64,000 nt of DNA from Alphaproteobacteria bacterium (GTDB taxonomy: Bacteria > Pseudomonadota > Alphaproteobacteria > Micavibrionales > UBA2020), in contig JAEUKT010000002.1 of NCBI GenBank assembly GCA_016794125.1, positions 1,365,769-1,429,768 of the forward strand, in the 5' to 3' direction. The position numbers and the translations under genes are program-made. The notes below the pieces were generated by a model, which searched no databases, had not been told where the DNA came from, and was given only the letters and a program-made list of their open reading frames with translations. Positions 1 through 64,000 of the stretch are shown here, in pieces; within the stretch, counting starts at the first letter, position 1, and each line of letters begins with the position of its first letter.

Positions 1-1
1 G

Positions 2-415
2 GGCGTTGTCCGCTGGAACCTCTATCGCGGCGGCGCGGATCAGGAACGCCAGCGCGAATTCATGTACCGCCACGCGCAGACGAAAGAACGCCGCGCACAG
101 GCCGCACGCCAAGTTGAAAAAGACGTGCGCGACACCTGGGCCGGCATGATCTCGGCGGCTGAACGCGCGCGCCAGTTCCTCGATCAGGCGACCGCCAACG
201 AAAAAGTCGTGAACGTGTATCTCGACCAGTTCAGCCTCGACCGCCGCACGCTGCTCGACGTACTGGACTCGCAGAACGAACTCTTCGTGTCGCGCTCCAA
301 CCACGTGAACTCGCTCTACACCGAAATGTTCGCCGTGTTCCGCGTGCTGGCCCTCGAAGGCCGCCTGCTGGGCTCGATGGGCATTCCGCGTCCCCGCGAG
401 GCGAAGCTGAAGTAA
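2..415 (+). CDS. TolC-family outer membrane channel, C-terminal part
   Basis: The reading frame is open from base 2, so the gene begins before the window. The visible 137 residues contain WNLYRGGADQERQRE followed by a long helical stretch and an Asp/Arg-rich segment ending in DRRTLLDVLDSQNELF, the usual last-repeat signature of TolC/LapE outer membrane factors of type I secretion systems. It would form the outer membrane and periplasmic tunnel for the exporter encoded just downstream (6-base gap to the ABC gene). The family call rests on this terminal repeat only; the N-terminal half is not visible. Confidence 0.88.
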   Translation, partial: GVVRWNLYRGGADQERQREFMYRHAQTKERRAQAARQVEKDVRDTWAGMISAAERARQFLDQATANEKVVNVYLDQFSLDRRTLLDVLDSQNELFVSRSNHVNSLYTEMFAVFRVLALEGRLLGSMGIPRPREAKLK

Positions 416-421
416 TCCGCC

Positions 422-2653
422 GTGTCGGACCCCGGTCAGCAATTACCCGCGACCCCTGCAACGCCGGAAACCGACGAACTGGGAAACGCATGGCCGCTTG
501 AAGCCGCGCGCGTATCGCTCGACGACCCGCTCATGGAATGCCTGGCCATCATCGCCGCCGAAAACGGGCGGCGCACGACGGCTGCAGCCCTATCTTCAGG
601 TCTGCCGGTGCATGGCAAGCAGATGGCATCGCCCGCCGCATTTGTGCGCGCGGCCGACCGTATCGGCTTCACCGCCCGCATGGTGCGCCGCCCGATCACC
701 GACCTGATCGACCATCCCGGCCTGCCCGCGATCCTTGTCCTCAAGCGTAACCTTGCCGCCATCCTGCGCGGCCGCGTGGGCGACAAATTCGCGGTGCTGT
801 TCCCCGAAACGCCCGATGCGCCGACGCTGCTGACGCTGGATGAATTGCGCCAGCGTTTCAACGATTACGCCTTCTTCGTGCGCCCGCGCGCGAACCTTGA
901 CGCGCGCACCGGCCCCGCCGAAATCGACCCAACGCGCTCGTGGTTCTGGGGCGCGCTGTACCGTCACCGCAAGATTTATTACGAAGTCGGCCTCGCGGCG
1001 GTTGTAATCAACATCTTGGCCATCGCCAGCCCGCTGTTCACGATGAACGTCTATGACCGCGTCATCCCGAACTCGGCGTTTGAAACGCTGTGGTTTTTGG
1101 GCGCGGGCGTGTTCCTTGCCTATCTGTTCGACTTCTTCCTGAAAAACCTGCGCTCCCACTTCGTCGATACGGCGGGGCGCAAGGCGGACAACATTATCTC
1201 GTCGCGCATTTTCGAGCAGATGCTGGCCATGAAGATGGCGGCGCGCCCGCCGTCGGTCGGCGTGCATGCCGCGAACTTGCGCGAATTCGAAACGCTGCGC
1301 GATTTCTTCGCCTCTGCCACCATCGTGGCGGTCATCGATTTCCCGTTCATTATCCTCTTCATCCTGCTGATCTGGGTGATCGCGGGCCCGGTCGCCGTGG
1401 TCCCCGCCGTGCTGGTGCCGCTGTCGATGGGCGTCGGCGTGCTGCTGCAGGGTCCGCTCGACAAGGTCATCAAGGAAAGCATGAAGGAAGGCTCGTACAA
1501 AAGCAGCCTGATCTTTGAAACCCTTTCCGGCCTTGAAACCATCAAGGTGCAGGCGGCCGAAGGCCACATGCAGCGTAAATGGGAAGAACTGACCGAGCAG
1601 TCGTCGCGCACCAGCGTCAAGGCGCGCAGCGTATCCAGCTTCGGCGTGAACTTCGCCGTGCTGATGGCGAATATCTGCTCCGTCATCATGATCCTTTACG
1701 GCACTTACCTGATCGCCGACCACAAAATCACGATGGGTGCCCTGATCGCTTCCGTCATTCTCTCCGGCCGCTGCATGGCGCCGGTCGCATCGATTGCCGG
1801 CCTGCTGACGAAATGGAGCCAGTCGAAAGAAGCTCTCGAGAGACTTGACGAATTGATGAAGGCGCCGGTCGAACGCCCGATGGGGCAGGTGTTTATCTCC
1901 ATGCCCGTCATGAAGGGGCAGCTGGAATTCCGCGACGTGGTGTTCCGTTATCCGAACCAGAAAACGCCTGCGCTACAAAACGTCACGATGTCAGTGAAGC
2001 CCGGCGAACATGTGGGCGTGATCGGCGCGGTCGGTTCCGGCAAGACGACGCTGGAGCGCTTGATCCTCAACCTTTACCAGCCCGAAGCCGGGTCGGTGCA
2101 GATCGACGGCGTCGATGTGCGCCAGATCGATCCCGCCGACCTGCGCCGCAATATCGGCGTGGTGCAGCAGACGCCTTACCTGTTCTTCGGCACGGTGCGC
2201 GAAAACATCACGTTGGGGCATGAATCCGTGCCCGACAGCGCAGTGCTGCGCGCCGCCGAAATGGCGGGCGTGATGAACTTCCTGCGCGATTCCGAAGCGG
2301 GCCTTGATACCCAGATCGGCGAACGCGGCGACAACCTGTCGGGCGGCCAGCGTCAGGCGATCGCGATTGCCCGCGCGCTGCTCTACGATCCGCCCATCCT
2401 GCTGCTCGATGAACCCACCGCATCCATCGATCCGGGGTCGGAGCGCCGGCTGTACGGCCACCTGAAGGAAATGATCAAGGGCAAGACGATCCTGCTGATC
2501 ACGCACAAAAGCGCGGTGCTGGGCCTGATCGACAAGCTGGTCCTGATGGACCGCGGCCGCGTGATTGCGACCGGCCCGCGCGATGAAGTCATCCAGAAGC
2601 TGCAGGCGGGTGCATACCGCAGCGGCGGATCAGGGGGCGCACCCAATGAGTGA
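422..2653 (+). CDS. Type I secretion ABC transporter with degenerate C39-like domain (LssB/LapB type)
   Basis: This 743-residue inner membrane exporter uses ATP to push an unfolded protein through the TolC/HlyD conduit. The N-terminal 150 residues look like a C39 peptidase fold, but the DCG catalytic motif is replaced by DPLMEC, so it is probably a substrate-docking C39-like domain without peptidase activity. A six-helix membrane domain follows (about 180-460), then the nucleotide-binding domain with Walker A GAVGSGKTT near residue 535, signature LSGGQ near 639, Walker B ILLLDEPTA near 659 and the H-loop LLITHK. The start is GTG, six bases after the TolC-like stop, with no clear ribosome site. 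The end overlaps the HlyD gene by 8 bases, so the two are probably translationally coupled. The likely substrate is the RTX protease at 6596-11032. Confidence 0.95.
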   Translation: MSDPGQQLPATPATPETDELGNAWPLEAARVSLDDPLMECLAIIAAENGRRTTAAALSSGLPVHGKQMASPAAFVRAADRIGFTARMVRRPITDLIDHPGLPAILVLKRNLAAILRGRVGDKFAVLFPETPDAPTLLTLDELRQRFNDYAFFVRPRANLDARTGPAEIDPTRSWFWGALYRHRKIYYEVGLAAVVINILAIASPLFTMNVYDRVIPNSAFETLWFLGAGVFLAYLFDFFLKNLRSHFVDTAGRKADNIISSRIFEQMLAMKMAARPPSVGVHAANLREFETLRDFFASATIVAVIDFPFIILFILLIWVIAGPVAVVPAVLVPLSMGVGVLLQGPLDKVIKESMKEGSYKSSLIFETLSGLETIKVQAAEGHMQRKWEELTEQSSRTSVKARSVSSFGVNFAVLMANICSVIMILYGTYLIADHKITMGALIASVILSGRCMAPVASIAGLLTKWSQSKEALERLDELMKAPVERPMGQVFISMPVMKGQLEFRDVVFRYPNQKTPALQNVTMSVKPGEHVGVIGAVGSGKTTLERLILNLYQPEAGSVQIDGVDVRQIDPADLRRNIGVVQQTPYLFFGTVRENITLGHESVPDSAVLRAAEMAGVMNFLRDSEAGLDTQIGERGDNLSGGQRQAIAIARALLYDPPILLLDEPTASIDPGSERRLYGHLKEMIKGKTILLITHKSAVLGLIDKLVLMDRGRVIATGPRDEVIQKLQAGAYRSGGSGGAPNE

Positions 2654-4118
2654 CCCGAAGCAGAATCCGCCGCAGGGCGGCCAGATGAAGATCGAGCCGG
2701 TGAAAATCCCGGCATCGGAAGCTGCAGGCGCGAAGCCGAAGCAGGCACCGCCGCGCAAGCCCGCCGGCGGCGGCAAAAGCCTCGACATGAACGAATACGA
2801 TTTGCGCAAGCTTGACCTGACGCGCAAATACGACGACGATTTTTCTCCCGCCGACGGTTTGTCGTTCCGCGACCACCTGATGCTTTATACGCTGGCGGGC
2901 ATGCTGTTTATCTTCCTCGCCTGGGCGAATATCGCGACGCTGGATGAGGTGTCGCGCGGCGACGGCACGGTTGTGCCGTCATCCGAAGTGAAGGCCGTGC
3001 AAAACCTTGAAGGCGGCATCATCGACGAATTCATGGTCAAGGAAGGCGACACCGTCAAGTCCGGGCAGCCTCTATTGCGTATGCGCAACATCCAGGCGCG
3101 CGCCGATTTCGACGCGACCATGCAGAAATACCTCGGCACGCTTGCGACTACGCAGCGCCTGCAGGCCGAAACCGAAGGCAAGGACCTGATCTCCTTTACC
3201 GACGACGTGGTCAAGGGCGCGCCCGACAGCGTGCGGCAGGAACAGAACGCGTTCGATGCCAACAAGCGGCAGCTTGCCAATCAGTCCACAGTCCTGAAGG
3301 ACCAACTGAGCCAGAAGGAACAGGAAGTGGCCGAATTGCAGCGCCGCATTGCCGACACCGGCTCGATGCTGGCGCTGGCGGTTGACGAGCGCAACATGGT
3401 GGAACCCATGGTCGCCAAGGGTGCCGCCAACAAGAAAGAACTGTTGCAGGTAAAACAGCGCATCGCCCAGCAATCGGCGGAGCTGAACGGCCTGCGCCTT
3501 GCGCTGCCGCGCTCGCAGACGGCGGTGAAGGAAGTGAAAAGCCGGCTTGAAACCCTGCTGACCGATTTCCGCGCGACATCGCAAAAGGAACTCGCCGAAA
3601 AAACGATCGAGATGAACACGATCAAGCAGACACTTGCCGCCTACCGCGACAAATCGGAGCGCACCGAAATCGTCGCGACCGTCAACGGCGTGGTGAAGGA
3701 TATTAAAATTACTACCGTCGGCGGCGTTGTGCGCCCCGGCGAAACGATCATGGAAGTCGTCCCTGCAGACGACAAGCTGGTGGTGGAGGCGCGCATCCTG
3801 CCGCGCGATATCGCCTTTATCCATACCGGCCAGAACGCGATCGTGCGCCTGACCGCGTTTGATTTCTCCGTCTATGGCTCCCTCTCGGGCAAGGTCGTGG
3901 AAGTATCGCCAGACAGCATCATGAACGAAAAAGGCGAAAGCTTTTTCCGCGTGCGCGTCGAAACCGAACAAACCTCGGTGCAAAAGGGCGACAAGAAACT
4001 GGAAGTCATGTCGGGCATGCAGGCCACCGTCGATATCGTGACGGGCAAGAAAACCGTCATGCAATACCTGCTCAAGCCCTTTACCAAGGCGGCGCAGACG
4101 GCGATGCGCGAACGCTAA
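2646..4118 (+). CDS. HlyD-family type I secretion periplasmic adaptor
   Basis: This 490-residue membrane fusion protein bridges the ABC exporter to the TolC-like channel. It has a Pro/Lys-rich cytoplasmic N-terminus of about 75 residues, one membrane helix (about 78-96, LMLYTLAGMLFIFLAW), the first half of a lipoyl-like domain (NLEGGIIDEFMVKEGDTVKSGQ), a long coiled coil, and the returning half-motif with VNGVVKDI and VVRPGETIMEVVP, then the beta-barrel end. I chose the ATG at 2646, which overlaps the ABC stop by 8 bases; a longer reading frame upstream lies inside the ABC gene. It is the last gene of the secretion operon. Confidence 0.95.
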   Translation: MSDPKQNPPQGGQMKIEPVKIPASEAAGAKPKQAPPRKPAGGGKSLDMNEYDLRKLDLTRKYDDDFSPADGLSFRDHLMLYTLAGMLFIFLAWANIATLDEVSRGDGTVVPSSEVKAVQNLEGGIIDEFMVKEGDTVKSGQPLLRMRNIQARADFDATMQKYLGTLATTQRLQAETEGKDLISFTDDVVKGAPDSVRQEQNAFDANKRQLANQSTVLKDQLSQKEQEVAELQRRIADTGSMLALAVDERNMVEPMVAKGAANKKELLQVKQRIAQQSAELNGLRLALPRSQTAVKEVKSRLETLLTDFRATSQKELAEKTIEMNTIKQTLAAYRDKSERTEIVATVNGVVKDIKITTVGGVVRPGETIMEVVPADDKLVVEARILPRDIAFIHTGQNAIVRLTAFDFSVYGSLSGKVVEVSPDSIMNEKGESFFRVRVETEQTSVQKGDKKLEVMSGMQATVDIVTGKKTVMQYLLKPFTKAAQTAMRER

Positions 4119-4165
4119 AAGCGTTTAATTTCATTGGGTTAATGTTAATGACTCGCTGATTATGG

Positions 4166-4171
4166 TATAAT
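4166..4171 (+). promoter_or_regulatory. Candidate -10 box (TATAAT) ahead of the Sel1-like gene
   Basis: A perfect TATAAT lies 14 bases before the ATG at 4186. The best -35 match is poor (TTAATG at 4145-4150, spacing 15). If used, the transcript would start only a few bases before the first ATG, or the ATG at 4207 would be the real start. Confidence 0.4.
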
Positions 4172-4185
4172 CGGCTACCATACTC

Positions 4186-4680
4186 ATGTACCCCAGTTTT
4201 AACAGCATGAGAGGCCGCCGCTTGATCGCTTTCACCCCCGAAAACTTCCCCCTCTACCAGATCATTCAGGACATGAAACTGCCGGGGGCCGAGGTGGTGA
4301 AACAGGATTTCGAAGCCGCGCGCGATGGCGGCGACCGCGAAAAATACAGCTTCGCGATGGGGCTTTACACCGTGGCCGCCGCACCGGGCCTCAGCCAGAA
4401 AATTCCCGCGATGACACCCGCCGTTTTATCCGGCGCGCAAAAACAGGCCTATGATATTTTCGAAGAACTCGCCGCCCGCGATCACGCGCAGGCCGCGCTG
4501 ATGACATCATACATGAAGGCCGCAGGGCAGGGCACGCCGCAGGATTTGCAGGGCGCGAAAACATGGCTCGACCGTGCGGAAGACCTTGGCGGCAAAAACG
4601 ATTTCACACAAAAACTGCGCAAGCAGATCACGACCGTCTATCTGGTCGTCCCGCCCCGAAAAGCGGCAGGCCCCGCCTAG
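4186..4680 (+). CDS. Small Sel1-repeat-like cytoplasmic protein
   Basis: A protein of 164 residues with no signal peptide. The C-terminal half (QKQAYDIFEELAARDHAQAALMTSY, then GTPQDLQGAKTWLDRAEDLGGKN) has the spacing of one to two Sel1/TPR-type helical repeats, often protein-binding scaffolds. Nothing indicates an enzyme. No ribosome site precedes ATG 4186; ATG 4207 (MRGRRLIAFTPENF) is an equally possible start. The last four bases overlap the end of a small lipoprotein gene on the other strand. Function unknown. Confidence 0.6.
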   Translation: MYPSFNSMRGRRLIAFTPENFPLYQIIQDMKLPGAEVVKQDFEAARDGGDREKYSFAMGLYTVAAAPGLSQKIPAMTPAVLSGAQKQAYDIFEELAARDHAQAALMTSYMKAAGQGTPQDLQGAKTWLDRAEDLGGKNDFTQKLRKQITTVYLVVPPRKAAGPA

Positions 4681-4823
4681 GGCCGATAAACCTTACCCGC
4701 CGTATCAATCGGATGCCGCACCGCATTCACACCCGTGCCCATGACATAGCCAGCCTGATAGCAGCCGGAGAGCGTGCCTGCGATGACGAACAGCAGCGCG
4801 ATTGTGGCAAGCTTTACGGCCAT
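4677..4823 (-). CDS. Very small lipoprotein (48 residues) coupled to etfA
   Basis: Reading from 4823 leftwards gives [21 protein letters not shown] and then YQAGYVMGTGVNAVRHPIDTAG-KVYRP. It has a basic N-terminus, a hydrophobic core and the lipobox LSGC with the lipid-carrying Cys at residue 21, leaving a mature peptide of only 28 residues. The etfA stop and this ATG overlap as TGATG, so ribosomes ending etfA can restart here. The length resembles entericidin-like small lipoproteins, but the mature sequence is not one I recognise. The intact lipobox and the coupling argue that it is real; its role is unknown. Confidence 0.7.
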   Translation of the reverse strand: MAVKLATIALLFVIAGTLSGCYQAGYVMGTGVNAVRHPIDTAGKVYRP

Positions 4824-5752
4824 CACCCCAACGCCTTTTCCAGTTCCGGCAGCGCGGTGAACAAGTCCTGCACCAGGCCGTAATCGGCGACTTGGAAGAT
4901 CGGGGCTTCGGCGTCCTTGTTGATGGCGACGATGACTTTTGAATCCTTCATGCCGGCCAGATGCTGGATCGCGCCGGAGATGCCGACGGCGATATAAAGC
5001 TCGGGGGCGACGACTTTGCCGGTTTGGCCGACCTGATAATCGTTCGGCACGAAGCCCGCATCGACCGCCGCGCGGGATGCGCCGACGGCGGCACCCAGTT
5101 TATCGGCGACCGCGTCGATCAGCTTGAAATTCTCGCCATTGCCCATGCCGCGGCCGCCGGAAACGACGATGCGTGCTGCAGTCAGTTCGGGGCGCTCCGA
5201 CTTGGTGATCTGCTGGCTGACGAATTGCGCCAAACCTGCATCGCCCGCGCCCGCGATTTTTTCCACGCTCGCGCTGCCGCCTTCCGCCGCCGCAGGGTCA
5301 AATGCGGTGGTGCGGATGGTCATGATTTTAATCTTGTCCTTCGACTGCACGGTCGCAAAGGCGTTGCCGGCATAGATGGGGCGCACAAACGTATCCGCGC
5401 TCACCACGCCGCTGACATCGGATAGTGGCTGCACATCCAGCAGCGCGCCGACGCGGGGCAGCATGTTTTTGCCGCTGGTGGTGGCAGGGGCAAGGATATG
5501 GCTGTAACCCGCACCGATTTTGGCGACCAGCGATGCCATGTTTTCCGCCACCTGATGCGCATAGGCCGCATCATCGGCCAGCAACACTTTTTTGCAGCCC
5601 GCGATTTTCGCGGCAGCTTCGGCAACGGCCGCGCAGCCTGCGCCTGCCACAAGAATGTCGAAATCGCCCAGCTTTGCGGCGGCGGTTGCCGCGTTCAGCG
5701 TGGCGGGTTTCAGGGATGCGTTATCGTGTTCCGCGATCAAAAGGACGGTCAT
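4823..5752 (-). CDS. etfA: Electron transfer flavoprotein alpha subunit
   Basis: A 309-residue FAD-binding subunit of the soluble electron transfer flavoprotein, which takes electrons from acyl-CoA and related dehydrogenases and passes them to ETF:quinone oxidoreductase. The C-terminal FAD domain shows [41 protein letters not shown] and [24 protein letters not shown], all typical. It lies 2 bases after etfB on the same strand and runs into the small lipoprotein gene. An acyl-CoA dehydrogenase at 57651-59543 is a plausible electron donor. Confidence 0.97.
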
Positions 5753-5754
5753 GG

Positions 5755-6504
5755 TCAGATCACCTTTGCTTCGGTTTTCAGTTTCGATACCAGTTCGGCG
5801 ACATCCTTCACCTTCACGCCGCCTTTGCGTTTTTCAGGTTCGGTCACCTTCAGCACCGTCACGCGCGGCGCGATATCCACGCCAAGGTCGGCGGGCGTCA
5901 TGGTCGCGAGAGGTTTCGATTTCGCCTTCATGATATTGGGCAGCGCCGCATAGCGCGGCTCGTTCAGGCGCAAATCGGTCGTGATGATCGCAGGCAGCTT
6001 CACCGCCAGCGTTTCCAACCCACCGTCGATTTCGCGCGTGACGTTGAAACCCGCATCGGTTTTTTCAACCTTCGATGCAAATGTTGCCTGGCCCCAGCCC
6101 AGCAACGCCGCCAGCATCTGGCCGGTCTGGTTGTTGTCGCCGTCGATCGACTGCTTGCCGAGGATGACAAGGTCGGGCGTTTCTTTCTTCACCACGGCGG
6201 CGAGGAGTTTCGCAACGCCTAGCGGTTCCACCGCCGCATCGGTCTGCACCAGAATGCCGCGGTCACCGCCCATGGCAAGGCCGGTGCGGATCGTTTCCTG
6301 CGATTTCGCATCGCCGATGGAGACGACGATGATTTCCGTTGCGACACCCTTTTCCTTCAGGCGCACAGCTTCTTCGACCGCGATTTCGCAGAAGGGGTTC
6401 ATCGACATTTTCACGTTGGCAAGTTCGATGCCGCTCTGGTCGCTCTTGACGCGGACCTTCACGTTGTAATCGACGACGCGCTTGACGGGCACGAGAATTT
6501 TCAT
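5755..6504 (-). CDS. etfB: Electron transfer flavoprotein beta subunit
   Basis: A 249-residue AMP-binding subunit, partner of etfA. It begins [14 protein letters not shown], the standard EtfB start, and contains the family signature region around [19 protein letters not shown] and [15 protein letters not shown] chose ATG 6504 because a GGAG ribosome site lies 6 bases upstream; a TTG two codons earlier would sit on that site. First gene of the etfB-etfA-lipoprotein unit. Confidence 0.97.
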
Positions 6505-6595
6505 ATTCAACTCCGTTTGAATCTGGAGTTTTAATGTATATCAGGGCAGGGGGCGTGTGAAGGGTTGTTGCAGGCGGGCAAGGGCCCGAAACCCG

Positions 6596-9500
6596 TCATG
6601 AAACGATGATTTTGCCGCTGTCGAACAGGTCGTCGACCGTCAGGGTGCCAAGGCCGGTCAGCGACCCGACCGCCACAAATCCCGTGCCGCTGCCCGCGCC
6701 GTCGGCATCGACGCTGATGGTCGTCACGCCCTTCACGGTTGCGAAGGATACGTAATCGCTGATCTCGCTGATGCCCGGGGTGAAGCCGATCAGGATGTCG
6801 GAAATATCCAGCTTGTCGCCCTGCGCAATGCTGAAATCGGTGATCTTGTCGAAACTGGTGGTGTTGCTGAAGGCAAAGATATCCGCACCCGTGCCGCCCG
6901 TCAGCGTGTCGTTGCCGAACCCGCCGTCGAGGAAATCCGACCCCGCACCGCCATCCAGCGTCGAATTGCCGCTGTTGCCGTACATGGCGTTGTCGAGCGC
7001 GTTGCCGGTGGATTTTATATTGGAAACGCCGGTTTGATACAGGTCTTCGACATTGGCGGCGAGGGTGATCGTGACGCTGGTGCGCACGGTGTCGTGGCCT
7101 GCGCCCACGGCCTCGGTCACGCCGTCGGCCGCGTTGTCGATGATGTAGGTATCGTTGCCAAGCCCGCCATACATTTTATCCGCGCCCGCGCCCCCATCCA
7201 GCGTATTGTCGCCGGAGTTACCTGTCAGCGTATTGGCCAGCGCATTGCCCGTGCCGTCGATATTCGCGGTTCCCGTCAGCAGCAGTTTTTCGATGTTCGT
7301 GCCCAGCGTATAGGTGAATCCGACCTGCACGGTGTCGATGCCGCCATTCGTGGCCTCGATCACGACATCCAGAATGTCATCGACGAAATAGGTGTCGTTA
7401 CCGGCCATGCCGGTCATGGTGTCCGCGCCGGTGCCGCCGTCCAGCGTATTCGCGCCTGTATTGCCGGTCAGGCTGTTATTCAGGTCGTTGCCGGTCGCGT
7501 TCGCGGCGGCGGAGCCCAGCAGCAGCAGGTTTTCGACATTTGCGCCCAGCGTGAAGCTGAGGGTGGAGCGCACGGTATCGATGCCCTCGCCCGACGCTTC
7601 CTGCACCACATCGCCGAGGTTGTCGACGAAGTATGTATCGTCGCCGGCGCCGCCCGCCATGGTGTCGGCGCCCGTCATGCCGTTCAGGATGTTGTTGCCC
7701 GCATTGCCGGTCAGGATATTCGCCAGCGTGTTGCCGGTCGCGTTGATCGCGGCGGTGCCGGTCAGGGTGAGGTTTTCAAGGTTGAGGGCAAGCGTATAGG
7801 AAAAACCGGCCAGCACGGTGTCGATGCCGGCATTGGCGGCTTCGCTGATGCTGTCGGTCGTCATGTCGATGATATAGGTGTCATTGCCAAGGCCGCCGAT
7901 CAGTTTATCGGCGCCCGCGCCGCCGTCCAGCGTATTGTCGCCCGCATTGCCCGTCAGCGTATTGGCAAGCGCGTTGCCCGTGCCGGTAAATCCGCCCGCC
8001 GTGCCCGCGAAGACAAGCTTTTCGACGTTGGCCGACAGGGTGTAATTGCCGGTGATATAGGCGGTGTCGATGCCGCCCGCCGTCCCGGCGTCCTCGATAA
8101 TGACGTCGCCTGCGTCGTCGATGTAATAAACGTCGTTGCCCGCGCCGCCGATCAGGGTATCTGCGCCCGCAAGGCCGTTCAGCGTATTGATGCCGGATGT
8201 GCCGGTGATCGTATTGTCGCCCGCATTGCCCGTGCCGTTCAGCGCGCCTGTACCGAGCAGCACGAGGCTTTCGATGTTGTCGCCCAGCGTATAGCTGAAT
8301 GCGGCGCGCACCGTGTCGCTGCCTTCGTTTGCCTGTTCGATAATCACATCGGCCGCCGTATCGACGATATAGACATCGTTGCCGTCGCCGCCCGCCATCG
8401 TATCCGCGCCCGTGCCGCCGTCCAGCGTGTTGTTGCCGCTGTTGCCGGTCAGTGCGTTCACCAGCGTGTTGCCGGTGGCGTTCAGGTTGCCGGTGCCGGT
8501 CAGCGTGAGGTTTTCGACGTTCACTTCCAGCGTGCGCGACACGCCGGCATAAACGGTGTCGGTGCCGCCATTCGCGTTTTCGACGATCACATCGCCGAAA
8601 TTATCGACGACATAGGCATCGTTGCCGGCGCCGCCCGCCATGCGGTCCGCGCCCGCGCCGCCGTCCAGCGTGTTGTTGCCGCTGTTGCCGGTGAGGGAGT
8701 TGTTAAGCGCGTTGCCCGTCGCGTCGATCGATGCCGTGCCGGTCAGGGTGATGTTTTCGACATTGTCGTTGACCGTGTAACTGACGCTCGCCAGCAGGGT
8801 ATCCGTGCCTTCGCCCGGGTTTTCCAGCACGTAATCGCCGGCGTCGTTGATGACATAGATGTCGTTGCCCGTGCCGCCCGCGAAAGTATCCGCGCCCGGC
8901 GTGCCCGCCATGCTGTCGTTGCCGGCCGTGCCGCGCAGGGCCGAGCCGTAATAGGTGACATAGGCTTCGAGCGCTGTATAGGTATAGCTCTGGCCTGCGA
9001 ATTCAAACAGCTCGAAATCAATCAGCGTATCGATCACGGTATAACCCGTCGCATGTGTCACATAGACAAGGCTGGTGCTGACGAGGGAGAAGCTGAAGCC
9101 GCTGATATCTCCGGCATAGACGGCGGTGTCGGTGCCTGCGCCGCCGTCCAGCGTGTTCGTGCCGCGCCCGCCCGCCAGCTGGTTGTCGCCGCTATTGCCC
9201 GTCAGATTGTCGTTGCCGTCGCCGCCGAAAACATTGTCGATGCCGCTGATCGTCACGGCCTTGCCCGCGATCGTGCCGGTGCCGGCTGCAAGGTTCACGG
9301 TGCTGGCGGTCGTGACGGCGGTCAGGTTCAGCGTATCGCTGCCGCCGTCGGTGTCGGAAATCACGCTGCGCGCCGTCAGGTTCGCGCCCGAAAACGCCGC
9401 GAACGCGTTGGTATAGACATACACGTCATCCGCCGTCTGCGCATGGCCCAGAAAGGTCATGTTCCAGCTGGCCAGCGTGCCGGTGTCGTTGAGCTCGGTA

Positions 9501-11032
9501 TCCTGAATTTTCAGCGTCCAGGTGCCAAGGCTGCTTTCGCCCCAGCTGGCGTTGGTGGAAACGGTGAAATCGATGCCGCGCATGGCGCTGCCGCTGAAAT
9601 CGCCCGCCTGCTGCGTGCCCGGATGGTTGACGACGACGCTTTCCGTGCCGTCGGGGCTGACCAGCGTGACGACCAGATCGCCCGCCCAGCTGTGGTTAAT
9701 GTCCAGATGCACCTGCACATGCTCGATCACGATATCCTGCGTCACGCTGATGGATGTCGTGACGGTCGCGTTGTCGCGGATGGCAAGGTTGGGCGACGAT
9801 GTGGCGGTCGTAAACGTCGTCATGTTCGCCGATGTCTGCTGCAGCCCCCACAATTCGGCCAGCCGCACGGCGGCGAAGGCATCCGCCGCGCCGAAGCCGT
9901 AATCATGGCTGAAATGCAGCCCGCCGCCGTTCCAGTTGGTTGCGCCGTTATACTGCCATCCGGTATTGGTCGGGTCGTTATGCTGCGCGGAATAGGCAAG
10001 GATCTGCTGCACGTCGCGCCAGCCGAGGTCGGGATTGGCCTCCAGCATCAGCCCGATCACGCCGCTGACGACGGGGGCCGCGAATGACGTGCCGTCGACG
10101 GTCGCGTAACTGCCGTTTTCGTAGCCCGCCGCGCCCGTGCGGTCGGTCGTCAGGATGCCGACCCCGCCCGCCGATACCAGCAGCGCCGCGCCGGGCGTGC
10201 TGAACGACGCGACATGGCCGGTTGAATCGATCGCCGCAACGGTGATGGCATACGGGGAATTGGAGAAGTTGTGGTAGTTGACGTTGTCGCCCACATCGCC
10301 TTCGTTGCCCGCCGCGAAAACGATGCTTGTGCCAAGCCCGCCGCGCCCCTGGTCGACGAGGTTTTTCATCGCCGCGCCCAGATCCGCCATGCTGACGCCG
10401 CCCGATGTGCGCGTGTCGGAAAAATCGTCGGCATAGGGGCTTGTGTAACCCCAGCTGTTGTTCATCACATCGACCTGCGCCGTCAGAACGTATTGGAACC
10501 CCTGCAGCGTCTGCGCATCGGTGCCGGTATCGAAGGACTGGCGGATGCCGATGCCGGTCGCATCGAAGGCGACGCCCACGATGCCGCTGCCGTTATCGTC
10601 GGCGATCATCACGCCCATGACCGCGGTGCCGTGGCTGTCGTCGGCAACGGCGGGGGCGGCATCATAATCGTTCGACCCGACGTCGCGGTCGAGCGAGGTG
10701 TCGTAGTTCGGCGCAAGATCGGGATGCGTGTACTGGAACCCGTCGTCGAAATCGGCAAGGCGGATGCCCGCGCCGGTGTAATCCGGCCAGACGAGGTCGG
10801 CATGCAGCCCCCAGGTACCGGTCAGGTGCCATTCGGATGACAGCTGCGGATCGCTGGGCACGCCGCTGGTCATCGGTTCGATGGCGGCGGCCTGCGGCAC
10901 ATAGGAGGCAATACGGTCGGCGGCAGCCGCCAGCCGCGCTTTTGTGCCGGCTTCTTCGGATGCAATCTCGTCGAAAACGTCTTTTGTGTCGTCGCTATCG
11001 GCCAATCGAAAATCTCCGGAAAAGACCCGCAT
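6596..11032 (-). CDS. Secreted kexin-like S8 serine protease with P domain and RTX repeats
   Basis: A 1478-residue protein without a Sec signal, as expected for type I secretion. The catalytic domain (about 65-390) carries the triad: Asp96 in DFDDGF, His134 in DDSHGTAVMG and Ser316 in GTSFAAP, with oxyanion Asn243 in AAGNEGD. The VDDG-like Asp motif and the following P domain (about 410-530, ending GTWTLKIQDTELNDTGTLASW) place it with proprotein-convertase-like subtilisins. From about residue 600 there are calcium-binding GGxGxDxx nonapeptides arranged in eight copies of an 81-residue unit, then a serralysin-type end (DIFAFSNTTSFDKITDF) and the acidic, hydrophobic tail used as the uncleaved export signal. 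The start may be ATG 11032 or a TTG at codon 10 that has a GGAG 8 bases upstream. The exporter is probably the operon at 1-4118. Confidence 0.93.
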   Translation of the reverse strand: MRVFSGDFRLADSDDTKDVFDEIASEEAGTKARLAAAADRIASYVPQAAAIEPMTSGVPSDPQLSSEWHLTGTWGLHADLVWPDYTGAGIRLADFDDGFQYTHPDLAPNYDTSLDRDVGSNDYDAAPAVADDSHGTAVMGVMIADDNGSGIVGVAFDATGIGIRQSFDTGTDAQTLQGFQYVLTAQVDVMNNSWGYTSPYADDFSDTRTSGGVSMADLGAAMKNLVDQGRGGLGTSIVFAAGNEGDVGDNVNYHNFSNSPYAITVAAIDSTGHVASFSTPGAALLVSAGGVGILTTDRTGAAGYENGSYATVDGTSFAAPVVSGVIGLMLEANPDLGWRDVQQILAYSAQHNDPTNTGWQYNGATNWNGGGLHFSHDYGFGAADAFAAVRLAELWGLQQTSANMTTFTTATSSPNLAIRDNATVTTSISVTQDIVIEHVQVHLDINHSWAGDLVVTLVSPDGTESVVVNHPGTQQAGDFSGSAMRGIDFTVSTNASWGESSLGTWTLKIQDTELNDTGTLASWNMTFLGHAQTADDVYVYTNAFAAFSGANLTARSVISDTDGGSDTLNLTAVTTASTVNLAAGTGTIAGKAVTISGIDNVFGGDGNDNLTGNSGDNQLAGGRGTNTLDGGAGTDTAVYAGDISGFSFSLVSTSLVYVTHATGYTVIDTLIDFELFEFAGQSYTYTALEAYVTYYGSALRGTAGNDSMAGTPGADTFAGGTGNDIYVINDAGDYVLENPGEGTDTLLASVSYTVNDNVENITLTGTASIDATGNALNNSLTGNSGNNTLDGGAGADRMAGGAGNDAYVVDNFGDVIVENANGGTDTVYAGVSRTLEVNVENLTLTGTGNLNATGNTLVNALTGNSGNNTLDGGTGADTMAGGDGNDVYIVDTAADVIIEQANEGSDTVRAAFSYTLGDNIESLVLLGTGALNGTGNAGDNTITGTSGINTLNGLAGADTLIGGAGNDVYYIDDAGDVIIEDAGTAGGIDTAYITGNYTLSANVEKLVFAGTAGGFTGTGNALANTLTGNAGDNTLDGGAGADKLIGGLGNDTYIIDMTTDSISEAANAGIDTVLAGFSYTLALNLENLTLTGTAAINATGNTLANILTGNAGNNILNGMTGADTMAGGAGDDTYFVDNLGDVVQEASGEGIDTVRSTLSFTLGANVENLLLLGSAAANATGNDLNNSLTGNTGANTLDGGTGADTMTGMAGNDTYFVDDILDVVIEATNGGIDTVQVGFTYTLGTNIEKLLLTGTANIDGTGNALANTLTGNSGDNTLDGGAGADKMYGGLGNDTYIIDNAADGVTEAVGAGHDTVRTSVTITLAANVEDLYQTGVSNIKSTGNALDNAMYGNSGNSTLDGGAGSDFLDGGFGNDTLTGGTGADIFAFSNTTSFDKITDFSIAQGDKLDISDILIGFTPGISEISDYVSFATVKGVTTISVDADGAGSGTGFVAVGSLTGLGTLTVDDLFDSGKIIVS
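6990..8940 (-). repeat. Eight tandem coding repeats of about 243 bp (RTX units)
   Basis: Inside the protease gene a unit of about 81 residues recurs eight times: a pair of calcium nonapeptides (TLDGGAGADxMAGGAGND), a YxVDNxxDVIxE strand, GxDTVxxxxSYTL, NVENLxLTGTAxxxATGN and a linker NxLxNxLTGNSG. Copies differ at many positions, so this is an old array of functional repeats, not a recent expansion and not a CRISPR. Edges are approximate. Confidence 0.9.
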
Positions 11033-11123
11033 TACGTGGCGTAGATGATTATTTATTAGAACACAATATAATTAACCACGGGTGAACGCTGTGAATTCAA
11101 GGGGATGCGGCGGCACCGGGCAT

Positions 11124-11155
11124 AAAAAAAGCCCCGGATTTCTCCGGGGCTTTTT
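11124..11155 (-). terminator. Rho-independent terminator behind the cyclophilin genes
   Basis: A seven-A tract, then GCCCCGGA, loop tttc and TCCGGGGC followed by five T. It would stop leftward transcription of the cyclophilin pair before the protease gene; the symmetrical A and T tracts would also allow rightward termination. Confidence 0.85.
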
Positions 11156-11174
11156 AAACGCTTGGCTCGAAAGC

Positions 11175-11744
11175 TTATTGCTTTTCCGGCACGGCCACGC
11201 CCGGTGCTTTATCAGCATCGGCTGCGACCTGCATTTTCACGATGGTGTCGGGGTTCGAGGGGGGTTCGCCGCGCTGGATTTTATCGACGAATTCCATGCC
11301 CGAGGTCACTTCGCCCCAAACGGTGTACTGGCCGTTCAGGAAGCTTGCGTCCTTGAAGCAGATGAAGAACTGGCTGTCGGCCGAGTTCGGGTCGTTGGAG
11401 CGCGCAGCGCCAACAGTGCCGCGGCCAAAGGGCGCGGAGGAGAATTCAGCCTTGATCTTCTGGCCCGAACCGCCCGTGCCGTTGCCGTCGGGGTCGCCGG
11501 TTTGCGCCATGAAGCCTTCGATGACGCGGTGGAATTTCAGGCCGTCATAGAAGCCTTTGCGCACCAGTTCCTTGACGCGCGCGACATGCGCGGGCGCGAG
11601 GTCGGGGCGCAGGTTGATCACCACGCGGCCGTCTTTCAGGTCGAGGTAAAGGGTGTTTTCGGGATCGGCAGGCGTATCGGCCGCCATCGCAGCCGAGGCC
11701 GACAGGCACAGCGCAACGACGAGGGAGAGGAGCAGTTGTTTCAT
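11175..11744 (-). CDS. Cyclophilin-type peptidyl-prolyl isomerase, exported
   Basis: This 189-residue protein speeds cis-trans isomerisation of prolyl bonds. The N-terminus is a Sec signal (MKQLLLSLVVALCLSASAAMA, cut before ADTPA), so it acts in the periplasm. The catalytic Arg is in FHRVIEGFMAQTGDP, with QFFICF and the tryptophan region YTVWGEVTSGME also present. It is closely similar to the cytoplasmic-type copy immediately upstream and ends with a short charged tail that the other copy lacks. A strong terminator follows. Confidence 0.95.
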   Translation of the reverse strand: MKQLLLSLVVALCLSASAAMAADTPADPENTLYLDLKDGRVVINLRPDLAPAHVARVKELVRKGFYDGLKFHRVIEGFMAQTGDPDGNGTGGSGQKIKAEFSSAPFGRGTVGAARSNDPNSADSQFFICFKDASFLNGQYTVWGEVTSGMEFVDKIQRGEPPSNPDTIVKMQVAADADKAPGVAVPEKQ

Positions 11745-11770
11745 GGTTTCAGTTTCCTTTGGTGTGGTGG

Positions 11771-12229
11771 TTAGGCAGCAAGAGTAAATTTGACGATGGT
11801 ATCGGGCTTGCGGGGCGGTTCGCCCTTGGCGATGTTATCGACGAAATCCATGCCGTCGGTCACTTCGCCCCAGACGGTGTACTGGCCGTCGAGGAAGCGG
11901 GCGTCGTCGAAGCAGATGAAGAACTGGCTGTCCGCGCTGTCGGGGTCGGAGGAACGCGCCGCGCCGACCGTGCCGCGCTTGAACGGCGCTTTGGAGAATT
12001 CGGCCGGGATATTCTTGCCGGAGCCGCCATAGCCGGTGCCGTCGGGGTCGCCCGTCTGCGCCATGAAGCCGTCGATGACGCGGTGGAACTTCAGGCCGTC
12101 ATAGAAACCCTGGCCGATCAGCTCCTTTACGCGCGCGACATGTTTGGGCGCAAGGTCGGGGCGCAGCTGGATGGTCACTTTGCCGTCCTTCAGTTCCAGG
12201 ATGGCGGTGTTTGTCTTGTCGTCGGCCAT
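11771..12229 (-). CDS. Cyclophilin-type peptidyl-prolyl isomerase, cytoplasmic
   Basis: A 152-residue isomerase with no signal peptide, starting MADDKTNTAILELKDG. Active-site motifs FHRVIDGFMAQTGDP, QFFICF and YTVWGEVTDGMDFV match the exported neighbour nearly residue for residue, so the two are a tandem duplication, one of which carries a signal peptide. The two genes are 26 bases apart and probably share one transcript ending at 11124-11155. Confidence 0.95.
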   Translation of the reverse strand: MADDKTNTAILELKDGKVTIQLRPDLAPKHVARVKELIGQGFYDGLKFHRVIDGFMAQTGDPDGTGYGGSGKNIPAEFSKAPFKRGTVGAARSSDPDSADSQFFICFDDARFLDGQYTVWGEVTDGMDFVDNIAKGEPPRKPDTIVKFTLAA

Positions 12230-12304
12230 ATTCAGAATCTCTCCATAGCTTTACACGGTTAACCGGCGGGTATCCTGCGCCCGGACAGCGTAAATTTCAA
12301 GGGC

Positions 12305-13921
12305 TTAAAAATACTCGGGAAATTGCTTTTCGGCGTTCAGTTTCAGGTCCGCCACCTTCTTCAGGGCGGGCAGGTCGGGCTTCATGCGCTCCGCCTCCTG
12401 CCAGCAGGTCCAGGCCAGCATGCTGTCGCCGTTGCCGAACAGCGCGTCGCCCAGGTTGGCATAGGCCGTTGCCAGCCACGGGTTGGCGGTGATGGCGTTC
12501 ATGTACATCTTGATGCTCTTGTTGAATTCCTTGACGTTGAACGGCTTGCCTTCCTTCTCGTCGATCAGGATCTGTTCGTGGATGTTGCGGGCGCGGAAGA
12601 CGTCCAGCAGGTGGGTATAGTCGGGCGCGGCCTTTTTCGCGCGGATCAGCGCCTTGTTCGACAGCTCGATATCGCCGCGGGTGGTGAAGGTCTGGGTCAG
12701 GGTCAGCATCGTGCCCTCCACGATGTCGCCGCCGCCCGCGCTCAGGACCTGCAGGGTCAGGTTGTCCAGCGGGTCCGTTTCTTTCGACGGCAGCGACAGC
12801 AGCATTTCATGCATCGCCAGCAGCGCGTGCAGCGGGTCGCCCGCCGCGAGATAATCCTTCACCTGCTTGGCGAAATAATCGGCGTTAGGGCCGGGTTTTT
12901 GCGCGATCGTCATCGCGGCGTTGATGGTGTCGTCAAGGCTGAAATGCTCGGTATAACCGTCCGGCACCTTTGGCGCGGCCGTCACGGGGGACGCGCCCGC
13001 CAGTTTCCATTCGGCCTTCGTCACGCGCCCGGCATGGTCGTTGGTGGTGTATTCCAGTTTTTCGAAGGCATCGGGCGATTTGCCCATCTGCTTTTCGACA
13101 TCGGGATGGATCACGGGTCCATAGACCAGAAAGCGCAGGTAGGTTTTCACCAGTTCGGGCGGGATGGCGGTCTTGCCGTCCGTGTACGAAGCCATGCGTC
13201 CCGCTTCGGTGTCGAAAACGCCGCCCTGCGGCGCGGCCGTGAAACGGACCAGGTGCGCGCTTTTGTTGTCGGACGCGCTGCCATACAGCGCATCCAGATC
13301 GACCAGCGGTCCGTTGGTGTCGAGCGCGATGCCGCTCATGGTCTTGACCATCTTGCCGGTCTGCGTTTCGGTTTCGAAATCAAAACCCTTCTGCGTCGCC
13401 TGGCGGCGGATGTTGCTGCGCGCCAGCGGCAGCGTGTGCAGCGGCATCACGTTGTAGATTTTCTGGCCGTGGTCGATGACGGTATAGATTTTTTTCGCGA
13501 AATCGTAAATGCGCTCGTCATTTCCCGCGCGGATGACCAGCATTTCGGGCAGCAGGGTGACGATGTTATCGACGGCGGATTCTTCGTCGGCGTATTGCGG
13601 GATGATCTTGTTATACGTGGCGCTTTCGGGCGAGACGCTGGTGATCTTCGTTTTCTGGCTGACGTTATAGGTCAGTTGCAGACCCGCCTGCGCGGTTGCG
13701 GCAGCGGTTGCGGCGACGGGCGCGGCAGCAGGCGCAGCGGCCGGCGCGGCTTCCGGTGCCGCCGGCTTTGCGGGCGCGCCCGGGGGCGGGCCCGACGGCA
13801 CGGTCAGTTCGATATCGGCAGATGCCGCCGGCGGGATCGTGCCCTGTGCGGTTGCCTGTGTTGCGTCCGCAAACAAGCTGCAGGCGGCGAAGGCGAGAGC
13901 GGCAAGGAAGGTCGTTTTCAT
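12305..13921 (-). CDS. Exported protein of unknown function with C-terminal TPR-like helices
   Basis: A 538-residue protein. ATG 13921 is preferred because AGGA lies 5 bases upstream and the product then begins with a clean signal peptide (MKTTFLAALAFAACSLFADATQATAQG). A Pro/Ala-rich linker follows, then about 350 residues of unknown fold (a beta-rich region with 'VDNIVTLLPEMLVIRAGNDERIYDF'-like strands, shown here in part only), and a C-terminal helical part where NAITANPWLATAYANLGDAL and CWQEAERMKPDLPAL have TPR spacing. It probably sits in the periplasm. No catalytic motif is recognisable. Confidence 0.7.
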   Translation of the reverse strand: MKTTFLAALAFAACSLFADATQATAQGTIPPAASADIELTVPSGPPPGAPAKPAAPEAAPAAAPAAAPVAATAAATAQAGLQLTYNVSQKTKITSVSPESATYNKIIPQYADEESAVDNIVTLLPEMLVIRAGNDERIYDFAKKIYTVIDHGQKIYNVMPLHTLPLARSNIRRQATQKGFDFETETQTGKMVKTMSGIALDTNGPLVDLDALYGSASDNKSAHLVRFTAAPQGGVFDTEAGRMASYTDGKTAIPPELVKTYLRFLVYGPVIHPDVEKQMGKSPDAFEKLEYTTNDHAGRVTKAEWKLAGASPVTAAPKVPDGYTEHFSLDDTINAAMTIAQKPGPNADYFAKQVKDYLAAGDPLHALLAMHEMLLSLPSKETDPLDNLTLQVLSAGGGDIVEGTMLTLTQTFTTRGDIELSNKALIRAKKAAPDYTHLLDVFRARNIHEQILIDEKEGKPFNVKEFNKSIKMYMNAITANPWLATAYANLGDALFGNGDSMLAWTCWQEAERMKPDLPALKKVADLKLNAEKQFPEYF

Positions 13922-14090
13922 GCGGATCCTGACTGTCGTTCGGCGGTCATTCATCAAGTTTATCGCCGCCGGGGTTAACTATCTGTTAAATCGGGCGGAG
14001 TCGGCAAAAGACAAGCCTGATTTTGCTAAATCCGCGCTTGCGGCGCAAGCATCAAGGGGATAATTTATAAACTGGCGAAACGGGGATATT

Positions 14091-14384
14091 ATGGACTATC
14101 TGCTTCTCGTGCTCTACTGGGCTTTGCAGGCCTATTTCTGGCTTATCATTTTCACGGTGGTGGTCAGCTGGCTGGTCGTTTTCGACGTTTTGAACACCAA
14201 GCATAAGGGCGTGCGCAAGTTCTGCGAGCTTCTGAACACCCTCACCAATCCGCTTGTCCTGCGCATCCGCAAAATCATGCCGCCGCTGGGGGGCATCGAC
14301 CTCTCGCCCATGATCATCATTTTCGGTCTTTATTTCCTGATGAGCCTGATCGAACAGGCCAGCAAACAGTTACAGGGCGGGTAA
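14091..14384 (+). CDS. YggT-family membrane protein
   Basis: A 97-residue protein with two hydrophobic segments (about 4-29 and 72-90) and the conserved centre LNTLTNPLVLRIRKIMPPLGGIDLSP, which is diagnostic of YggT. Family members are linked to membrane biogenesis and osmotic or divisome functions, but no activity is proven. A GGGGA ribosome site lies 6 bases before the ATG. It is 4 bases ahead of folD, so co-transcription is likely. Confidence 0.92.
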   Translation: MDYLLLVLYWALQAYFWLIIFTVVVSWLVVFDVLNTKHKGVRKFCELLNTLTNPLVLRIRKIMPPLGGIDLSPMIIIFGLYFLMSLIEQASKQLQGG

Positions 14385-14388
14385 GCAT

Positions 14389-15294
14389 ATGGGGACGGCA
14401 AAAATGAAACACACCAATCAACCCGCCGCCCTGATCGACGGCAAGACCATCGCCAAAAAACTCCGCGACAGCATCAAGCGCCATGTGGAGGTTCTGGTCG
14501 AAGACCACAAAATCCTGCCCGGCCTTGCGGTCGTACTGGTGGGCGACGATCCCGCATCGGCCGTCTATGTGGCGAACAAGGAAAAGGCCGCGCGCGAAGT
14601 GGGCATGCGCGGCATCGTGCATCGCATGCCGCAAAATACCTCCCAGGATGAATTGCTGAAGCTGATCCATGCCATGAACGCCGACCCGAAAATCCACGGC
14701 GTGCTGATCCAGATGCCGCTGCCGCGCCAGATCGACGGCGCGACGGTGCTGAAGGCGCTCGACCCCGCCAAAGACGTTGACGGGCTGCATATCGAAAACA
14801 TGGGCAGACTGATGGCCGATATGCCGGGGCTTGTGCCCTGCACCCCGATGGGCTGCATCATTTTGCTGAAAAGCATCACGCAGAATTTAAGCGGTTTGCA
14901 TGCAGTCGTCGTCGGCCGCTCGCAACTGGTCGGCAAGCCTGTCGCCCAGTTGCTGTTGCGCGAAAACTGCACCGTTACCACCTGCCATTCGCGCACGCCC
15001 AACATCGCGCATATCGCGCGCGAAGCCGATATCCTGATCGTCGCCACAGGCAAGCCGCATCTGGTGAAGCAAGACTGGGTGAAGCCGGGCGCAATCGTGA
15101 TCGATGTGGGCATCAACCGCATGGATGACGGCAAACTGGCGGGCGATGTCGATTTCAACGGCGTGTCCAAGGTCGCCGGATATATCACCCCCGTGCCGGG
15201 CGGCGTAGGCCCCATGACAATCGCCTGCCTGCTTGGAAATACGGTCGCCGCCGCCTGCCGCCAGAACGAATTGACGGTGCCGCATATCGGCTGA
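14389..15294 (+). CDS. folD: Bifunctional methylenetetrahydrofolate dehydrogenase/cyclohydrolase
   Basis: This 301-residue cytoplasmic enzyme interconverts 5,10-methylene-, methenyl- and 10-formyl-tetrahydrofolate using NADP. Catalytic Lys64 is in YVANKEKAAREVGM; the family signatures PLPRQIDGATVLKALDPAKD and PVPGGVGPMTIACLLGNT are intact, and the cofactor loop is VVGRSQLVGKP. ATG 14389 lies close after yggT; ATG 14404 (MKHTNQ) is an alternative that would remove five residues. Confidence 0.96.
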   Translation: MGTAKMKHTNQPAALIDGKTIAKKLRDSIKRHVEVLVEDHKILPGLAVVLVGDDPASAVYVANKEKAAREVGMRGIVHRMPQNTSQDELLKLIHAMNADPKIHGVLIQMPLPRQIDGATVLKALDPAKDVDGLHIENMGRLMADMPGLVPCTPMGCIILLKSITQNLSGLHAVVVGRSQLVGKPVAQLLLRENCTVTTCHSRTPNIAHIAREADILIVATGKPHLVKQDWVKPGAIVIDVGINRMDDGKLAGDVDFNGVSKVAGYITPVPGGVGPMTIACLLGNTVAAACRQNELTVPHIG

Positions 15295-15303
15295 TTTTTA
15301 TTT

Positions 15304-15309
15304 AAGGAG
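15304..15309 (+). promoter_or_regulatory. Ribosome site AAGGAG that sets a GTG start
   Basis: AAGGAG lies 7 bases before GTG 15317. No ATG fits this spacing, and the GTG start gives a complete signal peptide. Confidence 0.8.
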
Positions 15310-15316
15310 ATATTTC

Positions 15317-15661
15317 GTGGCTTTCAAAAAGACAGCGTATGTTTTCATCGCCGCCTTTTTCCTGCTGGCTGCGCCCGCACAGGCGCAGAACAAGGAACAG
15401 GATCTCGCCTGCGGCGGCTTCAAGCCCGCATGGACGGCCTGCACCCGCAGCGACGATTGCATGACCGGCCGCGGGTATTGCCGCGAACCGCTGCCCCATG
15501 CGCGCACGGCGGCATCGGAAATCGCCGCCTATAACCAATGCATGCTGCGCATCAGCGTCTGCACCAGCGTCAACCACGACATGCCCAAAATCCCGCCCGT
15601 CTGCGCCGCCGGCCGCTGCGTCGCCGGAACCCCGATGCCGAACGTGCCGGGGCAGAAGTAA
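15317..15661 (+). CDS. Small secreted cysteine-rich protein
   Basis: A 114-residue protein with signal peptide MAFKKTAYVFIAAFFLLAAPAQA. The mature part of about 90 residues has eight cysteines (in ACGG, TACT, DDCM, GYCR, NQCM, ISVC, PVCA and GRCV), an even number compatible with four disulfides in the periplasm or outside. The pattern CTRSDDCMTGRGYC resembles short disulfide-rich binding modules, but I do not recognise the family. It follows folD by 22 bases and may be read with it. Confidence 0.7.
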   Translation: MAFKKTAYVFIAAFFLLAAPAQAQNKEQDLACGGFKPAWTACTRSDDCMTGRGYCREPLPHARTAASEIAAYNQCMLRISVCTSVNHDMPKIPPVCAAGRCVAGTPMPNVPGQK

Positions 15662-15711
15662 TTTCTTAGCTGCTGTATCTTCGCCGACCAAGGTCAGGGT
15701 TCATTTTCTAG

Positions 15712-16317
15712 ATGGTAAATCTTATTCGGATTTTTGTTATTGCCTGCGTCATGCTGTGGGCAAGTGGTGCCGCCGAAGCTTGCCGTGAAATGAATCAAAG
15801 TATTTTTTTTGCTGAAAACGTGGCAGGTAGCACGGCATGTTATGCGCTGTCATACCCTGCAACCTTGGCAAAAAATAATATAGGCAAGACAGATATACAT
15901 TTTGTAAGTAAGGGAAAAGATGAGCTGGTGCGTTCCTTTGATTGGTATAGTCGAAATATTTTTCTGAAATGTGAAGAAAGCGGCGGCTATTCACTCGTAC
16001 GGCTTGCAGATACCAGACGCGCACATCTGGAGCAGACGGACTACCCTGCGATTGAATTTTATCGGAACGGAAATCTGGTCAAGGCGTATTCGGCGCGCGA
16101 TCTGGCCAAGGAAAAAGAAACTAACTTTTCGACCGAATGCGGTGACTTATTCCTGTTCGGCATGCAGGCGGCTTATGACTCTCCATCACAAAAATATCGT
16201 GTTTCGGTCAAGCTCGGCAATCGCACGGTCGTTTTCGATGCGGTTACGGGCGATATTATTGATGTGGACAGAAGCAAAAGGGGATTCCCCCAGTCTTCGC
16301 CAACTCCGGTCGAATAA
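15712..16317 (+). CDS. Exported protein of unknown function, A+T-rich gene
   Basis: A 201-residue protein with signal peptide MVNLIRIFVIACVMLWASGAAEA. The rest is mixed alpha/beta with few distinctive motifs (SLVRLADTRRAHLEQTDYPAIEFY; SVKLGNRTVVFDAVTGDIIDVD). Base composition is unlike its neighbours: the 60-base row at 15841 has 23 G+C, against 35-40 in most rows nearby. That and the lack of recognisable relatives suggest later acquisition. It faces icd tail to tail with a 5-base gap. Confidence 0.65.
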   Translation: MVNLIRIFVIACVMLWASGAAEACREMNQSIFFAENVAGSTACYALSYPATLAKNNIGKTDIHFVSKGKDELVRSFDWYSRNIFLKCEESGGYSLVRLADTRRAHLEQTDYPAIEFYRNGNLVKAYSARDLAKEKETNFSTECGDLFLFGMQAAYDSPSQKYRVSVKLGNRTVVFDAVTGDIIDVDRSKRGFPQSSPTPVE

Positions 16318-16322
16318 ACGGC

Positions 16323-17774
16323 TTACTGCCCCTGCGCCACCGTGAACGCGCGGGTGCCGTCGAAGCTGTAGAGGTTTTCCGTCTTTATCACTTCAACGCC
16401 CGCCTTCATGAATGATTGCAGCAGCTGGATGATCTGTTCCTGTGTCACGGGTGCGGCGTCGTTGGCGGGGGTGAAGCGGCAGCGCCAATGGTCGCCTTGC
16501 TCCGATTTCGCGATGGCTTCCGGCCACACCAATAACCCGCGGCTGTCGATGCTCGACAGTTTCAGGGAATTCGACAGCGATTTCACGTTTCCCGCCAGTT
16601 CGTTCACCGCGCCGTTCCAATCCACGAACACATCCACGCCCTCCAGTTTCTTGGCGCGGCGTTTGGGCATTTGAATATCCTGCAGCTTCATCTGCTTTTC
16701 TTCCGCCGCCACCATCGCGGGGAAATATTTGGGCTGCTTGCCAAGGCGTTCGATCACCGCGTCGCTGAATTCGGCGGTGTTTGCGCGTTTGCTGCTCACC
16801 TGCGGGTTGAAAATCTCGCCGGTATGGATGCCGTCCTCGATCGTCGCAAGCCATGCGTTCTGGATTTTCGCGGCAACCTCCGTCTGACCCAGATGCTGCA
16901 GCATCAGCACGGCGGCGTTCAGCAGGCCGGACGGGTTGGCGATGCCCTGACCCGCGATATCGGGGGCGGAACCATGTACCGCCTCGAACATCGCGCCATG
17001 CTTGCCGATATTGGCCGAACCGCAGAGGCCGACCGAGCCGGAAACCTCCGCCGCGATATCCGACAAAATATCGCCGTACAGGTTTTCCGTCACCACCACA
17101 TCAAACAGGTGGGGCGCAGCCGCAATCTTCGCTGCGCCGATATCGACAATCATGTGGTTTGCGGTCAGTTCGGGGTATTCCTTGGCAACCGTGTCGAAAA
17201 TGCGGTGGAACAACCCGTCCGTCATTTTCATGATGTTGTCTTTGGAAATGCAGGTGACTTTTTTGCGGCCATGCGCGCGGGCGTATTCGAAGGCGTAGCG
17301 GATGATGCGTTCGGAACCTGTATGCGAAATCAGTTTCAGGCATTGCACCACGTTGTCGGTCTGCTGGTGTTCGATGCCGGCGTACAAATCTTCCTCGTTC
17401 TCCCGCACGATCACCATGTTCATCACGGGCTGGGTGGTACGTACGTAAGGGTGATAGGAAATGCAGGGGCGCACGTTGGCATAGAGCGCCATCGATTTGC
17501 GCACGGTCACGTTCAGGCTCTTAAACCCGCCGCCCTGCGGCGTGGAGATGGGGGCTTTCAGGAAGCATTTGGTGCGCTGGATGGATTCCCACGATTTGTC
17601 TTCGATGCCCGACATGATGCCGCGCTTATAGACTTTTTCCCCGATCTCGATCGTTTCGATCTCCAGCTGCGCGCCAGCGGCTTCGAGAATCTTGAGCGTC
17701 GCTGCCATGATTTCGGGGCCGATGCCGTCGCCATGGGCAACCGTGATGGGGGATTTTTTGGTCATGGTTTTCAT
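16323..17774 (-). CDS. icd: NADP-type isocitrate dehydrogenase, long Rickettsiales-like form
   Basis: This 483-residue TCA-cycle enzyme oxidatively decarboxylates isocitrate to 2-oxoglutarate. It shows the beta-decarboxylating dehydrogenase features AHGDGIGPEI, VRENEEDLYAGIEHQ, the Lys/Asp-containing region TENLYGDILSDIAAEVSGSVGL and EAVHGSAPDIAGQGIANP. Beyond the usual ~340-residue core there is an extra C-terminal domain of about 120 residues (from GVDVFVDWNGAVNELAGNVK), as in the Rickettsia/Thermus type. Cofactor choice cannot be proven by eye. Two ATG starts nine bases apart are possible (17774 and 17765). Confidence 0.93.
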   Translation of the reverse strand: MKTMTKKSPITVAHGDGIGPEIMAATLKILEAAGAQLEIETIEIGEKVYKRGIMSGIEDKSWESIQRTKCFLKAPISTPQGGGFKSLNVTVRKSMALYANVRPCISYHPYVRTTQPVMNMVIVRENEEDLYAGIEHQQTDNVVQCLKLISHTGSERIIRYAFEYARAHGRKKVTCISKDNIMKMTDGLFHRIFDTVAKEYPELTANHMIVDIGAAKIAAAPHLFDVVVTENLYGDILSDIAAEVSGSVGLCGSANIGKHGAMFEAVHGSAPDIAGQGIANPSGLLNAAVLMLQHLGQTEVAAKIQNAWLATIEDGIHTGEIFNPQVSSKRANTAEFSDAVIERLGKQPKYFPAMVAAEEKQMKLQDIQMPKRRAKKLEGVDVFVDWNGAVNELAGNVKSLSNSLKLSSIDSRGLLVWPEAIAKSEQGDHWRCRFTPANDAAPVTQEQIIQLLQSFMKAGVEVIKTENLYSFDGTRAFTVAQGQ

Positions 17775-17896
17775 AATCCTTTAGAAAAGGGAAGCCGTCA
17801 CAAGGCTTTCGCGCGGGCTATTTTTAACACGAGATTATTGTGGCTTAAAGCCCGAGTTTTGCAATAAAATCCGGCGGTATCAAACCGAGGTTGCAC

Positions 17897-19219
17897 ATGC
17901 TCCCCCAGGAAATTATCCGCAAGAAACGCGACGGACAAAAACTGTCCGCTGGCGACATCCATGAATTCATCACCGGCGTGACATCCAAACAGGTATCCGA
18001 AGGCCAGGTCGCCGCATTCTGCATGGCAACGCTGCTGAAGGGCATGGAGATGCCCGAGCGCGTTGCGCTCACACAAAGCATGGCGAAATCCGGCACGGTC
18101 ATGGACTGGAAATCGGAAAACCTGCCGGGCCCGATCCTCGATAAACATTCAACCGGCGGTATCGGCGACAAAGTATCCCTGATGCTCGCCCCCATCGTCG
18201 CGGCCTGCGGCGGTTTCGTGCCCATGCTGTCGGGGCGCGGGCTTGGCCATACCGGCGGCACGCTCGATAAAATGGATGCGATCCCGGGCTACGTGTCGCA
18301 GCCCGACACCGCGCTGTTCCGCAAAACCGTGCGCAGTTCCGGCTGCGCCATCATCGGCGCGACGCCCGATCTTGCGCCCGCCGACCGCATTATCTATGCC
18401 ATCCGCGATGTGACGGGCACGGTTGAATCGCTCGACCTGATTACCGCATCCATTCTGTCGAAAAAACTCGCGGCGGGTCTTGATGGCTTGGTGATGGACG
18501 TCAAATTCGGCACCGGCGCCTTCATGGAAAAATACGACAATGCCAAGGAACTCGCCGAAAGCATCGTGCATGTGGCGAACGGCGCGGGCCTGCCCACCGT
18601 CGGCCTGCTGACCGATATGAACCAGGTGCTGGGCCGCACGGCGGGCAACGCGGTCGAGGTGGTCGAGGCCATCGAATATCTGCAAAACAAAAACATCGAC
18701 AAACGCCTGCACGAAGTGAACGTCGCGCTCACCGCCGAACTGCTGGTGCTGGGCAAGCTTGCGAAAGACGTTACCGAAGCGCGCACAAAAATCGAAACCG
18801 TCATCAAAAACGGCAAAGCCGCCGAACATTTCGCCAAGATGGTCACCGACCTTGGCGGACCGGCGGATTTGATGCAGAACCCCGCGAAATACCTGAAACG
18901 CGCGGCGGTGGTGAAGGATTACTTCCCCGCGAAAAAAGGCCGCGTCAGCGCCATCGACGCGCGCGCCATCGGCATCGGCATCGTCGAACTGGGCGGCGGC
19001 CGCGCGAAACCGACCGACGGCATCGACCATTCAGTCGGCCTCACCAATGTTGCCCAGATCGGCGAAGAAACGGGGCAGGGGGCACGCCCGCTTGCGACCA
19101 TCCACGCCAAGGACGAAGCATCGTGGCAGAAAATGGCCGCGAGCCTTGATGCCGCCGTCACCGTGTCCGAAGCCGCCAACACGCAAGAACAACTCATCCG
19201 CCACAGGGTCGCCGCATGA
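17897..19219 (+). CDS. deoA: Thymidine phosphorylase
   Basis: This 440-residue enzyme splits thymidine or deoxyuridine with phosphate to base and deoxyribose 1-phosphate. It has the pyrimidine-nucleoside phosphorylase signature SGRGLGHTGGTLDKMDAIPG, the phosphate loop KHSTGGIGDKVSL and the DVKFGTGAFM motif. ATG 17897 is chosen because AGG lies 6 bases upstream; a TTG two codons earlier would overlap that site. Its stop overlaps the cdd start (ATGA), so salvage genes deoA and cdd are coupled. Confidence 0.96.
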   Translation: MLPQEIIRKKRDGQKLSAGDIHEFITGVTSKQVSEGQVAAFCMATLLKGMEMPERVALTQSMAKSGTVMDWKSENLPGPILDKHSTGGIGDKVSLMLAPIVAACGGFVPMLSGRGLGHTGGTLDKMDAIPGYVSQPDTALFRKTVRSSGCAIIGATPDLAPADRIIYAIRDVTGTVESLDLITASILSKKLAAGLDGLVMDVKFGTGAFMEKYDNAKELAESIVHVANGAGLPTVGLLTDMNQVLGRTAGNAVEVVEAIEYLQNKNIDKRLHEVNVALTAELLVLGKLAKDVTEARTKIETVIKNGKAAEHFAKMVTDLGGPADLMQNPAKYLKRAAVVKDYFPAKKGRVSAIDARAIGIGIVELGGGRAKPTDGIDHSVGLTNVAQIGEETGQGARPLATIHAKDEASWQKMAASLDAAVTVSEAANTQEQLIRHRVAA

Positions 19220-19683
19220 AATTCACCGCCGCAGAAATGAAGGTTTTGACGCAGGTCGCAACCGAAGCCCGCGACAACGCCTATTGCCCCTATTCAAACC
19301 ATCCCGTCGGCGTGGCGCTGGTGACCGATACCGGCATGGTGTTCCCGGGATCGAACGTCGAAATCGCGCATTACAAAGGCGTTTGCGCCGAAGCATCCGC
19401 CATTTCGAATATGGTGACGGCAGGCGAGCGTAAAATTGCCGCCGTGGTCGTGATCGGCCCCGCGATGGAATACCTCTGCACCCCCTGCGGCGATTGCCGC
19501 CAGCGTTTGCGCGAATTCGCCGCCCCCGGCATGAAGGTTTATTCGCTGTGGAAAGACGGCAAATTAGGCGCGACGACCGATTTCACCAAATTGCTGCCCA
19601 TGTCCTTCGGCCCCGAAAACCTCGCGGAAGTCGGTAGTGGCCCGATGAAAAAAACGAAACGAAAGAAGGCCAGCAAAAAATAA
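19216..19683 (+). CDS. cdd: Cytidine deaminase
   Basis: A 155-residue zinc enzyme that deaminates cytidine and deoxycytidine to uridine and deoxyuridine. Zinc ligands are Cys57, Cys91 and Cys94, with catalytic Glu59 (CAEASA and PCGDCRQ). The last 25 residues are Lys-rich (MKKTKRKKASKK), an unusual basic tail. Together with deoA it funnels cytidine to uracil and sugar phosphate. Confidence 0.96.
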   Translation: MKFTAAEMKVLTQVATEARDNAYCPYSNHPVGVALVTDTGMVFPGSNVEIAHYKGVCAEASAISNMVTAGERKIAAVVVIGPAMEYLCTPCGDCRQRLREFAAPGMKVYSLWKDGKLGATTDFTKLLPMSFGPENLAEVGSGPMKKTKRKKASKK

Positions 19684-19756
19684 ACGCATAGTCAGGGTGT
19701 ATAAAAACAAGAAGCCGAACGGCTCGTAAAAAACTTAAAATAGAAAACAAGGAACT

Positions 19757-20707
19757 ATGACTCCCCCGTCCACAGCTGCCGACACACGGCGCGCGACCAT
19801 CATCGCCATCTCCCTCACCATCCTCGCTTATGCCATTTTCAACGTCGGCGATGCCATTCTGAAAATGCTGACGCAGGGCCACCTGCACACCGCGCAGATC
19901 ATCATCGTCAACTGCTCCTTCATCATCACCTTCGCGGCGCTGGGCGGATACCTGAAGGACGGCAAAAAAGCCTTCGTGATGCAGTCGCCGAAACTGATCT
20001 GCCTGCGTGCCGTGTTTTCCGCCATCGTCGGCGTGCTGAACGTCATGGCGCTGCCGCATATCAAGCTCACGACATTCTATACACTCGTGTTCACTTCGCC
20101 CTTCTGGGTCGCGCTGCTGGCCATGTTGTTCCTGAAGGAAAAGATGCAGTTCAACCGTTTGCTGGTGATTTTGGCGGGTTTCTCCACCATCGCCTTCGTC
20201 TTCCGCCCGGGGGCGGGGCTGTTCGACCAATGGGCGCTGATGATTTTGGTCGGCGCGTTTTTCTATTCCTGCGGCCTGATCACGCTGCGCAAAATGGGGC
20301 CCAAGGAAAGCCGTACGATGCTGATTATCGTGGGCTCTGCCGTTTCAATGCTGCTGGTTGTGCCCATGATCCCCGGCAATTTCCGCCCGCTGGAACTGCA
20401 TGAATGGGGCTTGTTCGCGCTGATGGGCGTGCTGAGCGCCATATCGGTCAACTGTATCGCTTATGCCTTCCAGACCGCGCCTGCCGCTTCGGTCGTGGCG
20501 CCATTCCATTACACGCAGATCGTCTGGGGCGCGCTTTTGGGTTACTACATGTTCGATGAAACGCCCGATGACCGCGTGATTTTAGGCGCGGCCTGCATTA
20601 TCGCCGCCGGCCTCTACCTGATCTTCAGCGAAACGCGCAAAAAGAAACCGGCAAAAACAAAACCCATCGACCCCGCCGAACTGCCGGAACGGGCAGGGCC
20701 GGCCTGA
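19757..20707 (+). CDS. DMT-superfamily (EamA) transporter
   Basis: A 316-residue inner membrane protein with ten predicted helices in two homologous halves, as in EamA permeases (metabolite or amino-acid efflux). Typical features are an early FNVGDAILKM helix, the short loop PFWVALLAMLFLKEKM ending the first repeat and HYTQIVWGALLGYYMFDETPD in the second. The C-terminal tail is Lys/Pro-rich. AAGGAAC precedes the ATG. The substrate cannot be read from sequence. It converges with the gene at 20718. Confidence 0.9.
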   Translation: MTPPSTAADTRRATIIAISLTILAYAIFNVGDAILKMLTQGHLHTAQIIIVNCSFIITFAALGGYLKDGKKAFVMQSPKLICLRAVFSAIVGVLNVMALPHIKLTTFYTLVFTSPFWVALLAMLFLKEKMQFNRLLVILAGFSTIAFVFRPGAGLFDQWALMILVGAFFYSCGLITLRKMGPKESRTMLIIVGSAVSMLLVVPMIPGNFRPLELHEWGLFALMGVLSAISVNCIAYAFQTAPAASVVAPFHYTQIVWGALLGYYMFDETPDDRVILGAACIIAAGLYLIFSETRKKKPAKTKPIDPAELPERAGPA

Positions 20708-20717
20708 TCGATCAATT

Positions 20718-21419
20718 TCAATTAACGCCGCAAAGCTTCTCGAGCGTTTCCATGTTGTTCTGGAAGCCTTCAAGGAAATCAAAGCCGGAAATTTCCTGGT
20801 TTTGCATTTCCTTGGGCACGGCGCAGCTGCGTTTTCCTTTCGGCGTGCGTTTTTCTGCCTTCAGCGTCGCGTAATTGACATCAAGGGTTTCCGTGTCGGC
20901 ATCCTCGCTCAGCGTATCGGTCACGGTGACGGTCGTGCCGATCAGCACCATGCGGTTATACGCCTTGTCATACCGCCATTTGTTGGTGGTGTCGTACATC
21001 GCGCGCGAACCGGTCAGGTAATTGATGGTCAGCACGCCTTTGTTTGTGATTTCCAGCTTGCCCAGTGGTGTGCCGTCCATCGCGCCCTTGGGCCCGCCGC
21101 AATTGATGCAGGTCGCGCCACCGGATTGCGCGAACAGCTTGAATTCCTGCCCCGCCTTGTCTACGCCGAACAACACGGCCACTGCGGCGCTGCCGTCGAA
21201 ATCCGTATCTTCGGGATCCAGCACGATGATCACGGCGGCATCCTTGATCCCGTCGCCGTTCAGGTCGCCGAACACCTCGTCATGCACCAGCCATTTCGAA
21301 AAGTCGCGCTTCAGCGCACGGTGCAGCGGCGGCAGCTGCTCATCCGCCATCCGCGGCGCTTCGCGTGCGAGAGCAGGGAAGGAACAGAACAGCAGGAGGG
21401 TGAAAATGATTTTCTTCAT
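20718..21419 (-). CDS. Exported protein with an EF-hand-like calcium loop
   Basis: A 233-residue protein with signal peptide MKKIIFTLLLFCSFPALA. Residues near 52 read GDLNGDGIKDAAVIIVLD, a calcium-binding loop of the type found in FG-GAP/dockerin-like exported proteins. A CINCGGPKG motif in the middle and two more cysteines near the C-terminus could make disulfides. No known enzyme motif. Transcribed in the same direction as uvrC-pgsA but 24 bases after pgsA, so it may be the third gene of that unit. Confidence 0.75.
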   Translation of the reverse strand: MKKIIFTLLLFCSFPALAREAPRMADEQLPPLHRALKRDFSKWLVHDEVFGDLNGDGIKDAAVIIVLDPEDTDFDGSAAVAVLFGVDKAGQEFKLFAQSGGATCINCGGPKGAMDGTPLGKLEITNKGVLTINYLTGSRAMYDTTNKWRYDKAYNRMVLIGTTVTVTDTLSEDADTETLDVNYATLKAEKRTPKGKRSCAVPKEMQNQEISGFDFLEGFQNNMETLEKLCGVN

Positions 21420-21443
21420 GCTGCTGTACTTTGTTTTTGAGGG

Positions 21444-22058
21444 TTAAACCTTGCCTTCAGCCTCAAGCCGACGGATATTCTTCCACGCCTCGATAAAATA
21501 TTCGACGCCCGACCACACGGTTAGCCCCATGGCGAACAGGAAGCCGTATTTGCCGATTTCTTCGGCATAGGGGATAAGGTCGGGGCCGTAGGGGCCGGCG
21601 ATCAGGAAGCCGATGAACAGCATCTGCACGGTCAGTTTCCATTTCGCCGTCCAGTTCACGCCGATCACGACGTTGTAATACGCCATGAATTCGCGCACGC
21701 CCGAAATCAGGATCTCGCGCAGGAAGATGACGATGGCGGGTATAATCCACCAGCCGGTCAGCTGCTGGAACGCCAGCAGGCACATCAGTGCCACGCCGAC
21801 CAGCATTTTATCGGAAGAACTGTCGAGGAATTTGCCCAGCAGCGTTTCCTGTTTCAGCCAGCGCGCGATGCGCCCGTCAAGGAAGTCGGAAAGACCCGCC
21901 AGCGTGAACAAAATCACGTTCAGCCATGCCGGCCATGAAATATGTTCGCCGCGCCAGATGTAATCCAGCCAGAACAGCAGCACCATCACCGGAATATAGG
22001 CGAGGCGGTAATAGCACAGCATGTTCGGGATGCTGAATATGCCTTTGGGCAGGGCCAT
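21444..22058 (-). CDS. pgsA: CDP-diacylglycerol-glycerol-3-phosphate phosphatidyltransferase
   Basis: A 204-residue membrane enzyme making phosphatidylglycerophosphate, the committed step to phosphatidylglycerol and cardiolipin. The CDP-alcohol transferase motif is seen as SDFLDGRIARWLKQETLLGKFLDSSSDK in two pieces: DGRIAR and GKFLDSSSD, with the required spacing. Several membrane helices flank it. It begins 5 bases after uvrC, the same order found in many proteobacteria. Confidence 0.93.
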   Translation of the reverse strand: MALPKGIFSIPNMLCYYRLAYIPVMVLLFWLDYIWRGEHISWPAWLNVILFTLAGLSDFLDGRIARWLKQETLLGKFLDSSSDKMLVGVALMCLLAFQQLTGWWIIPAIVIFLREILISGVREFMAYYNVVIGVNWTAKWKLTVQMLFIGFLIAGPYGPDLIPYAEEIGKYGFLFAMGLTVWSGVEYFIEAWKNIRRLEAEGKV

Positions 22059-22063
22059 TATAA

Positions 22064-23914
22064 TTATTCTTCTTTCTCGTGAAAGAAGCCGTAGATTTTC
22101 TCGGCCACGGCTTTGCTGATACCGGCCACCTTTTGTAAATCAGCCACCCCCGCTTCTGCAACCCCTTTCGCCGACCCGAAATGCAAAAGCAGGGCTTTCT
22201 TGCGTTTTCCGCCGATTCCGGCGATGGCATCCAGCGGGTTCTGGCCGATCGCGGCGGAGCGGCGGGCGCGGTGGGTGGTGATGGCGAATCGGTGCGCCTC
22301 GTCGCGCACGCGCTGCATGAAATACAAAACGGGGTCGCCCTGTTCCAAACTCACGGGTTCGCGCCCCTCCATGAAGAACCGCTCGCGCCCGGCGTTGCGG
22401 TCGGGGCCCTTGGCGATGGAAACAACCGGCACGCCCTGTACGCCCAATTCCGCCAGCACGGTTTGCACAGCCGACAACTGCCCCTGTCCGCCGTCGATCA
22501 GCAGCAGGTCGGGCCATTGGCCCTGCGCTTCGCCATCCTTCAGCAGCGCCTGAAAACGGCGCGTCAGCACTTCCTTCATCATGCCGTAATCGTCGCCGGG
22601 GGCGACCGGGCCCTTGATGTTGAATTTGCGGTATGCATTTTTCATGAAGCCGTCCTGCGACGCGACAATCATCGCGCCCACGGCGTGGCTGCCTGAAATA
22701 TGGCTGTTGTCGAATACCTCGATGCGCTCCGGCGGTGCGTCAAGGCCGAACAGCTCGGCCAGGCGTTCGAACACTTCTGCCTGCGACGCTTCCACCGCCA
22801 TGCGCCGTTGCAGCGCCTCGCGCGCGTTTTTCGCGGCCATGTCGATGATTTCCTTTTTCGCGCCGCGCGACGGGTTCAGGATGGAAACCTTGTATCCGGC
22901 TTTCATCTTCAACGCTTCCTCGATTACGTCCTGCCCCGCCAGCACATGGTTGGTGACGATTTCCTTCGGCACGGGCTTGTTCGTGTAAAACTGCGCAACG
23001 AAGGCCGACAGAATATCCTCCGGGCTTTCGTCTTTTTCATGGCGCGGGAAATACGACCGGTTGCCGTAGTTCTGCCCCGCGCGGAAGAAAAACACCTGCA
23101 CGCAGGACTGCCCCTTGTCCTGCGCCAGTACGTGGAAATCGGCGCTTTCGATGCCGTCGATATGCACCAGCTGTTCTTGCTGGATCATCGTCAGCGCGCG
23201 GATGCGGTCGCGGTAAAACGCGGCGGTTTCGAAATCTGTCGCGTCGCTGGCCTTTTGCATCTCGGCCACGAATTTTTCCTGTATGCTGCGGCTTTTGCCG
23301 GTCAGGAACTGGCGCGCCAGATCGACCTGCGCGGCGTATTGCTCCTTCGTCACGCGGCCGACGCAGGGCGCGGTGCAGCGCTTGATCTGGTATTGCAAAC
23401 AGGGGCGGGTGCGCAGCGCGAAGATGTTATCGGAACAGGTGCGCAGCTGGAACGCGCGCTGCAGCACGGTCAGCGTTTCATTCACCGCCATGCCCGACGC
23501 GAAGGGGCCGAAATATTCGCCGTCGCGGTCTTTGCTGCCGCGATGCTTGGTCACTTGCGGGTAATCATGGCCGCCGGTGATCAGGATAAAGGGGAATGAC
23601 TTGTCATCGCGCAGCAGGATGTTGTAACGCGGCTTCAGTTTCTTGATCAGGTTCGCTTCCAGCAGCAACGCTTCGGCTTCGGTATGCGTGGTCGTGAATT
23701 CCATCGTCGCGGTCGCGGCGATCATGCGCTGGATGCGGATCGAATGTTTTTCCGGCTGCGTATAGGCGATGACGCGCTTCTTCAGGCTTTTCGCCTTGCC
23801 CACATACAAAACATCGCCGGCGGCGTTCATCATGCGATAAACACCGGGCATGCCCGGAAGCGTTTTCACGAATTCCAGGATCGTTTCGTGGCCTTTGCGT
23901 TTTTCCTCGTTCAT
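22064..23914 (-). CDS. uvrC: Excinuclease ABC subunit C
   Basis: A 616-residue nuclease of nucleotide excision repair that cuts on both sides of a lesion marked by UvrAB. Domains in order: GIY-YIG (PGVYRMMNAAGDVLYVGKAK, about 20-100), a cysteine cluster region (RPCLQYQIKRCTAPC), a UVR motif (about 200-240), the RNase H-like C-terminal nuclease (IEVFDNSHISGSHAVGAMI and LLIDGGQGQL) and helix-hairpin-helix repeats (IAGIGGKRKKALL, VAGISKAVAEKI). Full length for the family. Followed closely by pgsA. Confidence 0.97.
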   Translation of the reverse strand: MNEEKRKGHETILEFVKTLPGMPGVYRMMNAAGDVLYVGKAKSLKKRVIAYTQPEKHSIRIQRMIAATATMEFTTTHTEAEALLLEANLIKKLKPRYNILLRDDKSFPFILITGGHDYPQVTKHRGSKDRDGEYFGPFASGMAVNETLTVLQRAFQLRTCSDNIFALRTRPCLQYQIKRCTAPCVGRVTKEQYAAQVDLARQFLTGKSRSIQEKFVAEMQKASDATDFETAAFYRDRIRALTMIQQEQLVHIDGIESADFHVLAQDKGQSCVQVFFFRAGQNYGNRSYFPRHEKDESPEDILSAFVAQFYTNKPVPKEIVTNHVLAGQDVIEEALKMKAGYKVSILNPSRGAKKEIIDMAAKNAREALQRRMAVEASQAEVFERLAELFGLDAPPERIEVFDNSHISGSHAVGAMIVASQDGFMKNAYRKFNIKGPVAPGDDYGMMKEVLTRRFQALLKDGEAQGQWPDLLLIDGGQGQLSAVQTVLAELGVQGVPVVSIAKGPDRNAGRERFFMEGREPVSLEQGDPVLYFMQRVRDEAHRFAITTHRARRSAAIGQNPLDAIAGIGGKRKKALLLHFGSAKGVAEAGVADLQKVAGISKAVAEKIYGFFHEKEE

Positions 23915-24021
23915 CGTTGATTAATATAGTGTTTTTGGGATGAAGAAGGGAGTGCTTCATAAGTTATTGATATATCAAAGAAAAAGAGCCGTGCCAAAAC
24001 GCGTCAAAAACGACAGCTTTC

Positions 24022-24050
24022 TTGACCTGAAAAGCCCTAAACTGTAGCGT
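24022..24050 (+). promoter_or_regulatory. Candidate tRNA promoter
   Basis: TTGACC at 24022-24027 and TAGCGT at 24045-24050 with a 17-base spacer, preceded at the -10 by TG-like bases. The transcript would start about 10 bases before the tRNA. The -10 is weak. Confidence 0.4.
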
Positions 24051-24064
24051 AGCAAACGATTTCG

Positions 24065-24150
24065 GCAGGCGTGGCGGAACGGTATACGCAGCGGACTTAA
24101 AATCCGCAGGGAGCAATCCCGTGGGGGTTCAAGTCCCCCCGCCTGCACCA
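24065..24150 (+). tRNA. tRNA-Leu, anticodon TAA
   Basis: An 86-base tRNA with CCA encoded. The acceptor stem GCAGGCG pairs with CGCCTGC, the anticodon stem GCGGA/TCCGC encloses loop CTTAAAA with anticodon TAA (24098-24100), a variable arm of class II length (GGGAGCAATCCC region) follows, and the T arm is GGGGG-TTCAAGT-CCCCC. It reads codon TTA, which is rare in this G+C-rich genome. Confidence 0.97.
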
Positions 24151-24158
24151 ATGCTTCA

Positions 24159-24380
24159 TCAGTTTTTCGAAGGGCCGGGCAGCCAAAAATATTTGGCAGG
24201 AGTTTTCTGCGCGGCTTGCTGGTCTTGCTGATCGATGGCTTGCGTCGCTTCGGGATTTTTGGCGTCCAGATTATTGACGAGCGTTTGCAGCCCATAACCG
24301 GATCCGAACAGCAGAGAGGCTGTGAGGGTATAGGTGGCGAAAATTTTGGCTAATCGTTTTTTCTTGGGATTGATAGGCAT
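24159..24380 (-). CDS. Small single-helix membrane protein downstream of the porin
   Basis: A 73-residue protein starting MPINPKKKRLAKIF, with one hydrophobic stretch (ATYTLTASLLFGSGYGLQTLV) that could be a membrane anchor or uncleaved signal, then a Gln-rich soluble tail. ATG 24380 has a weak GGA 8 bases upstream; an alternative TTG at 24398 overlaps the porin stop as TTGA. It lies directly behind the porin and is probably on the same transcript. No family recognised. Confidence 0.5.
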   Translation of the reverse strand: MPINPKKKRLAKIFATYTLTASLLFGSGYGLQTLVNNLDAKNPEATQAIDQQDQQAAQKTPAKYFWLPGPSKN

Positions 24381-24394
24381 GGTATTCGTCCGGT

Positions 24395-25138
24395 TCAAGG
24401 GAAAGCGCGGGTGATCGTGGCGACGGCGCGGGCTTCGCAGCCGTCAGGGCAGTCCGCATTGCCGAGGTTGGTGTCGTAGTATGCGATATTAAAGGTGAAA
24501 TTTTCCCAAGTGTAGGAAAGCCCGCCTGTCCAGTCGGTGTAATCAGCAACGCCGAAGGCGGCTTCGTCATCAATCGACTGGCGGCCTATGGCGGCGTTGG
24601 CAGTGATGCCCGTGCTGAAAACAGGAACGCTGGCAGCGCCGTTGACGTACACAGCGGTACCGGAACCCGCGAAATAATCCGGTGAAACGAAGACGGAGCC
24701 TGTGACAGTAGCAGGTCCGACAGGTGCGGAGGCTGCCACCTTGCTTTCCCAGTAATTATAGTCAAGCGAGTCGTTCGCGCCAGGATAAGCGTAATAGATA
24801 GCCCCTGTATCGAAAGAGACAGGACCCCATGACCATTTGTAGCCGACAGACAGGTCTAGTTCCAGGTTTGCTTGACCGCCGTCATTAAAATCGACATTCG
24901 ATCCCCAGAGACCGAGATAGGGGCCTGTGGATTGCCCGAAAGAAAGCGAACCTTGAAGCGCGGGATGCTCGTCGTTTTGCGTGATGCCGCGAAAAACGTA
25001 GTCGCTTGTAACGGCAACCGAGCCAGAGGGATTGGCGAAGAAGTTGTAAACCGCGCCATTTGCGTTGTCTGCCGCAATAGCGTTGCTTGTTGCCAGCGCA
25101 GCAAAAATTCCTGAAAAGATCAAAATCCGGATTCTCAT
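24395..25138 (-). CDS. TorF-family putative porin
   Basis: A 247-residue outer membrane protein with signal peptide ending SNAIA. The mature part begins with SGSVAVTSDYVFRGITQNDEHPALQGSLSF, a hallmark of the TorF/TIGR02001 family, and continues as alternating amphipathic beta strands ending in an aromatic-containing C-terminus (TITRAFP). It probably forms a small barrel for solute uptake. It diverges from kup, and a cluster of shared sequence motifs lies between them, so the two may be controlled together. Confidence 0.9.
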   Translation of the reverse strand: MRIRILIFSGIFAALATSNAIAADNANGAVYNFFANPSGSVAVTSDYVFRGITQNDEHPALQGSLSFGQSTGPYLGLWGSNVDFNDGGQANLELDLSVGYKWSWGPVSFDTGAIYYAYPGANDSLDYNYWESKVAASAPVGPATVTGSVFVSPDYFAGSGTAVYVNGAASVPVFSTGITANAAIGRQSIDDEAAFGVADYTDWTGGLSYTWENFTFNIAYYDTNLGNADCPDGCEARAVATITRAFP

Positions 25139-25197
25139 GGTTTCACCGTTGAAGCGTTGATTGAGGAAACATTGGCCCCAAGCGGTCTTGCTGTCGT

Positions 25198-25275
25198 GTA
25201 AAAAGCGCGTAAAAAAGCGCCCGCCATGGCATTGGAATAGAATGTAAATACGCTTATTTACGGGATTTTTACGCG
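25198..25275. promoter_or_regulatory. Cluster of five GTAAAWA motifs between porin and kup
   Basis: GTAAAAAGCGC at 25198, GTAAAAAAGCGC at 25209 and GTAAATACGC at 25244 on the plus strand, plus GTAAATAAGCG (25251-25261) and GTAAAAATCCC (25262-25271) on the minus strand. The central pair forms GTAAAT-N6-ATTTAC, and CGCGTAAAAA (25206) with TTTTTACGCG (25266) form a perfect 10-base inverted pair around it. This looks like a multi-site operator for a dimeric response regulator; KdpE encoded downstream is the obvious candidate. Confidence 0.6.
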
Positions 25276-25325
25276 ACCTCCGCGGCAGTCGGCCTAATAA
25301 TCAGGCCAAAGTAATGGAGGACGCC

Positions 25326-27248
25326 ATGCAAACAATGCAACACAGCGAAACGGGAGAATCTGCGCCTTCCGCAGAATATCAGTCTAAATTGTGGAAGCTC
25401 ACGGTGGGTGCCGTAGGCGTTGTTTATGGCGACATCGGCACCAGCCCGATTTACACCTTGCGGGAATCATTAAAGCCCGTGATCGAGGGTACGGCTGTGG
25501 CTCAGGCGGATGTTTTAGGCATTCTGTCCTTGATCATCTGGTCACTTATCCTTATCCCCACCATAAAGTACATTACGATCCTGTTACGCGTGGATAATCA
25601 TGGCGAGGGCGGGACGCTTGCATTAATGGCATTGGCGCGCAGCGTCACCTACCGAAACACGACGATATTCCTTTTCTTCGGCATGCTCGGCGCGGCGTTG
25701 TTCTATGGCGACGCGATACTGACGCCTGCATTGTCGGTATTATCAGCCTTGGAAGGGTTGGAGGTTGTGACGCCTGCTTTCACGCCGTATGTTATACCTG
25801 CGACACTCGCGATTATTATCGCGCTCTTCCTCTTCCAGAAGCATGGTACCGACAAAGTCTCCACGTTTTTCGGTCCGATTTGTGTTATCTGGTTCTCGGT
25901 GCTTGCTGTGACCGGAGTCCTGCATATTCAGGAGGAGCCAGCCATACTGCTCTCCTTTAACCCGCTCTATGCCATGACCTTCATTGTTCATCATGGCCAC
26001 ATCGCTTTTATTGCCCTGGGAACAGTCTTTCTTGCTGTCACGGGGGCCGAGGCGCTGTATGCCGATCTGGGTCACTTCGGCAAAAAGCCTATCCGCATGG
26101 CCTGGCTGTGGTTTGTCCTTCCCTGCCTTGCGCTAAACTATCTTGGACAGGGCGCGATGGTTCTTCACGACCCGACAACGCTGGACAACCCCTTTTTCAA
26201 GCTCGTGCCTCCGGAATGGACAATCCCGCTTGTCATCATCACAACGCTGGCGACGATCATCGCCAGCCAAGCCGTCATCACCGGCGCATATTCACTTACC
26301 AAGCAGGCTGTAAACCTTGGTCTTTTGCCAAGAATGGAAATTCGTCACACATCTGCAATACATACGGGACAGATTTATGTGCCGCAGGTGAACTGGATTC
26401 TGATGGTCGGAGTCATTCTGCTGGTCGTGATGTTCAAGTCTTCGGGCGCGATGGCTGCTGCCTACGGCATCAGCATCACGGGCACGATGGTTTTAACAGC
26501 CATCATGGTGTTTTTCATCATCTGGAATGTGTGGGGCTGGCCTGTATGGAAGGCGGCTGCGCTGATGGTGCCATTCCTGATTATCGATTGCGTCTTTCTG
26601 GGTTCTAACATGATGAAGATTGCAGAAGGCGGCTGGGTCACGCTTGCCGTCGCGGCGGTCATGGTGCTGTTGATGGCCACCTGGATAAAAGGAAGCTTCA
26701 TCCTGAACAGCCGCGCCCGAAAACGGGAAATCCCGCTGGAGCGTTTCATCCGGGACTATAAAATACTGTACCCGAAAGTGAACAAGGCGCATGGCACTGC
26801 GGTTTTCTTCGCAACCGATCCGACGCGCACCCCCACGTCTCTATTGCAAAATATTCGCCATAACAGGGTTATCCACGAGAAAAACATTATCCTCAATGTC
26901 AAAATCGAACCCCTGCCTTATATTGCCGAGGAAGGGCGTGCTGTGATTACCCATCTCAACGACGAGTTCTGCGTTGTTCTGTTGCGCTTCGGTTTTCAGG
27001 AATATCCCGATGTGCAGGAACAGCTTATCAAGCTGAACAATACACCCGGCAGCGGAATCAAAATCGATTGGGAAGAGATATCCCTGTTTCTGTCGCGCCG
27101 CGTTCTGAAGGCCAATCCCCATTACGGATTGCCCGCCTGGCAGGATATTATCTATATCTGGATGAGCAAGCATGCGGCTGAACCTACCGACTTTTATAAA
27201 CTTCCCGTAGGCCGAGTCATCGAGATTGGCAAGCAAGCGTTAATATGA
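25326..27248 (+). CDS. kup: Kup-type potassium uptake transporter
   Basis: A 640-residue inner membrane K+/H+ symporter. It has the family opening GVVYGDIGTSPIYTLRESL, about twelve membrane helices (residues 15-460) including FYGDAILTPALSVLSALEGLEV and VTGAEALYADLGHFG, then a soluble C-terminal domain. ATG 25326 is chosen because GGAGG lies 5 bases before it; the upstream in-frame ATG at 25314 overlaps that site. The stop overlaps the start of the next gene (ATGA), tying this transporter to a KdpD-type sensor. Confidence 0.96.
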   Translation: MQTMQHSETGESAPSAEYQSKLWKLTVGAVGVVYGDIGTSPIYTLRESLKPVIEGTAVAQADVLGILSLIIWSLILIPTIKYITILLRVDNHGEGGTLALMALARSVTYRNTTIFLFFGMLGAALFYGDAILTPALSVLSALEGLEVVTPAFTPYVIPATLAIIIALFLFQKHGTDKVSTFFGPICVIWFSVLAVTGVLHIQEEPAILLSFNPLYAMTFIVHHGHIAFIALGTVFLAVTGAEALYADLGHFGKKPIRMAWLWFVLPCLALNYLGQGAMVLHDPTTLDNPFFKLVPPEWTIPLVIITTLATIIASQAVITGAYSLTKQAVNLGLLPRMEIRHTSAIHTGQIYVPQVNWILMVGVILLVVMFKSSGAMAAAYGISITGTMVLTAIMVFFIIWNVWGWPVWKAAALMVPFLIIDCVFLGSNMMKIAEGGWVTLAVAAVMVLLMATWIKGSFILNSRARKREIPLERFIRDYKILYPKVNKAHGTAVFFATDPTRTPTSLLQNIRHNRVIHEKNIILNVKIEPLPYIAEEGRAVITHLNDEFCVVLLRFGFQEYPDVQEQLIKLNNTPGSGIKIDWEEISLFLSRRVLKANPHYGLPAWQDIIYIWMSKHAAEPTDFYKLPVGRVIEIGKQALI

Positions 27249-28726
27249 TTAACCTATTGTTTACAGCCACTTCCCCGACTTATTGCCCGCAAACGCCGTA
27301 TCGGAATATACTCCGTTCCGTGAGCAGACAGGTAGTAGATGCTGTGACCACCAGGAAACGAAACGCGCCAATCAGATATTTTCTTGCAGCGGCTTTGGTC
27401 GCTTGCCTGACCATTCTCAGTTACAGCCTGCGCCCGCTTATATCTGAAACCGATATCATCATGGTTTTTCTGGTCGGTGCGGTGGTGTCCGCTGTATGGA
27501 CTGGCCGTGGACCGGCCATACTTTATTCTTTCCTGAGCGTCAGCGCATTTAACTTTTTCTTTATCGAGCCGCGCTTCGAGTTCAATGTCTATAATTCATC
27601 CTACTGGCTGACATTTACGGTGATGTTCTTTGCCAGCGCTGTCATTTCCACTCTGGCGGCAAGACTGAAAGATCAGGTCTATCTGGCGGAGCGCCGCGAG
27701 CGCGAGGCGCGAATACTCTATGAACTGCTGAAAGACCTCAGTGCCGCGAGAGCAAAAGATGAAATGGCTCTCTCCCTTTTGCGCCATGTGAAGGGTGTGC
27801 TGCAATCGAAAGTCTGCATACGGTCTCCGGAAACAGTTTTCGGTGACCAGTTGTCGCAAATATCCCTGGCCTTGCCGATCAAGGGCTATGGCACACTTGA
27901 AGTTGAAAGCGGGCATGCTTTGCCGGAGGACCAGCGGCGTGTGCTGGAAACTTGTGTCGCGCTATTTGTTTCGGTCATGGAGGGCGCGGCTAAGGCACAG
28001 CAGGCCGAGCAAGCCAAGATTCAGGCGGAGACGGAGAAAACGCGCAGTATTCTCCTTAGTTCGGTTTCGCATGATTTGCGGAGCCCCTTGGCGGCGATTT
28101 CAGGTTCTGCGGAAACCCTGTTGCAGAAGTATTCCGGCGAGCCGCTATTATCCTCTATTCGCCTCGAGGCCGGAAGGCTGGCGAGGATTGTCAGCAATCT
28201 TCTTGATATCACCCGGATGGAAACAGGGAATATCAAACTAAATATGATGGCCTACGACCCTTCCGAGATTATCGGCAGCGCGGTTGCCGCCTGCCGAGAG
28301 ACGCTGAAGCAGCATACGCTGACTTTACAGGTCGAGAAGAGGTTGCCGTTTGTTCGCATGGACGGCCTGCTGCTGAGTCAGCTTATGCAGAACCTGCTGG
28401 AAAACGCCGCGCGGCACACACCCGCCGGAAGCGTTATAGATTTTAAGGCTTATATGCGTGAGGGCAGTTTCTGTTTTGTCGTATCCGACAACGGGCCGGG
28501 TATTCCCGCTGGCAGCGAGACGAACATATTTAACAAATTCGTCAGCCTTTCGCCTGAGGGAAAATCCAGGGGTGCAGGTTTGGGGCTGGCGATATGCCAG
28601 TCCATCGTTGCTGCGCATCAAGGCAGGATTTTAGCGCAAAATAAACCAGAAGGCGGGGCAAGATTTGTGGTCGAGTTGCCGCCCTCACTTACTTTGCCGG
28701 AAGCGCGGGAGGCCGCCAATGGCTAA
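27245..28726 (+). CDS. KdpD-like sensor histidine kinase lacking the N-terminal Kdp and Usp domains
   Basis: A 493-residue kinase. After about 45 residues it has the four-helix DUF4118 membrane module of KdpD (FLAAALVACLTILSYSLRP through FNFFFIEPRFEFNVYN), a GAF-like region, the phosphorylated His near residue 275 (SVSHDLRSPLAAISGS) and the ATPase motifs NLLENAARHTP, VSDNGPGIP and GAGLGLAICQS. Full KdpD is about 900 residues; here the KdpD and Usp domains, which sense second messengers, are absent. It starts inside the kup stop and overlaps kdpE, so the three form one operon without kdpFABC. Confidence 0.92.
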   Translation: MINLLFTATSPTYCPQTPYRNILRSVSRQVVDAVTTRKRNAPIRYFLAAALVACLTILSYSLRPLISETDIIMVFLVGAVVSAVWTGRGPAILYSFLSVSAFNFFFIEPRFEFNVYNSSYWLTFTVMFFASAVISTLAARLKDQVYLAERREREARILYELLKDLSAARAKDEMALSLLRHVKGVLQSKVCIRSPETVFGDQLSQISLALPIKGYGTLEVESGHALPEDQRRVLETCVALFVSVMEGAAKAQQAEQAKIQAETEKTRSILLSSVSHDLRSPLAAISGSAETLLQKYSGEPLLSSIRLEAGRLARIVSNLLDITRMETGNIKLNMMAYDPSEIIGSAVAACRETLKQHTLTLQVEKRLPFVRMDGLLLSQLMQNLLENAARHTPAGSVIDFKAYMREGSFCFVVSDNGPGIPAGSETNIFNKFVSLSPEGKSRGAGLGLAICQSIVAAHQGRILAQNKPEGGARFVVELPPSLTLPEAREAANG

Positions 28727-29414
28727 CAAAGCGCGTATAGTGATTGTGGAGGACGAGCGCGAAATCAGCCGTTTTCTGGAAGCGGCGCTAATAGCGCAGG
28801 ATTACAATGTGGATACAGTAAGTTCCGGCCGGGACGCATTAAAGCTGAGCGCCGCGCAGCCGCCCGATACGGTCATCCTTGATTTGGGCTTGCCGGATAT
28901 AGACGGCAAGGAAGTGATACGCAAATTGCGCGAATGGAGCCGTGTTCCCATCATCGTACTGTCTGCACGCGATCAGGAGCAAGAAAAGGTCGAGGCTTTG
29001 GAATTGGGGGCAGACGATTACCTGACCAAGCCATTCGGCACGCAGGAATTGCTGGCGCGTATCAAGGTAGCGTTACGCCATGCCAGCCGGCGCGAGCAGC
29101 CCGCCGAACAGACTTACACCTACAAAGAGTTGACGATTGACCTTGCCCGCAGGAAAACGCTTATGCGGGGCGCGGAAATACATTTTACCCCGACGGAATA
29201 CGACTTGCTTTCCCTTCTGGCGCGGAAGTCCGGTCAGGTCGTCACCCATGCCGAAATGTTGAGAGAAGTATGGGGAAGAAATGCAGAGGAAAATGATCAT
29301 TATTTGCGTATCTACATCCAGCGGCTGCGCCAAAAACTGTCCGATGATCCGTTGCAGCCGGAATATATCTTCACCGAGCCGGGTATCGGTTACCGTCTGA
29401 GCGAGAGCAAATAA
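28719..29414 (+). CDS. KdpE-like OmpR-family response regulator
   Basis: A 231-residue DNA-binding regulator. The receiver domain has acidic pocket residues in VEDERE and the phosphoacceptor Asp55 (TVILDLGLPDIDG), Lys in DDYLTKPFG; the winged-helix C-terminus contains HFTPTEYDLLSLLARKSGQVVTHAEML and the closing GIGYRL. ATG 28719 has GGGAGG 5 bases upstream and overlaps the kinase end by 8 bases. It probably controls kup, and perhaps the divergent porin, through the GTAAAWA cluster. Confidence 0.94.
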   Translation: MANKARIVIVEDEREISRFLEAALIAQDYNVDTVSSGRDALKLSAAQPPDTVILDLGLPDIDGKEVIRKLREWSRVPIIVLSARDQEQEKVEALELGADDYLTKPFGTQELLARIKVALRHASRREQPAEQTYTYKELTIDLARRKTLMRGAEIHFTPTEYDLLSLLARKSGQVVTHAEMLREVWGRNAEENDHYLRIYIQRLRQKLSDDPLQPEYIFTEPGIGYRLSESK

Positions 29415-29535
29415 CCCTCGAAACTTATACGTGTTCAAACACAATTGACTTTTTGGGCTGACGAATTCCCGTGCCCCGGAATTGCTGATGGACGCGCTTG
29501 TGGTTTGCGGAAACCTGATCGTGTAACAGGGCGTA

Positions 29536-30390
29536 TCAGTCCGCTTTGCCCTGCCGGCTGCGGATAAACGTGCCGATATCCTGCAGCAGCGTCGTGCGCG
29601 TGCGGAACAGCGGCGCCAGGCTTGTGATGATGCCGACATGGTCGATGCCGGGGTATGTGTGCAATTCGATCTTGTTGCCGGTTTTTTCCAGCTTCGCCTT
29701 TAGGCGGATGGAATTGCGCGGCAGCACATCGGCGTCCTTGTCGCCGGTTGCCAGGAACACGGGCGGCATGCCCTTGTGCACGAAGGTTACCGGCTGGGTC
29801 TCGGTGTCTTTTGCCGTGCTGAACAGGGCGATGATTTTCGGATCCGACATCGGCAGGAAATCATACGGCCCCGCGATGCCGATCACGCCCTTGATCCATG
29901 CGGCCGTGCCGCCCGCCGCGCGCAGGAATTTGGTGTTCGCTGCCAGCATCATGGCGTTATACGCCCCCGCCGAATGGCCGGCAAGGAACAGCTTCCCGGC
30001 ATCCCCGCCGTATGCGGCGATGTGGTTATGCACCCAGACAGCCGCCCGCGCGCTGTCCTCGACGAACACGGGGAACGACACGGCGGGGTAGCGGCGGTAA
30101 TCGGCCACCGCCGTCACGCAGCCCAGCGACGCGAAGGCCTGCCCCGCGAACAGGTACATATCCTTGCTTCCTGTCTGCCAGCTGCCGCCGTAGAAGAACA
30201 GCACGGTGCAGCCGTTCTTTTTCTCCGGCACGTAAATGTCGAGTTTTTGCAGCGGCTCCGTGCCGTAGGCGATATCCTTGTGGATGGTGTATCCGCCGCG
30301 CGGGATTGTGGCGTTCAATATTTGCGCGCCCGAACAGCCGGCCAGCGCCAGCAGGGCGATCGAAACAATTGCGGCCCGAAGCTTGCTCAT
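29536..30390 (-). CDS. Lipoprotein alpha/beta hydrolase (BD-FAE/esterase type)
   Basis: A 284-residue protein with a lipobox (LLALAGC, lipid-carrying Cys at about residue 19), so it is membrane-anchored outside the cytoplasm. The fold shows an oxyanion segment FFYGGSWQTGS, the nucleophile elbow GHSAGAYN, an acidic residue in ATGDKDADVLP and a catalytic His in PGIDHVG. It hydrolyses an ester of unknown type. ATG 30390 lies 9 bases after the TetR stop; a GTG three codons earlier is possible. It is co-transcribed with the TetR gene. Confidence 0.85.
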   Translation of the reverse strand: MSKLRAAIVSIALLALAGCSGAQILNATIPRGGYTIHKDIAYGTEPLQKLDIYVPEKKNGCTVLFFYGGSWQTGSKDMYLFAGQAFASLGCVTAVADYRRYPAVSFPVFVEDSARAAVWVHNHIAAYGGDAGKLFLAGHSAGAYNAMMLAANTKFLRAAGGTAAWIKGVIGIAGPYDFLPMSDPKIIALFSTAKDTETQPVTFVHKGMPPVFLATGDKDADVLPRNSIRLKAKLEKTGNKIELHTYPGIDHVGIITSLAPLFRTRTTLLQDIGTFIRSRQGKAD

Positions 30391-30399
30391 GGCGGACAC

Positions 30400-31038
30400 C
30401 TATAGCGTTCCGCGCGTGTGCAGCGCGTCCTTGCCGCCATACAGGCGCATGAAGATGGCGACTGTTTCGCGCACGCTGAGTTCTTTGTCCTTCGGCGTGG
30501 GCAGCGGCTTGATGCCCAAAATCATCCGCAGGTAATATTTGCCCTTGAGCTGCGCGAAAAAGCACGATGCCGCGCTGTCGGCATCGGGGATCGACAGCAC
30601 GCCCAGCCTGTTTTGTTCGTTCAGGAAAGCCGCGAACAGGTTGACAAGGCGCTGGGTGCCGTCTTCGTAATAACGCTCCGCCAGTTTCGGGTGGCGCGTC
30701 ACTTCGGAAATTACCAGCCGCGTCACGGCCAGCGTTTCGCTGCTGGTGACGAAGTTGAGGAAGTTCAGCCCCGCCTGGTAAAGGTATTCCTCGATGCCGC
30801 GCCCGCCCGTGCCGGGCAGTTTTTCGGGCAGGCGGTGGCCTTCGCACAGCGCGATGATCATGCTCTTGAACAATTCGTCCTTGCTCTTGAAATGGCCATA
30901 GACGGTCTGCTTGGTGACGCCCGCGGCGGCGGCGATTGAATCCATCGAGGTCCCGGCATAGCCCTGTTTCGGGAACAGCCTAATCGCCGCCTTGAGTATC
31001 GCGCCGTGCTTTGCTTCGTCTTTTCCGCGTTTTTTCAT
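30400..31038 (-). CDS. TetR-family transcription regulator
   Basis: A 212-residue repressor-type protein. The N-terminal helix-turn-helix is standard: AILKAAIRLFPKQGYAGTSMDSIAAAAGVTKQTVYGHFKSKDELF (shown by its ends GYAGTSMDSIA and TVYGHFKSKDELF). The C-terminal ligand domain resembles the AcrR type-C group with LAVTRLVISEVTRHPKLAERYY. No ribosome site is visible upstream. Candidate operator half-sites start 3 bases before its ATG, so self-repression is likely. It faces the lipid-modification operon. Confidence 0.92.
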   Translation of the reverse strand: MKKRGKDEAKHGAILKAAIRLFPKQGYAGTSMDSIAAAAGVTKQTVYGHFKSKDELFKSMIIALCEGHRLPEKLPGTGGRGIEEYLYQAGLNFLNFVTSSETLAVTRLVISEVTRHPKLAERYYEDGTQRLVNLFAAFLNEQNRLGVLSIPDADSAASCFFAQLKGKYYLRMILGIKPLPTPKDKELSVRETVAIFMRLYGGKDALHTRGTL

Positions 31039-31040
31039 TT

Positions 31041-31066
31041 TAGACTGCCAAGTTTAATACTAGACT
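31041..31066. promoter_or_regulatory. Candidate TetR operator: three half-sites at 10-base steps
   Basis: TAGACT at 31041, its inverted near-copy AGTTTA at 31051 and TAGACT again at 31061, exactly one helical turn apart. The first two form TAGACT-N4-AGTTTA with one mismatch. It lies between the TetR gene and the divergent FAD oxidoreductase operon. Confidence 0.55.
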
Positions 31067-31127
31067 GATGGGTATGGTAATGTTATGGTGCGCCATTGTC
31101 CAGCGATTCCTGTCGGGTCGGTTATAT

Positions 31128-32363
31128 ATGTTACGCATCGCTATTATCGGTACCGGAATTTCAGGCCTCGGCGCGGCATCGCTGCTGCACCCGTCGCACG
31201 ACATCACGGTCTATGAGAAATCATCCGTCATCGGCGGCCATACGCGCACGCTGCAGGTGAACGGCACTGCCGTCGATACAGGTTTCATCGTCTATAACGA
31301 ACGCAATTATCCGCTGTTGACGAAACTGTTCCGCCACCTGGACGTTAAAACCCAGCCCAGCAACATGACCTTCGGCGTGACCACAGAGGGCGGCGCGCTG
31401 GAATGGGGGGCGGAAAACCTGAACGCGGTATTCGGCCAGCGCGGCAATATCGTCAACCCGCGCTTCTGGAAGTTCCTGTGCGACATCCTGCGTTTCAACC
31501 GGCAGGCGGAAAGGAAATCCGCGCAGAATCCCGGTGTTACGCTGGGCGAGCTGGCGCGCGCCATGGGCATGGGGGACTGGTTCCTGAATTATTACTTGCT
31601 GCCCATGGGCGGCGCGATCTGGAGCTGTTCGCTGGACGATATGCTGGCATTCCCCGCCGACCTGTTCGTGTCATTCTTCAAGGCGCACGGGCTGCTGACC
31701 GTGACGCAGCAGCCAAAATGGCGCACCGTGACGGGCGGCAGCCGCGAATATGTCGCGCGCCTGACCGCGCCGTTTCGCGACCGCATCCTGACATCGCGCG
31801 CCGCGACAGCCATCACGCGTGACAATGGCATCCGCGTGACGGACAGCACGGGCGAAACGCGCGATTACGACCGGCTGGTGCTGGCCTGCCATGCCGGCGA
31901 AGCCTTGGCGCTGCTGCAGGACGCGACGCCGCAGGAACGCGAAACGCTGGGCGCTTTCCACTACCGGTCCAACCGCGCCTTCCTGCACAGCGACGCAAGC
32001 CTGATGCCAAAACGCCGGCGCTGCTGGAGCAGCTGGGTTTACCACGCGACAGATGCCGCAGGCCCGGTTTCGGTGACATATTGGATGAACCAGCTGCAGT
32101 CGCTTGACGCTAAAAAACCGCTGTTCGTGACGCTCAATCCGCCGCGCCCGATCGCGCCCGAACTTGTGCATGACGAACATGTTTTCGAACATCCGGTTTA
32201 TACGGTCGAAGCGTTCAGCGCGCAGAAAAAACTACCTGCCATACAGGGCACGCGCAACACATGGTATTGCGGCGCATATCACCGCAACGGCTTTCACGAA
32301 GACGGCCTTGCCAGCGCGGTCGAAGCGGCAAGGCTGATAGGGGCGGAGGCGCCATGGCGCTAG
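31128..32363 (+). CDS. FAD-dependent oxidoreductase (COG2907 type) of the CFA/DUF1365 cluster
   Basis: A 411-residue flavoprotein. Start ATG 31128 puts the dinucleotide-binding motif right at the N-terminus: MLRIAIIGTGISGLGAASLL, then YEKSSVIGGHTRT, as in amine-oxidase/phytoene-desaturase-like enzymes. Longer in-frame extensions upstream lack a ribosome site and precede the Rossmann start. Family members occur next to DUF1365 and cyclopropane-fatty-acid synthase genes; a desaturase or oxidase acting on lipid acyl chains is the usual guess. First gene of a five-gene operon. Confidence 0.88.
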   Translation: MLRIAIIGTGISGLGAASLLHPSHDITVYEKSSVIGGHTRTLQVNGTAVDTGFIVYNERNYPLLTKLFRHLDVKTQPSNMTFGVTTEGGALEWGAENLNAVFGQRGNIVNPRFWKFLCDILRFNRQAERKSAQNPGVTLGELARAMGMGDWFLNYYLLPMGGAIWSCSLDDMLAFPADLFVSFFKAHGLLTVTQQPKWRTVTGGSREYVARLTAPFRDRILTSRAATAITRDNGIRVTDSTGETRDYDRLVLACHAGEALALLQDATPQERETLGAFHYRSNRAFLHSDASLMPKRRRCWSSWVYHATDAAGPVSVTYWMNQLQSLDAKKPLFVTLNPPRPIAPELVHDEHVFEHPVYTVEAFSAQKKLPAIQGTRNTWYCGAYHRNGFHEDGLASAVEAARLIGAEAPWR

Positions 32364-33118
32364 AAAACGGCCTGTTCACCGGCAAGATCATGCATGCGCG
32401 GCAGCGGCCTGCGCGCAACGCCTTTACCTATGGCGCTTATTACCTCGGTTTTGCGCTGGACGACATGAAGCGGCTGGACGAAACGCCGGGGCTTTCCTGC
32501 AACCGCCGCAACATTTTCAGCTTTTTCGAAAAAGACCATGCGGACGGCAACACGCCGCTTGACGCATGGGTGCGCAAAATCCTTGCCGACTGGCAGGTGC
32601 CGCAGGCGGACGGGCGCATCGTGCTGGTGACGCTGCCGCGCCTGTTCGGTTTTGTGTTCAATCCCGTCAGTTTTTTCTTCTGCCTCGATAAATCGGGCGC
32701 GCCGCGCGCCGTGGTGTCGGAAGTGCACAATACGTTTGGCGACCGGCATTGCTATATCTCGTTCCATGACGACCGCCGCGTCATCACGCAGGACGACTTG
32801 CTGCAGGCGAAAAAAGTGTTTCATGTATCGCCCTTTATCGCGTTGACCGGTCATTACGTTTTCCGCTTCGCCTATCATGATGACAAAATCGGTGTCTGGA
32901 TCGACCATCACGATGAAAACGGCCTGCTGTTGCAGACGTCGATTGCGGGAAAACGCGTGCCGCTGACGGGTTTGAACCTGCTGAAGGCGTTTTTCCGCTA
33001 TCCGATGATGACGCTGAAGGTTATCACGCTCATACACTATCAGGCGCTGCGGCTGTGGATGAAAGGAATCCGCTATATCCGCCGCCCGCCTGCGCCCGAC
33101 AAGGAGGTTTCAAGATGA
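32354..33118 (+). CDS. DUF1365 family protein
   Basis: A 254-residue protein beginning MALENGLFTGKIMHARQRPARNAFTYG, with FGFVFNPVSFFFCLD and VVSEVHNTFGDRHCY in the middle, the conserved core of DUF1365. ATG 32354 has GGAGG 4 bases upstream and overlaps the previous gene by 10 bases; its stop overlaps the next start (ATGA). The family is of unknown activity but is nearly always beside a CFA synthase, so a role in fatty-acid modification is inferred. Confidence 0.92.
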   Translation: MALENGLFTGKIMHARQRPARNAFTYGAYYLGFALDDMKRLDETPGLSCNRRNIFSFFEKDHADGNTPLDAWVRKILADWQVPQADGRIVLVTLPRLFGFVFNPVSFFFCLDKSGAPRAVVSEVHNTFGDRHCYISFHDDRRVITQDDLLQAKKVFHVSPFIALTGHYVFRFAYHDDKIGVWIDHHDENGLLLQTSIAGKRVPLTGLNLLKAFFRYPMMTLKVITLIHYQALRLWMKGIRYIRRPPAPDKEVSR

Positions 33119-34275
33119 AAACGCCCATGAACATGCTGGCGCAGCAGCTGTTGCAGAATTTCGAGCGCATCGAATGCGGCAGCCTGCGCATCACCACGCC
33201 CGAAGGCAAAGAGATTTTTTTCAAGGGCGCGCAGCCGGGTGCGGATGCGACGCTTGTCCTGCACGACTGGAAAGCCGTCAACAATGCGCTGGCGCGCGGT
33301 GATATCGCGCTTGGCGAGGATTACATCGCTGGGTTGTGGGATACCGACAGCGTCGAGGCGCTGCTGACGGTCTTCCTGTCCAACCTGCACAGCCTTGGCG
33401 ATTATGCGCATGGAAATTGTTTCCAGAGGCTTGGGTTCAATCTGCTGAACCGCGTCCTGCGCCGCAACAGCAAGGCGGGCAGCCGCCAGAACATCCAGTC
33501 CCATTACGACGTGGGCAACGCCTTTTACCGCCTGTGGCTTGACGACACGATGACCTATTCATCCGCCATTTTTCCGGAGCGCAAAACCAGCCTGGAGGAC
33601 GCGCAGCGCGCCAAATACGCGCGTATCCTGTCGCGCATCGGCGGCGACAACGTGCTGGAAATCGGCTGCGGCTGGGGCGGCTTTGCGGAGGCCGCCGCGA
33701 ATGACAGCCGCCGCGTGACGGGCATCACCATTTCGCCCTCGCAATACGATTTCGCGTCAAAACGCCTCGGCGGCCGCACCGATATCCGGCTGCAGGATTA
33801 CCGCGACGCAGGCGGGGTTTTCGATTCCATCGTATCGATCGAGATGTTCGAGGCTGTTGGCGAGGAATACTGGCCGGTTTATTTCCGCCGCCTGTCGAAC
33901 AGCCTGAAAAAAGGCGGTACCGCGGTCGTGCAGACCATCGTGATGCGCGACGACCTGTTCGATGTCTATCGCAGCAGCAGCGATTTTATCCGCCATTACG
34001 TCTTTCCGGGCGGCATGCTGCCTTCGCAAAAAATATTTGCGGAACAGGCGCGCGGGGCGGGGCTGGACGTAACGGACAGTTACCCGTTCGGGCAGGATTA
34101 CGCGCGCACGCTGCGCGAATGGGCGGTGCGTTTCGAAACGCGGCTTTCCGATATTCGCGCGATGGGATATAGCGAGGCGTTTGTGCGCAACTGGCGTTTT
34201 TACCTTGGTGCCTGCGCGGCGGCCTTTGCCGTCGGCAGGACGAATGTGGTGCAGGTGGAGCTGAAACATGCGTAG
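33115..34275 (+). CDS. Cyclopropane-fatty-acyl-phospholipid synthase family methyltransferase
   Basis: A 386-residue SAM-dependent enzyme of the CFA synthase family, which adds a methyl or methylene carbon to unsaturated acyl chains in membranes. The N-terminal substrate domain is followed by IQSHYDVGNAFYRLWLDDTMTYSSAIF and the SAM motif VLEIGCGWGGFAEAAA, then GITISPSQYDFA and the GGTAVVQTI region. ATG 33115 has AAGGAGG 7 bases upstream. In this gene neighbourhood it may make methylated rather than cyclopropane acids. Confidence 0.93.
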   Translation: MKTPMNMLAQQLLQNFERIECGSLRITTPEGKEIFFKGAQPGADATLVLHDWKAVNNALARGDIALGEDYIAGLWDTDSVEALLTVFLSNLHSLGDYAHGNCFQRLGFNLLNRVLRRNSKAGSRQNIQSHYDVGNAFYRLWLDDTMTYSSAIFPERKTSLEDAQRAKYARILSRIGGDNVLEIGCGWGGFAEAAANDSRRVTGITISPSQYDFASKRLGGRTDIRLQDYRDAGGVFDSIVSIEMFEAVGEEYWPVYFRRLSNSLKKGGTAVVQTIVMRDDLFDVYRSSSDFIRHYVFPGGMLPSQKIFAEQARGAGLDVTDSYPFGQDYARTLREWAVRFETRLSDIRAMGYSEAFVRNWRFYLGACAAAFAVGRTNVVQVELKHA

Positions 34276-34786
34276 CCTTGTTATCGCTCTTTTCATGCTG
34301 CTCGTGGCGGTTCCGGCGTTTGCCGCCGCACCGTCCGAAATCGGGGGGTATATCAAGGCGGATAAGCCCTATGGCGAAGCGACGCTGCGCAAATTCATGT
34401 TCCATGTCTATGACGCCGCGCTGTGGACGGATGCCGCGTCATGGACGATGAAGAAAACCTTTGCCCTGACGCTGCGTTACGGCATGAATTTCGACGGCGA
34501 CGACCTTGCCAAGCGATCCATTTCCGAAATGGACGGGCAGGAAAAGCTGGAGGACGCGACCGCCGCCGATTGGCGCGCAAAACTGGCGGCGCTTTTCCCC
34601 GATGTGAAAAAAGGCGACCGGATCACGGCGGTTTACCTGCCCGCCAACGGCACGCGCATTTACCACAACGGCAAATATCGCGGCAGCATTACCAACCTGC
34701 TTTTTTCCGAACGGTTTATCGGCATCTGGATGTCGCCGCAAACATCGGAGCCTGCGGTGCGCAAGGCGCTGATCGGCGGAAAATGA
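34268..34786 (+). CDS. Exported chalcone-isomerase-like protein
   Basis: A 172-residue protein with signal peptide MRSLVIALFMLLVAVPAFAAA. The body (GEATLRKFMFHVYDAALWTDAASW, ALTLRYGMNFDGDDLAKRSISEM, ITAVYLPANGTRIYHNGKYRGSI) matches the chalcone-isomerase-like lipid-binding fold found in this operon type in other proteobacteria. It overlaps the CFA gene by 8 bases and the next gene by 4. Probably periplasmic; flavonoid chemistry is not implied. Confidence 0.85.
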   Translation: MRSLVIALFMLLVAVPAFAAAPSEIGGYIKADKPYGEATLRKFMFHVYDAALWTDAASWTMKKTFALTLRYGMNFDGDDLAKRSISEMDGQEKLEDATAADWRAKLAALFPDVKKGDRITAVYLPANGTRIYHNGKYRGSITNLLFSERFIGIWMSPQTSEPAVRKALIGGK

Positions 34787-35355
34787 AACGGCGCGCATTT
34801 ATACTTGTAACGGCAATCACTTTAACCCTTGCGATGGTGACAACAATGTTCTGCTGCAATTCCGGCCCGGCTTCCGACGCTGTCATGGCGAAATACGCGA
34901 AAAACACGCCGGTGATGGATCCGCGCAGTTATTTCAACGGCAAGGTCGATTCAACGGGCGTGTTCATTGACCGCGCGGGCACGGCCGATCCTTATTTCCA
35001 CATCAAGATGGAAGGAAAATGGCAGGGCAACGAAGGCGACGTGTTCGAAGAATTTAAATACAGCGACGGCCGCCACAACACCCGCAGCTGGCATATCAAA
35101 TTTACCGACGAAACGCATTTCATCGCAACCGCGCCCGATGTGGTGGGCGAGGGCAGGGGCGTTATTTCCGGCAACGCCATGCACATGTCGTATGTGCTGC
35201 GTGTACCGGTCAAGGGCGGCAAGACCTATGACGTGACGATGTCCGACTGGATGTGGCGCGTCGATGAACAAACTGTCATCAATAAAATCGACATGCGCAA
35301 ATTCGGCTTCAAGGTCGGCGAACTGATCTGTACGTTTAGCAAGCAAAGCACCTGA
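34783..35355 (+). CDS. DUF3833 family lipoprotein-like protein
   Basis: A 190-residue exported protein starting MKRRAFILVTAITLTLAMVTTMFCCNSG; the cysteine pair after the hydrophobic core could be a weak lipobox. Core motifs YFNGKVDSTGVFIDRAG, FHIKMEGKWQGNEGDVFEEF and WMWRVDEQTVINKIDMRKFG are typical of DUF3833. ATG 34783 overlaps the previous stop (ATGA). It closes the operon, followed by a strong terminator. Role unknown; probably works with the chalcone-isomerase-like protein on exported or membrane lipids. Confidence 0.88.
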   Translation: MKRRAFILVTAITLTLAMVTTMFCCNSGPASDAVMAKYAKNTPVMDPRSYFNGKVDSTGVFIDRAGTADPYFHIKMEGKWQGNEGDVFEEFKYSDGRHNTRSWHIKFTDETHFIATAPDVVGEGRGVISGNAMHMSYVLRVPVKGGKTYDVTMSDWMWRVDEQTVINKIDMRKFGFKVGELICTFSKQST

Positions 35356-35369
35356 CGGTGGAAATTAAA

Positions 35370-35405
35370 ATGCCGCCACCCGCAAAGGTGGCGGCATTGT
35401 TTTTT
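35370..35405 (+). terminator. Terminator of the lipid-modification operon
   Basis: ATGCCGCCACC, loop cgcaaa, GGTGGCGGCAT (11 perfect pairs) followed by TGTTTTTT. It also separates the operon from the converging alcohol dehydrogenase gene. Confidence 0.88.
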
Positions 35406-35411
35406 GTTTTG

Positions 35412-36479
35412 TTACGCCGCGTTTTTCAGCGTCGCCATGTCGATGACGAAGCGGTATTTCACGTCGCTTTTCAGTACGCGGTCCCAGGCCTTGTTGATGT
35501 CCTGAATAGATGTCATTTCGATTTCGGGCATCACGTTATGCTTGCCGCAGAAATCGAGCATTTCCTGCGTTTCCTTGATGCCGCCGATGGCGGAACCGGC
35601 AATTGCGATGCGCTTGATCAACAGCGGGAACACGGCGGGCGACGGGTGCGGCGTGGCGGCGGGCGGCGCGCCCACCAGCACCAGCGTGCCGTCGCGTTTC
35701 AGGCAGTTCAGGAACGGGTCGAGGTTGTGCGGCGCTGACACCGTGTTGACGATGAAATCCAGCTGGCCCGCATAGCGCGCCATGTCTTGTGCATCCTTGG
35801 AAATCACGACATCATCCGCGCCCAGTTTTTTGCCATCCGCCACCTTGCCGGGCGATGTGGTGAACAGCACGACTTTTGCGCCCATCGCATGTGCCAGTTT
35901 CACGCCCATATGGCCAAGCCCGCCAAGGCCGACGATGCCGACCGTTTTGCCGGGGCCCGCACCCCAATGGCGCAGGGGGGAATAGAGCGTGATGCCGGCG
36001 CAGAGCAGAGGGGCTGCACGCGCGGGATCAAGGTTGGCGGGGATTTTCAGCACGAAGTTTTCATCGACCACGATCGCGCTGGAATAACCGCCCTGCGTGG
36101 GGCGGCCGGTCTGTTTTTCGACGCCCATATAGGTGGCGCCGGTCATGCCCGCTTCGCAGTAGTTTTCGAGGTCTTCCTTGCACGATTTGCAGGTGCGGCA
36201 GGAATCGATCAGGCAGCCCACGCCGACCAGGTCGCCGACCTTGTGCTTGGTCACGTTTTTGCCCGTGCTGACGACGCGGCCGACGATTTCGTGGCCGACG
36301 ACCTGCGGATATGCCATTTCAAACCATTCGCCGCGCGCGCAATGGATGTCGGAATGGCAGACACCGCAATACAGGATGTCGATCTGCACGTCATCCGCGC
36401 CCACATCGCGGCGTTCGAAATCCCAAGGACGGAGCGGCGAGGTGGTGTCGTAGGCGGCGTAGGAGCTTGCTTTGATCAT
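35412..36479 (-). CDS. Zinc NAD(P)-dependent alcohol dehydrogenase (YahK/cinnamyl-alcohol type)
   Basis: A 355-residue medium-chain dehydrogenase that interconverts alcohols and aldehydes. The catalytic zinc site is CGVCHSDIH with GHEIVGRV; the structural zinc site is CRTCKSCKEDLENYC; the Rossmann motif is VGLGGLGHMG. Length and the motif order put it in the YahK/AdhA broad-range reductase group. It stands alone, diverging from the M14 hydrolase across a 169-base gap. Confidence 0.93.
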   Translation of the reverse strand: MIKASSYAAYDTTSPLRPWDFERRDVGADDVQIDILYCGVCHSDIHCARGEWFEMAYPQVVGHEIVGRVVSTGKNVTKHKVGDLVGVGCLIDSCRTCKSCKEDLENYCEAGMTGATYMGVEKQTGRPTQGGYSSAIVVDENFVLKIPANLDPARAAPLLCAGITLYSPLRHWGAGPGKTVGIVGLGGLGHMGVKLAHAMGAKVVLFTTSPGKVADGKKLGADDVVISKDAQDMARYAGQLDFIVNTVSAPHNLDPFLNCLKRDGTLVLVGAPPAATPHPSPAVFPLLIKRIAIAGSAIGGIKETQEMLDFCGKHNVMPEIEMTSIQDINKAWDRVLKSDVKYRFVIDMATLKNAA

Positions 36480-36648
36480 GTTCTGGTTGCCTTTCTGGGG
36501 TTGAAATCGGTACGGGCGGCCGGGCTGCTTTTATCTGCCCCGATTTTGCCGCAGATGTCAACGAACGACTGGTTCGGCAGTTGACTTTGCGGGGCGAAAG
36601 TCATTTTATGGTGACAGGGCCTGAAACTGTCCGCGCGCGAGGGAAGCC

Positions 36649-37581
36649 ATGCACAGCACCAAAAACCGCATCACCGTCGGCAATACCATCGCCGGAAACC
36701 CGATCGATATCGTGACCTACACGCTGGCCGCGAAAACGGCGGGCAAGCGGGTGCATATCCAGAGCGGCATGCATGGCGGGGAGATTACCTATTGGGTGCA
36801 GCACCGGCTGTATAATTTCCTGAAGGAAAACCTGAGCGCGGGCGAGGTGGTGTTCGTGCCCTGCGCCAATCCGGCGGCATGGGAACAGCGGTCGTATTTC
36901 TACACCTTCGGCAAATTCGATTTGTATGACGGCAAAGACCCCAACACGCATTTCCCCGGCAAGCCGGACGGGTCGCTGCACCAGCGGATCGTGCATGCGC
37001 TGCAAAGCCTCGCGAAAAACAGCGACCTTGGCCTTGACCTGCATACCGCACGCAAGAGCCTGCCCTATGTGATCTTCACGAAGGAATCTTATGCGCCGCT
37101 GGTGCGCGAGGTCGGGCTGAAATACAACTTCCTTGATGACGGCGATCCGTCGGGATCGTTTGATGCGGGGCTTGACCCGCTGAATATCGACAACCTCTGC
37201 ATCGAATGCGGCAGCCATGATGAACATGACGCGGCGAAAATCGAACAAGTGTTTCAGGGCATCCTCCGCCTGCTGGCGCGCCTGGGCATGATTGACAAAA
37301 GCTTGACGGTGCATCCCGCAAACGACAGCTATTGGTTCAGGAAAGACAAAAAGATTTTGACGCGCGATGCGGGTTTCGTGCGCTATGACGTGGAACTGGG
37401 CAAGCCGTTCAAAAAGGGCGACACGCTGTTCACCCTGCACCCGTCATCCGAGCTGGGCGCGGAACAGCCGGAACGCGCGCCCGAAGACGGCGTGATGTAC
37501 AAACACGCACCGACGCATATTTACCGTACTGGCGACGAGACGTTGCATTATATTCCGATGGATGCTCTGGTGAAAATATAG
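36649..37581 (+). CDS. Succinylglutamate desuccinylase/aspartoacylase-like zinc hydrolase (M14)
   Basis: A 310-residue metallohydrolase. Zinc ligands are His42 and Glu45 (SGMHGGE) and His132 (GLDLHTA), with catalytic Glu186 (CIECGSH). These are the AstE/AspA features; the substrate is probably an N-acyl amino acid or a short amide. The C-terminal part (FVRYDVELGKPFKKGDTLFTL) is the beta domain usual in this family. No ast or related catabolic genes are nearby, so the substrate is open. A palindromic repeat follows. Confidence 0.87.
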   Translation: MHSTKNRITVGNTIAGNPIDIVTYTLAAKTAGKRVHIQSGMHGGEITYWVQHRLYNFLKENLSAGEVVFVPCANPAAWEQRSYFYTFGKFDLYDGKDPNTHFPGKPDGSLHQRIVHALQSLAKNSDLGLDLHTARKSLPYVIFTKESYAPLVREVGLKYNFLDDGDPSGSFDAGLDPLNIDNLCIECGSHDEHDAAKIEQVFQGILRLLARLGMIDKSLTVHPANDSYWFRKDKKILTRDAGFVRYDVELGKPFKKGDTLFTLHPSSELGAEQPERAPEDGVMYKHAPTHIYRTGDETLHYIPMDALVKI

Positions 37582-37585
37582 AAAT

Positions 37586-37708
37586 GCGTCACCCCCGCCT
37601 TGTGCGGGGGTCTGGTAGGCCGTCTGGCCGTCTCATGACTCAACATATGTTAGATTCACGAGACGCGCGGACGCGCTTCCGGATGCCCGCACAAGGCGGG
37701 CATGACGC
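37586..37708. repeat. Palindromic repeat element with two nested hairpins
   Basis: A 123-base element whose 30-base ends (37586-37615 and 37679-37708) are inverted copies matching at 25 positions. Each end is also a hairpin by itself: ACCCCCGC-cttgt-GCGGGGGT on the left and ATGCCCGC-acaag-GCGGGCAT on the right. The inner part adds CGTCTC/GAGACG. It fills the gap between two convergent genes, the usual place for REP-like or small non-autonomous elements. No second copy is in the window. Confidence 0.8.
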
Positions 37709-37734
37709 TGTTTAAAATTATCAGGTAAATTCTC

Positions 37735-39549
37735 TTAACGCCTCGCCACCGGCGCTTTTTTTGGCAGGTTGTCGTTGCCGGTGCCGGGTTTGACGGCGCG
37801 GGCGCGGTATTGGGGGTTTTTCTCGATGTAGCCCTCGCCGAACGCGTCTTTATACAGCTGCTCCAGCATCGTGCGGTAAACGGGGTTCAGTGTGCTGATG
37901 CCGTTTTCGATGATGAAGGGGGAATTCGCGCCGCTGGCGATGCCGGTCACGCGGAACAGTTCCGCGCCGGACGGCGGCAGGTCGCCTTTTTTCAGGCTGC
38001 CGCTGCTGATTTTCACGGTGATGCTGTCGGCGGAAAGATCAACGGGCGAAATTTTCGCGTCTTCGCCCGCGAATTTCCATTCGAATGCGCCGCCCACTTT
38101 GCGGGTGACGGTGTAAACGCCGGCGGGCAGGTCGATCTGCACGGGGGTTTTGCCGTCATAGGCCGCGTCATGGGTCGCAAAAGCCTTGATGTAGAATGAG
38201 CCGGGGCCGGTCGCGTATTTCGCATGGATTTCGGCCGCGTTGTCGCGGATGGCGGACAGCAGGCTGAGGTTTTCCGCCTTTGTGAAATCGGCGTAATGCG
38301 CGAACCACGCCATGCGCGAGAGGCCCGGCACGTTGTTGTTTTCGGCATCGACGCTCATCTGGTCGGTCGGGCCCTGCTGGCGGTCGTTGATTTCGTTGAT
38401 CCAGATTTTGCCGCTGCGGTCGATGATGAGATCCGCGCCAGCCAGCCCCACCTTGCCGGACAGGCCCATTTTGCGGCCCAGCTTGTCGCCGATTTCGGTG
38501 ATCTGGCGCGCAATGTTTTCTTCGTACACATGGCCGATATTGTTGCCAACGCTGTCGCCGGGCTCATTGGCCAGCAGGCGGTCGCCCACAACCTTCAGCG
38601 TCGCGCGACCGGTGACGGAGAACACGTTGCCGGCGTTAATGCCGGCTTCCGCCGCATGCGCCTCGATCAGGGCGAGGTTTTGCGGGTCGGCGCGGTCGAT
38701 GCCGTCGGGCAGGTTGGTCTTGGTCACGCCGCGGCCTTCCTTGGCGGGCAGGGTGTTGCCGACGAAGAAGGACAGGTTTGCCTCGTTCCCCTCGACAAAG
38801 CGCACGACCTTGAACGGGATTTTGGATTTCGAGATATGTTTCACGAATTCATCGGCGGTCGCGATGAAGCGTGTCGGTTCGTAATTTTCGATGGTCGCCT
38901 GCACGACAACCTTGCCCGCTTCGTTCTTCATGCGGTGGTAAACCGCGCGGAGTTCCTTTTCCGGCAGTTTCGACGACACGACTTCCGTCGGGATGACGTA
39001 AGCTTCCAGCCCCGCTTCCTTCAGGATGTGCATCAGGTTGCCCTTGTTTTCAAAAAACAGGCGCGTGTTTTGTTCGTTGCTGGCGACGACATGGGTGTTC
39101 AGCTTGCGGTCGGCGATGTGCTTTTCCCAGCTGTCGGGCGGCGTGATGAAGGCGAAGATCGCGATGTCTTTGTCTTTCAGCAGCGCTTCGGGGATCGTAT
39201 CGACGATCTGTTCCGACATGCCCTTGGGGAACATGTTGATATAGGCGGTGGTGTCGAAATCCAGCCCGTGCTGCGGCACGTTCTTGAACGACGGCTTGCC
39301 TTCCATGCCGCCCACGATCACGGCCTTGCCGCCGACACCGTTGAAGTCGGACAGCAGGCGGCCCTGCGACGGGGAATAGGTGGGCATGACCATCGTCACG
39401 TCGTCGGCGCTCAGTTCCTTGGCCGTCAGCGTGAACGAGACATCAAGCCGCGTTTTCAGGCTGGTGTCGTCTTTTTTGACCGAAAACGAGGTGCCGGGGG
39501 CAGCGCCGGTATGTGCGGAAGTCAGGTTGAATTTGGGCTTGGCGGTCAT
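37735..39549 (-). CDS. Large ATP-grasp protein of unknown substrate
   Basis: A 604-residue cytoplasmic protein. ATG 39549 has GAGGAGG 5 bases upstream. The middle holds an ATP-grasp fold: the nucleotide lysine region VVVQATIENYEPTRFIATA, IPFKVVRFVEGNEANLSFFV, and the metal-binding end GLAGADLIIDRSGKIWINEINDRQQG, where Glu and Asn of NEIND would bind magnesium. ATP-grasp enzymes join a carboxylate to an amine or thiol through an acyl-phosphate. About 190 residues before it form a pre-ATP-grasp-like domain, and a C-terminal 170-residue beta-rich domain (PVQIDLPAGVYTVTRKVG) resembles no partner I know. A peptide or amide ligase of natural-product type is possible. There is no biosynthetic partner next to it. 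Confidence 0.7.
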   Translation of the reverse strand: MTAKPKFNLTSAHTGAAPGTSFSVKKDDTSLKTRLDVSFTLTAKELSADDVTMVMPTYSPSQGRLLSDFNGVGGKAVIVGGMEGKPSFKNVPQHGLDFDTTAYINMFPKGMSEQIVDTIPEALLKDKDIAIFAFITPPDSWEKHIADRKLNTHVVASNEQNTRLFFENKGNLMHILKEAGLEAYVIPTEVVSSKLPEKELRAVYHRMKNEAGKVVVQATIENYEPTRFIATADEFVKHISKSKIPFKVVRFVEGNEANLSFFVGNTLPAKEGRGVTKTNLPDGIDRADPQNLALIEAHAAEAGINAGNVFSVTGRATLKVVGDRLLANEPGDSVGNNIGHVYEENIARQITEIGDKLGRKMGLSGKVGLAGADLIIDRSGKIWINEINDRQQGPTDQMSVDAENNNVPGLSRMAWFAHYADFTKAENLSLLSAIRDNAAEIHAKYATGPGSFYIKAFATHDAAYDGKTPVQIDLPAGVYTVTRKVGGAFEWKFAGEDAKISPVDLSADSITVKISSGSLKKGDLPPSGAELFRVTGIASGANSPFIIENGISTLNPVYRTMLEQLYKDAFGEGYIEKNPQYRARAVKPGTGNDNLPKKAPVARR

Positions 39550-39944
39550 GGCTGCCTCCTCGGGTCGCAAAACGGGTTCAAACAAAAGCAAAGCTCTTCG
39601 CAGTAAACCCGTCAGCAAGCGGCCACCGGGCGTTTAGCACAAAAAGATCCGCCGTTACTTAACCTGCCTTGTCAGGTTTTATCCTGAGAGGGGCGCCCCC
39701 ATTTGTCGGGGGCCGCGGGCCATTGGTACGTACGATTGTTTACGTTTAAGCGATTCGCCCATGTAAATGCAAGGAAAAATCTTTCCCATATCCATTTTTA
39801 TCCGCGCGTTCCGCTGCACGGGATTTGCACAAAAACTGCGCGATAAATCCGCAACTCCGCCATCACCGCTGCACATCTGCCTGCCATGATGGTGGAAGCT
39901 GCGGCGCATTCCGCGTAGCGGCAAACGGGCAGGAGGATAACGGC
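39550..39944. other. Long intergenic stretch with weak hairpins only
   Basis: About 400 bases between the divergent ATP-grasp and alpha-2-macroglobulin genes. I see the small hairpin AACCTG-ccttgt-CAGGTT (39661-39678), GCGCCCCC/GGGGGCC (39693-39716) and the palindrome GTACGTAC near 39727. No convincing -35/-10 pair, riboswitch or protein gene was found. An 81-codon frame on the minus strand lacks a ribosome site and sensible composition. Confidence 0.5.
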
Positions 39945-39995
39945 ATGAATATTAAAACTATTTTTTCCAAGCCACATTCACGAATCCCGCCATGA
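39945..39995 (+). CDS. Possible 16-residue leader peptide upstream of alpha-2-macroglobulin
   Basis: AGGAGG at 39931-39936 lies 8 bases before ATG 39945, which opens MNIKTIFSKPHSRIPP and stops at 39993-39995. The stop overlaps an ATG (39992, ATGA) in the alpha-2-macroglobulin frame. It is the best ribosome site in the region, so translation may begin here and re-start on the big gene. It could also be chance. Confidence 0.4.
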   Translation: MNIKTIFSKPHSRIPP

Positions 39996-40051
39996 CCTGT
40001 ATAGTCCGCCAAATTCACTTATCCCTTTGCCTCGCCGCCGGAGCCGCTGCC

Positions 40052-43000
40052 ATGAAATCCACCTTCCAGAAATTCTTCGCCGCCACATTGATGGCGGCTT
40101 TTTTTGCGCTTGCCGCGCCCGCGCTTGGCGATACGCCGCTGCCCGTGACCGCGAACAAGGTGGAAGGACCGGTGACGGGGCAGCTGCAGGACGCGATCAC
40201 CCTGAACATCGCCTATGACGGCGGCATTGTGACGAATACCGACAGCGTGGCGGTGCGTTTCTGCATCCCCTCGGTGCGGCTGCCCCGCACCTGCGATACC
40301 CCCGACCGCAAGCTGCATATGGGCGGCAAGCGCCAGCTGACCGGCATCGGCATCATGCCCCCCGTCGCCGGTGAATGGCGCTGGGACGGCGATTACAGCC
40401 TGCGCTTTACACCCGAAAAGGCCTGGCCGGCGGGCGAAAGCTTCCGCGTCGCCATCGACCCTGCCGTTTTCCCCAAAAACGTGGCGCTGAAGGACACGCA
40501 TTTCGTCATTCAGGCGGCGGCGCTGCGTGCGGATGTGGGATCTATCGAGTTTTTCCAGGATTTCAACAATCCCGACCTGCGCGGCGTTTCAACCGCGATC
40601 CACTTCAACACCCCCGTTGCGGCAGAATCCGTCAAAACCCACCTGTCTTATAGAATGGAGGAACTGGGCGAGGCCGCTAAGCCCGAAGACCGCAAGATTA
40701 TTTCAACGATCCCGAACCTGCCGTTCGAGGTGAAACTGTCCGAAGACGGGTTGACCGCCAATGTCACATCCCCCATCACCACTATGCCCGACAAGGAGCG
40801 TTTTGTGGTGGTCGATATCGCCGAAGGCATCACGGCGGCATCGGGCGGCAGGCCGCTGGGCGCGCCCGATCTGTCGAAAAGCAATCCGGAACGCCGCACG
40901 GGCCGCGTGCGCATCCCCAGCATTTACGACTATGCGGAACTCGAGGGCGTGCAGGCGACCATCGTGCAGGACGACCATTACGTGCCGTCGCAGACGCTGG
41001 TGATCGAAAGCAACGTGCCCAAGACGGGCGACGAGCTGGCCGCGAACCTGCATATCTACCAACTGCCCAAGGACAAGCCGCCCGCCGTGAAGGACGGGAC
41101 GCCCGAGCGCGATTACAGCTGGTCGAGCGCATCCGAAGTGACCGACGAGATTTTGAAGGCTTCGGAAGACGTTAAATTTACGCTGGATACCCGCGACGCG
41201 GCGCTGGTGCATGGCGTGAAATTCGATGCGGTGCCCGGCCGCTGGCTGCTGGTGCGCGTTTCCAAGGGCATGAAATTCAAAGGCGGTTACGTGCTGGGCG
41301 CGAACCATGACGATACGGTGGTTGCCCCCGAATACACGAAAGAAGTCAAAATCCTGAGCGACGGCGCGCTGATGAGCCTGAGCGGGGAGCGCAAGATGTC
41401 GCTCTATTCGCTGGGCGCGTCGAAAATCCGGTTCGAAGTGGGGCGCGTGCTGAACGACGATATCGCGCATCTGGTCAGCCAGACGGGCGGCAGCTTCCAG
41501 AGCCCGTACTTCAGGAATTATAATTTCGGACAGGAAAACATCAGCGAAAAATTCACCAAGGAGCTGGATCTGTCGGGCGCCGACCTGCGCAAGCCGCAAT
41601 TCAACGCCTTCAGCCTTGCGCCGTATTTGAAAATGCCGTCCGGTGAAAAGGGCGCGCAGCCGCCCAAAGGCAAGGGCTTGTTCTTCGTCACCATCAAGGC
41701 GCTGGCGAAGGATGCGGAGGGCAGGGAGCAGGAAGTGTCGAGCGACAAGCGCTTCATTCTCGTCTCCGACCTCGGCATCGTCGTGAAAACGGCGGCGGAT
41801 GGAAGCCAAGATGTATTTATCCAGTCGATTGCAAAAGGTATTGCGGTTGGTGACGCTCGCGTGGAAGTGATCGGTACCAACGGCGTTGCGGTCGCAACCG
41901 TGCGCACCGATGCGCAGGGCCATGCCGTGATCCCGCCATTGAAAGGCCTGATCGACGAAAAACGCCCCGTCGCATATATTGTGCGTCAGGGCGACGACAT
42001 GGCGTTCATGCCCTATGACAGCAGCGACCGTTCGCTGGATTATTCCAAATTCGACACCGACGGCATGAGCGCGTCGGATGCCGGCTTGCGCGCCTACCTG
42101 TTTTCCGACCGCGGCGTGTACCGCCCCGGCGAACAGGTGCATATCGGCATGGTCGTGAAGCAGGGTGACTGGGCAAAGGATTTGACCGGCGTGCCGCTGC
42201 AGCTGGAAATCACCAACCCGCGCGGGCAGGTGATCGACAACCCCGTCGTGAAACTGCAGGCATCGGGCGCGGCGGAATACAGCTTCAGCACGCGCGACAC
42301 ATCGCCGACCGGCAGCTATGCCGCGCGGCTTTACATCACCAATGGCGGCAGGACGGTTGACCAGTTGGGCAGCGTGAATGTGCGGGTGGAGGAATTTATC
42401 CCCGATACGCTGAAAATATCCACCGTCTTCAACAAACCCGCGCCCAAGGGATGGATGACGCCCGACGGGCTGAACGCCGAAGTGACGCTGGCGCATCTGT
42501 ATGGCGCGCCTGCCGTCGATCACCGCATCAAGGCGACGTTGCGCGTCGATCCCGCCGGTTTCAGCTTCAAGGAATATCCCGATTACGCGTTTTTCGATGC
42601 GGCGCGCACGGATGCCAGCTTCGACCAGTCGATCGGCGAAGCGCAGACGGATGCGGACGGACGCGCGGTGTTCGAGCTGCCGCTGGCGCAGTTCGGTAAA
42701 TCGACCTATAGGCTTGCCTTTGGTGCCGAAGGTTTCGCGCAGGATTCCGGCCGCAGCGTTTTTGCAAGCGGCAACGTGCTGGTATCCGCGCTGAAATACG
42801 TCGTGGGCGTGAAAACCGACGGCAATATCGGCTATATCAACAAGGGCGAACAGCGCGGCATCCGCCTGATCGCGGTCGATCCGCAGCTTGCGCCTGTTGC
42901 CGTGGCAGGACTGACGGCATCGGTGACGCAGGTCACCTATGTCTCGACGCTCATCAAAAACGAAAGCGGTGCGTATGAATACCGCTCCGTCGCAAAGGAA

Positions 43001-45841
43001 ACGCAGGTGTCGCAGTCGCCGGTCGACATTCCCGCAGCCGGGCTGGACTATAAACTCGACAGCGCAGCGACGGGAAATTACGTGCTGACGCTGGCCGATG
43101 CCGACGGTTTGACACTGCACAAGGTCAATTATTCCATCGTCGGTGAAGGCAACATGATCGACCATGCGCGCAAGGACGCGGTCATCAGCGTGCGCCTCGA
43201 CCGTGAAAAATACGCGGCGGGCGACACGATCAACCTCAGCATCACATCGCCCTATACCGGCACGGGGCTGGTGACGATTGAAACGGATAAAGTTCAGGCG
43301 TTCAAATGGTTCAGGACGAAAACCACCAGCACGGTGCAGTCGATTACCCTGCCGAAAAACTTCACAGGCAAGGGTTTCGTGAACGTGCAATTCGTGCGCT
43401 CGCTTGATTCAAAGGAAATCTATACCACGCCGCTTGCCTATGCCGTGCAGCCGTTTTTGGTCGATACCGCGACCATCGACAGCCGCATCACGCTGGCGGT
43501 GCCGGAGCGTATCAAGCCGGGTGAAGACCTTGCGATCACCTACAGCACGAAATCCCCGTCGAAAATCATCGTCTATGCGGTGGACGAGGGTATTTTGCAG
43601 TATGCGCGGTATAAAACGCCCGATCCGCTGGATTTCTTCGTCAACCGCCGCGCGCTGCAGGTGGCGACCGCGCAGATCCTTGATTTGCTGATGCCGGAAT
43701 ATTCGTTGCTCCGTGCCGCAACGGGTGGCGACGGCGGCGGGCCCGATGGACGCAGCGTCAACCCCTTCAAGCGCAAGACCGAAGCCCCCGTGGCGTTCTG
43801 GTCGGGCGTGATCGATGCGGGCAAAACGCCGCAGGTGCTGCATTACAAAGTGCCGGATTATTTCAACGGCAACCTGCGCGTGATGGCGGTTGCGGTATCC
43901 GATACCGCGATGGGTGCTGCTTCGACCAAGGCATTCGTGAAGGGCGATGTGATTATATCGCCCAACGTGCCGGTGTTCGCAGCGCCCGGCGATACCTTCC
44001 GCGTCGGCCTCAGCCTTGCCAATAATCTGGCGGGTTCCGGCAAGGATGCGAAAATCAAGCTGGTCGTCAGCCCGTCCGAACATCTGGAGGTTGTCGAGGG
44101 CGCGGAAAGCGACGTGACTGTTGCCGAAAACGCCGAGGCCAAGACCGCTGTCATGGTGCGCGCGAAAGACGTTTTGGGTGGCGCGACATTGACATTTACG
44201 GCGACGCTGAACGGCGTGACGGCAAAATATGAAGCGACACTCAGTATCCGTCCGCCGCTGCCCAGTATGACCGCGCTGCAAAGCGGCTATGTGGAGAAAG
44301 GCGACAAGACCGTAGCGCAGGACCGCGACCTTTACAGGGAATTCGCGCATGCCGACGCATCGGTCTCGACGCTGCCGGTCAGCCTGATCCCCGGTTTGGC
44401 GCAATACCTCGACCGTTTCCCCTATGGCTGCACCGAACAGACGGTCAGCCGCGCTTTCCCCGCCGTGACGCTGTACGGGCAGAAAGATTTGGGCGGCGAC
44501 AATACGGTGGTGACGGAAAGCGTCGTCAACACCATGCGCCGGTTACGCGAATTGCAGAACAGCCGCGGCGGCTTCGGCTACTGGTGGTATGGCGGCGAGG
44601 CGAATGATTTCGTCAGCGTCTATGCGCTGGATTACATGACACGCGCCAAGGAAAAACATCTGCCCGTGCCGGATGCGACTTTCCGCGACGCGCAAAATTA
44701 TGTGCGCGACATGGTTAACGGCGCGCCCGCGTCGCTGGACGAAGCGCGCGTGCAGGCATACGGCATCTATATCCTGACGCGTGGCGGCATGCTGACGGCG
44801 AATTACCTGCCGCATCTGCTGCAATACCTTGACGCGAATTATAAGGCCGAATGGAAAAACGACCTGACGGCGGTTTATATCGCGGCTTCGTACCGCTTGA
44901 TGCAGCTGGTGCCGGAAGCAAACGCGCTGCTGTCGGAATTCACGCTGGGTGATCCGGTTTACTGGCGCGAACATGCGCGATATGAAAGCAACTGGATGTT
45001 CTATAACAGCCTGAACCGGTATGCGCAGTATATGTCGGTCGTGTCCGACCATTTCCCCGACATGCTGGGCAAGCTGGACCGCAATATCCTGTTCCGCATC
45101 GCCAATTTCATCGGGGAAGGCAGCTATAACACGCTGTCGTCGTCCTATGCGATCATGGCGTTCAGCGCCTATGGGCAGGCATCGACCGGCGCTGTCGGCA
45201 GCAACCTGACCATCAGCCAGAAAGGCGCGCAATTGCCGCTGACGGGCGAGGTGGTGAAGCGCGCGGAACTGGCGCTGGAAAAATCGGATGTCGCCTTTGC
45301 AGGCGGCGGCGATTACGGGCTGTTCTACCAGATCGCAACCGACGGCTATGACCGCGACGCGGCCAAAAACCCGATCGAGGACGGGTTGGAAATTTCCCGC
45401 ACCTATCTGGGCAAAGACCACAAACCTGTCGCCGATGTCGCGCTGGGCGATACGGTCGATGTCGTGATCCGCATGCGCGCGCATGACGACAAGACGCTGG
45501 ACAGCATGGCGCTGGTCGATCTGCTGCCGGGCGGTTTCGAGCTGGTGCCGCAAAGCATCGCCAAGCCCGTCGTCGCAAGCGAAGACGGCGAGGAAGAAGC
45601 GGAAACCGCAGCCCCGGATACGTCTTGGCTGGATGGTAACCTGTGGCAGACCGAAGCCGTCGATGCGCGCGATGACCGCGTGATCGCCTTCGGGTCGGTT
45701 GCGGCGGACGAAGTGGTGTATCACTACAGTATCAAGGCCGTGAACGCGGGCAGCTTTACCGTGCCGCCCGCATATATCGAATCCATGTATGACCGCGGCG
45801 TGAAGGCGCGCGGCGTGACGGGGGTTATCACGGTCAAATGA
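40052..45841 (+). CDS. Bacterial alpha-2-macroglobulin with thioester motif
   Basis: A 1929-residue exported protein that traps proteases. ATG 40052 has GGAG 8 bases upstream and starts a classical signal peptide (MKSTFQKFFAATLMAAFFALAAPALG), so the protein is probably soluble in the periplasm, not a lipoprotein. A frame start at 39992 would add 20 residues. Macroglobulin beta-domains fill the first 1100 residues (YRPGEQVHIGMVVKQGD marks MG3-type repeats); the bait region is not defined by sequence; the thioester motif YGCTEQT is near residue 1460, followed by the alpha-toroid and receptor-like domain. The stop overlaps the pbpC start (ATGA), the standard alpha-2-macroglobulin/PBP1C pairing. 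Confidence 0.95.
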   Translation: MKSTFQKFFAATLMAAFFALAAPALGDTPLPVTANKVEGPVTGQLQDAITLNIAYDGGIVTNTDSVAVRFCIPSVRLPRTCDTPDRKLHMGGKRQLTGIGIMPPVAGEWRWDGDYSLRFTPEKAWPAGESFRVAIDPAVFPKNVALKDTHFVIQAAALRADVGSIEFFQDFNNPDLRGVSTAIHFNTPVAAESVKTHLSYRMEELGEAAKPEDRKIISTIPNLPFEVKLSEDGLTANVTSPITTMPDKERFVVVDIAEGITAASGGRPLGAPDLSKSNPERRTGRVRIPSIYDYAELEGVQATIVQDDHYVPSQTLVIESNVPKTGDELAANLHIYQLPKDKPPAVKDGTPERDYSWSSASEVTDEILKASEDVKFTLDTRDAALVHGVKFDAVPGRWLLVRVSKGMKFKGGYVLGANHDDTVVAPEYTKEVKILSDGALMSLSGERKMSLYSLGASKIRFEVGRVLNDDIAHLVSQTGGSFQSPYFRNYNFGQENISEKFTKELDLSGADLRKPQFNAFSLAPYLKMPSGEKGAQPPKGKGLFFVTIKALAKDAEGREQEVSSDKRFILVSDLGIVVKTAADGSQDVFIQSIAKGIAVGDARVEVIGTNGVAVATVRTDAQGHAVIPPLKGLIDEKRPVAYIVRQGDDMAFMPYDSSDRSLDYSKFDTDGMSASDAGLRAYLFSDRGVYRPGEQVHIGMVVKQGDWAKDLTGVPLQLEITNPRGQVIDNPVVKLQASGAAEYSFSTRDTSPTGSYAARLYITNGGRTVDQLGSVNVRVEEFIPDTLKISTVFNKPAPKGWMTPDGLNAEVTLAHLYGAPAVDHRIKATLRVDPAGFSFKEYPDYAFFDAARTDASFDQSIGEAQTDADGRAVFELPLAQFGKSTYRLAFGAEGFAQDSGRSVFASGNVLVSALKYVVGVKTDGNIGYINKGEQRGIRLIAVDPQLAPVAVAGLTASVTQVTYVSTLIKNESGAYEYRSVAKETQVSQSPVDIPAAGLDYKLDSAATGNYVLTLADADGLTLHKVNYSIVGEGNMIDHARKDAVISVRLDREKYAAGDTINLSITSPYTGTGLVTIETDKVQAFKWFRTKTTSTVQSITLPKNFTGKGFVNVQFVRSLDSKEIYTTPLAYAVQPFLVDTATIDSRITLAVPERIKPGEDLAITYSTKSPSKIIVYAVDEGILQYARYKTPDPLDFFVNRRALQVATAQILDLLMPEYSLLRAATGGDGGGPDGRSVNPFKRKTEAPVAFWSGVIDAGKTPQVLHYKVPDYFNGNLRVMAVAVSDTAMGAASTKAFVKGDVIISPNVPVFAAPGDTFRVGLSLANNLAGSGKDAKIKLVVSPSEHLEVVEGAESDVTVAENAEAKTAVMVRAKDVLGGATLTFTATLNGVTAKYEATLSIRPPLPSMTALQSGYVEKGDKTVAQDRDLYREFAHADASVSTLPVSLIPGLAQYLDRFPYGCTEQTVSRAFPAVTLYGQKDLGGDNTVVTESVVNTMRRLRELQNSRGGFGYWWYGGEANDFVSVYALDYMTRAKEKHLPVPDATFRDAQNYVRDMVNGAPASLDEARVQAYGIYILTRGGMLTANYLPHLLQYLDANYKAEWKNDLTAVYIAASYRLMQLVPEANALLSEFTLGDPVYWREHARYESNWMFYNSLNRYAQYMSVVSDHFPDMLGKLDRNILFRIANFIGEGSYNTLSSSYAIMAFSAYGQASTGAVGSNLTISQKGAQLPLTGEVVKRAELALEKSDVAFAGGGDYGLFYQIATDGYDRDAAKNPIEDGLEISRTYLGKDHKPVADVALGDTVDVVIRMRAHDDKTLDSMALVDLLPGGFELVPQSIAKPVVASEDGEEEAETAAPDTSWLDGNLWQTEAVDARDDRVIAFGSVAADEVVYHYSIKAVNAGSFTVPPAYIESMYDRGVKARGVTGVITVK

Positions 45842-48141
45842 AGCGGGTAAGGCGGCGCATTTTCATTGCCTGTGTGCTGGCGCTGCTGGTGCCGGCTGCG
45901 CTGTTCCTGGCATGGAAACCGCCGCTGCTGGAGGGCACGGGTTTTTCCCGCGCCGTGTTCGCGCGCGACGGGCAATTGCTGCGCCTGACGCTGGCGGGGG
46001 ATCAGGCCTACCGGCTGTTCACGCCGCTATCCGATATTCCCCCGCAGATGAAGGAAGCGGTGCTGCTGCACGAAGACCGCCATTTTTACAGCCATCTCGG
46101 CATCAATCCTGTTTCCATGCTGCGCGCGTTTTTCCAGACCTATGTCGCGGGCGGGCGGCGGCTGGGCGCATCGACGCTGTCCATGCAGCTGGCGCGCATC
46201 AAATACGGCATCAACAGCCGCCGCGTGGGCGGCAAGCTGTGGCAGATCGCGCGCGCCATGCAGCTGGAAATGCATTACAGCAAGGATGAATTATTCGAGG
46301 CCTACCTGAACCTTGCGCCATACGGTTACAACATCAACGGCATTGGTGCGGCGAGCTTTATTTATTTCCACAAACAGCCGCGCGATCTGACACTGCCCGA
46401 GGCGCTGACGCTGGCCGTGCTGCCGCAAAGCCCCGCCCGCCGCGCGCCGGAGCGTGGCCAGCCGGTCAAGGCGGCGCTGAACGACGCCCGCAACCGCCTG
46501 TTCGCCAGATGGGTGGCGGAACATCCCGAAGACGCGTCGCGCAGAATATTCTTCGCCCTGCCGTTGACCGTTTACGGCACGCGCGACCTGCCGTTCGATG
46601 CGCCGCATCTGGCGCAGGACCTGCTGGAGTCAACCGATGCGCGGCGCGTGACATCGACGATCAATATCAATATCCAGCGGCTGGCGGAAAAGGTGCTGCG
46701 CCAATATGTGCGCGACCGCCGCGACACAGGGTTGCAGAACGCCAGCATGATTTTGGTGAACACCCAGACGATGGAGGTGGAAAGCCTGGTCGGATCATCC
46801 GATTTCCACGACGCGCAGATCGAGGGGCAGGTGGACGGCACGCGCGCGCGCCGGTCGCCGGGATCGACGCTGAAGCCGTTCATTTATGCGCTGGGGCTGC
46901 AGCAGGGCGTGATACACCCCGCCAGCATCCTGGGCGACGCGCCCGCCAGTTACGGCAGTTATACGCCCGACAATTTCGAACGCGATTTCCGGGGACCGAT
47001 CAGCGCGCGCAACGCGCTGCGCTTCAGCCGCAACATTCCGGCAATACGGCTGGCGGCGCAGCTGAAATCGCCCGACCTGTACGAATTCTTGAAACAATCG
47101 GGCATCGCGCAGCTGCGCGACCGTAAAACATACGGCCTGTCGATCGTGCTGGGCGGGGCGGAGGTGACACCGCGCGAGCTGGTGTCGCTCTATGCCATGC
47201 TGGCAAATGACGGTGTTGAAAAGCCGCTGGCGTTCACGCGTGACGCGCAAAAGCCCGAAGGTAAGACATTGCTGAGCCCCGAAGCGGCCTTCATGACACT
47301 TGATATGATGGCCGATACGCCGCGCCCCTATGCCATGCAGGACCCGCTGAAGGTATATTGGAAGACCGGCACATCGAACGGATTCCGCGACGCATGGACG
47401 GCGGGCGTGTTCGGGCATTATGCGATGGTCGTATGGGTCGGAAATTTCAGCGGCAAAAGCAACCCCGCGCTGGTGGGCCTGCATGCCGCAGCGCCGCTGT
47501 TTTTCGCGCTGGCCGATGCGGTGCAGGGCATCGCGCCGCAGCGCGACCTGATCGCGGCCAAGGCCGCGCACCTGAATTTGCGCAAGACTCCGATCTGCGC
47601 CACCACCGGCGACCTGTCGCTGGATGACTGCCCTGCGCGCGCCAGTACATGGTTTATCCCGGGCGTGTCGCCGATTGCGCGCAACGATGTGTACCGCAAA
47701 ATCCTGGTGGATACCGAAACGGGCAAGCGCGCCTGCCGCATGACGCCGACCACCGTGTGGCGCACCTATGAAGTCTGGCCGAGCGATTTGTCGCAGGCGC
47801 TGCAGCGCGCGGGCATCAATAAACAGCCGCTGCCGCCGATGGGCGATGATTGCGATGCGGCGCAAGCGGCGGAGGGGCAGGCGCCCGTGATATTGTCGCC
47901 GCAGCCGAAGATCGAATATCACGCGCGCATCGACGATACGGCGGAGGCGGTGACGTTTACCGCCAGCGTCGATGGCGATGTGCGGGGCGTCAGCTGGTTC
48001 GTGGGGAATACCTTTATCGGGCAGGCCGCAGCCGGTGCCCCGCTGTTCTGGCGCCCGCAGCCCGGCACATATAATGTGCGCGCGATTGACGACCGCGGGC
48101 GCAGCGGTACGACCGTCATGAAGGTTTCGCTGGCGCAATAG
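45838..48141 (+). CDS. pbpC: Penicillin-binding protein 1C
   Basis: A 767-residue inner membrane protein with one N-terminal anchor, acting in the periplasm on peptidoglycan. The glycosyltransferase domain has Glu near 78 in LLHEDRHFYSHLGINP and ASTLSMQLARI; the transpeptidase domain has Ser343 in SPGSTLKPF, SRN near 397 and KTG at 509 (WKTGTSNGFRDAW). The C-terminal BiPBP domain (VTFTASVDGDVRGVSWFVG) is present. Always associated with alpha-2-macroglobulin, it is thought to repair walls breached by attackers. Confidence 0.96.
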   Translation: MKRVRRRIFIACVLALLVPAALFLAWKPPLLEGTGFSRAVFARDGQLLRLTLAGDQAYRLFTPLSDIPPQMKEAVLLHEDRHFYSHLGINPVSMLRAFFQTYVAGGRRLGASTLSMQLARIKYGINSRRVGGKLWQIARAMQLEMHYSKDELFEAYLNLAPYGYNINGIGAASFIYFHKQPRDLTLPEALTLAVLPQSPARRAPERGQPVKAALNDARNRLFARWVAEHPEDASRRIFFALPLTVYGTRDLPFDAPHLAQDLLESTDARRVTSTININIQRLAEKVLRQYVRDRRDTGLQNASMILVNTQTMEVESLVGSSDFHDAQIEGQVDGTRARRSPGSTLKPFIYALGLQQGVIHPASILGDAPASYGSYTPDNFERDFRGPISARNALRFSRNIPAIRLAAQLKSPDLYEFLKQSGIAQLRDRKTYGLSIVLGGAEVTPRELVSLYAMLANDGVEKPLAFTRDAQKPEGKTLLSPEAAFMTLDMMADTPRPYAMQDPLKVYWKTGTSNGFRDAWTAGVFGHYAMVVWVGNFSGKSNPALVGLHAAAPLFFALADAVQGIAPQRDLIAAKAAHLNLRKTPICATTGDLSLDDCPARASTWFIPGVSPIARNDVYRKILVDTETGKRACRMTPTTVWRTYEVWPSDLSQALQRAGINKQPLPPMGDDCDAAQAAEGQAPVILSPQPKIEYHARIDDTAEAVTFTASVDGDVRGVSWFVGNTFIGQAAAGAPLFWRPQPGTYNVRAIDDRGRSGTTVMKVSLAQ

Positions 48142-48189
48142 ACAGCCTGTAAATCATTGAAAAACAATGTAGATACGACCGACCAAAAA

Positions 48190-48240
48190 TACGGCAGTTG
48201 CCGTAATCGGCGGTTACGGGTATATTAACACTATATTAAC
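48190..48240 (+). promoter_or_regulatory. Promoter with overlapping palindromic operator
   Basis: TTGCCG (48198-48203), a 17-base spacer and TATATT (48221-48226) make a good sigma-70-type promoter. Over the -35 lies the palindrome TACGGCA-GT-TGCCGTA (48190-48205), and CCGTAA-N7-TTACGG (48201-48219) follows, giving three TACGG half-sites in alternating orientation. TATATTAAC is repeated at 48221 and 48232. It drives the gene at 48257. Confidence 0.6.
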
Positions 48241-48256
48241 CATTCGGGACGGGACG

Positions 48257-48583
48257 ATGAAGGATCGCAGCAACAGCCGCAAACTGACAGACATCCTGCT
48301 GGATGATGCGCAGACGCTGTTCATGACATCCGCGCCGATCATCCGTTACCCGATCGCGGCGGCGCTGGCGGCTGTGTCCGGTTACATGTTCCTGCATTCC
48401 CCGCCTTTTGAAATGTCTTACGCGCTGGCCTATGCGATGATCGCGGCGGTCTATGCGTGGGAATTGTCGGCGGGACTGCTGCTGATGGCCGTGATCTTCG
48501 GCATCTTCAAATTCCTTGCATCCCTGCCGCTGATCGCCGCGATTATCGTGGTGGTTGTCGTCGCCGTGTTTATCGGCTTTTAA
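48257..48583 (+). CDS. Small membrane protein of unknown function
   Basis: A 108-residue protein with a soluble start (MKDRSNSRKLTDILLDDAQTLF) and three to four hydrophobic segments, the last very Val/Ile-rich (ASLPLIAAIIVVVVVAVFIGF). No family recognised. It has its own promoter with a palindromic operator and lies after pbpC with a 115-base gap; its end overlaps the phosphoesterase end by 4 bases. The elaborate control region suggests a regulated, perhaps stress-related, role. Confidence 0.7.
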   Translation: MKDRSNSRKLTDILLDDAQTLFMTSAPIIRYPIAAALAAVSGYMFLHSPPFEMSYALAYAMIAAVYAWELSAGLLLMAVIFGIFKFLASLPLIAAIIVVVVVAVFIGF

Positions 48584-49350
48584 CCCACATTCACCGGCGC
48601 GCCCTGCGGATCGAAGGTCAGCGCACATTCATACGCGCCGTTCTTCACATAGCCCAGCTGGTTCGACATGATCTGCGTGCGGCCGATTTTCTGGCGGTCG
48701 CATTCATGCGTGTGGCCGTAAAACCAGAAATCGGGCTGGTATTTATCGATAACGGGCAGCATGTCGAATGAATTGAAACCCGGGGTGAGGGGGCTGCCCT
48801 TGTAAATCGTATCGGGCGGCTCGCAGGGCGCGTGATGCGTGATGACGATGCGCGGGCCGGTAACGGGCGTTTCCAGCCATTGCAGCAGCTTCGCCTTGAA
48901 CGCTGCATGCAGCGGCAGCGTATCGGCGGGCGTCAGCAGCTGGCCGTCGTCGCGGGTGATCAGCTTGTAGTCATTCATGCGCCCCGCCGCAACCGCCATT
49001 GATTCCGCGTTTGCGCCGTTGAAATCGGTCCACATCGTGCCGCCGAAGAAATTCACGCCCGCAATCGTGATGGCTTCGTCGCGCAGCAACCTTACATTCG
49101 GCAGGTTTTTCGCAAGCCAGAGCTGGAAACCGTCGATCAGCGGCAGCATCGACTTGCCTTCGTAATATTCGTGGTTGCCCGCCACATACAGCACAGGCCG
49201 CTGCCAGCCGTTCAGGAAGACAGCCAGAGGTTCGGGCTGGCGCATGTTCAGGATATCGCCCGACAGGATCATCAGGTCGGCATCCGATTGCGGCGCAGTC
49301 AGGTCTTTGGCGTATTCAAGATGGATGTCGCTGAAGCTGATGATTTTCAT
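48580..49350 (-). CDS. Calcineurin-like metallophosphoesterase
   Basis: A 256-residue cytoplasmic hydrolase with all five metal-binding motifs: FSDIHLE, LSGDIL, VAGNHEYY, ITHHAP and YGHTHEC. Substrate unknown; the family ranges from nucleotidases to nucleases. Its start overlaps the serpin stop (ATGA), so it is the second gene of a serpin-phosphoesterase pair. Confidence 0.9.
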   Translation of the reverse strand: MKIISFSDIHLEYAKDLTAPQSDADLMILSGDILNMRQPEPLAVFLNGWQRPVLYVAGNHEYYEGKSMLPLIDGFQLWLAKNLPNVRLLRDEAITIAGVNFFGGTMWTDFNGANAESMAVAAGRMNDYKLITRDDGQLLTPADTLPLHAAFKAKLLQWLETPVTGPRIVITHHAPCEPPDTIYKGSPLTPGFNSFDMLPVIDKYQPDFWFYGHTHECDRQKIGRTQIMSNQLGYVKNGAYECALTFDPQGAPVNVG

Positions 49351-50609
49351 TGCGGTGTCATTTCATTGTTGGGTTTGTTGACCGCGCCGATAAACAGCAC
49401 CGTGCCGGTCTGCACATCCTGCAGCGCGAAGACGAAGGAGCGGTCGAATTTGATATTGACGGTCTTGGGCGGATCCATCGGCATGGCGGAGCCCGCCATC
49501 GTCATGGTGGTGACGGCGGCGGCTTCCGATCCTTCTTCGTCCGTCTTGAACACGATGTCGTGCGACACGCTGCTGATGAACAGCGGCTGCGACTTCGCAT
49601 CGACCATATGGCGGAAATCGGCCACGCCGGTGAAGGCGGTCTTGATGCCCATGTTTTGCAGCACGGGCACAAGGTCGTGATGCTGCTTGATGTCGATATG
49701 CGGCAGTTCGACCGTGCCAAGCGCGCGTTCGTATTGCGCATCGTTCAGCCAGACGGGCAGCATCATATCGCCCTGCGTCGCCAGAAAATCGCGCGCGGAA
49801 ACCTTGGCATCGTTCGGGCGCAGCAGGACAAGGCGCATCGTTTGCGAATCTTCCGTGCCATAGGTGAGGGAGACCGCTTCATACGCTTCGTTCGACATGG
49901 CGCGGATATCGCCTACATGGTTGTATTCCTGATGCATCATCGGCGTCTTGAATTTTGCGCCGCCATCGGCGGTGAAGGTTTTTTCTTCGGTCAGTTTTTT
50001 GTCGAACGGCATGACCCATTTGCCCTTGAAATAGAGCGCGCTTGCCAGCACCATCGCGTCGTCGGGGTTCAGCTGCTGGATGACCTTGGTAATCAGGCCT
50101 TTTGTGTTGTCGGACGCCCATGTGTTGATCTTGCCGACGACGGCTGAACCGGCGAAATCCTCGCTGCTGATTTCCGCATTGAAATTCGCCTTCGCGCCGC
50201 TGGTGTAATCGGCCGACAGCGTGGCGGCGTTTTTATTGACCCAGATGCCGTTTGCAGTCAGCAGATCGACATGTCCCTTGTTCGCGTTCAGGATGGTGTC
50301 GTTCAATTGCTTCAGGCGCGGGCTTGCGTCCTTGGCGATATCGGCGTTCTGGAACAGCGCGGCAGAGAATTCATCATGCGTCGCGCCCGCAGCGCCGGAT
50401 GCCGCCAGCGCCATGTTGGTATAGATGTTGTAGGGCGACAGGATCATGTTGTCGGATTTGTCTTCCTGCCTGGCAATCGCCGACTGCGCCATTTTCAGCG
50501 TCACGATATTGGCGTTCAGTTCGCCGCCCGCCGGAATGGCCAGCACAAGCGCATGCGCGGCGGTGGCGGTCGCCAGCAATGCTGCGGCGGCGGTGATAAA
50601 TTTTTTCAT
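49347..50609 (-). CDS. Bacterial serpin (serine protease inhibitor), exported
   Basis: A 420-residue serpin with signal peptide MKKFITAAAALLATATAAHA, so it acts in the periplasm or outside. Family landmarks: SPYNIYTNMALAASGAAGATHDEF near the N-terminus, ALYFKGKWVMPFD, and the C-terminal FDRSFVFALQDVQTGTVLFIGAV. The reactive-loop hinge at 358-366 is EEGSEAAAV, the small-residue pattern of inhibitory serpins. The loop from there to PPKTVNI is about six residues longer than in alpha-1-antitrypsin, so the cleavage residue is uncertain (Ser375 by simple counting, or a Met nearby). Serpins are uncommon in this bacterial group. Confidence 0.92.
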   Translation of the reverse strand: MKKFITAAAALLATATAAHALVLAIPAGGELNANIVTLKMAQSAIARQEDKSDNMILSPYNIYTNMALAASGAAGATHDEFSAALFQNADIAKDASPRLKQLNDTILNANKGHVDLLTANGIWVNKNAATLSADYTSGAKANFNAEISSEDFAGSAVVGKINTWASDNTKGLITKVIQQLNPDDAMVLASALYFKGKWVMPFDKKLTEEKTFTADGGAKFKTPMMHQEYNHVGDIRAMSNEAYEAVSLTYGTEDSQTMRLVLLRPNDAKVSARDFLATQGDMMLPVWLNDAQYERALGTVELPHIDIKQHHDLVPVLQNMGIKTAFTGVADFRHMVDAKSQPLFISSVSHDIVFKTDEEGSEAAAVTTMTMAGSAMPMDPPKTVNIKFDRSFVFALQDVQTGTVLFIGAVNKPNNEMTPQ

Positions 50610-50627
50610 GGCGTAATTTTCCCTTCA

Positions 50628-50648
50628 ATAATCCTATGCGGGGATTAT
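50628..50648. promoter_or_regulatory. Inverted repeat upstream of the serpin gene
   Basis: ATAATCC-tatgcgg-GGATTAT, seven perfect pairs, lies 19-39 bases before the serpin ATG, between it and the cinA-like stop. It may be an operator or an mRNA hairpin; no U-tract follows on the transcribed strand. Confidence 0.4.
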
Positions 50649-50685
50649 CGGCGGTTTGACCCGGATGTGCAACAGGGCAGTGCCG

Positions 50686-51450
50686 TCAGATAAACGGCTC
50701 TTCGCCCATCTTGCGCAGCAGTTCCTTCACCTTGGCCGCGGCGTTATGCACCATGTCGTCGTCTGTGCCGCGCACCACGATGCTGAGGCTGGGGGTCTGG
50801 TACATATGCGGATAGCTGCCGATTTCGATATCGGGGAAATTTTTCTGGATCTTGCCCAGTTCGTCGCCGATATCGCCTTCTTTCTGGTTGCATTCGATGG
50901 TCAGACTGAACAGCTGCGGGCCGCCCTCGATCATCGTTTCCACATGGTTGAACATCGCCTGCATGATTTTCGGCACGCCCGCCATCACAAACACGTTGCC
51001 GATCTGGAAACCGGGCGCGGCGCTGACGGGGTTGTCGATCAATACCGAACCGGCGGGCAGCGTCGCCATGCGCAGGCGCGCCTCGTTCACTTCGGTGCCG
51101 CTGTTTCTGTAGTAGTCTTCCAGCCGCTTTTTCGCTTCGGGCGCGACCATATGGTCCACGCCAAACGCCTTCGCCATGCAGTCGGAGGTAATGTCGTCAT
51201 GCGTGGGGCCGATGCCGCCGGTCGAGAATACATAGGTGTATTTTTTGCGCAGTGCGTTCACGGCGCCGATAATTTCCTCGGCCACATCCGGCACGATGCG
51301 CACTTCCTGCAGGCGGACACCGCGCTGCACCAGACGCTTGGCGATAAAGTGGATATTGGCGTCCTGCGTGTTGCCGCTCAGGATTTCCGATCCGATGACA
51401 AGGATCGCGGCGGTGGGGGCGGGTTCGTTTTCAAGCTCTGCATCGGTCAT
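50686..51450 (-). CDS. CinA-type molybdopterin-binding (MoaB/Mog fold) protein
   Basis: A 254-residue protein with the N-terminal half of CinA only: AAILVIGSEILSGNTQDANIHFIAKRL, STGGIGPTHDDITSD and FVMAGVPKIM. The nicotinamide-nucleotide deamidase domain (PncC) of full CinA is absent. Such short forms are common in alphaproteobacteria and may act on oxidised or ADP-ribosyl nucleotides; the substrate cannot be read. It is the first gene ahead of the serpin, 76 bases apart. Confidence 0.9.
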   Translation of the reverse strand: MTDAELENEPAPTAAILVIGSEILSGNTQDANIHFIAKRLVQRGVRLQEVRIVPDVAEEIIGAVNALRKKYTYVFSTGGIGPTHDDITSDCMAKAFGVDHMVAPEAKKRLEDYYRNSGTEVNEARLRMATLPAGSVLIDNPVSAAPGFQIGNVFVMAGVPKIMQAMFNHVETMIEGGPQLFSLTIECNQKEGDIGDELGKIQKNFPDIEIGSYPHMYQTPSLSIVVRGTDDDMVHNAAAKVKELLRKMGEEPFI

Positions 51451-51537
51451 TTTTACACTCCATTTTCACAATCCTTAACAGATATGGCGGCATAAAGGGG
51501 GGTACGAATATCCGCAAAACACATTTCCCTTGTTTTT

Positions 51538-52398
51538 ATGCCCGCCAATCGTCATTTTACCGATATGAACAAGCAAAAAGATTTTACATATAACGATGAA
51601 GATTACGGCAGCGACGATGATTTCGTCATCCATACCGCCGCCGACTTCGATGGTATGCGCAAGGCCGGCAGGCTCGCCGCCGAAACGCTCGATTTCATCA
51701 CACCCTATGTGAAGCCTGGTGTGGAAACGCAGGCGCTGGATAAACTGTGCCACGATTTCATCATTGACCACGGCGCGATCCCCGCGCCGCTGGGATACAA
51801 GGGCTTCCCCAAATCGACCTGCATTTCGATCAACCATGTCGTCTGCCACGGCATCCCCAGCGAGAAAAAGCTGGAGGAGGGCGACGCGCTGAATATCGAC
51901 GTCACCGTGATCGTCGATGGCTGGCACGGCGACACCAGCCGCATGTATTTCGCGGGCGAGAAAATTCCCGTCAAGGCCAAGCTGCTGGTCGATGCGACAT
52001 ATGAATCCATGATGCGCGGCATCGAACAGGTGAAGCCGGGCGCGACGCTGGGCGATATCGGCCATGCGATCCAGAGCTATGCCGAAGGCAAGAAATATTC
52101 CGTCGTGCGCGATTTCTGCGGCCACGGGCTTGGCAAAATATTCCACATGCCGCCTTCCGTCCTGCATTACGGCACGGCGGGCGCGGGCCCGAAACTGCAG
52201 GCCGGCATGTTCTTTACGATCGAGCCCATGATCAATGTCGGCGGATACCAGACCAAAGTATTGTCGGACGGCTGGACGGCAGTGACGAAAGACAAATCGC
52301 TGTCGGCGCAGTTCGAACATTCGCTGGCCGTGACCGACAAGGGATTTGAAATTTTCACGCTGTCGCCCAAGGGCTACACGAAACCTCCCTATGCCTAA
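51538..52398 (+). CDS. map: Type I methionine aminopeptidase
   Basis: A 286-residue enzyme that removes the initiator methionine. The dimetal ligands are seen as Asp in LNIDVTVIVDG, Asp in HGDTSRMYF, His in CGHGLGKIFH, Glu in TIEPMINVGG and Glu in AQFEHSLAVT. Substrate His is in NHVVCHGIPS. ATG 51538 or ATG 51565 (MNKQKDFTYNDEDYG) could be the start; neither has a clear ribosome site. The N-terminal acidic extension of about 35 residues is usual in alphaproteobacteria. It overlaps radC by 8 bases. Confidence 0.96.
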   Translation: MPANRHFTDMNKQKDFTYNDEDYGSDDDFVIHTAADFDGMRKAGRLAAETLDFITPYVKPGVETQALDKLCHDFIIDHGAIPAPLGYKGFPKSTCISINHVVCHGIPSEKKLEEGDALNIDVTVIVDGWHGDTSRMYFAGEKIPVKAKLLVDATYESMMRGIEQVKPGATLGDIGHAIQSYAEGKKYSVVRDFCGHGLGKIFHMPPSVLHYGTAGAGPKLQAGMFFTIEPMINVGGYQTKVLSDGWTAVTKDKSLSAQFEHSLAVTDKGFEIFTLSPKGYTKPPYA

Positions 52399-53089
52399 GG
52401 CCGGGAAAATAACCCCCGAAACATCCCATGACGGCCACCGCGACCGTTTGCGCGGCCGCTTTATCCGTTCCGGCACCGGCGCGTTCGAGGATTACGAGCT
52501 GCTGGAGCTTGCGCTTTTTTCCGCCATCCCGCGCAAGGACGTGAAACCGCTGGCAAAACAGCTGCTGGTGCGCTTCGGCAGCATGGGCGGCGTGCTGGGC
52601 GCGACGGTCGATGATTTGCAGACGGTCAAGGGCATCAGCGAAAACACCGCGGTCTTCATCAAGACGATCCACGCGCTGCAGCTGCGCACGCTGATCGAGG
52701 AGATCAAGGAAAAACCCATCCTGACCAGCTGGCAGAAACTGATCGATTACTGCCACGCCGCGATGGCGCATGAAAAGCGCGAACATTTCCGCGTTCTGTT
52801 CCTGAATAAGAAAAACCAGCTGATAGCCGACGAAGTGCAGCAGGTCGGTACCATCGACCATGTGCCTGTCTATCCGCGCGAAGTGGTGAAGCACGCACTC
52901 GATTTGGGTGCCACCGCCATGATCCTCGTCCACAACCACCCCAGCGGCGACCCCAGCCCGTCGGATGGCGACATCACCATGACCCGCGAACTGGTCAAGG
53001 CCGCCAAAGCCATGGATGTGACCGTCCACGACCACATCATCATCGGCAAGTCTGGGCATACCAGTTTTAAATCGCTGGGGTTGATGTAA
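52391..53089 (+). CDS. radC: RadC/JAB-domain protein
   Basis: A 232-residue protein with helix-hairpin-helix-like N-terminus (LLVRFGSMGGVLGATVDDLQTVKGIS) and a JAMM metal site HNHPSGDPSPSDGD. The family was once called a DNA repair factor, but its activity is still unclear. ATG 52391 overlaps the map stop by 8 bases, an arrangement common in alphaproteobacteria. CCCG-ctat-CGGG at 53090-53101 may end the transcript. Confidence 0.93.
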   Translation: MPKAGKITPETSHDGHRDRLRGRFIRSGTGAFEDYELLELALFSAIPRKDVKPLAKQLLVRFGSMGGVLGATVDDLQTVKGISENTAVFIKTIHALQLRTLIEEIKEKPILTSWQKLIDYCHAAMAHEKREHFRVLFLNKKNQLIADEVQQVGTIDHVPVYPREVVKHALDLGATAMILVHNHPSGDPSPSDGDITMTRELVKAAKAMDVTVHDHIIIGKSGHTSFKSLGLM

Positions 53090-53099
53090 CCCGCTATCG

Positions 53100-53124
53100 G
53101 GAACTTTCCTTTTTCTGCGGCGTT
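53100..53124 (+). promoter_or_regulatory. EcfG-type general stress promoter
   Basis: GGAAC (53100-53104), a 16-base spacer and CGTT (53121-53124) match the alphaproteobacterial EcfG consensus exactly. The next gene, a DUF1328 protein, is a typical member of that regulon. The start site would be about 30 bases before the ATG. Confidence 0.75.
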
Positions 53125-53161
53125 GGCAGTTTCAAGTAACGCATTTGAAAAGGAACATCCC

Positions 53162-53338
53162 ATGCTCCGCTACGCAATCGCATTCCTTATCCTCGCGCTG
53201 GTCGCGGCCGTTTTCGGCTTCGGCGGCGTGGCTGCCGTTTCCATGGATATCGCCCGCCTGCTCTGCATGGTGTTCGTGATCCTGTTCATCGTGACTTTCG
53301 CGATGCACGCCCTGCGCGGCAAGGCGCCGCCCGTCTAA
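53162..53338 (+). CDS. DUF1328 (YtjA-type) small membrane protein
   Basis: A 58-residue protein starting MLRYAIAFLILALVAAVFGFGG, with two hydrophobic helices (LCMVFVILFIVTFAMHALRG), the usual DUF1328 pattern. AAGGA lies 8 bases upstream. It sits in the inner membrane; its function is unknown but many homologues are stress-induced, in line with the EcfG-like promoter. A strong terminator follows, so it is a single-gene unit. Confidence 0.93.
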   Translation: MLRYAIAFLILALVAAVFGFGGVAAVSMDIARLLCMVFVILFIVTFAMHALRGKAPPV

Positions 53339-53362
53339 CTGGCGGAATTCACCCGAGAAATC

Positions 53363-53395
53363 AGCCCGGTGCATGCCCTGCACCGGGCTTTTTCT
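53363..53395 (+). terminator. Rho-independent terminator after the DUF1328 gene
   Basis: AGCCCGGTGCA, loop tgccc, TGCACCGGGCT (11 pairs) then TTTTCTTATTT. Confidence 0.9.
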
Positions 53396-53485
53396 TATTT
53401 AAACTATTGATCTTTAATGGAAATAATTTTACCAAGGATTGGTGCCGCCATATCGTCCTATCAACAGGCAGACCAAGGGCAGAAC

Positions 53486-54040
53486 ATGATTAAACGCGAT
53501 GACGATGAGCTGGTGTCAGAGGCCCAGTCGGGAAACCGGCAGGCTTTTGCCGGCCTGCTGGAAAGGCATTACGGGCTGATGTTCAAGGTGGCATACCAAT
53601 GGTGCGGGGTGCGGGAAGACGCGGAGGATATCGCGCAGGATGCGAGCATTAAACTCGCCCAGAATATCTCCGGCTTTATGTTTGAATCGGCCTTTACCAC
53701 ATGGCTCTATCGCCTCGTCATCAACTGTGCCAAGGATTATTACAAGGCAAAAAACCGCCGCAATTCCCGCGAAACCCCGATGTTCGAAGACGCTGTTTAT
53801 ATATCCGAAGACCTGACACCCGAACAGAAACTGTCGCATAAAGACACATTAAAGGCGATTTCCGACCTGCCCGACACATTGCGCGAAACGGTTATATTGG
53901 TGTGCTGGCAGGGCATGACCCATGCCGAGGCATCGGATGTGCTGGAATGCGAGGAAGGCACGGTCAGCTGGCGCATCCACGAAGCGCGCAAGAAAATCGC
54001 CGAAACGCTCGAGATTAAAAAGGTGAAACGCCATGGATGA
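53486..54040 (+). CDS. ECF-type RNA polymerase sigma factor
   Basis: A 184-residue sigma factor. Region 2 reads LLERHYGLMFKVAYQWCGVREDAEDIAQDASIKL and ESAFTTWLYRLVINCAKDYY; region 4 reads LPDTLRETVILVCWQGMTHAEASDVLECEEGTVSWRIHEARKKI. Start ATG 53486 follows AAGGGC. It overlaps the vWA gene by 8 bases; the N-terminus of that protein has the size and location of an anti-sigma cytoplasmic domain, so the two may form a sensor pair. Confidence 0.92.
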   Translation: MIKRDDDELVSEAQSGNRQAFAGLLERHYGLMFKVAYQWCGVREDAEDIAQDASIKLAQNISGFMFESAFTTWLYRLVINCAKDYYKAKNRRNSRETPMFEDAVYISEDLTPEQKLSHKDTLKAISDLPDTLRETVILVCWQGMTHAEASDVLECEEGTVSWRIHEARKKIAETLEIKKVKRHG

Positions 54041-56291
54041 AAAGCAACTGAACGACATGCTTTCCACCGTGAAAGCGCCGGCGCCCAACGAAGAACGCCG
54101 CCAGGCCGCGCTTGCCGCCGCCATGGCCGCGTTTGATAAAAATTCCGCATTATTAGGCCAAGGGGATGACGACAGCGATCGTCTGACTGACAGGAACAAC
54201 AAAACTGTCAGGAGAAGTCTCATGCAAAGAAGTCACAGAGTTTCAGGTCTGGCCGGCGGCGTCGCGCTTTGTGCGCTGGTCGCGGTGCTGGGGATGCCGT
54301 TTTTCACGCGTCAGGCGGAAGATCTGGTCAATATTTCCAGCATCACGGGTGCGGACAGCACGTTAAAAGCAAAAGCCGGCGGTGCTATCGAGGACGAAGT
54401 ATATCGCAAGGCGATTGAAGCCGAAAATGCAGCGAAGGTGAAAGAGGCCGTCGCCCGTGGCGGCAGTGCGATGCCTACGTCGATTGGTGCATCGCAACCA
54501 GAAGGACTTATTGTGCCTCCTCCTACGCCTGCCGCTGCCGCCGATCCTCTCGGCGAATGGCGTCAGAAGGCCGAAGCGCGCCGTCTGAGCTTTGAAGGCG
54601 AAGCCGGTCCGGCAGCCGATGCCGCCGCCAAGGGCCAGCTTTCCGCCGGCCGCAGCGAAGAACTGCGCGCCGTGCCGCAAAAAATGGAAGCGAAAAAAGA
54701 CAACCGTGCCGACAAACTGGCGCGCGTGGCGAACAAACCCGCAGCCGCACCCGCCAGCGAAGCCGTTGCGCCCAGCGTCGTGATGCAGGATCGCGCTATC
54801 GCGATCCCCGAACCGCGCCCTGTTCCCTATACGCCGCCCTATTACCAGCAGCAGAACAGCAGCGAAAGCTTCCCCGATTTCGTGGATAACCCCGTGAAAT
54901 CGACAAGCGCGGAACCTGTCTCGACATTCTCCATCGATGTCGATACCGCATCCTATGCTTTCGTGCGCCGCTCCATCAATCAGGGTCAGCTGCCGCCGAA
55001 GGGGTCGGTGCGCCTTGAGGAACTCATCAACTACTTCCCCTACAGCTACGAACTGCCGACGAAAAACGAAGACCCGTTCAAACCGACCATCGCGGTCTAT
55101 AAAACGCCGTGGAACGCCGAACACAAGCTTGTCCATATCGGCATCAAGGGTTATGACCTGACCGACAAGCCGAAATCGAACATGGTGTTCCTGATCGACA
55201 CCTCGGGTTCGATGAACAGCCCCGATAAACTGCCGTTGGTTATCAGCTCGTTCAAGCTGATGCTGGATAACCTGAACCCTGACGATACGATTGGCATCGT
55301 CACCTATGCGGGATCATCCGGCGTTGCGCTGGAACCGACCAAGGTTTCCAACCGCGAAAAAATCATGGCGGCGCTGAACAACCTGTCCTCCGGTGGCTCG
55401 ACCGCAGGTGCGGCAGGCATCGAGGCGGCCTATAACCTTGCCCGCGAAGGTTTCGTGAAGGAAGGCAATAACCGCGTCATTCTGGCGACCGATGGCGATT
55501 TCAACGTCGGCATCAGCAACCCGGATGAATTGAAAAACTTCATCGCGAAAAAACGCTCCGAGGGCGTGTTCCTGTCGGTGCTGGGCTTTGGTCGCGGCAA
55601 CTATCAGGACGCGACCATGCAGGCGCTGGCGCAGAACGGCAACGGCAACGCGTCCTATATCGACAATCTGTCTGAAGCGCGCAAGGTGCTGGTGCAGGAA
55701 GCGGGTTCGACCCTGTTCACGATTGCGAAAGACGTGAAGATACAGGTCGAATTCAACCCCGCGCTTGTGCAGGAATACCGCCTGATTGGTTATGAAACAC
55801 GCCACCTGAACCGCGAAGATTTCAACAACGATAAAATCGATGCGGGTGAAATCGGTGCGGGTCATACCGTGACGGCGATTTACGAGATCACCCCCGTCGG
55901 TGCGACGCCGGTGACCGACAACCTGCGCTATGGCCAAAAAGAAATGGCGCTGGCGAAGGACGACCGTGCCGACAAATCCGAATTCAGCAACGAGATCGCG
56001 TTCCTGAAAATGCGCTACAAACGTCCGGACAGCGACACTTCGACGCTGATGACGCGCCCCATTACGTCGTCGGACGAGAAAGACTTCGCAGAACTGTCGG
56101 ATGACTTGCGCTTCGCCGCATCGGTTGCGGGCTTCGGCCAGCTGCTGCGCGACAGCCAGTACACCAACAGCCTGACCTGGGACCAGGTGATCGAAATGGC
56201 GACGAATGCGAAAGGCAAAGACGAATTCGGGTATCGCGCCGAATTCATCAACCTGCTGCGCCTCGCCAAATCGGAATCGGGCCAGAAGTAA
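54033..56291 (+). CDS. Membrane-anchored von Willebrand factor A protein (YfbK type) with short anti-sigma-like N-terminus
   Basis: A 752-residue protein: about 65 cytoplasmic residues (MDEKQLNDMLSTVKAPAPNE...), a membrane helix (about 71-89, LAGGVALCALVAVLGMPFF), a flexible Ala/Glu linker, the vWF-A N-terminal domain (FSIDVDTASYAFVRRSINQG), the vWA domain with the metal site DTSGSMNSPDKL near 390, and the DUF3520 C-terminus (FAASVAGFGQLLRDSQYTN). The N-terminus contains the ECF-anti-sigma type helices but no zinc motif. The protein probably senses or binds something outside the membrane and controls the sigma factor encoded in front of it. Confidence 0.9.
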   Translation: MDEKQLNDMLSTVKAPAPNEERRQAALAAAMAAFDKNSALLGQGDDDSDRLTDRNNKTVRRSLMQRSHRVSGLAGGVALCALVAVLGMPFFTRQAEDLVNISSITGADSTLKAKAGGAIEDEVYRKAIEAENAAKVKEAVARGGSAMPTSIGASQPEGLIVPPPTPAAAADPLGEWRQKAEARRLSFEGEAGPAADAAAKGQLSAGRSEELRAVPQKMEAKKDNRADKLARVANKPAAAPASEAVAPSVVMQDRAIAIPEPRPVPYTPPYYQQQNSSESFPDFVDNPVKSTSAEPVSTFSIDVDTASYAFVRRSINQGQLPPKGSVRLEELINYFPYSYELPTKNEDPFKPTIAVYKTPWNAEHKLVHIGIKGYDLTDKPKSNMVFLIDTSGSMNSPDKLPLVISSFKLMLDNLNPDDTIGIVTYAGSSGVALEPTKVSNREKIMAALNNLSSGGSTAGAAGIEAAYNLAREGFVKEGNNRVILATDGDFNVGISNPDELKNFIAKKRSEGVFLSVLGFGRGNYQDATMQALAQNGNGNASYIDNLSEARKVLVQEAGSTLFTIAKDVKIQVEFNPALVQEYRLIGYETRHLNREDFNNDKIDAGEIGAGHTVTAIYEITPVGATPVTDNLRYGQKEMALAKDDRADKSEFSNEIAFLKMRYKRPDSDTSTLMTRPITSSDEKDFAELSDDLRFAASVAGFGQLLRDSQYTNSLTWDQVIEMATNAKGKDEFGYRAEFINLLRLAKSESGQK

Positions 56292-56314
56292 CCGGATACC
56301 ACAAGTTTACTGCC

Positions 56315-56344
56315 GTGCGCCGGACACTGCCCTGTCCGGCGCAC
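56315..56344 (+). terminator. Hairpin behind the sigma/vWA pair
   Basis: GTGCGCCGGACA, loop ctgccc, TGTCCGGCGCAC gives 12 perfect pairs. The T-run after it (aaccttttccc) is weak, so it could be a Rho-dependent or weak terminator. Confidence 0.65.
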
Positions 56345-56385
56345 AACCTTTTCCCGCGTAATTCATGGGGTTTCCGGCCGTTCGC

Positions 56386-56414
56386 TTTTCAACAATCCGC
56401 ACTTGCGGTATAAT
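56386..56414 (+). promoter_or_regulatory. Promoter of the membrane protein gene at 56435
   Basis: TTTTCA (56386-56391), 17 bases, then a perfect TATAAT (56409-56414). A second TATAAT at 56428-56433 touches the ribosome site. Confidence 0.55.
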
Positions 56415-56434
56415 AAAAAGAAAAGGGTATAATC

Positions 56435-57058
56435 ATGGCAGGCACAGGCAATACGGCACCGCATTCAGCGGGCGCGACGGTTAAGCAGAAAATTGCGGCA
56501 ACTTTTGAATTGTTCTTCCTGTTCGGGCGCGGCATCAAGCCGTTTGAAAAGGAAGGCACGAAATATCACGCGCTCCGTTCCCTTTGGCTGCCCGTTGTGG
56601 CGGCACCGCTGGCCTTTTACAGCGCATGGCTCTATCCGCCGCAGGGGCTGGAGAAAGAGACCTACAGCACGATCGCCAGCGTATTGGCGGGTTTCACGAT
56701 TGTCAGCTTTGTCGTCGGCACGGCGCTGGGATACCTGTTCAGTTGGGCATTCGATCGGCGCGAACGGTTCTGGCTGTGGTTCCATGTGGGAAACTGGATG
56801 ACGGTGCCGAACACCCTCATCGCCATCCCCATTCTTGCGCTGGCTGTGCTGGGCAACCATGAACGCGATGTGATGGACCGCGCATTCAGCATCGTGCTGT
56901 ATTACGGCGTGATCGTGAACGCCTGCGTCGCGTTTCGCGCGTTCAAGGTGGATTGGACGCTGGCCGGTTTCTTCGCCTGTATGTCGATCTATGCGGCGCA
57001 GCAGGTGTGGAATTTGATGTTCTGGCTGAACGACGTGCCGATCAAGTGGTTCGGTTAA
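56435..57058 (+). CDS. Five-helix membrane protein of unknown function
   Basis: A 207-residue inner membrane protein: a short soluble start, FELFFLFGRGIKPFEKEGTKYHALRS, then five hydrophobic segments. It resembles the Yip1-like layout but has no diagnostic motif. AAAAGGG is 7 bases before the ATG. It ends overlapping the MaoC gene by 4 bases. Conserved-looking but unassigned. Confidence 0.78.
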   Translation: MAGTGNTAPHSAGATVKQKIAATFELFFLFGRGIKPFEKEGTKYHALRSLWLPVVAAPLAFYSAWLYPPQGLEKETYSTIASVLAGFTIVSFVVGTALGYLFSWAFDRRERFWLWFHVGNWMTVPNTLIAIPILALAVLGNHERDVMDRAFSIVLYYGVIVNACVAFRAFKVDWTLAGFFACMSIYAAQQVWNLMFWLNDVPIKWFG

Positions 57059-57513
57059 GCGTCGCGGCGCGGAATAAAAATCACCGCTTCCATTTCCAGC
57101 ACGGGTTTGCCGCTTTGGTTCAGCGTGCGGCTCTTGACGCGCATGATGCCGCGGCCCGGCGCAGATTCGGCGGGGCGCAGGTCGGTGATCTCGCCTTCAT
57201 AGCTCAGCACATCGCCCGGCTTCACGGCGCGCAGCCAGTTCAAATTCTCGACCGTGCGGCCGATCATGCCGCCCGGGAAATTCGGGCTTGAATCGATAAT
57301 CATCCGCATCGTCATCGATGCCGTATGCCAGCCGCTGGCGATCAGCCCGCCGAACATCGTTTTCGCCGCGTCATCGGCATTCAGGTGAAAGGGCTGCGGG
57401 TCGTATTTTTGCGCGAAGGCGATGATTTCTTCTTCGGTGACAGTAACAGGCCCGGCCATGAATTTCTGGCCGACCGTCAAATCTTCCATAAATACGAAGT
57501 TTGATTCCGTCAT
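57055..57513 (-). CDS. MaoC-family (R)-enoyl-CoA hydratase-like protein
   Basis: A 152-residue hotdog-fold protein. ATG 57513 gives MTESNFVFMEDLTVGQKF; the catalytic Asp/His region is FAQKYDPQPFHLNADDA, then FGGLIASGWHTASMTMRM. These features match MaoC dehydratases acting on acyl-CoA. It diverges from the acyl-CoA dehydrogenase gene over a 137-base gap, which fits a shared role in fatty-acid or branched acyl breakdown. Confidence 0.92.
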   Translation of the reverse strand: MTESNFVFMEDLTVGQKFMAGPVTVTEEEIIAFAQKYDPQPFHLNADDAAKTMFGGLIASGWHTASMTMRMIIDSSPNFPGGMIGRTVENLNWLRAVKPGDVLSYEGEITDLRPAESAPGRGIMRVKSRTLNQSGKPVLEMEAVIFIPRRDA

Positions 57514-57650
57514 GGATTTTATCTTATACAGGGGCGGTGGTTTTGCAATGCAACACATGGTTATTACCATAACTAATAGGGTGTTTTATTGCGCAAATGC
57601 CTGCGGTTTCGCGCTAAACTCGACCGTCAAAACCTTTGGAGTCTTTATAT

Positions 57651-59543
57651 ATGCCCAGCTATAAGGCCCCCCTCGATGATATGCGCTTTGTGCTCAACGA
57701 AGTGCTGAACGTGTCGCAGCTGAAATCGCTGCCCGATTTTGAAAACGTCGATGATGCGACGATCAACGAATTTTTGTCGCAGACGGCAAAGCTGGCGGAG
57801 GATGTTTTGTTCCCGCTGAACGCCAGCGGCGACCGCGAAGGCTGCCACCACGACCGCGACGCGAAAACGGTGACGACACCCAAGGGTTTCAAGGACGCGT
57901 ATGACCAGTTCTGCGCGGCGGGGCTGCCCGGTTTTGCCTGCGACCCCAAATTCGGCGGGCTTGGCATGCCGATCGTTCTCAACACCGCGCTGTCGGAAAT
58001 GTTCTGCTCTGCCAATATGGCGTTTGCGATGTATCCGGGCCTGTCGCATGGCGCGTATAACGCGGTGCATGTCTATGGCACCGACGAACAGAAAAACAAA
58101 TACCTGCCGAAACTGGTGACCGGCGAATGGTCGGGCACGATGTGCCTCACCGAACCGCAATGCGGCACCGATCTTGGCCTGATCAAAACCCGCGCCGTGA
58201 AGCAGGCGGACGGCACATATAAAATTTCCGGCACGAAAATCTTTATCTCGTCGGGCGAACACGACCTGACATCGAATATCCTGCACCTTGTGCTGGCGCG
58301 CATCGAAGATCCTTCGACGCCACCCGGCATCAAGGGCATCAGCCTGTTCCTCGTCCCGAAATTCACGGGCGACGGTGCGCGCAACGGCATCTATTGCCAG
58401 CGCATCGAAGAAAAAATGGGCATCCACGGTAACTCCACCTGTGAAATGGGCCTTGATAACGCGTATGGCGAGCTTATCGGCGAGCAGCACAAGGGCATGC
58501 GCGCCATGTTCGTGATGATGAACGAAGCGCGCCTTGGCGTTGCGCTGCAGGGATTGTCCTTGAGCGAAATCGCATATCAAAACGGGCTTATCTATGCGCT
58601 GGACCGCAAACAGGGCCAGCCGATCGAGCAAAAGGCCGGCGACGAAAACCTGTCGAAGCCCGCTGTCTCGATCATCGCACATCCCGATGTGCGCCGCGAG
58701 CTGCTGACCGTGAAATCGCAGGCCGAAGCCGCGCGCGCCCTGATTTACTGGGTGTCGATGCAGCTGGATATCGCGCACAAACATGCCGATGAAAAAACGC
58801 GCAAAAAGGCGCAAAAGACCGTCGATCTGCTGATCCCGATCATGAAGGCGCATTTCACCGACAACGCGGTCGATAACACCAATTCCGCGATGCAGGTTTT
58901 CGGCGGCCACGGATATATCAAAGAACACGGGATGGAACAGTACAACCGCGACGCCCGCATCACGCGCCTGTATGAAGGCACCAACGGCATCCAGGCGCTC
59001 GACCTGATTGGCCGCAAGGTGATGAAGGAAAATCTGCTCGGCAATTACCTGTCCATCATCAACCGCGATGTGGTGGATGCCGCAAAGGCGGGCGTGCCGC
59101 TGCGCATGCTGTGCCGCCTGCTGAAAAGCGCATGGCTGCGCCTGTGGTTCCATACCTATTGGCTGCGCCTGAAGGCGGCTGCGGGCATTGCGCTGTCGAA
59201 AACCGGCCAGCCGAAATTGCTGGCGCGCGTCATGCAGGATGCGGGCGCGATGTCCACCGATTACCTGAAACTCGCCAGCGTCGTGGCGATGGGGCATATG
59301 TGGGTGAAAATGGCGACGGTCGCGAAACTGCGCCTGGCCGAAAAACCCGATACGCGCGATTTCTATGAAACGAAAATCAAAACTGCGCGTTTTTACTTTG
59401 ACCGCATCATGCCGCTTGCCGCCGCCTATTCGCGCAGCATTTGCCGCGGATCGAAATCGACCATGGATATTTCGCCCGACAATTTCGCGCACCAGCAGAC
59501 GACGATTGCCGAAAAATCCTGGACCAAACCCGAAAAAGCCTGA
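57651..59543 (+). CDS. Long-form acyl-CoA dehydrogenase (DmdC/AidB-like length)
   Basis: A 630-residue flavoprotein that makes a 2,3-double bond in acyl-CoA and hands electrons to ETF. ATG 57651 starts MPSYKAPLDDMRFVLNEVLN, the usual opening of the DmdC-type long group. Motifs MCLTEPQCGTDLGLIKTRA, GIHGNSTCEMGLDNA and the C-terminal AMQVFGGHGYIKEHGMEQYNRDARI are intact; a C-terminal domain (from about residue 470) adds the length. It could act on medium or thio-ether acyl chains; specificity is uncertain. EtfBA (4823-6504) is its likely electron acceptor. Confidence 0.93.
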   Translation: MPSYKAPLDDMRFVLNEVLNVSQLKSLPDFENVDDATINEFLSQTAKLAEDVLFPLNASGDREGCHHDRDAKTVTTPKGFKDAYDQFCAAGLPGFACDPKFGGLGMPIVLNTALSEMFCSANMAFAMYPGLSHGAYNAVHVYGTDEQKNKYLPKLVTGEWSGTMCLTEPQCGTDLGLIKTRAVKQADGTYKISGTKIFISSGEHDLTSNILHLVLARIEDPSTPPGIKGISLFLVPKFTGDGARNGIYCQRIEEKMGIHGNSTCEMGLDNAYGELIGEQHKGMRAMFVMMNEARLGVALQGLSLSEIAYQNGLIYALDRKQGQPIEQKAGDENLSKPAVSIIAHPDVRRELLTVKSQAEAARALIYWVSMQLDIAHKHADEKTRKKAQKTVDLLIPIMKAHFTDNAVDNTNSAMQVFGGHGYIKEHGMEQYNRDARITRLYEGTNGIQALDLIGRKVMKENLLGNYLSIINRDVVDAAKAGVPLRMLCRLLKSAWLRLWFHTYWLRLKAAAGIALSKTGQPKLLARVMQDAGAMSTDYLKLASVVAMGHMWVKMATVAKLRLAEKPDTRDFYETKIKTARFYFDRIMPLAAAYSRSICRGSKSTMDISPDNFAHQQTTIAEKSWTKPEKA

Positions 59544-59564
59544 CGATAACGGAGCCGCCCTGCC

Positions 59565-61628
59565 ATGAAAAAGTTTTTCATTTCCCTTCTCATCCTTGCC
59601 CTGCTGATCGGCGGCGGGCTGTTCTGGGCGATCAAGAAATACGTGAACACCGAGGAGATCGAGGCGCGCGTGGTAGCGGCGGTCAAGGAAAAGACCGGCC
59701 GCGACATCGCCTTCAGCAGCATCCGCGTGATGCCGCTGGTGACGCCGATGCCGGTATTGATGGTCAAGCTGCAAAATGTGACCTTCAGCAACGCGCCCTG
59801 GGCCTCGGAAAAGACGATGGCGCAGCTGGGCTCGCTCGACCTGCGCGTCGCGCTGAAGCCGCTCTTAGACAAGCAGATCGAGATCACGAAATTCTCGCTG
59901 GAAAACCCCGTCATCCGTCTTGAAGTCGCAGCCGACGGCAAGAAAAACTGGGAATTCGAACCCGCCAAGAAAGAGGGCGCAGCGCCGGCAGCCGCGCCTG
60001 AATCAGGCTCGTCGACCGACTACACCAAAGACCTGTCGTTCAAGTTCAGCCAGGTCGAGATCGTCAAGGGCTCGGTATCCTATATCGACCGGAAGGGCGG
60101 CGCGAATGTGGCGCTGGATAAGCTTGACCTTAATATCACCTATCCCGATCTGGCTTCCGGTGTGCTGATCGACGGCTGGACGGAATATATGGGCAAACGC
60201 GTCAGCCTGTTCATGTCGCTCGACAAGCCGATGGAACTGGCCAAGGGCGGATCGTCGAAAGGCAAGCTGACCCTGAAATCGGACGGCATCATTTCGACCG
60301 CCGCCGAAGGCAAGCTGGCGACATCCGGCACGATGCTGGACGGCAAGCTGGACGTTGATATCGCGTCGCTGCCGAAATTCGCGGCATGGTTTTCGGGCGG
60401 CGCGGAACAGTCGATGCCCTTTACGCATGTGAAATTCGCCAGCGCCGCCGCGTTTTCGGCAGAAGCGCTGAAGCTGTCCGGTGCCAGCCTGACGCTGGAC
60501 GAGGTAAAGGCCGACGGCGACGTAACGCTGGGGCTTACCGGCGCGAAGCCCGATTTCAAGGCGCGCGCGAAGCTGAACAAGCTGAACCTCGACCGCTTCA
60601 CGGGCGGCGAAAAAGCGGCCAAGGGCGACGGCGCTCCTGCGCCCAAAGGCCCGCAAGCGGATTGGGATTCGTCGCCCATCGATTTCAGCGGTCTTAAATC
60701 CGTCAATGCCGACCTTGTGCTGAACACGGCGGGCTTTTCGCTGCGCGGCGCGGAAGTCGGGCCCAGCACGCTGACGGTCTTGCTGAAGGACGGCAACCTG
60801 CGCTTTAAATCTTCCGAAGCGTCGCTGTTCGGCGGCCGTTTCCTCAGCGACCTGTCGCTGAACGCGGCCACGAAAACGCCCGCCATGACGTTCAAATTCG
60901 GCATGTCGGATGTAGAGGCGAAGCCTGTCCTGACCACCTTCGCCGATTTCAGCAAACTAAGCGGCAAAATGGATGCGACGGTCGACGTGTCGTCATCCGG
61001 CAACAACCAGAAATCGCTGGTCGGCAATCTGGGCGGCAACGGCAACTTCAATTTTAAAAACGGCTCGCTGCAGGGCATCGACCTTGTCAACATCATGTCG
61101 TCGATCCAGAAACGCCTTGGCGAAATGGGCGTGGGCGAGGGCAAGACCGACTTCGTCGATCTGGGCGGTACGTTCACGATCACGAACGGCGTTGCGCGCA
61201 ACGACGACCTGAAAATGCGCGGGCCTCTGGTGCAGACCACGGGCGCAGGCACGGTCGATCTGCCGAAAAAATACCTGAACTATCGCGCCCTGCCTGTGCT
61301 GACCGCGTCGTCGGCCGTCGAAGGCGCGAAAGGCATCACGGTTCCCGTCGATATCAAGGGCCCGTTCAACAACATCAAGGTGAAGCCCGATTACGCCGGC
61401 GCGATTTCCAAGATCCTTGAAAACCCCGAAGACGTGAAAGCCGCGGTCAAAAACGTGCGCGAAAACGGCAAGGATATCCTGAAGGACATCAAAAAAGACC
61501 CCAACGCCGCCATCAACAACCTGCTGGGCGGCGGGCTGTTCGGCAAGAAGAAAGCGGCACCGGTGGAGCAAGCGCCCGCTGCCGATCCTGCTGCCGACCC
61601 CGCGACCGACCCCTATGCTGTGCCGTAA
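59565..61628 (+). CDS. AsmA-family protein
   Basis: A 687-residue protein with an N-terminal membrane anchor (KKFFISLLILALLIGGGLFWAI) and a long periplasmic part. The start KYVNTEEIEARVVAAVKEKTGRDIAFSS and the C-terminal region (LGGNGNFNFKNGSLQGIDLVNIMSS, GVARNDDLKMRGPLVQTTGAG) are the AsmA domains. Members are thought to move phospholipid between membranes. A Lys/Ala/Pro-rich tail ends it. It is 9 bases ahead of the BrkB gene. Confidence 0.93.
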   Translation: MKKFFISLLILALLIGGGLFWAIKKYVNTEEIEARVVAAVKEKTGRDIAFSSIRVMPLVTPMPVLMVKLQNVTFSNAPWASEKTMAQLGSLDLRVALKPLLDKQIEITKFSLENPVIRLEVAADGKKNWEFEPAKKEGAAPAAAPESGSSTDYTKDLSFKFSQVEIVKGSVSYIDRKGGANVALDKLDLNITYPDLASGVLIDGWTEYMGKRVSLFMSLDKPMELAKGGSSKGKLTLKSDGIISTAAEGKLATSGTMLDGKLDVDIASLPKFAAWFSGGAEQSMPFTHVKFASAAAFSAEALKLSGASLTLDEVKADGDVTLGLTGAKPDFKARAKLNKLNLDRFTGGEKAAKGDGAPAPKGPQADWDSSPIDFSGLKSVNADLVLNTAGFSLRGAEVGPSTLTVLLKDGNLRFKSSEASLFGGRFLSDLSLNAATKTPAMTFKFGMSDVEAKPVLTTFADFSKLSGKMDATVDVSSSGNNQKSLVGNLGGNGNFNFKNGSLQGIDLVNIMSSIQKRLGEMGVGEGKTDFVDLGGTFTITNGVARNDDLKMRGPLVQTTGAGTVDLPKKYLNYRALPVLTASSAVEGAKGITVPVDIKGPFNNIKVKPDYAGAISKILENPEDVKAAVKNVRENGKDILKDIKKDPNAAINNLLGGGLFGKKKAAPVEQAPAADPAADPATDPYAVP

Positions 61629-61637
61629 GGGATAACC

Positions 61638-62969
61638 GTGGATATCGCCAAGATCCTCAAACGTGCCTTCGACAACCTGTGGGAAGCCAGTTTCCAGCCG
61701 GGAACGGCGACGGGCAGGTTTGCGCTGCGCACGGCGCGGCTTTGCGTCGCGGTCGCGCGCGATATTAGCGAAGGCAATTACGGCCAGCGCGCCGCCAGCC
61801 TTGCCTATACCACGCTGGTGTCGTTCGTGCCGCTGCTGGCGATTGCGTTTTCGGTGCTGAAGGGCTTTGGCGTACATGATGCTCTGCGCCCCAGCCTGCA
61901 GGCGTTTTTGTCGCCGCTGGGCGCTGGATCGGCCGAACTGACCGAACGCATCATCGGATTTGTCGAAAATATCAATGTCGGCGTGCTGGGCGCGGTCGGC
62001 ACGGCGTTCCTGATCTTCGGCGTGATTTCGACGCTGCAAAAAACCGAAAACGCCTTCAACGAAATCTGGCGCGTGATGCGCGGCCGCAGTTTTTACAAAC
62101 GCATACGCGATTACATGGCCGTGGTGCTGGCCGGGCCCTTGATGATGTTCCTGTCGATTGCCATGACAACGACGCTGCAGCATGCGGATGCGGCGTGGAA
62201 ATGGCTGAGGCTCGACCTTGTCGATACGGCGATGCAGAATGTTTTTGAAATCGTGCCGCAGATATTGTTCATTCTCGCCTTTTCGGCGCTTTACGGCTTT
62301 ATGCCGAATGCGCGTGTACAGCCGCGCGCGGCGCTGGCGGCGGGTGTCACGATTACAGTAGTGTGGAAAATCCTCGGCATTTTCTTCAGCTTCTTCGTCG
62401 CCAGCTCCGCCAGCTATGCCGCCATTTATTCGGCGTTTGCGGCGCTTGTGCTGTTCATGATCTGGGTTTATATGGGTTGGTTTACGCTGCTGGCGGGTGC
62501 GGCGGTCGCCTATTACCTGCAGCACCCGACCAATCAGGGGCTCAGCCGCCATATCAAGAACCTCAGCCTGCGCGTGAAGGAAAAAATCGCGCTGCAAGCC
62601 GTTTACGAAATCGGCCGCGAATTTTACAAGGAAGGCAGGGGCATTACCCTGCAAACGCTGTCCGGCCGCACCCATATGCCCGCGCAGGCGGTATATGACG
62701 TGATCGAGGATCTGGTGGATCAGGGCCTGCTGGCCGCGACCGGCCCCGCCGCGCCGCTGTTCATTCCCGGCCGCCCGTTTGATGAAACGACGGTCGAGGA
62801 TTTATTGAAGGCGATCCGTGCCGCCGACGAAACGCTGATTTTGCGCATCGACCGCGTGCATGGCGCGCCGGTCGTCAATGCGCTGATGAAAATCCATGAC
62901 AAAGCCATTCACGACAAGCTTGGCAAATACACGCTCAAACAACTGTCGCTAGGGAGTATAGAGGCATGA
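61638..62969 (+). CDS. YihY/BrkB-family inner membrane protein with extra C-terminal winged-helix region
   Basis: A 443-residue protein with six membrane helices (about 50-300), including SLAYTTLVSFVPLLAIAFSVL and IYSAFAALVLFMIWVYMGWFTLLAGAAVAYYLQ, the family core. After residue 310 a soluble part of 130 residues (LQAVYEIGREFYKEGRGITLQTLSGR...) looks like a winged-helix. Start is GTG 61638 with AAGGG 6 bases upstream. Its stop overlaps the purB start (ATGA). Confidence 0.9.
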   Translation: MDIAKILKRAFDNLWEASFQPGTATGRFALRTARLCVAVARDISEGNYGQRAASLAYTTLVSFVPLLAIAFSVLKGFGVHDALRPSLQAFLSPLGAGSAELTERIIGFVENINVGVLGAVGTAFLIFGVISTLQKTENAFNEIWRVMRGRSFYKRIRDYMAVVLAGPLMMFLSIAMTTTLQHADAAWKWLRLDLVDTAMQNVFEIVPQILFILAFSALYGFMPNARVQPRAALAAGVTITVVWKILGIFFSFFVASSASYAAIYSAFAALVLFMIWVYMGWFTLLAGAAVAYYLQHPTNQGLSRHIKNLSLRVKEKIALQAVYEIGREFYKEGRGITLQTLSGRTHMPAQAVYDVIEDLVDQGLLAATGPAAPLFIPGRPFDETTVEDLLKAIRAADETLILRIDRVHGAPVVNALMKIHDKAIHDKLGKYTLKQLSLGSIEA

Positions 62970-64000
62970 TCCCCCGTTTCACCCGCAAGGAAATGGCCGA
63001 TATCTGGGAGCCTGAAAACAGGTTCAAATTATGGCTGGAGGTGGAGCTGGCCGCCTGCGAAGCGCAGGCCGAACTGGGCGTCATTCCGCTCGATGCCCCC
63101 GCCAGGATCCGTGCAAAGGCCAATTTCGACGTCGCCCGCATCGACGAAATCGAGCGCGAGGTGAAGCACGATGTGATCGCCTTCCTGACCAGCGTCGCCG
63201 AATTCGTCGGCCCTGAATCGCGCTTTGTGCATGTCGGCATGACATCGTCCGATGTGATCGACACGGCCTTCGCGCTGCAACTGCGCCAGGCATCGGACAT
63301 TATCATCACCAGCCTCGACCGTTTGCTTGCCGCGTTGAAAAAACGCAGCGACGAACACCGCAACACCATCTGCATCGGCCGCAGCCACGGCATCCATGCC
63401 GAGCCCACCACATTCGGCATGAAACTGGCTGGGCATTACGCGGCCTTCCTGCGCGCTAAAAAACGCATGATCGCGGCGAAGGAAGAGATTTCCAGCTGCG
63501 CCATTTCCGGCGCGGTCGGCACCTTTGCCACTATCGATCCCAAGGTCGAGGAATATGTGGCCAAAAAACTGGGCCTGAAATCGGAAACGGTTTCCACGCA
63601 GGTCATTCCGCGCGACCGTCATGCCGTGTTCTTCGCAACGCTGGGCGTGATCGCGTCGTCGATTGAAAACCTTGCGACCGAAATCCGCCACCTGCAACGC
63701 TCGGAAGTGCGGGAGGCGGAGGAGTTTTTCTCGGCCGGCCAAAAGGGGTCGTCCGCGATGCCGCACAAGCGCAACCCCGTGCTGACCGAAAACCTGACCG
63801 GTCTTGCGCGCCTGATCCGCTCCAGCGTCATTCCCGCCATGGAAAACGTGGCGCTGTGGCACGAGCGTGATATTTCGCATTCGTCGGTCGAGCGCGTGAT
63901 TGCGCCCGATGCCACCATGCTGGCCGATTTCGCGCTGAACCGCATGGCGGGCGTGATTGAAAACCTGCTGGTTTATCCCGAGCGCATGAAGCAGAACCTT
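62966..64000 (+). CDS. purB: Adenylosuccinate lyase, 5' part
   Basis: The first 345 residues of a protein that runs off the window end. It splits SAICAR and adenylosuccinate in purine synthesis. It starts MIPRFTRKEMADIWEPENRF and contains HVGMTSSDVIDTAFALQ, GRSHGIHAEPTTFG with the catalytic His, and the fumarase-family signature GSSAMPHKRNP. ATG 62966 overlaps the BrkB stop, so purB expression depends at least partly on read-through from AsmA and BrkB genes. Confidence 0.96.
   Translation, partial: MIPRFTRKEMADIWEPENRFKLWLEVELAACEAQAELGVIPLDAPARIRAKANFDVARIDEIEREVKHDVIAFLTSVAEFVGPESRFVHVGMTSSDVIDTAFALQLRQASDIIITSLDRLLAALKKRSDEHRNTICIGRSHGIHAEPTTFGMKLAGHYAAFLRAKKRMIAAKEEISSCAISGAVGTFATIDPKVEEYVAKKLGLKSETVSTQVIPRDRHAVFFATLGVIASSIENLATEIRHLQRSEVREAEEFFSAGQKGSSAMPHKRNPVLTENLTGLARLIRSSVIPAMENVALWHERDISHSSVERVIAPDATMLADFALNRMAGVIENLLVYPERMKQNL

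What the first reader, a model, noticed from the sequence alone, without database searches (positions are those of the whole stretch)
37735..39549. Unclassified 604-residue ATP-grasp protein
Recognisable ATP-grasp end (NEIND) but with an unknown N-terminal and a beta-rich C-terminal domain and no pathway partner. It could be a ligase making an undescribed peptide or conjugate.
Basis: partly seen in the sequence, partly recalled or inferred. Interest (0 to 1): 0.6.

Follow-up and report, generated by a model that had tools for sequence, protein, structure and literature searches.

The report
Amide-making ligase with partner amidase
This bacterial gene encodes an uncharacterised ATP-driven enzyme that probably joins two small molecules, and its constant gene neighbour probably cuts such a bond, so the pair looks like an undescribed make-and-break module whose product is unknown.

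Summary
The protein is real and correctly placed, but lies on the minus strand (ATG 39549, stop 37735; 604 aa). It is an ATP-grasp enzyme: a pre-ATP-grasp domain, an ATP-grasp core with invariant D373, E386, N388 and an "NEINDRQQGPT" end, and a roughly 150-residue beta-rich C-terminal domain with no PDB match when folded alone. It passes no Pfam or NCBIfam cut-off. Its nearest relatives are the uncharacterised PRK06524 family and, more weakly, L-aspartate-L-methionine ligase LdmS. The claim "no pathway partner" is wrong. An AstE/aspartoacylase-type M14 amidohydrolase gene (36649-37581, + strand) adjoins it, and this neighbour is kept in 12 of 12 distinct genomes or contigs that have the ligase. 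It is convergent in eight and co-directional in four, once with overlapping ATGA codons. Of 142 genomes of the order, the 8 with the ligase are exactly the 8 with the close M14 homologue. In one clade the ligase is duplicated around one M14 gene. Best reading: a two-gene module in which an ATP-grasp carboxylate-amine ligase makes an amide or dipeptide-like metabolite and the M14 enzyme hydrolyses it or a related amide. The substrate is unknown. It is a new variant of a known kind, of moderate interest.

The parts
37735..39549 (-). ATP-grasp carboxylate-amine ligase gene, 604 aa (ATG 39549, stop 37735-37737)
   Evidence: full-length homologues at 40-98% identity
39555..39560 (-). Shine-Dalgarno AGGAGG upstream of ATG 39549
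   Evidence: read directly
39070..39459 (-). pre-ATP-grasp domain (residues about 31-160)
   Evidence: whole-model structural matches begin at residues 33-52; boundary is approximate
38290..39069 (-). ATP-grasp core (residues about 161-420)
   Evidence: LdmS profile hit 215-398; profile match to PRK06524 from 161; Ddl hit 342-388
38365..38439 (-). metal/ATP-binding end GADLIIDxxGKIWINEINDRQQGPT (residues 371-395)
   Evidence: D373, E386, N388, R390 identical in 11 of 11 rows
37786..38289 (-). beta-rich C-terminal domain (residues 421-588), no fold match found
36649..37581 (+). AstE/aspartoacylase-type M14 amidohydrolase, 310 aa, conserved partner, convergent to the ligase
   Evidence: PF24827 E 1.6e-17, 64.1 bits vs cut-off 25; adjacency
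37582..37734 (.). 153-base gap between the two convergent genes

Best explanation
A two-enzyme cytosolic module that makes and breaks an amide bond. The ligase binds ATP and Mg2+ in the ATP-grasp cleft, phosphorylates a carboxylate and lets an amine attack the acyl-phosphate, giving an amide or dipeptide-like small molecule. The adjoining AstE/aspartoacylase-type M14 zinc enzyme hydrolyses that product or a closely related amide (turnover or salvage). Shown here: the predicted fold, the invariant catalytic-type residues of both enzymes, and the conserved pairing. Inferred: the reaction type (from superfamily knowledge), that both act on the same molecule, that it is a small molecule and not a protein, and the cytosolic location (no signal peptide seen by eye). 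The substrates are unknown. The Arg normally following Asn in the M14 'NR' substrate-carboxylate pair is Thr/Ser in the window clade but Arg in the second clade, so the two clades probably handle different conjugates.
For: ATP-grasp fold: model pLDDT 81.8, pTM 0.82; 466 PDB matches at E<=0.001; Z 17.0 PurK 3v4s (rmsd 4.6, 342 aligned), Z 16.0 L-amino acid ligase 3vot (4.8, 370), Z 15.7 D-Ala-D-Ala ligase 3r5x (3.7, 266). K169, E256, D373, E386, N388, R390 identical in 11 of 11 rows. Relatedness to amino-acid ligase LdmS: 11 of 11 members hit its profile, best E 4.8e-7, far below cut-off. Partner: PF24827 in 5 of 5 M14 proteins scanned; H42, E45, R81, H132, E186 invariant in 11 of 11. Pairing: an M14 homologue adjoins the ligase in 9 of 9 ligase loci (the tenth, L010, is a Ddl gene) and in G210. 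In 142 genomes of the order the ligase is in 8 and the close M14 (75-100% identity) in the same 8; the other 23 genomes with an M14 match are at 30% identity or less. Adjacency survives an orientation change: convergent in the window clade, co-directional with gaps of 3, 3, -4 and 20 bases in the second clade. In L002-L009 the only strong shared neighbour is this gene.
Against: No substrate, product or activity is shown. The lysine expected before the glycine-rich loop of ATP-grasp enzymes is Gln (Q217) in 11 of 11 rows, though PRK06524 has Gln there too. Convergent genes in the window clade cannot be one transcript. The Arg of the M14 NR pair is absent in 8 of 8 window-type M14 proteins. Structural Z-scores tie carboxylating and ligating enzymes, so the fold does not fix the reaction.
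Confidence: 0.55

Rival explanations
1. The M14 enzyme acts upstream or at the end: it releases the amine or carboxylate that the ligase uses, or removes a protecting acyl group, as steps of one biosynthetic path rather than reversing the ligase.
For: Named relatives of the M14 protein are deacylases such as DoeB (E 6e-12, below cut-off; 6twm/6twl). Ligases are duplicated around a single M14 gene in L008 and G210, which fits a multi-step path.
Against: No other conserved pathway gene in any locus.
Confidence: 0.2
2. Writer and eraser of a protein or peptide tail, as in tubulin tyrosine ligase with cytosolic carboxypeptidase or RimK with its protease (comparison recalled).
For: ATP-grasp plus M14 is the composition of the tubulin system (recalled); no conserved transporter or other pathway gene nearby.
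Against: Best structural matches are small-molecule enzymes of the carboxylase/PurK/amino-acid-ligase kind; the M14 belongs to the AstE/AspA subfamily, known for small N-acyl amino acids (recalled).
Confidence: 0.12
3. A carboxylase-like or phosphate-transferring enzyme, not an amide ligase.
For: Top fold matches are PurK and biotin carboxylases; the nearest profile relative is labelled biotin carboxylase (PRK06524).
Against: The label is by similarity only; Z-scores of ligases are tied or nearly so; sequence hits go to LdmS in 11 of 11 members and to D-Ala ligases in 6 of 11; pairing with an amidohydrolase.
Confidence: 0.1
4. A graspetide-type peptide-cyclising enzyme.
For: It is an ATP-grasp enzyme without an assigned substrate.
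Against: No conserved small precursor gene recognised beside it (frames under 60 aa were not compared); carboxylase-type architecture; no Pfam or NCBIfam hit to a graspetide family.
Confidence: 0.03

Closest known systems
PRK06524 / NF005096 'biotin carboxylase' family (uncharacterised as far as seen)
   Same: ATP-grasp core with Gln in place of the usual Lys and a similar metal-binding end; hhalign probability 95.9, E 5.6e-9 over residues 161-532 (controls under 1%)
   Different: N- and C-terminal parts alone show no relation. Its neighbours are different: in L070 an OKR decarboxylase and a penicillin acyltransferase-like protein. An M14 protein lies near 1 of 7 loci.
L-aspartate-L-methionine ligase LdmS (NF047900; that PDB 7r8p is LdmS is recalled)
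   Same: Same superfamily; hit over 215-398; 7r8p shares R-Q-x-G-x-T after the metal ligand
   Different: 26.9 bits against a cut-off of 475; the match ends before this C-terminal domain
L-amino acid ligase (PDB 3vot), PurK, biotin carboxylase
   Same: Pre-ATP-grasp / ATP-grasp architecture, Z 16-17
   Different: 8-13% identity in the listed structural alignments; C-terminal domain alone does not match
AstE/aspartoacylase and DoeB (partner gene)
   Same: PF24827 domain above cut-off, zinc and catalytic residues
   Different: Below the DoeB equivalog cut-off, 45.2 vs 402.7; NR pair changed to NT/NS in the window clade

Membership tests
ATP-grasp superfamily | ATP-grasp fold with pre-ATP-grasp domain | tested here: met
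ATP-grasp superfamily | Asp and Glu/Asn metal ligands near the C-terminal end of the core | tested here: met
   D373, E386, N388 in 11 of 11; correspondence to Ddl residues is by the weak profile match 342-388 and recall
ATP-grasp superfamily | Lys in the strand before the glycine-rich loop (usual, not universal; recalled) | tested here: not met
   Gln217 in 11 of 11; Gln also in PRK06524
LdmS (NF047900) | score over curated cut-off | tested here: not met
   26.9 vs 475 bits
PRK06524 (NF005096) | score over curated cut-off | tested here: not met
   window protein not listed at E<=1; 2 of 11 members match, best E 0.0018; none in own genome at 1e-10
PRK06524 (NF005096) | homologous N- and C-terminal domains | tested here: inconclusive
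   hhalign probabilities under 1%, but both alignments are shallow; the full-length match runs to 532
YheC/D ATP-grasp (PF14398) | score over gathering cut-off | tested here: not met
   19.4 vs 26.8 bits for the window protein
D-Ala-D-Ala ligase (PF07478) | score over gathering cut-off | tested here: not met
   14.1 vs 24 bits
PGM1-type peptide ligases | PGM1 family relationship | not tested
   no PGM1 profile or structure was compared
Glutathione synthetase / RimK-like | fold match in that family | tested here: inconclusive
   only the best 50 rows were seen
AstE_AspA (PF24827), partner gene | score over gathering cut-off | tested here: met
   64.1 vs 25 bits
AstE_AspA (PF24827), partner gene | zinc ligands H..E and H, catalytic Glu | tested here: met
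   H42, E45, H132, E186 in 11 of 11; roles recalled
DoeB (TIGR02994), partner gene | score over curated cut-off | tested here: not met
   45.2 vs 402.7

The most novel reading that the evidence does not exclude
An undescribed synthetase-hydrolase module for a new class of conjugated small molecules (storage, signalling or detoxified amides). The ligases carry a C-terminal domain of new fold that selects or delivers the substrate, and duplicated ligases around one hydrolase add successive units in one clade.
Probability: 0.25. Interest if true: 0.65.

Novelty: new variant of a known kind. Interest (0 to 1): 0.42.

Why it matters
The conserved hydrolase turns an orphan ligase into a testable pathway: two soluble enzymes and no other conserved gene seen, so product discovery is feasible in vitro. 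If true, it adds a new amide metabolite, a ligase family outside all curated models used here, and possibly a new domain fold. It is present patchily in Micavibrio-type Alphaproteobacteria and in a distant alphaproteobacterial clade.

Tried and rejected
Rejected: 'no pathway partner'. Rejected: member of LdmS, YheC/D, D-Ala ligase or PRK06524 (scores below cut-offs). L010 (Acidobacteria) is a D-Ala-D-Ala ligase gene by its sequence as read by eye and was dropped from the adjacency count. In one search (398 genomes of the phylum) the 3 matches besides the own genome were short partial ones (E 4.9e-4 to 0.0099, loci L054-L056), not followed. No match in plasmids, phages or viral contigs. No anti-phage defence model for ligase, M14 or the L002 insert. 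The C-terminal domain search in viral structures gave nothing (best E 0.029). The C-terminal profile in 289 genomes of the class hit only members of the same ligase family: the window gene and three places in G210. LdmS and glutathione-synthetase-like chains are not in the 50 rows shown; this says nothing against them.

A mistake of mine: the first PRK06524 alignment contained wrong reading frames (L061, L066, L067), so its hhalign result and the 'prk' profile hits to long proteins are not used. The alignment was rebuilt from 8 checked members and controls were run. The M14 profile search does not depend on it. In the tree script one ligase fragment (G210, contig C250) was left out because the stretch I translated held stops.

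Literature: 10 searches. I read passages only in PMC4000134 and PMC8939145; the rest I saw as search listings with starts of abstracts. None of what I saw describes this ligase-M14 pair. The JBC paper on LdmS that I asked for by its DOI (recalled) is not held; what I say of LdmS beyond the profile name is recalled.

Full report
What is there. The window 37735-39549 holds a 604-residue gene on the minus strand, with ATG at 39549 preceded by AGGAGG and a stop at 37735. The plus strand of the same interval is interrupted by a stop. Full-length homologues at 40-98% identity make up alignment A1 with 11 rows; 153 columns are listed as invariant, including I384-N-E-I-N-D-R-Q-Q-G-P-T395. This is a conserved protein and not a chance reading frame. 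The first 30 residues of the window protein are unlike most homologues and have low predicted confidence.

What kind of protein. No Pfam or NCBIfam model reaches its cut-off: YheC/D 19.4 vs 26.8 bits, D-Ala ligase 14.1 vs 24, LdmS 26.9 vs 475. All 11 members hit the LdmS profile weakly, best E 4.8e-7. The predicted structure (pLDDT 81.8, pTM 0.82) matches ATP-grasp enzymes: 466 PDB matches at E<=0.001, Z 17.0 for PurK, 16.0 for L-amino acid ligase 3vot, 15.7 for D-Ala-D-Ala ligase 3r5x. These are nearly tied, so fold comparison gives the superfamily and the carboxylase-type plan, not the reaction. K169, E256, D373, E386, N388 and R390 are identical in 11 of 11 rows; Q217 stands where a Lys is usual (recalled), also in 11 of 11. 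The PRK06524 family, found in 11 of 299 phylum genomes at E<=1e-10 with 5 over its cut-off, is the nearest relative by profile: hhalign probability 95.9, E 5.6e-9 over residues 161-532, and it has Gln at the same place; control comparisons stayed under 1%. Its N- and C-terminal parts alone are not detectably related.

The C-terminal domain. Residues 421-588 folded alone give a confident beta-rich model (pLDDT 88.5, pTM 0.77) with no significant match in the PDB (best E 0.059; best Z 2.6) or among viral models (best E 0.029). Its profile hits only the same ligases in 289 genomes, and no member hits any Pfam family better than E 0.037. Whole-model alignments do run to residue 582, so a strongly changed carboxylase-type C-terminal domain is not excluded. 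AlphaFold DB was not available.

The partner. The gene at 36649-37581 (+) encodes a 310-residue protein of the AstE/aspartoacylase branch of M14 (PF24827, 64.1 vs 25 bits; PDB 3fmc E 4.4e-21). H42, E45, R81, N99, H132 and E186 are invariant in 11 of 11. A homologue adjoins the ligase in 9 of 9 ligase loci L001-L009 (L010 excluded as a Ddl gene). L001-L006 correspond to six of the eight ligase genomes. Counting distinct genomes or contigs: eight in the window's order (one, G015, has only a 192-residue ligase match close to a contig end) plus L007, L008, L009 and G210, so 12 of 12. In the window clade the genes are convergent, with gaps of 153, 139, 167, 72, 55 and -4 bases in the window, L001, L003, L004, L005 and L006, and 1512 in L002, where a 452-aa frame lies between. 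In the second clade (L007, L008, L009, G210) they are co-directional with gaps of 3, 3, -4 and 20 bases, the overlap being ATGA in L009. The second clade has duplicated ligases: ligase-M14-ligase in L008, and ligase-ligase-M14-ligase fragment in G210. In L002-L009 no other neighbour is strongly shared with the window (restricted to window 20001-64000 and the stored flanks; one weak 29% match in L004). In 142 genomes of the order, the 8 genomes with the ligase and the 8 with the close M14 (of 31 with any M14 match) are the same. The ligase is rare outside: 2 of 385 class genomes, one of them the window's own, and beyond the own genome only partial weak matches in 398 phylum genomes. Trees of both proteins split into the same two clades with full support (midpoint root, 14 and 11 rows).

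Mechanism. From established ATP-grasp chemistry (recalled), the ligase should phosphorylate a carboxylate and couple it to an amine. From AstE/AspA chemistry (recalled), the partner should hydrolyse a small N-acyl amine or amino acid amide with zinc. Their linkage suggests that they handle the same or successive amides. This step is inference. The M14 'N-R' pair, which binds the substrate carboxylate in the family (recalled; 3fmc has NR aligned there), is N-T or N-S in 8 of 8 window-type proteins, and N-R in 15 of the 15 other M14 proteins where my pattern found the motif; in 8 more it found none (31 examined). In the second clade it is N-R in 4 of 4. So substrate use probably differs between clades.

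Verdict. It is a new variant of a known kind. The product is unknown, and no literature seen here describes the pair.

Noticed in passing
window 39992-48141: Bacterial alpha-2-macroglobulin (PF11974, PF17973, PF00207 and others) followed with overlap by a transglycosylase-transpeptidase with BiPBP_C domain: the usual YfhM/PbpC-type pair (name recalled).
   Followed up: partly
L002:9883-11238: A 452-aa reading frame sits between ligase and M14 gene only in this locus; begins like an ADP-ribosyltransferase ('LYHGTS', by eye) but has no Pfam or defence-model hit.
   Followed up: partly
window 37591-37609 and 37685-37701: Two inverted copies of a short palindrome-like repeat (CCCGCCTTGTGCGGG type) in the gap between the convergent genes, read by eye.
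   Followed up: no
L070-L076: The PRK06524 relatives share neighbours of their own: a nitrilase-like protein (by eye, 6 of 7 loci), a roughly 930-aa protein with an OKR decarboxylase domain and a penicillin acyltransferase-like protein (both scanned in L070 only), an apparently uncharacterised gene set.
   Followed up: partly
window 24001-28000: G+C content falls to 0.52-0.53 against 0.56-0.63 in the rest of the window.
   Followed up: no
window 39459-39549: The first 30 residues of the ligase are replaced by an unrelated sequence relative to L002, which is 86% identical overall.
   Followed up: no

Follow-up and report, generated by a model that had tools for sequence, protein, structure and literature searches.

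The pairing of an alpha-2-macroglobulin (A2M) with penicillin-binding protein 1C (PBP1C) is the recorded arrangement for type I bacterial A2Ms, and joint defence and wall repair have been proposed for it (PMC4498604, PMC3328433). Described examples are ECAM (YfhM) with PbpC (PBP1c) in Escherichia coli and SaA2M in Salmonella. The A2M locus analysed here resembles these in its CxEQ thioester, in having the PBP1C gene directly behind it, and in arranging its domains alike, with bMG3 first and the MG domain of the C-terminus last. It differs in size (about 1929 aa versus about 1650 for ECAM) and in the thioester itself (CTEQ versus CLEQ), and whereas ECAM is a lipoprotein, this A2M has no lipobox. 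A2M–PBP1C is a textbook bacterial pair, and neither of the inhibitor families at this locus, A2M or serpin, is new. For serpins, both secreted and intracellular kinds are known in prokaryotes (PMC8233489, PMC10090351).

The locus lies in a stretch of 64,000 nucleotides (the window) from a genome of 3.16 Mb that is 99.95% complete (G000). We take the organism to belong to family f1 of the order Micavibrionales, Micavibrio itself being placed in another family, f4. The first-pass annotation had placed A2M, PBP1C and a serpin close together, and gene calls and Pfam and TIGR matches agree with it. The features are as follows, with the supporting matches in brackets.

422-2653, plus strand: type I secretion ABC transporter
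2565-4118, plus strand: HlyD-like adaptor
6596..11032, minus strand: RTX subtilase (Peptidase_S8, P-domain, RTX repeats, T1SS target domain)
40052..45841, plus strand: A2M of ECAM/YfhM type, 1929 aa (Pfam and YfhM structure matches)
45838..48141, plus strand: PBP1C (TIGR02073; Transgly, Transpeptidase and BiPBP_C in Pfam)
48257..48583, plus strand: small hydrophobic protein of 108 aa, also in G002 (98% identity) and G005 (74%)
48580..49350, minus strand: calcineurin-like metallophosphoesterase (PF00149, 1.9e-12)
49347..50609, minus strand: serpin, predicted to be of inhibitory type, with Sec-type signal MKKFITAAAALLATATAAHA (PF00079, 1.5e-79)

A reading-frame check found no internal stops in the A2M, PBP1C, serpin and subtilase genes. 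On the plus strand the start of PBP1C overlaps the stop of A2M by 4 bp, and the A2M so has the pbpC neighbour of a type I bacterial A2M; on the minus strand the serpin and phosphoesterase genes likewise overlap by 4 bp. The two pairs are convergent and form separate units: the closeness of A2M and serpin noted earlier holds, but they are not one unit. No Pfam family matched the 108-aa protein in a Pfam search, and beyond the serpin lie cinA-like, map and radC genes. Beside the A2M, 37735-39618 encodes a large protein with weak ATP-grasp similarity that is 98% identical in G002.

The probable explanation, in our judgement, is that two independent anti-protease units have been joined here, both acting on proteases that reach the envelope, and that their adjacency carries no function. 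Gene identities, the hinge and thioester motifs, gene order and co-occurrence counts were read directly; export, inhibition, targets and the lack of function in the adjacency are what we infer. A periplasmic A2M would offer its bait region to any protease breaching the outer membrane, and once cut would collapse round the protease and link to it via the CTEQ thioester, with PBP1C, anchored in the inner membrane, repairing the cell wall. The serpin, exported by Sec, would inhibit serine proteases, each molecule being used only once: cleavage of its loop would let the loop insert into sheet A, and the protease would be held as a dead acyl-enzyme. The targets would most likely be foreign proteases, from prey, competitors or host, and the two units would have come together in the common ancestor of the window species and G002. 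The first-pass annotation had both proteins trapping serine proteases by different mechanisms. That description suits the serpin, but A2Ms trap proteases of every class, serine proteases being one, and the restriction to the serine class is dropped for the A2M.

Seven Pfam families were found in the A2M, in the order bMG3, MG2, bMG5, bMG6, A2M_BRD, A2M and bMG10, so that the MG domains, the bait-region domain and the A2M/TED region of type I bacterial A2Ms are all present. The thioester motif is YGCTEQ, and its CTEQ (residues 1460-1463; 44429..44440, plus strand) fits the CxEQ pattern. The closest solved structures are those of E. coli YfhM (4rtd, 5a42 and 4ziq; E about 1e-65), with Salmonella A2M likewise among the best solved relatives; the sequence match to these relatives, ECAM and SaA2M alike, begins only at residue 556. 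By eye, the N-terminus MKSTFQKFFAATLMAAFFALAAPALG looks like a Sec-type signal from which the lipobox cysteine, and with it the lipoprotein anchor of the ECAM subgroup, is absent; an alternative in-frame ATG lies upstream at 39992. As far as the sequence can be read, the missing lipobox rules out ECAM-type anchoring, not membership of the A2M family. The putative bait region is the segment LLRAATGGDGGGPDGRSVNPFKRKTEAP (43706..43789, plus strand; residues 1219-1246), which is glycine-rich and varies in length and sequence among relatives. A basic NPF-x-RK motif closes this segment and is kept in distant relatives despite the variable remainder.

PBP1C matches TIGR02073 at equivalog level with 755.6 bits (cut-off 494). 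A PBP1C gene directly follows a related A2M in eight other genomes (G021, G022, G048, G058, G083 and G139, plus G075 and G100), and a serpin never does. A genome-wide family search found three A2Ms in G000, of which the other two share 17-19% identity with the window A2M. They lie at 15.7 kb of contig C2 (CVEQ; L092:6763-12675) and at 698 kb of C4 (CWEQ; L093:4240-12479), and a PBP1C-like gene also stands behind the CWEQ copy. We considered the window-type A2M as a family-wide trait and rejected this, since a full-length search of 18 genomes found it only in G000 and G002; its identity with the family's remaining A2Ms is 17-22%.

The subtilase at 6596-11032, which the first-pass annotation called an exported subtilisin and tied to the two traps, is real. 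It has D/H/S catalytic motifs at residues 94, 132 and 314, ten stretches of RTX repeats (PF00353) and a T1SS C-terminal target domain (TIGR03661, 48.9 bits; cut-off 17.6), and no Sec signal was seen by eye at its N-terminus, all as in an RTX substrate of type I secretion. The ABC transporter and HlyD-like adaptor at 422-4118, 2.5 kb away, are likely its exporter. Type I secretion bypasses the periplasm, and the link to periplasmic traps is weakened accordingly.

One alternative to two units facing foreign proteases is that A2M and serpin shield the cell from this subtilase, since other bacteria have periplasmic inhibitors against their own exported proteases. We regard it as doubtful. Of the genera in the order, all 7 with a serpin have a subtilase, as do 24 of the 47 others (Fisher p 0.016), and the RTX subtilase is the only S8 protease found in G000 by the genome-wide family search; the two trypsin-family matches there are frames of 475-503 aa, which we take to be the usual HtrA/DegP size. 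In genus g7 (G020, G022) a subtilase with a Sec-type signal stands divergent beside A2M–PBP1C, and the basic NPFKRK at the end of the A2M bait might, speculatively, suit a kexin-like P-domain subtilase. The RTX subtilase should nevertheless miss the periplasm on its way out, and it lies 30 kb from the traps. No subtilase was detected in G004 (96% complete), where the exported serpin is present, nor in G002 (84% complete), and from P8 to P8' the exported serpin offers no basic residue but a distal Lys, unlike kexin/furin targets. With export that skirts the periplasm and a serpin loop that has no basic P1, a role of the traps against the RTX subtilase is possible but unsupported; given the type I export and the G004 serpin, we keep a dedicated guard only as a rival reading, and the tie between subtilase and traps is weak. 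The g7 subtilase (L081:4621-12985 in G022; L082:1-8024 in G020) also ends in an autotransporter-like C-terminal Phe.

The exported serpin is covered in full by PF00079 (positions 9-370 of 370, E 1.5e-79). Its P17-P9 hinge is EEGSEAAAV (49512-49538, minus strand), which fits E-[EKR]-G-[TS]-E-A-A-A-[AV], and the reactive-centre loop (49458..49538, minus strand) continues after the hinge with TTMTMAGS|AMPMDPPK in canonical numbering. The AlphaFold model is of moderate confidence, with a mean pLDDT of 76 and loop residues 376-387 uncertain, and a Foldseek search recovered the serpin fold, with miropin as best match (E 3e-31, TM (target) 0.92). The intact hinge and the match of the modelled fold to miropin agree with the earlier description of the serpin as inhibitory-type. 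That it has lost inhibition and taken another role is very unlikely in our view. Compared with alpha-1-antitrypsin, the loop has about six extra residues between hinge and strand 1C, and the P1 residue is not confidently assignable, falling at AMPM|D by alignment to alpha-1-antitrypsin and at MAGS|AM by canonical count from the hinge. Against such a loss, the hinge is nearly invariant across all Micavibrionales serpins, and the literature takes this motif as a mark of inhibitory competence (PMC8233489). A tree of 34 serpins groups the genus's four exported copies (G000, G002, G004, G005) in one clade, with support 100/100. The G002 copy (L066:13930-15180) is 73% identical to the window serpin where neighbouring genes are 90-99% identical; the ends and the loop match and two inner blocks differ, which looks like a mosaic allele. 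In G004 (L062:9750-17001), two large similar exported repeat proteins stand behind the exported serpin.

For the order as a whole we sampled 142 genomes, mostly fragmented drafts in which neighbourhoods may be missed; G022 (one contig), G003 (7) and G139 (6) are unfragmented enough to be clear. Serpins were found in 17 genomes, A2Ms in 29 and subtilases in 65. Uncorrected for kinship and genome size, A2M is present in 13 of the 17 serpin genomes versus 16 of the 125 serpin-less ones (Fisher p 1e-7), or by genus in 5/7 serpin-bearing versus 10/47 other genera (p 0.014), and subtilase in 13/17 versus 52/125 genomes (p 0.009). A2M and serpin are adjacent in only 2 of the 13 genomes with both families, namely G000 and G002, close relatives whose A2Ms are 97% identical. 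The order of serpin and phosphoesterase is retained in G002 and G005. G005 keeps serpin, phosphoesterase and the 108-aa gene, but does not align with the window beyond 48181, a point 40 bp after the end of PBP1C; there a helicase-nuclease-type gene set takes over. In G004 the serpin stands at cinA-map and A2M was found nowhere in the genome; G001 and G003 (99% complete) have no window-type A2M, and their cinA-map has no adjoining serpin. G000 itself carries 4 serpins in 2 loci, 3 A2Ms and 1 subtilase, and when two serpin and three A2M loci are placed at random, 2.9% of trials bring a pair together as closely as here. Because of this figure, closeness by itself is weak evidence, although the same estimate may still be compatible with selection for closeness.

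From the Micavibrionales counts and the comparison of gene order, we therefore conclude that the co-occurrence of the families is real and the adjacency a recent local event, probably arisen by accident. The co-occurrence could mean a functional link, and since the families co-occur in the order, two independent envelope anti-protease defences are likely. The first-pass annotation, which had called for a check of co-occurrence, fares well at the level of families and not at that of neighbourhoods. Its idea that the envelope is guarded against proteases is likewise plausible from the Sec-type signals seen by eye, the inhibitory signatures and the family co-occurrence; the clustering that prompted it is confined to those two genomes. 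A single envelope-defence island with selected adjacency is highly improbable and was rejected for its unconserved neighbours: the families do co-occur and two species retain the adjacency, but the serpin and A2M–PBP1C lie on opposite strands, are adjacent only in close relatives, and each stands without the other elsewhere, the serpin unit in G004 and G005 and A2M–PBP1C in the eight genomes listed above.

The other three serpins of G000 stand in tandem at C2:809020-812779 (L013:8960-12850), between acyl-CoA synthetase genes and pheT/pheS, and by eye have no signal peptides. Similar triplets occur in G001, G003 and G005, and G002 has two such genes where a contig ends. Among the signal-less Micavibrionales serpins, a Glu class (loci L013, L061, L007, L070, L074, L084 and L077) has VTTAVMTLE at P9-P1 and Cys or Ser at P1' in canonical numbering. 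The loop of this class is identical between families f1 and f2, where the core is 60-61% identical; averaged over the class, identity is 85% in the loop and 63% in the core. For a second class, ending A|T, the values are 69% and 62%, and between the two classes 37% and 59%. Serpin loops are normally more variable than the body; because the Glu-class loop is more conserved than the core, opposite to the usual pattern, the simplest reading would be a conserved internal target. In genus g7 some A|T-class serpins have a possible upstream signal sequence, and their location is uncertain there. We can tentatively picture a shield in two compartments, rather unlikely as it stands, in which signal-less serpins, their loops identical across families of the order and their cores 60-70% identical, neutralise a conserved internal protease and the window's exported serpin is a derived branch redirected to the envelope.

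The interest of the locus lies in its setting. Few Alphaproteobacteria have a serpin (9 of 385 sampled genomes), yet they occur throughout the window's genus, with one to four in each sampled genome. Less ordinary than the closeness of A2M and serpin is that this lineage keeps as many as four serpins, which seem to be divided between two compartments of the cell. To our knowledge, the natural targets of bacterial serpins are largely unknown in the field, and the signal-less serpins, through their conserved loops, offer a concrete lead to one. Micavibrio, which belongs to Micavibrionales, is a predator that attaches to its prey. In M. aeruginosavorus, prey metalloproteases reduce predation via attachment to prey and not via predator viability (PMC6145908). 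The same family searches found no serpin and no A2M in M. aeruginosavorus, and the literature searched yielded no paper linking serpins with Micavibrio. A Micavibrio-like predatory lifestyle for the window's organism was set aside, the family being a different one and lifestyle evidence not found.

By analogy with human SerpinB9 (PI-9), which guards killer lymphocytes from granzyme B, the target of a two-compartment shield might, for instance, be the cell's own attack enzyme released too early. Like the Glu-class tandem serpins, SerpinB9 has no signal peptide and an acidic P1 by canonical numbering (PMC11222584); it belongs to a different kingdom and serves as a working analogy, not as a claim of membership. 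The exported serpin is like miropin of Tannerella forsythia in fold, export, intact hinge and long loop, with about 25% identity and a different loop sequence. Chloropin, the siropins, Pnserpin and tengpin combine PF00079 with an inhibitory hinge as the window serpin does, and G000 differs from these prokaryotic cases in carrying four serpins in one genome, three of them in tandem without a signal peptide.
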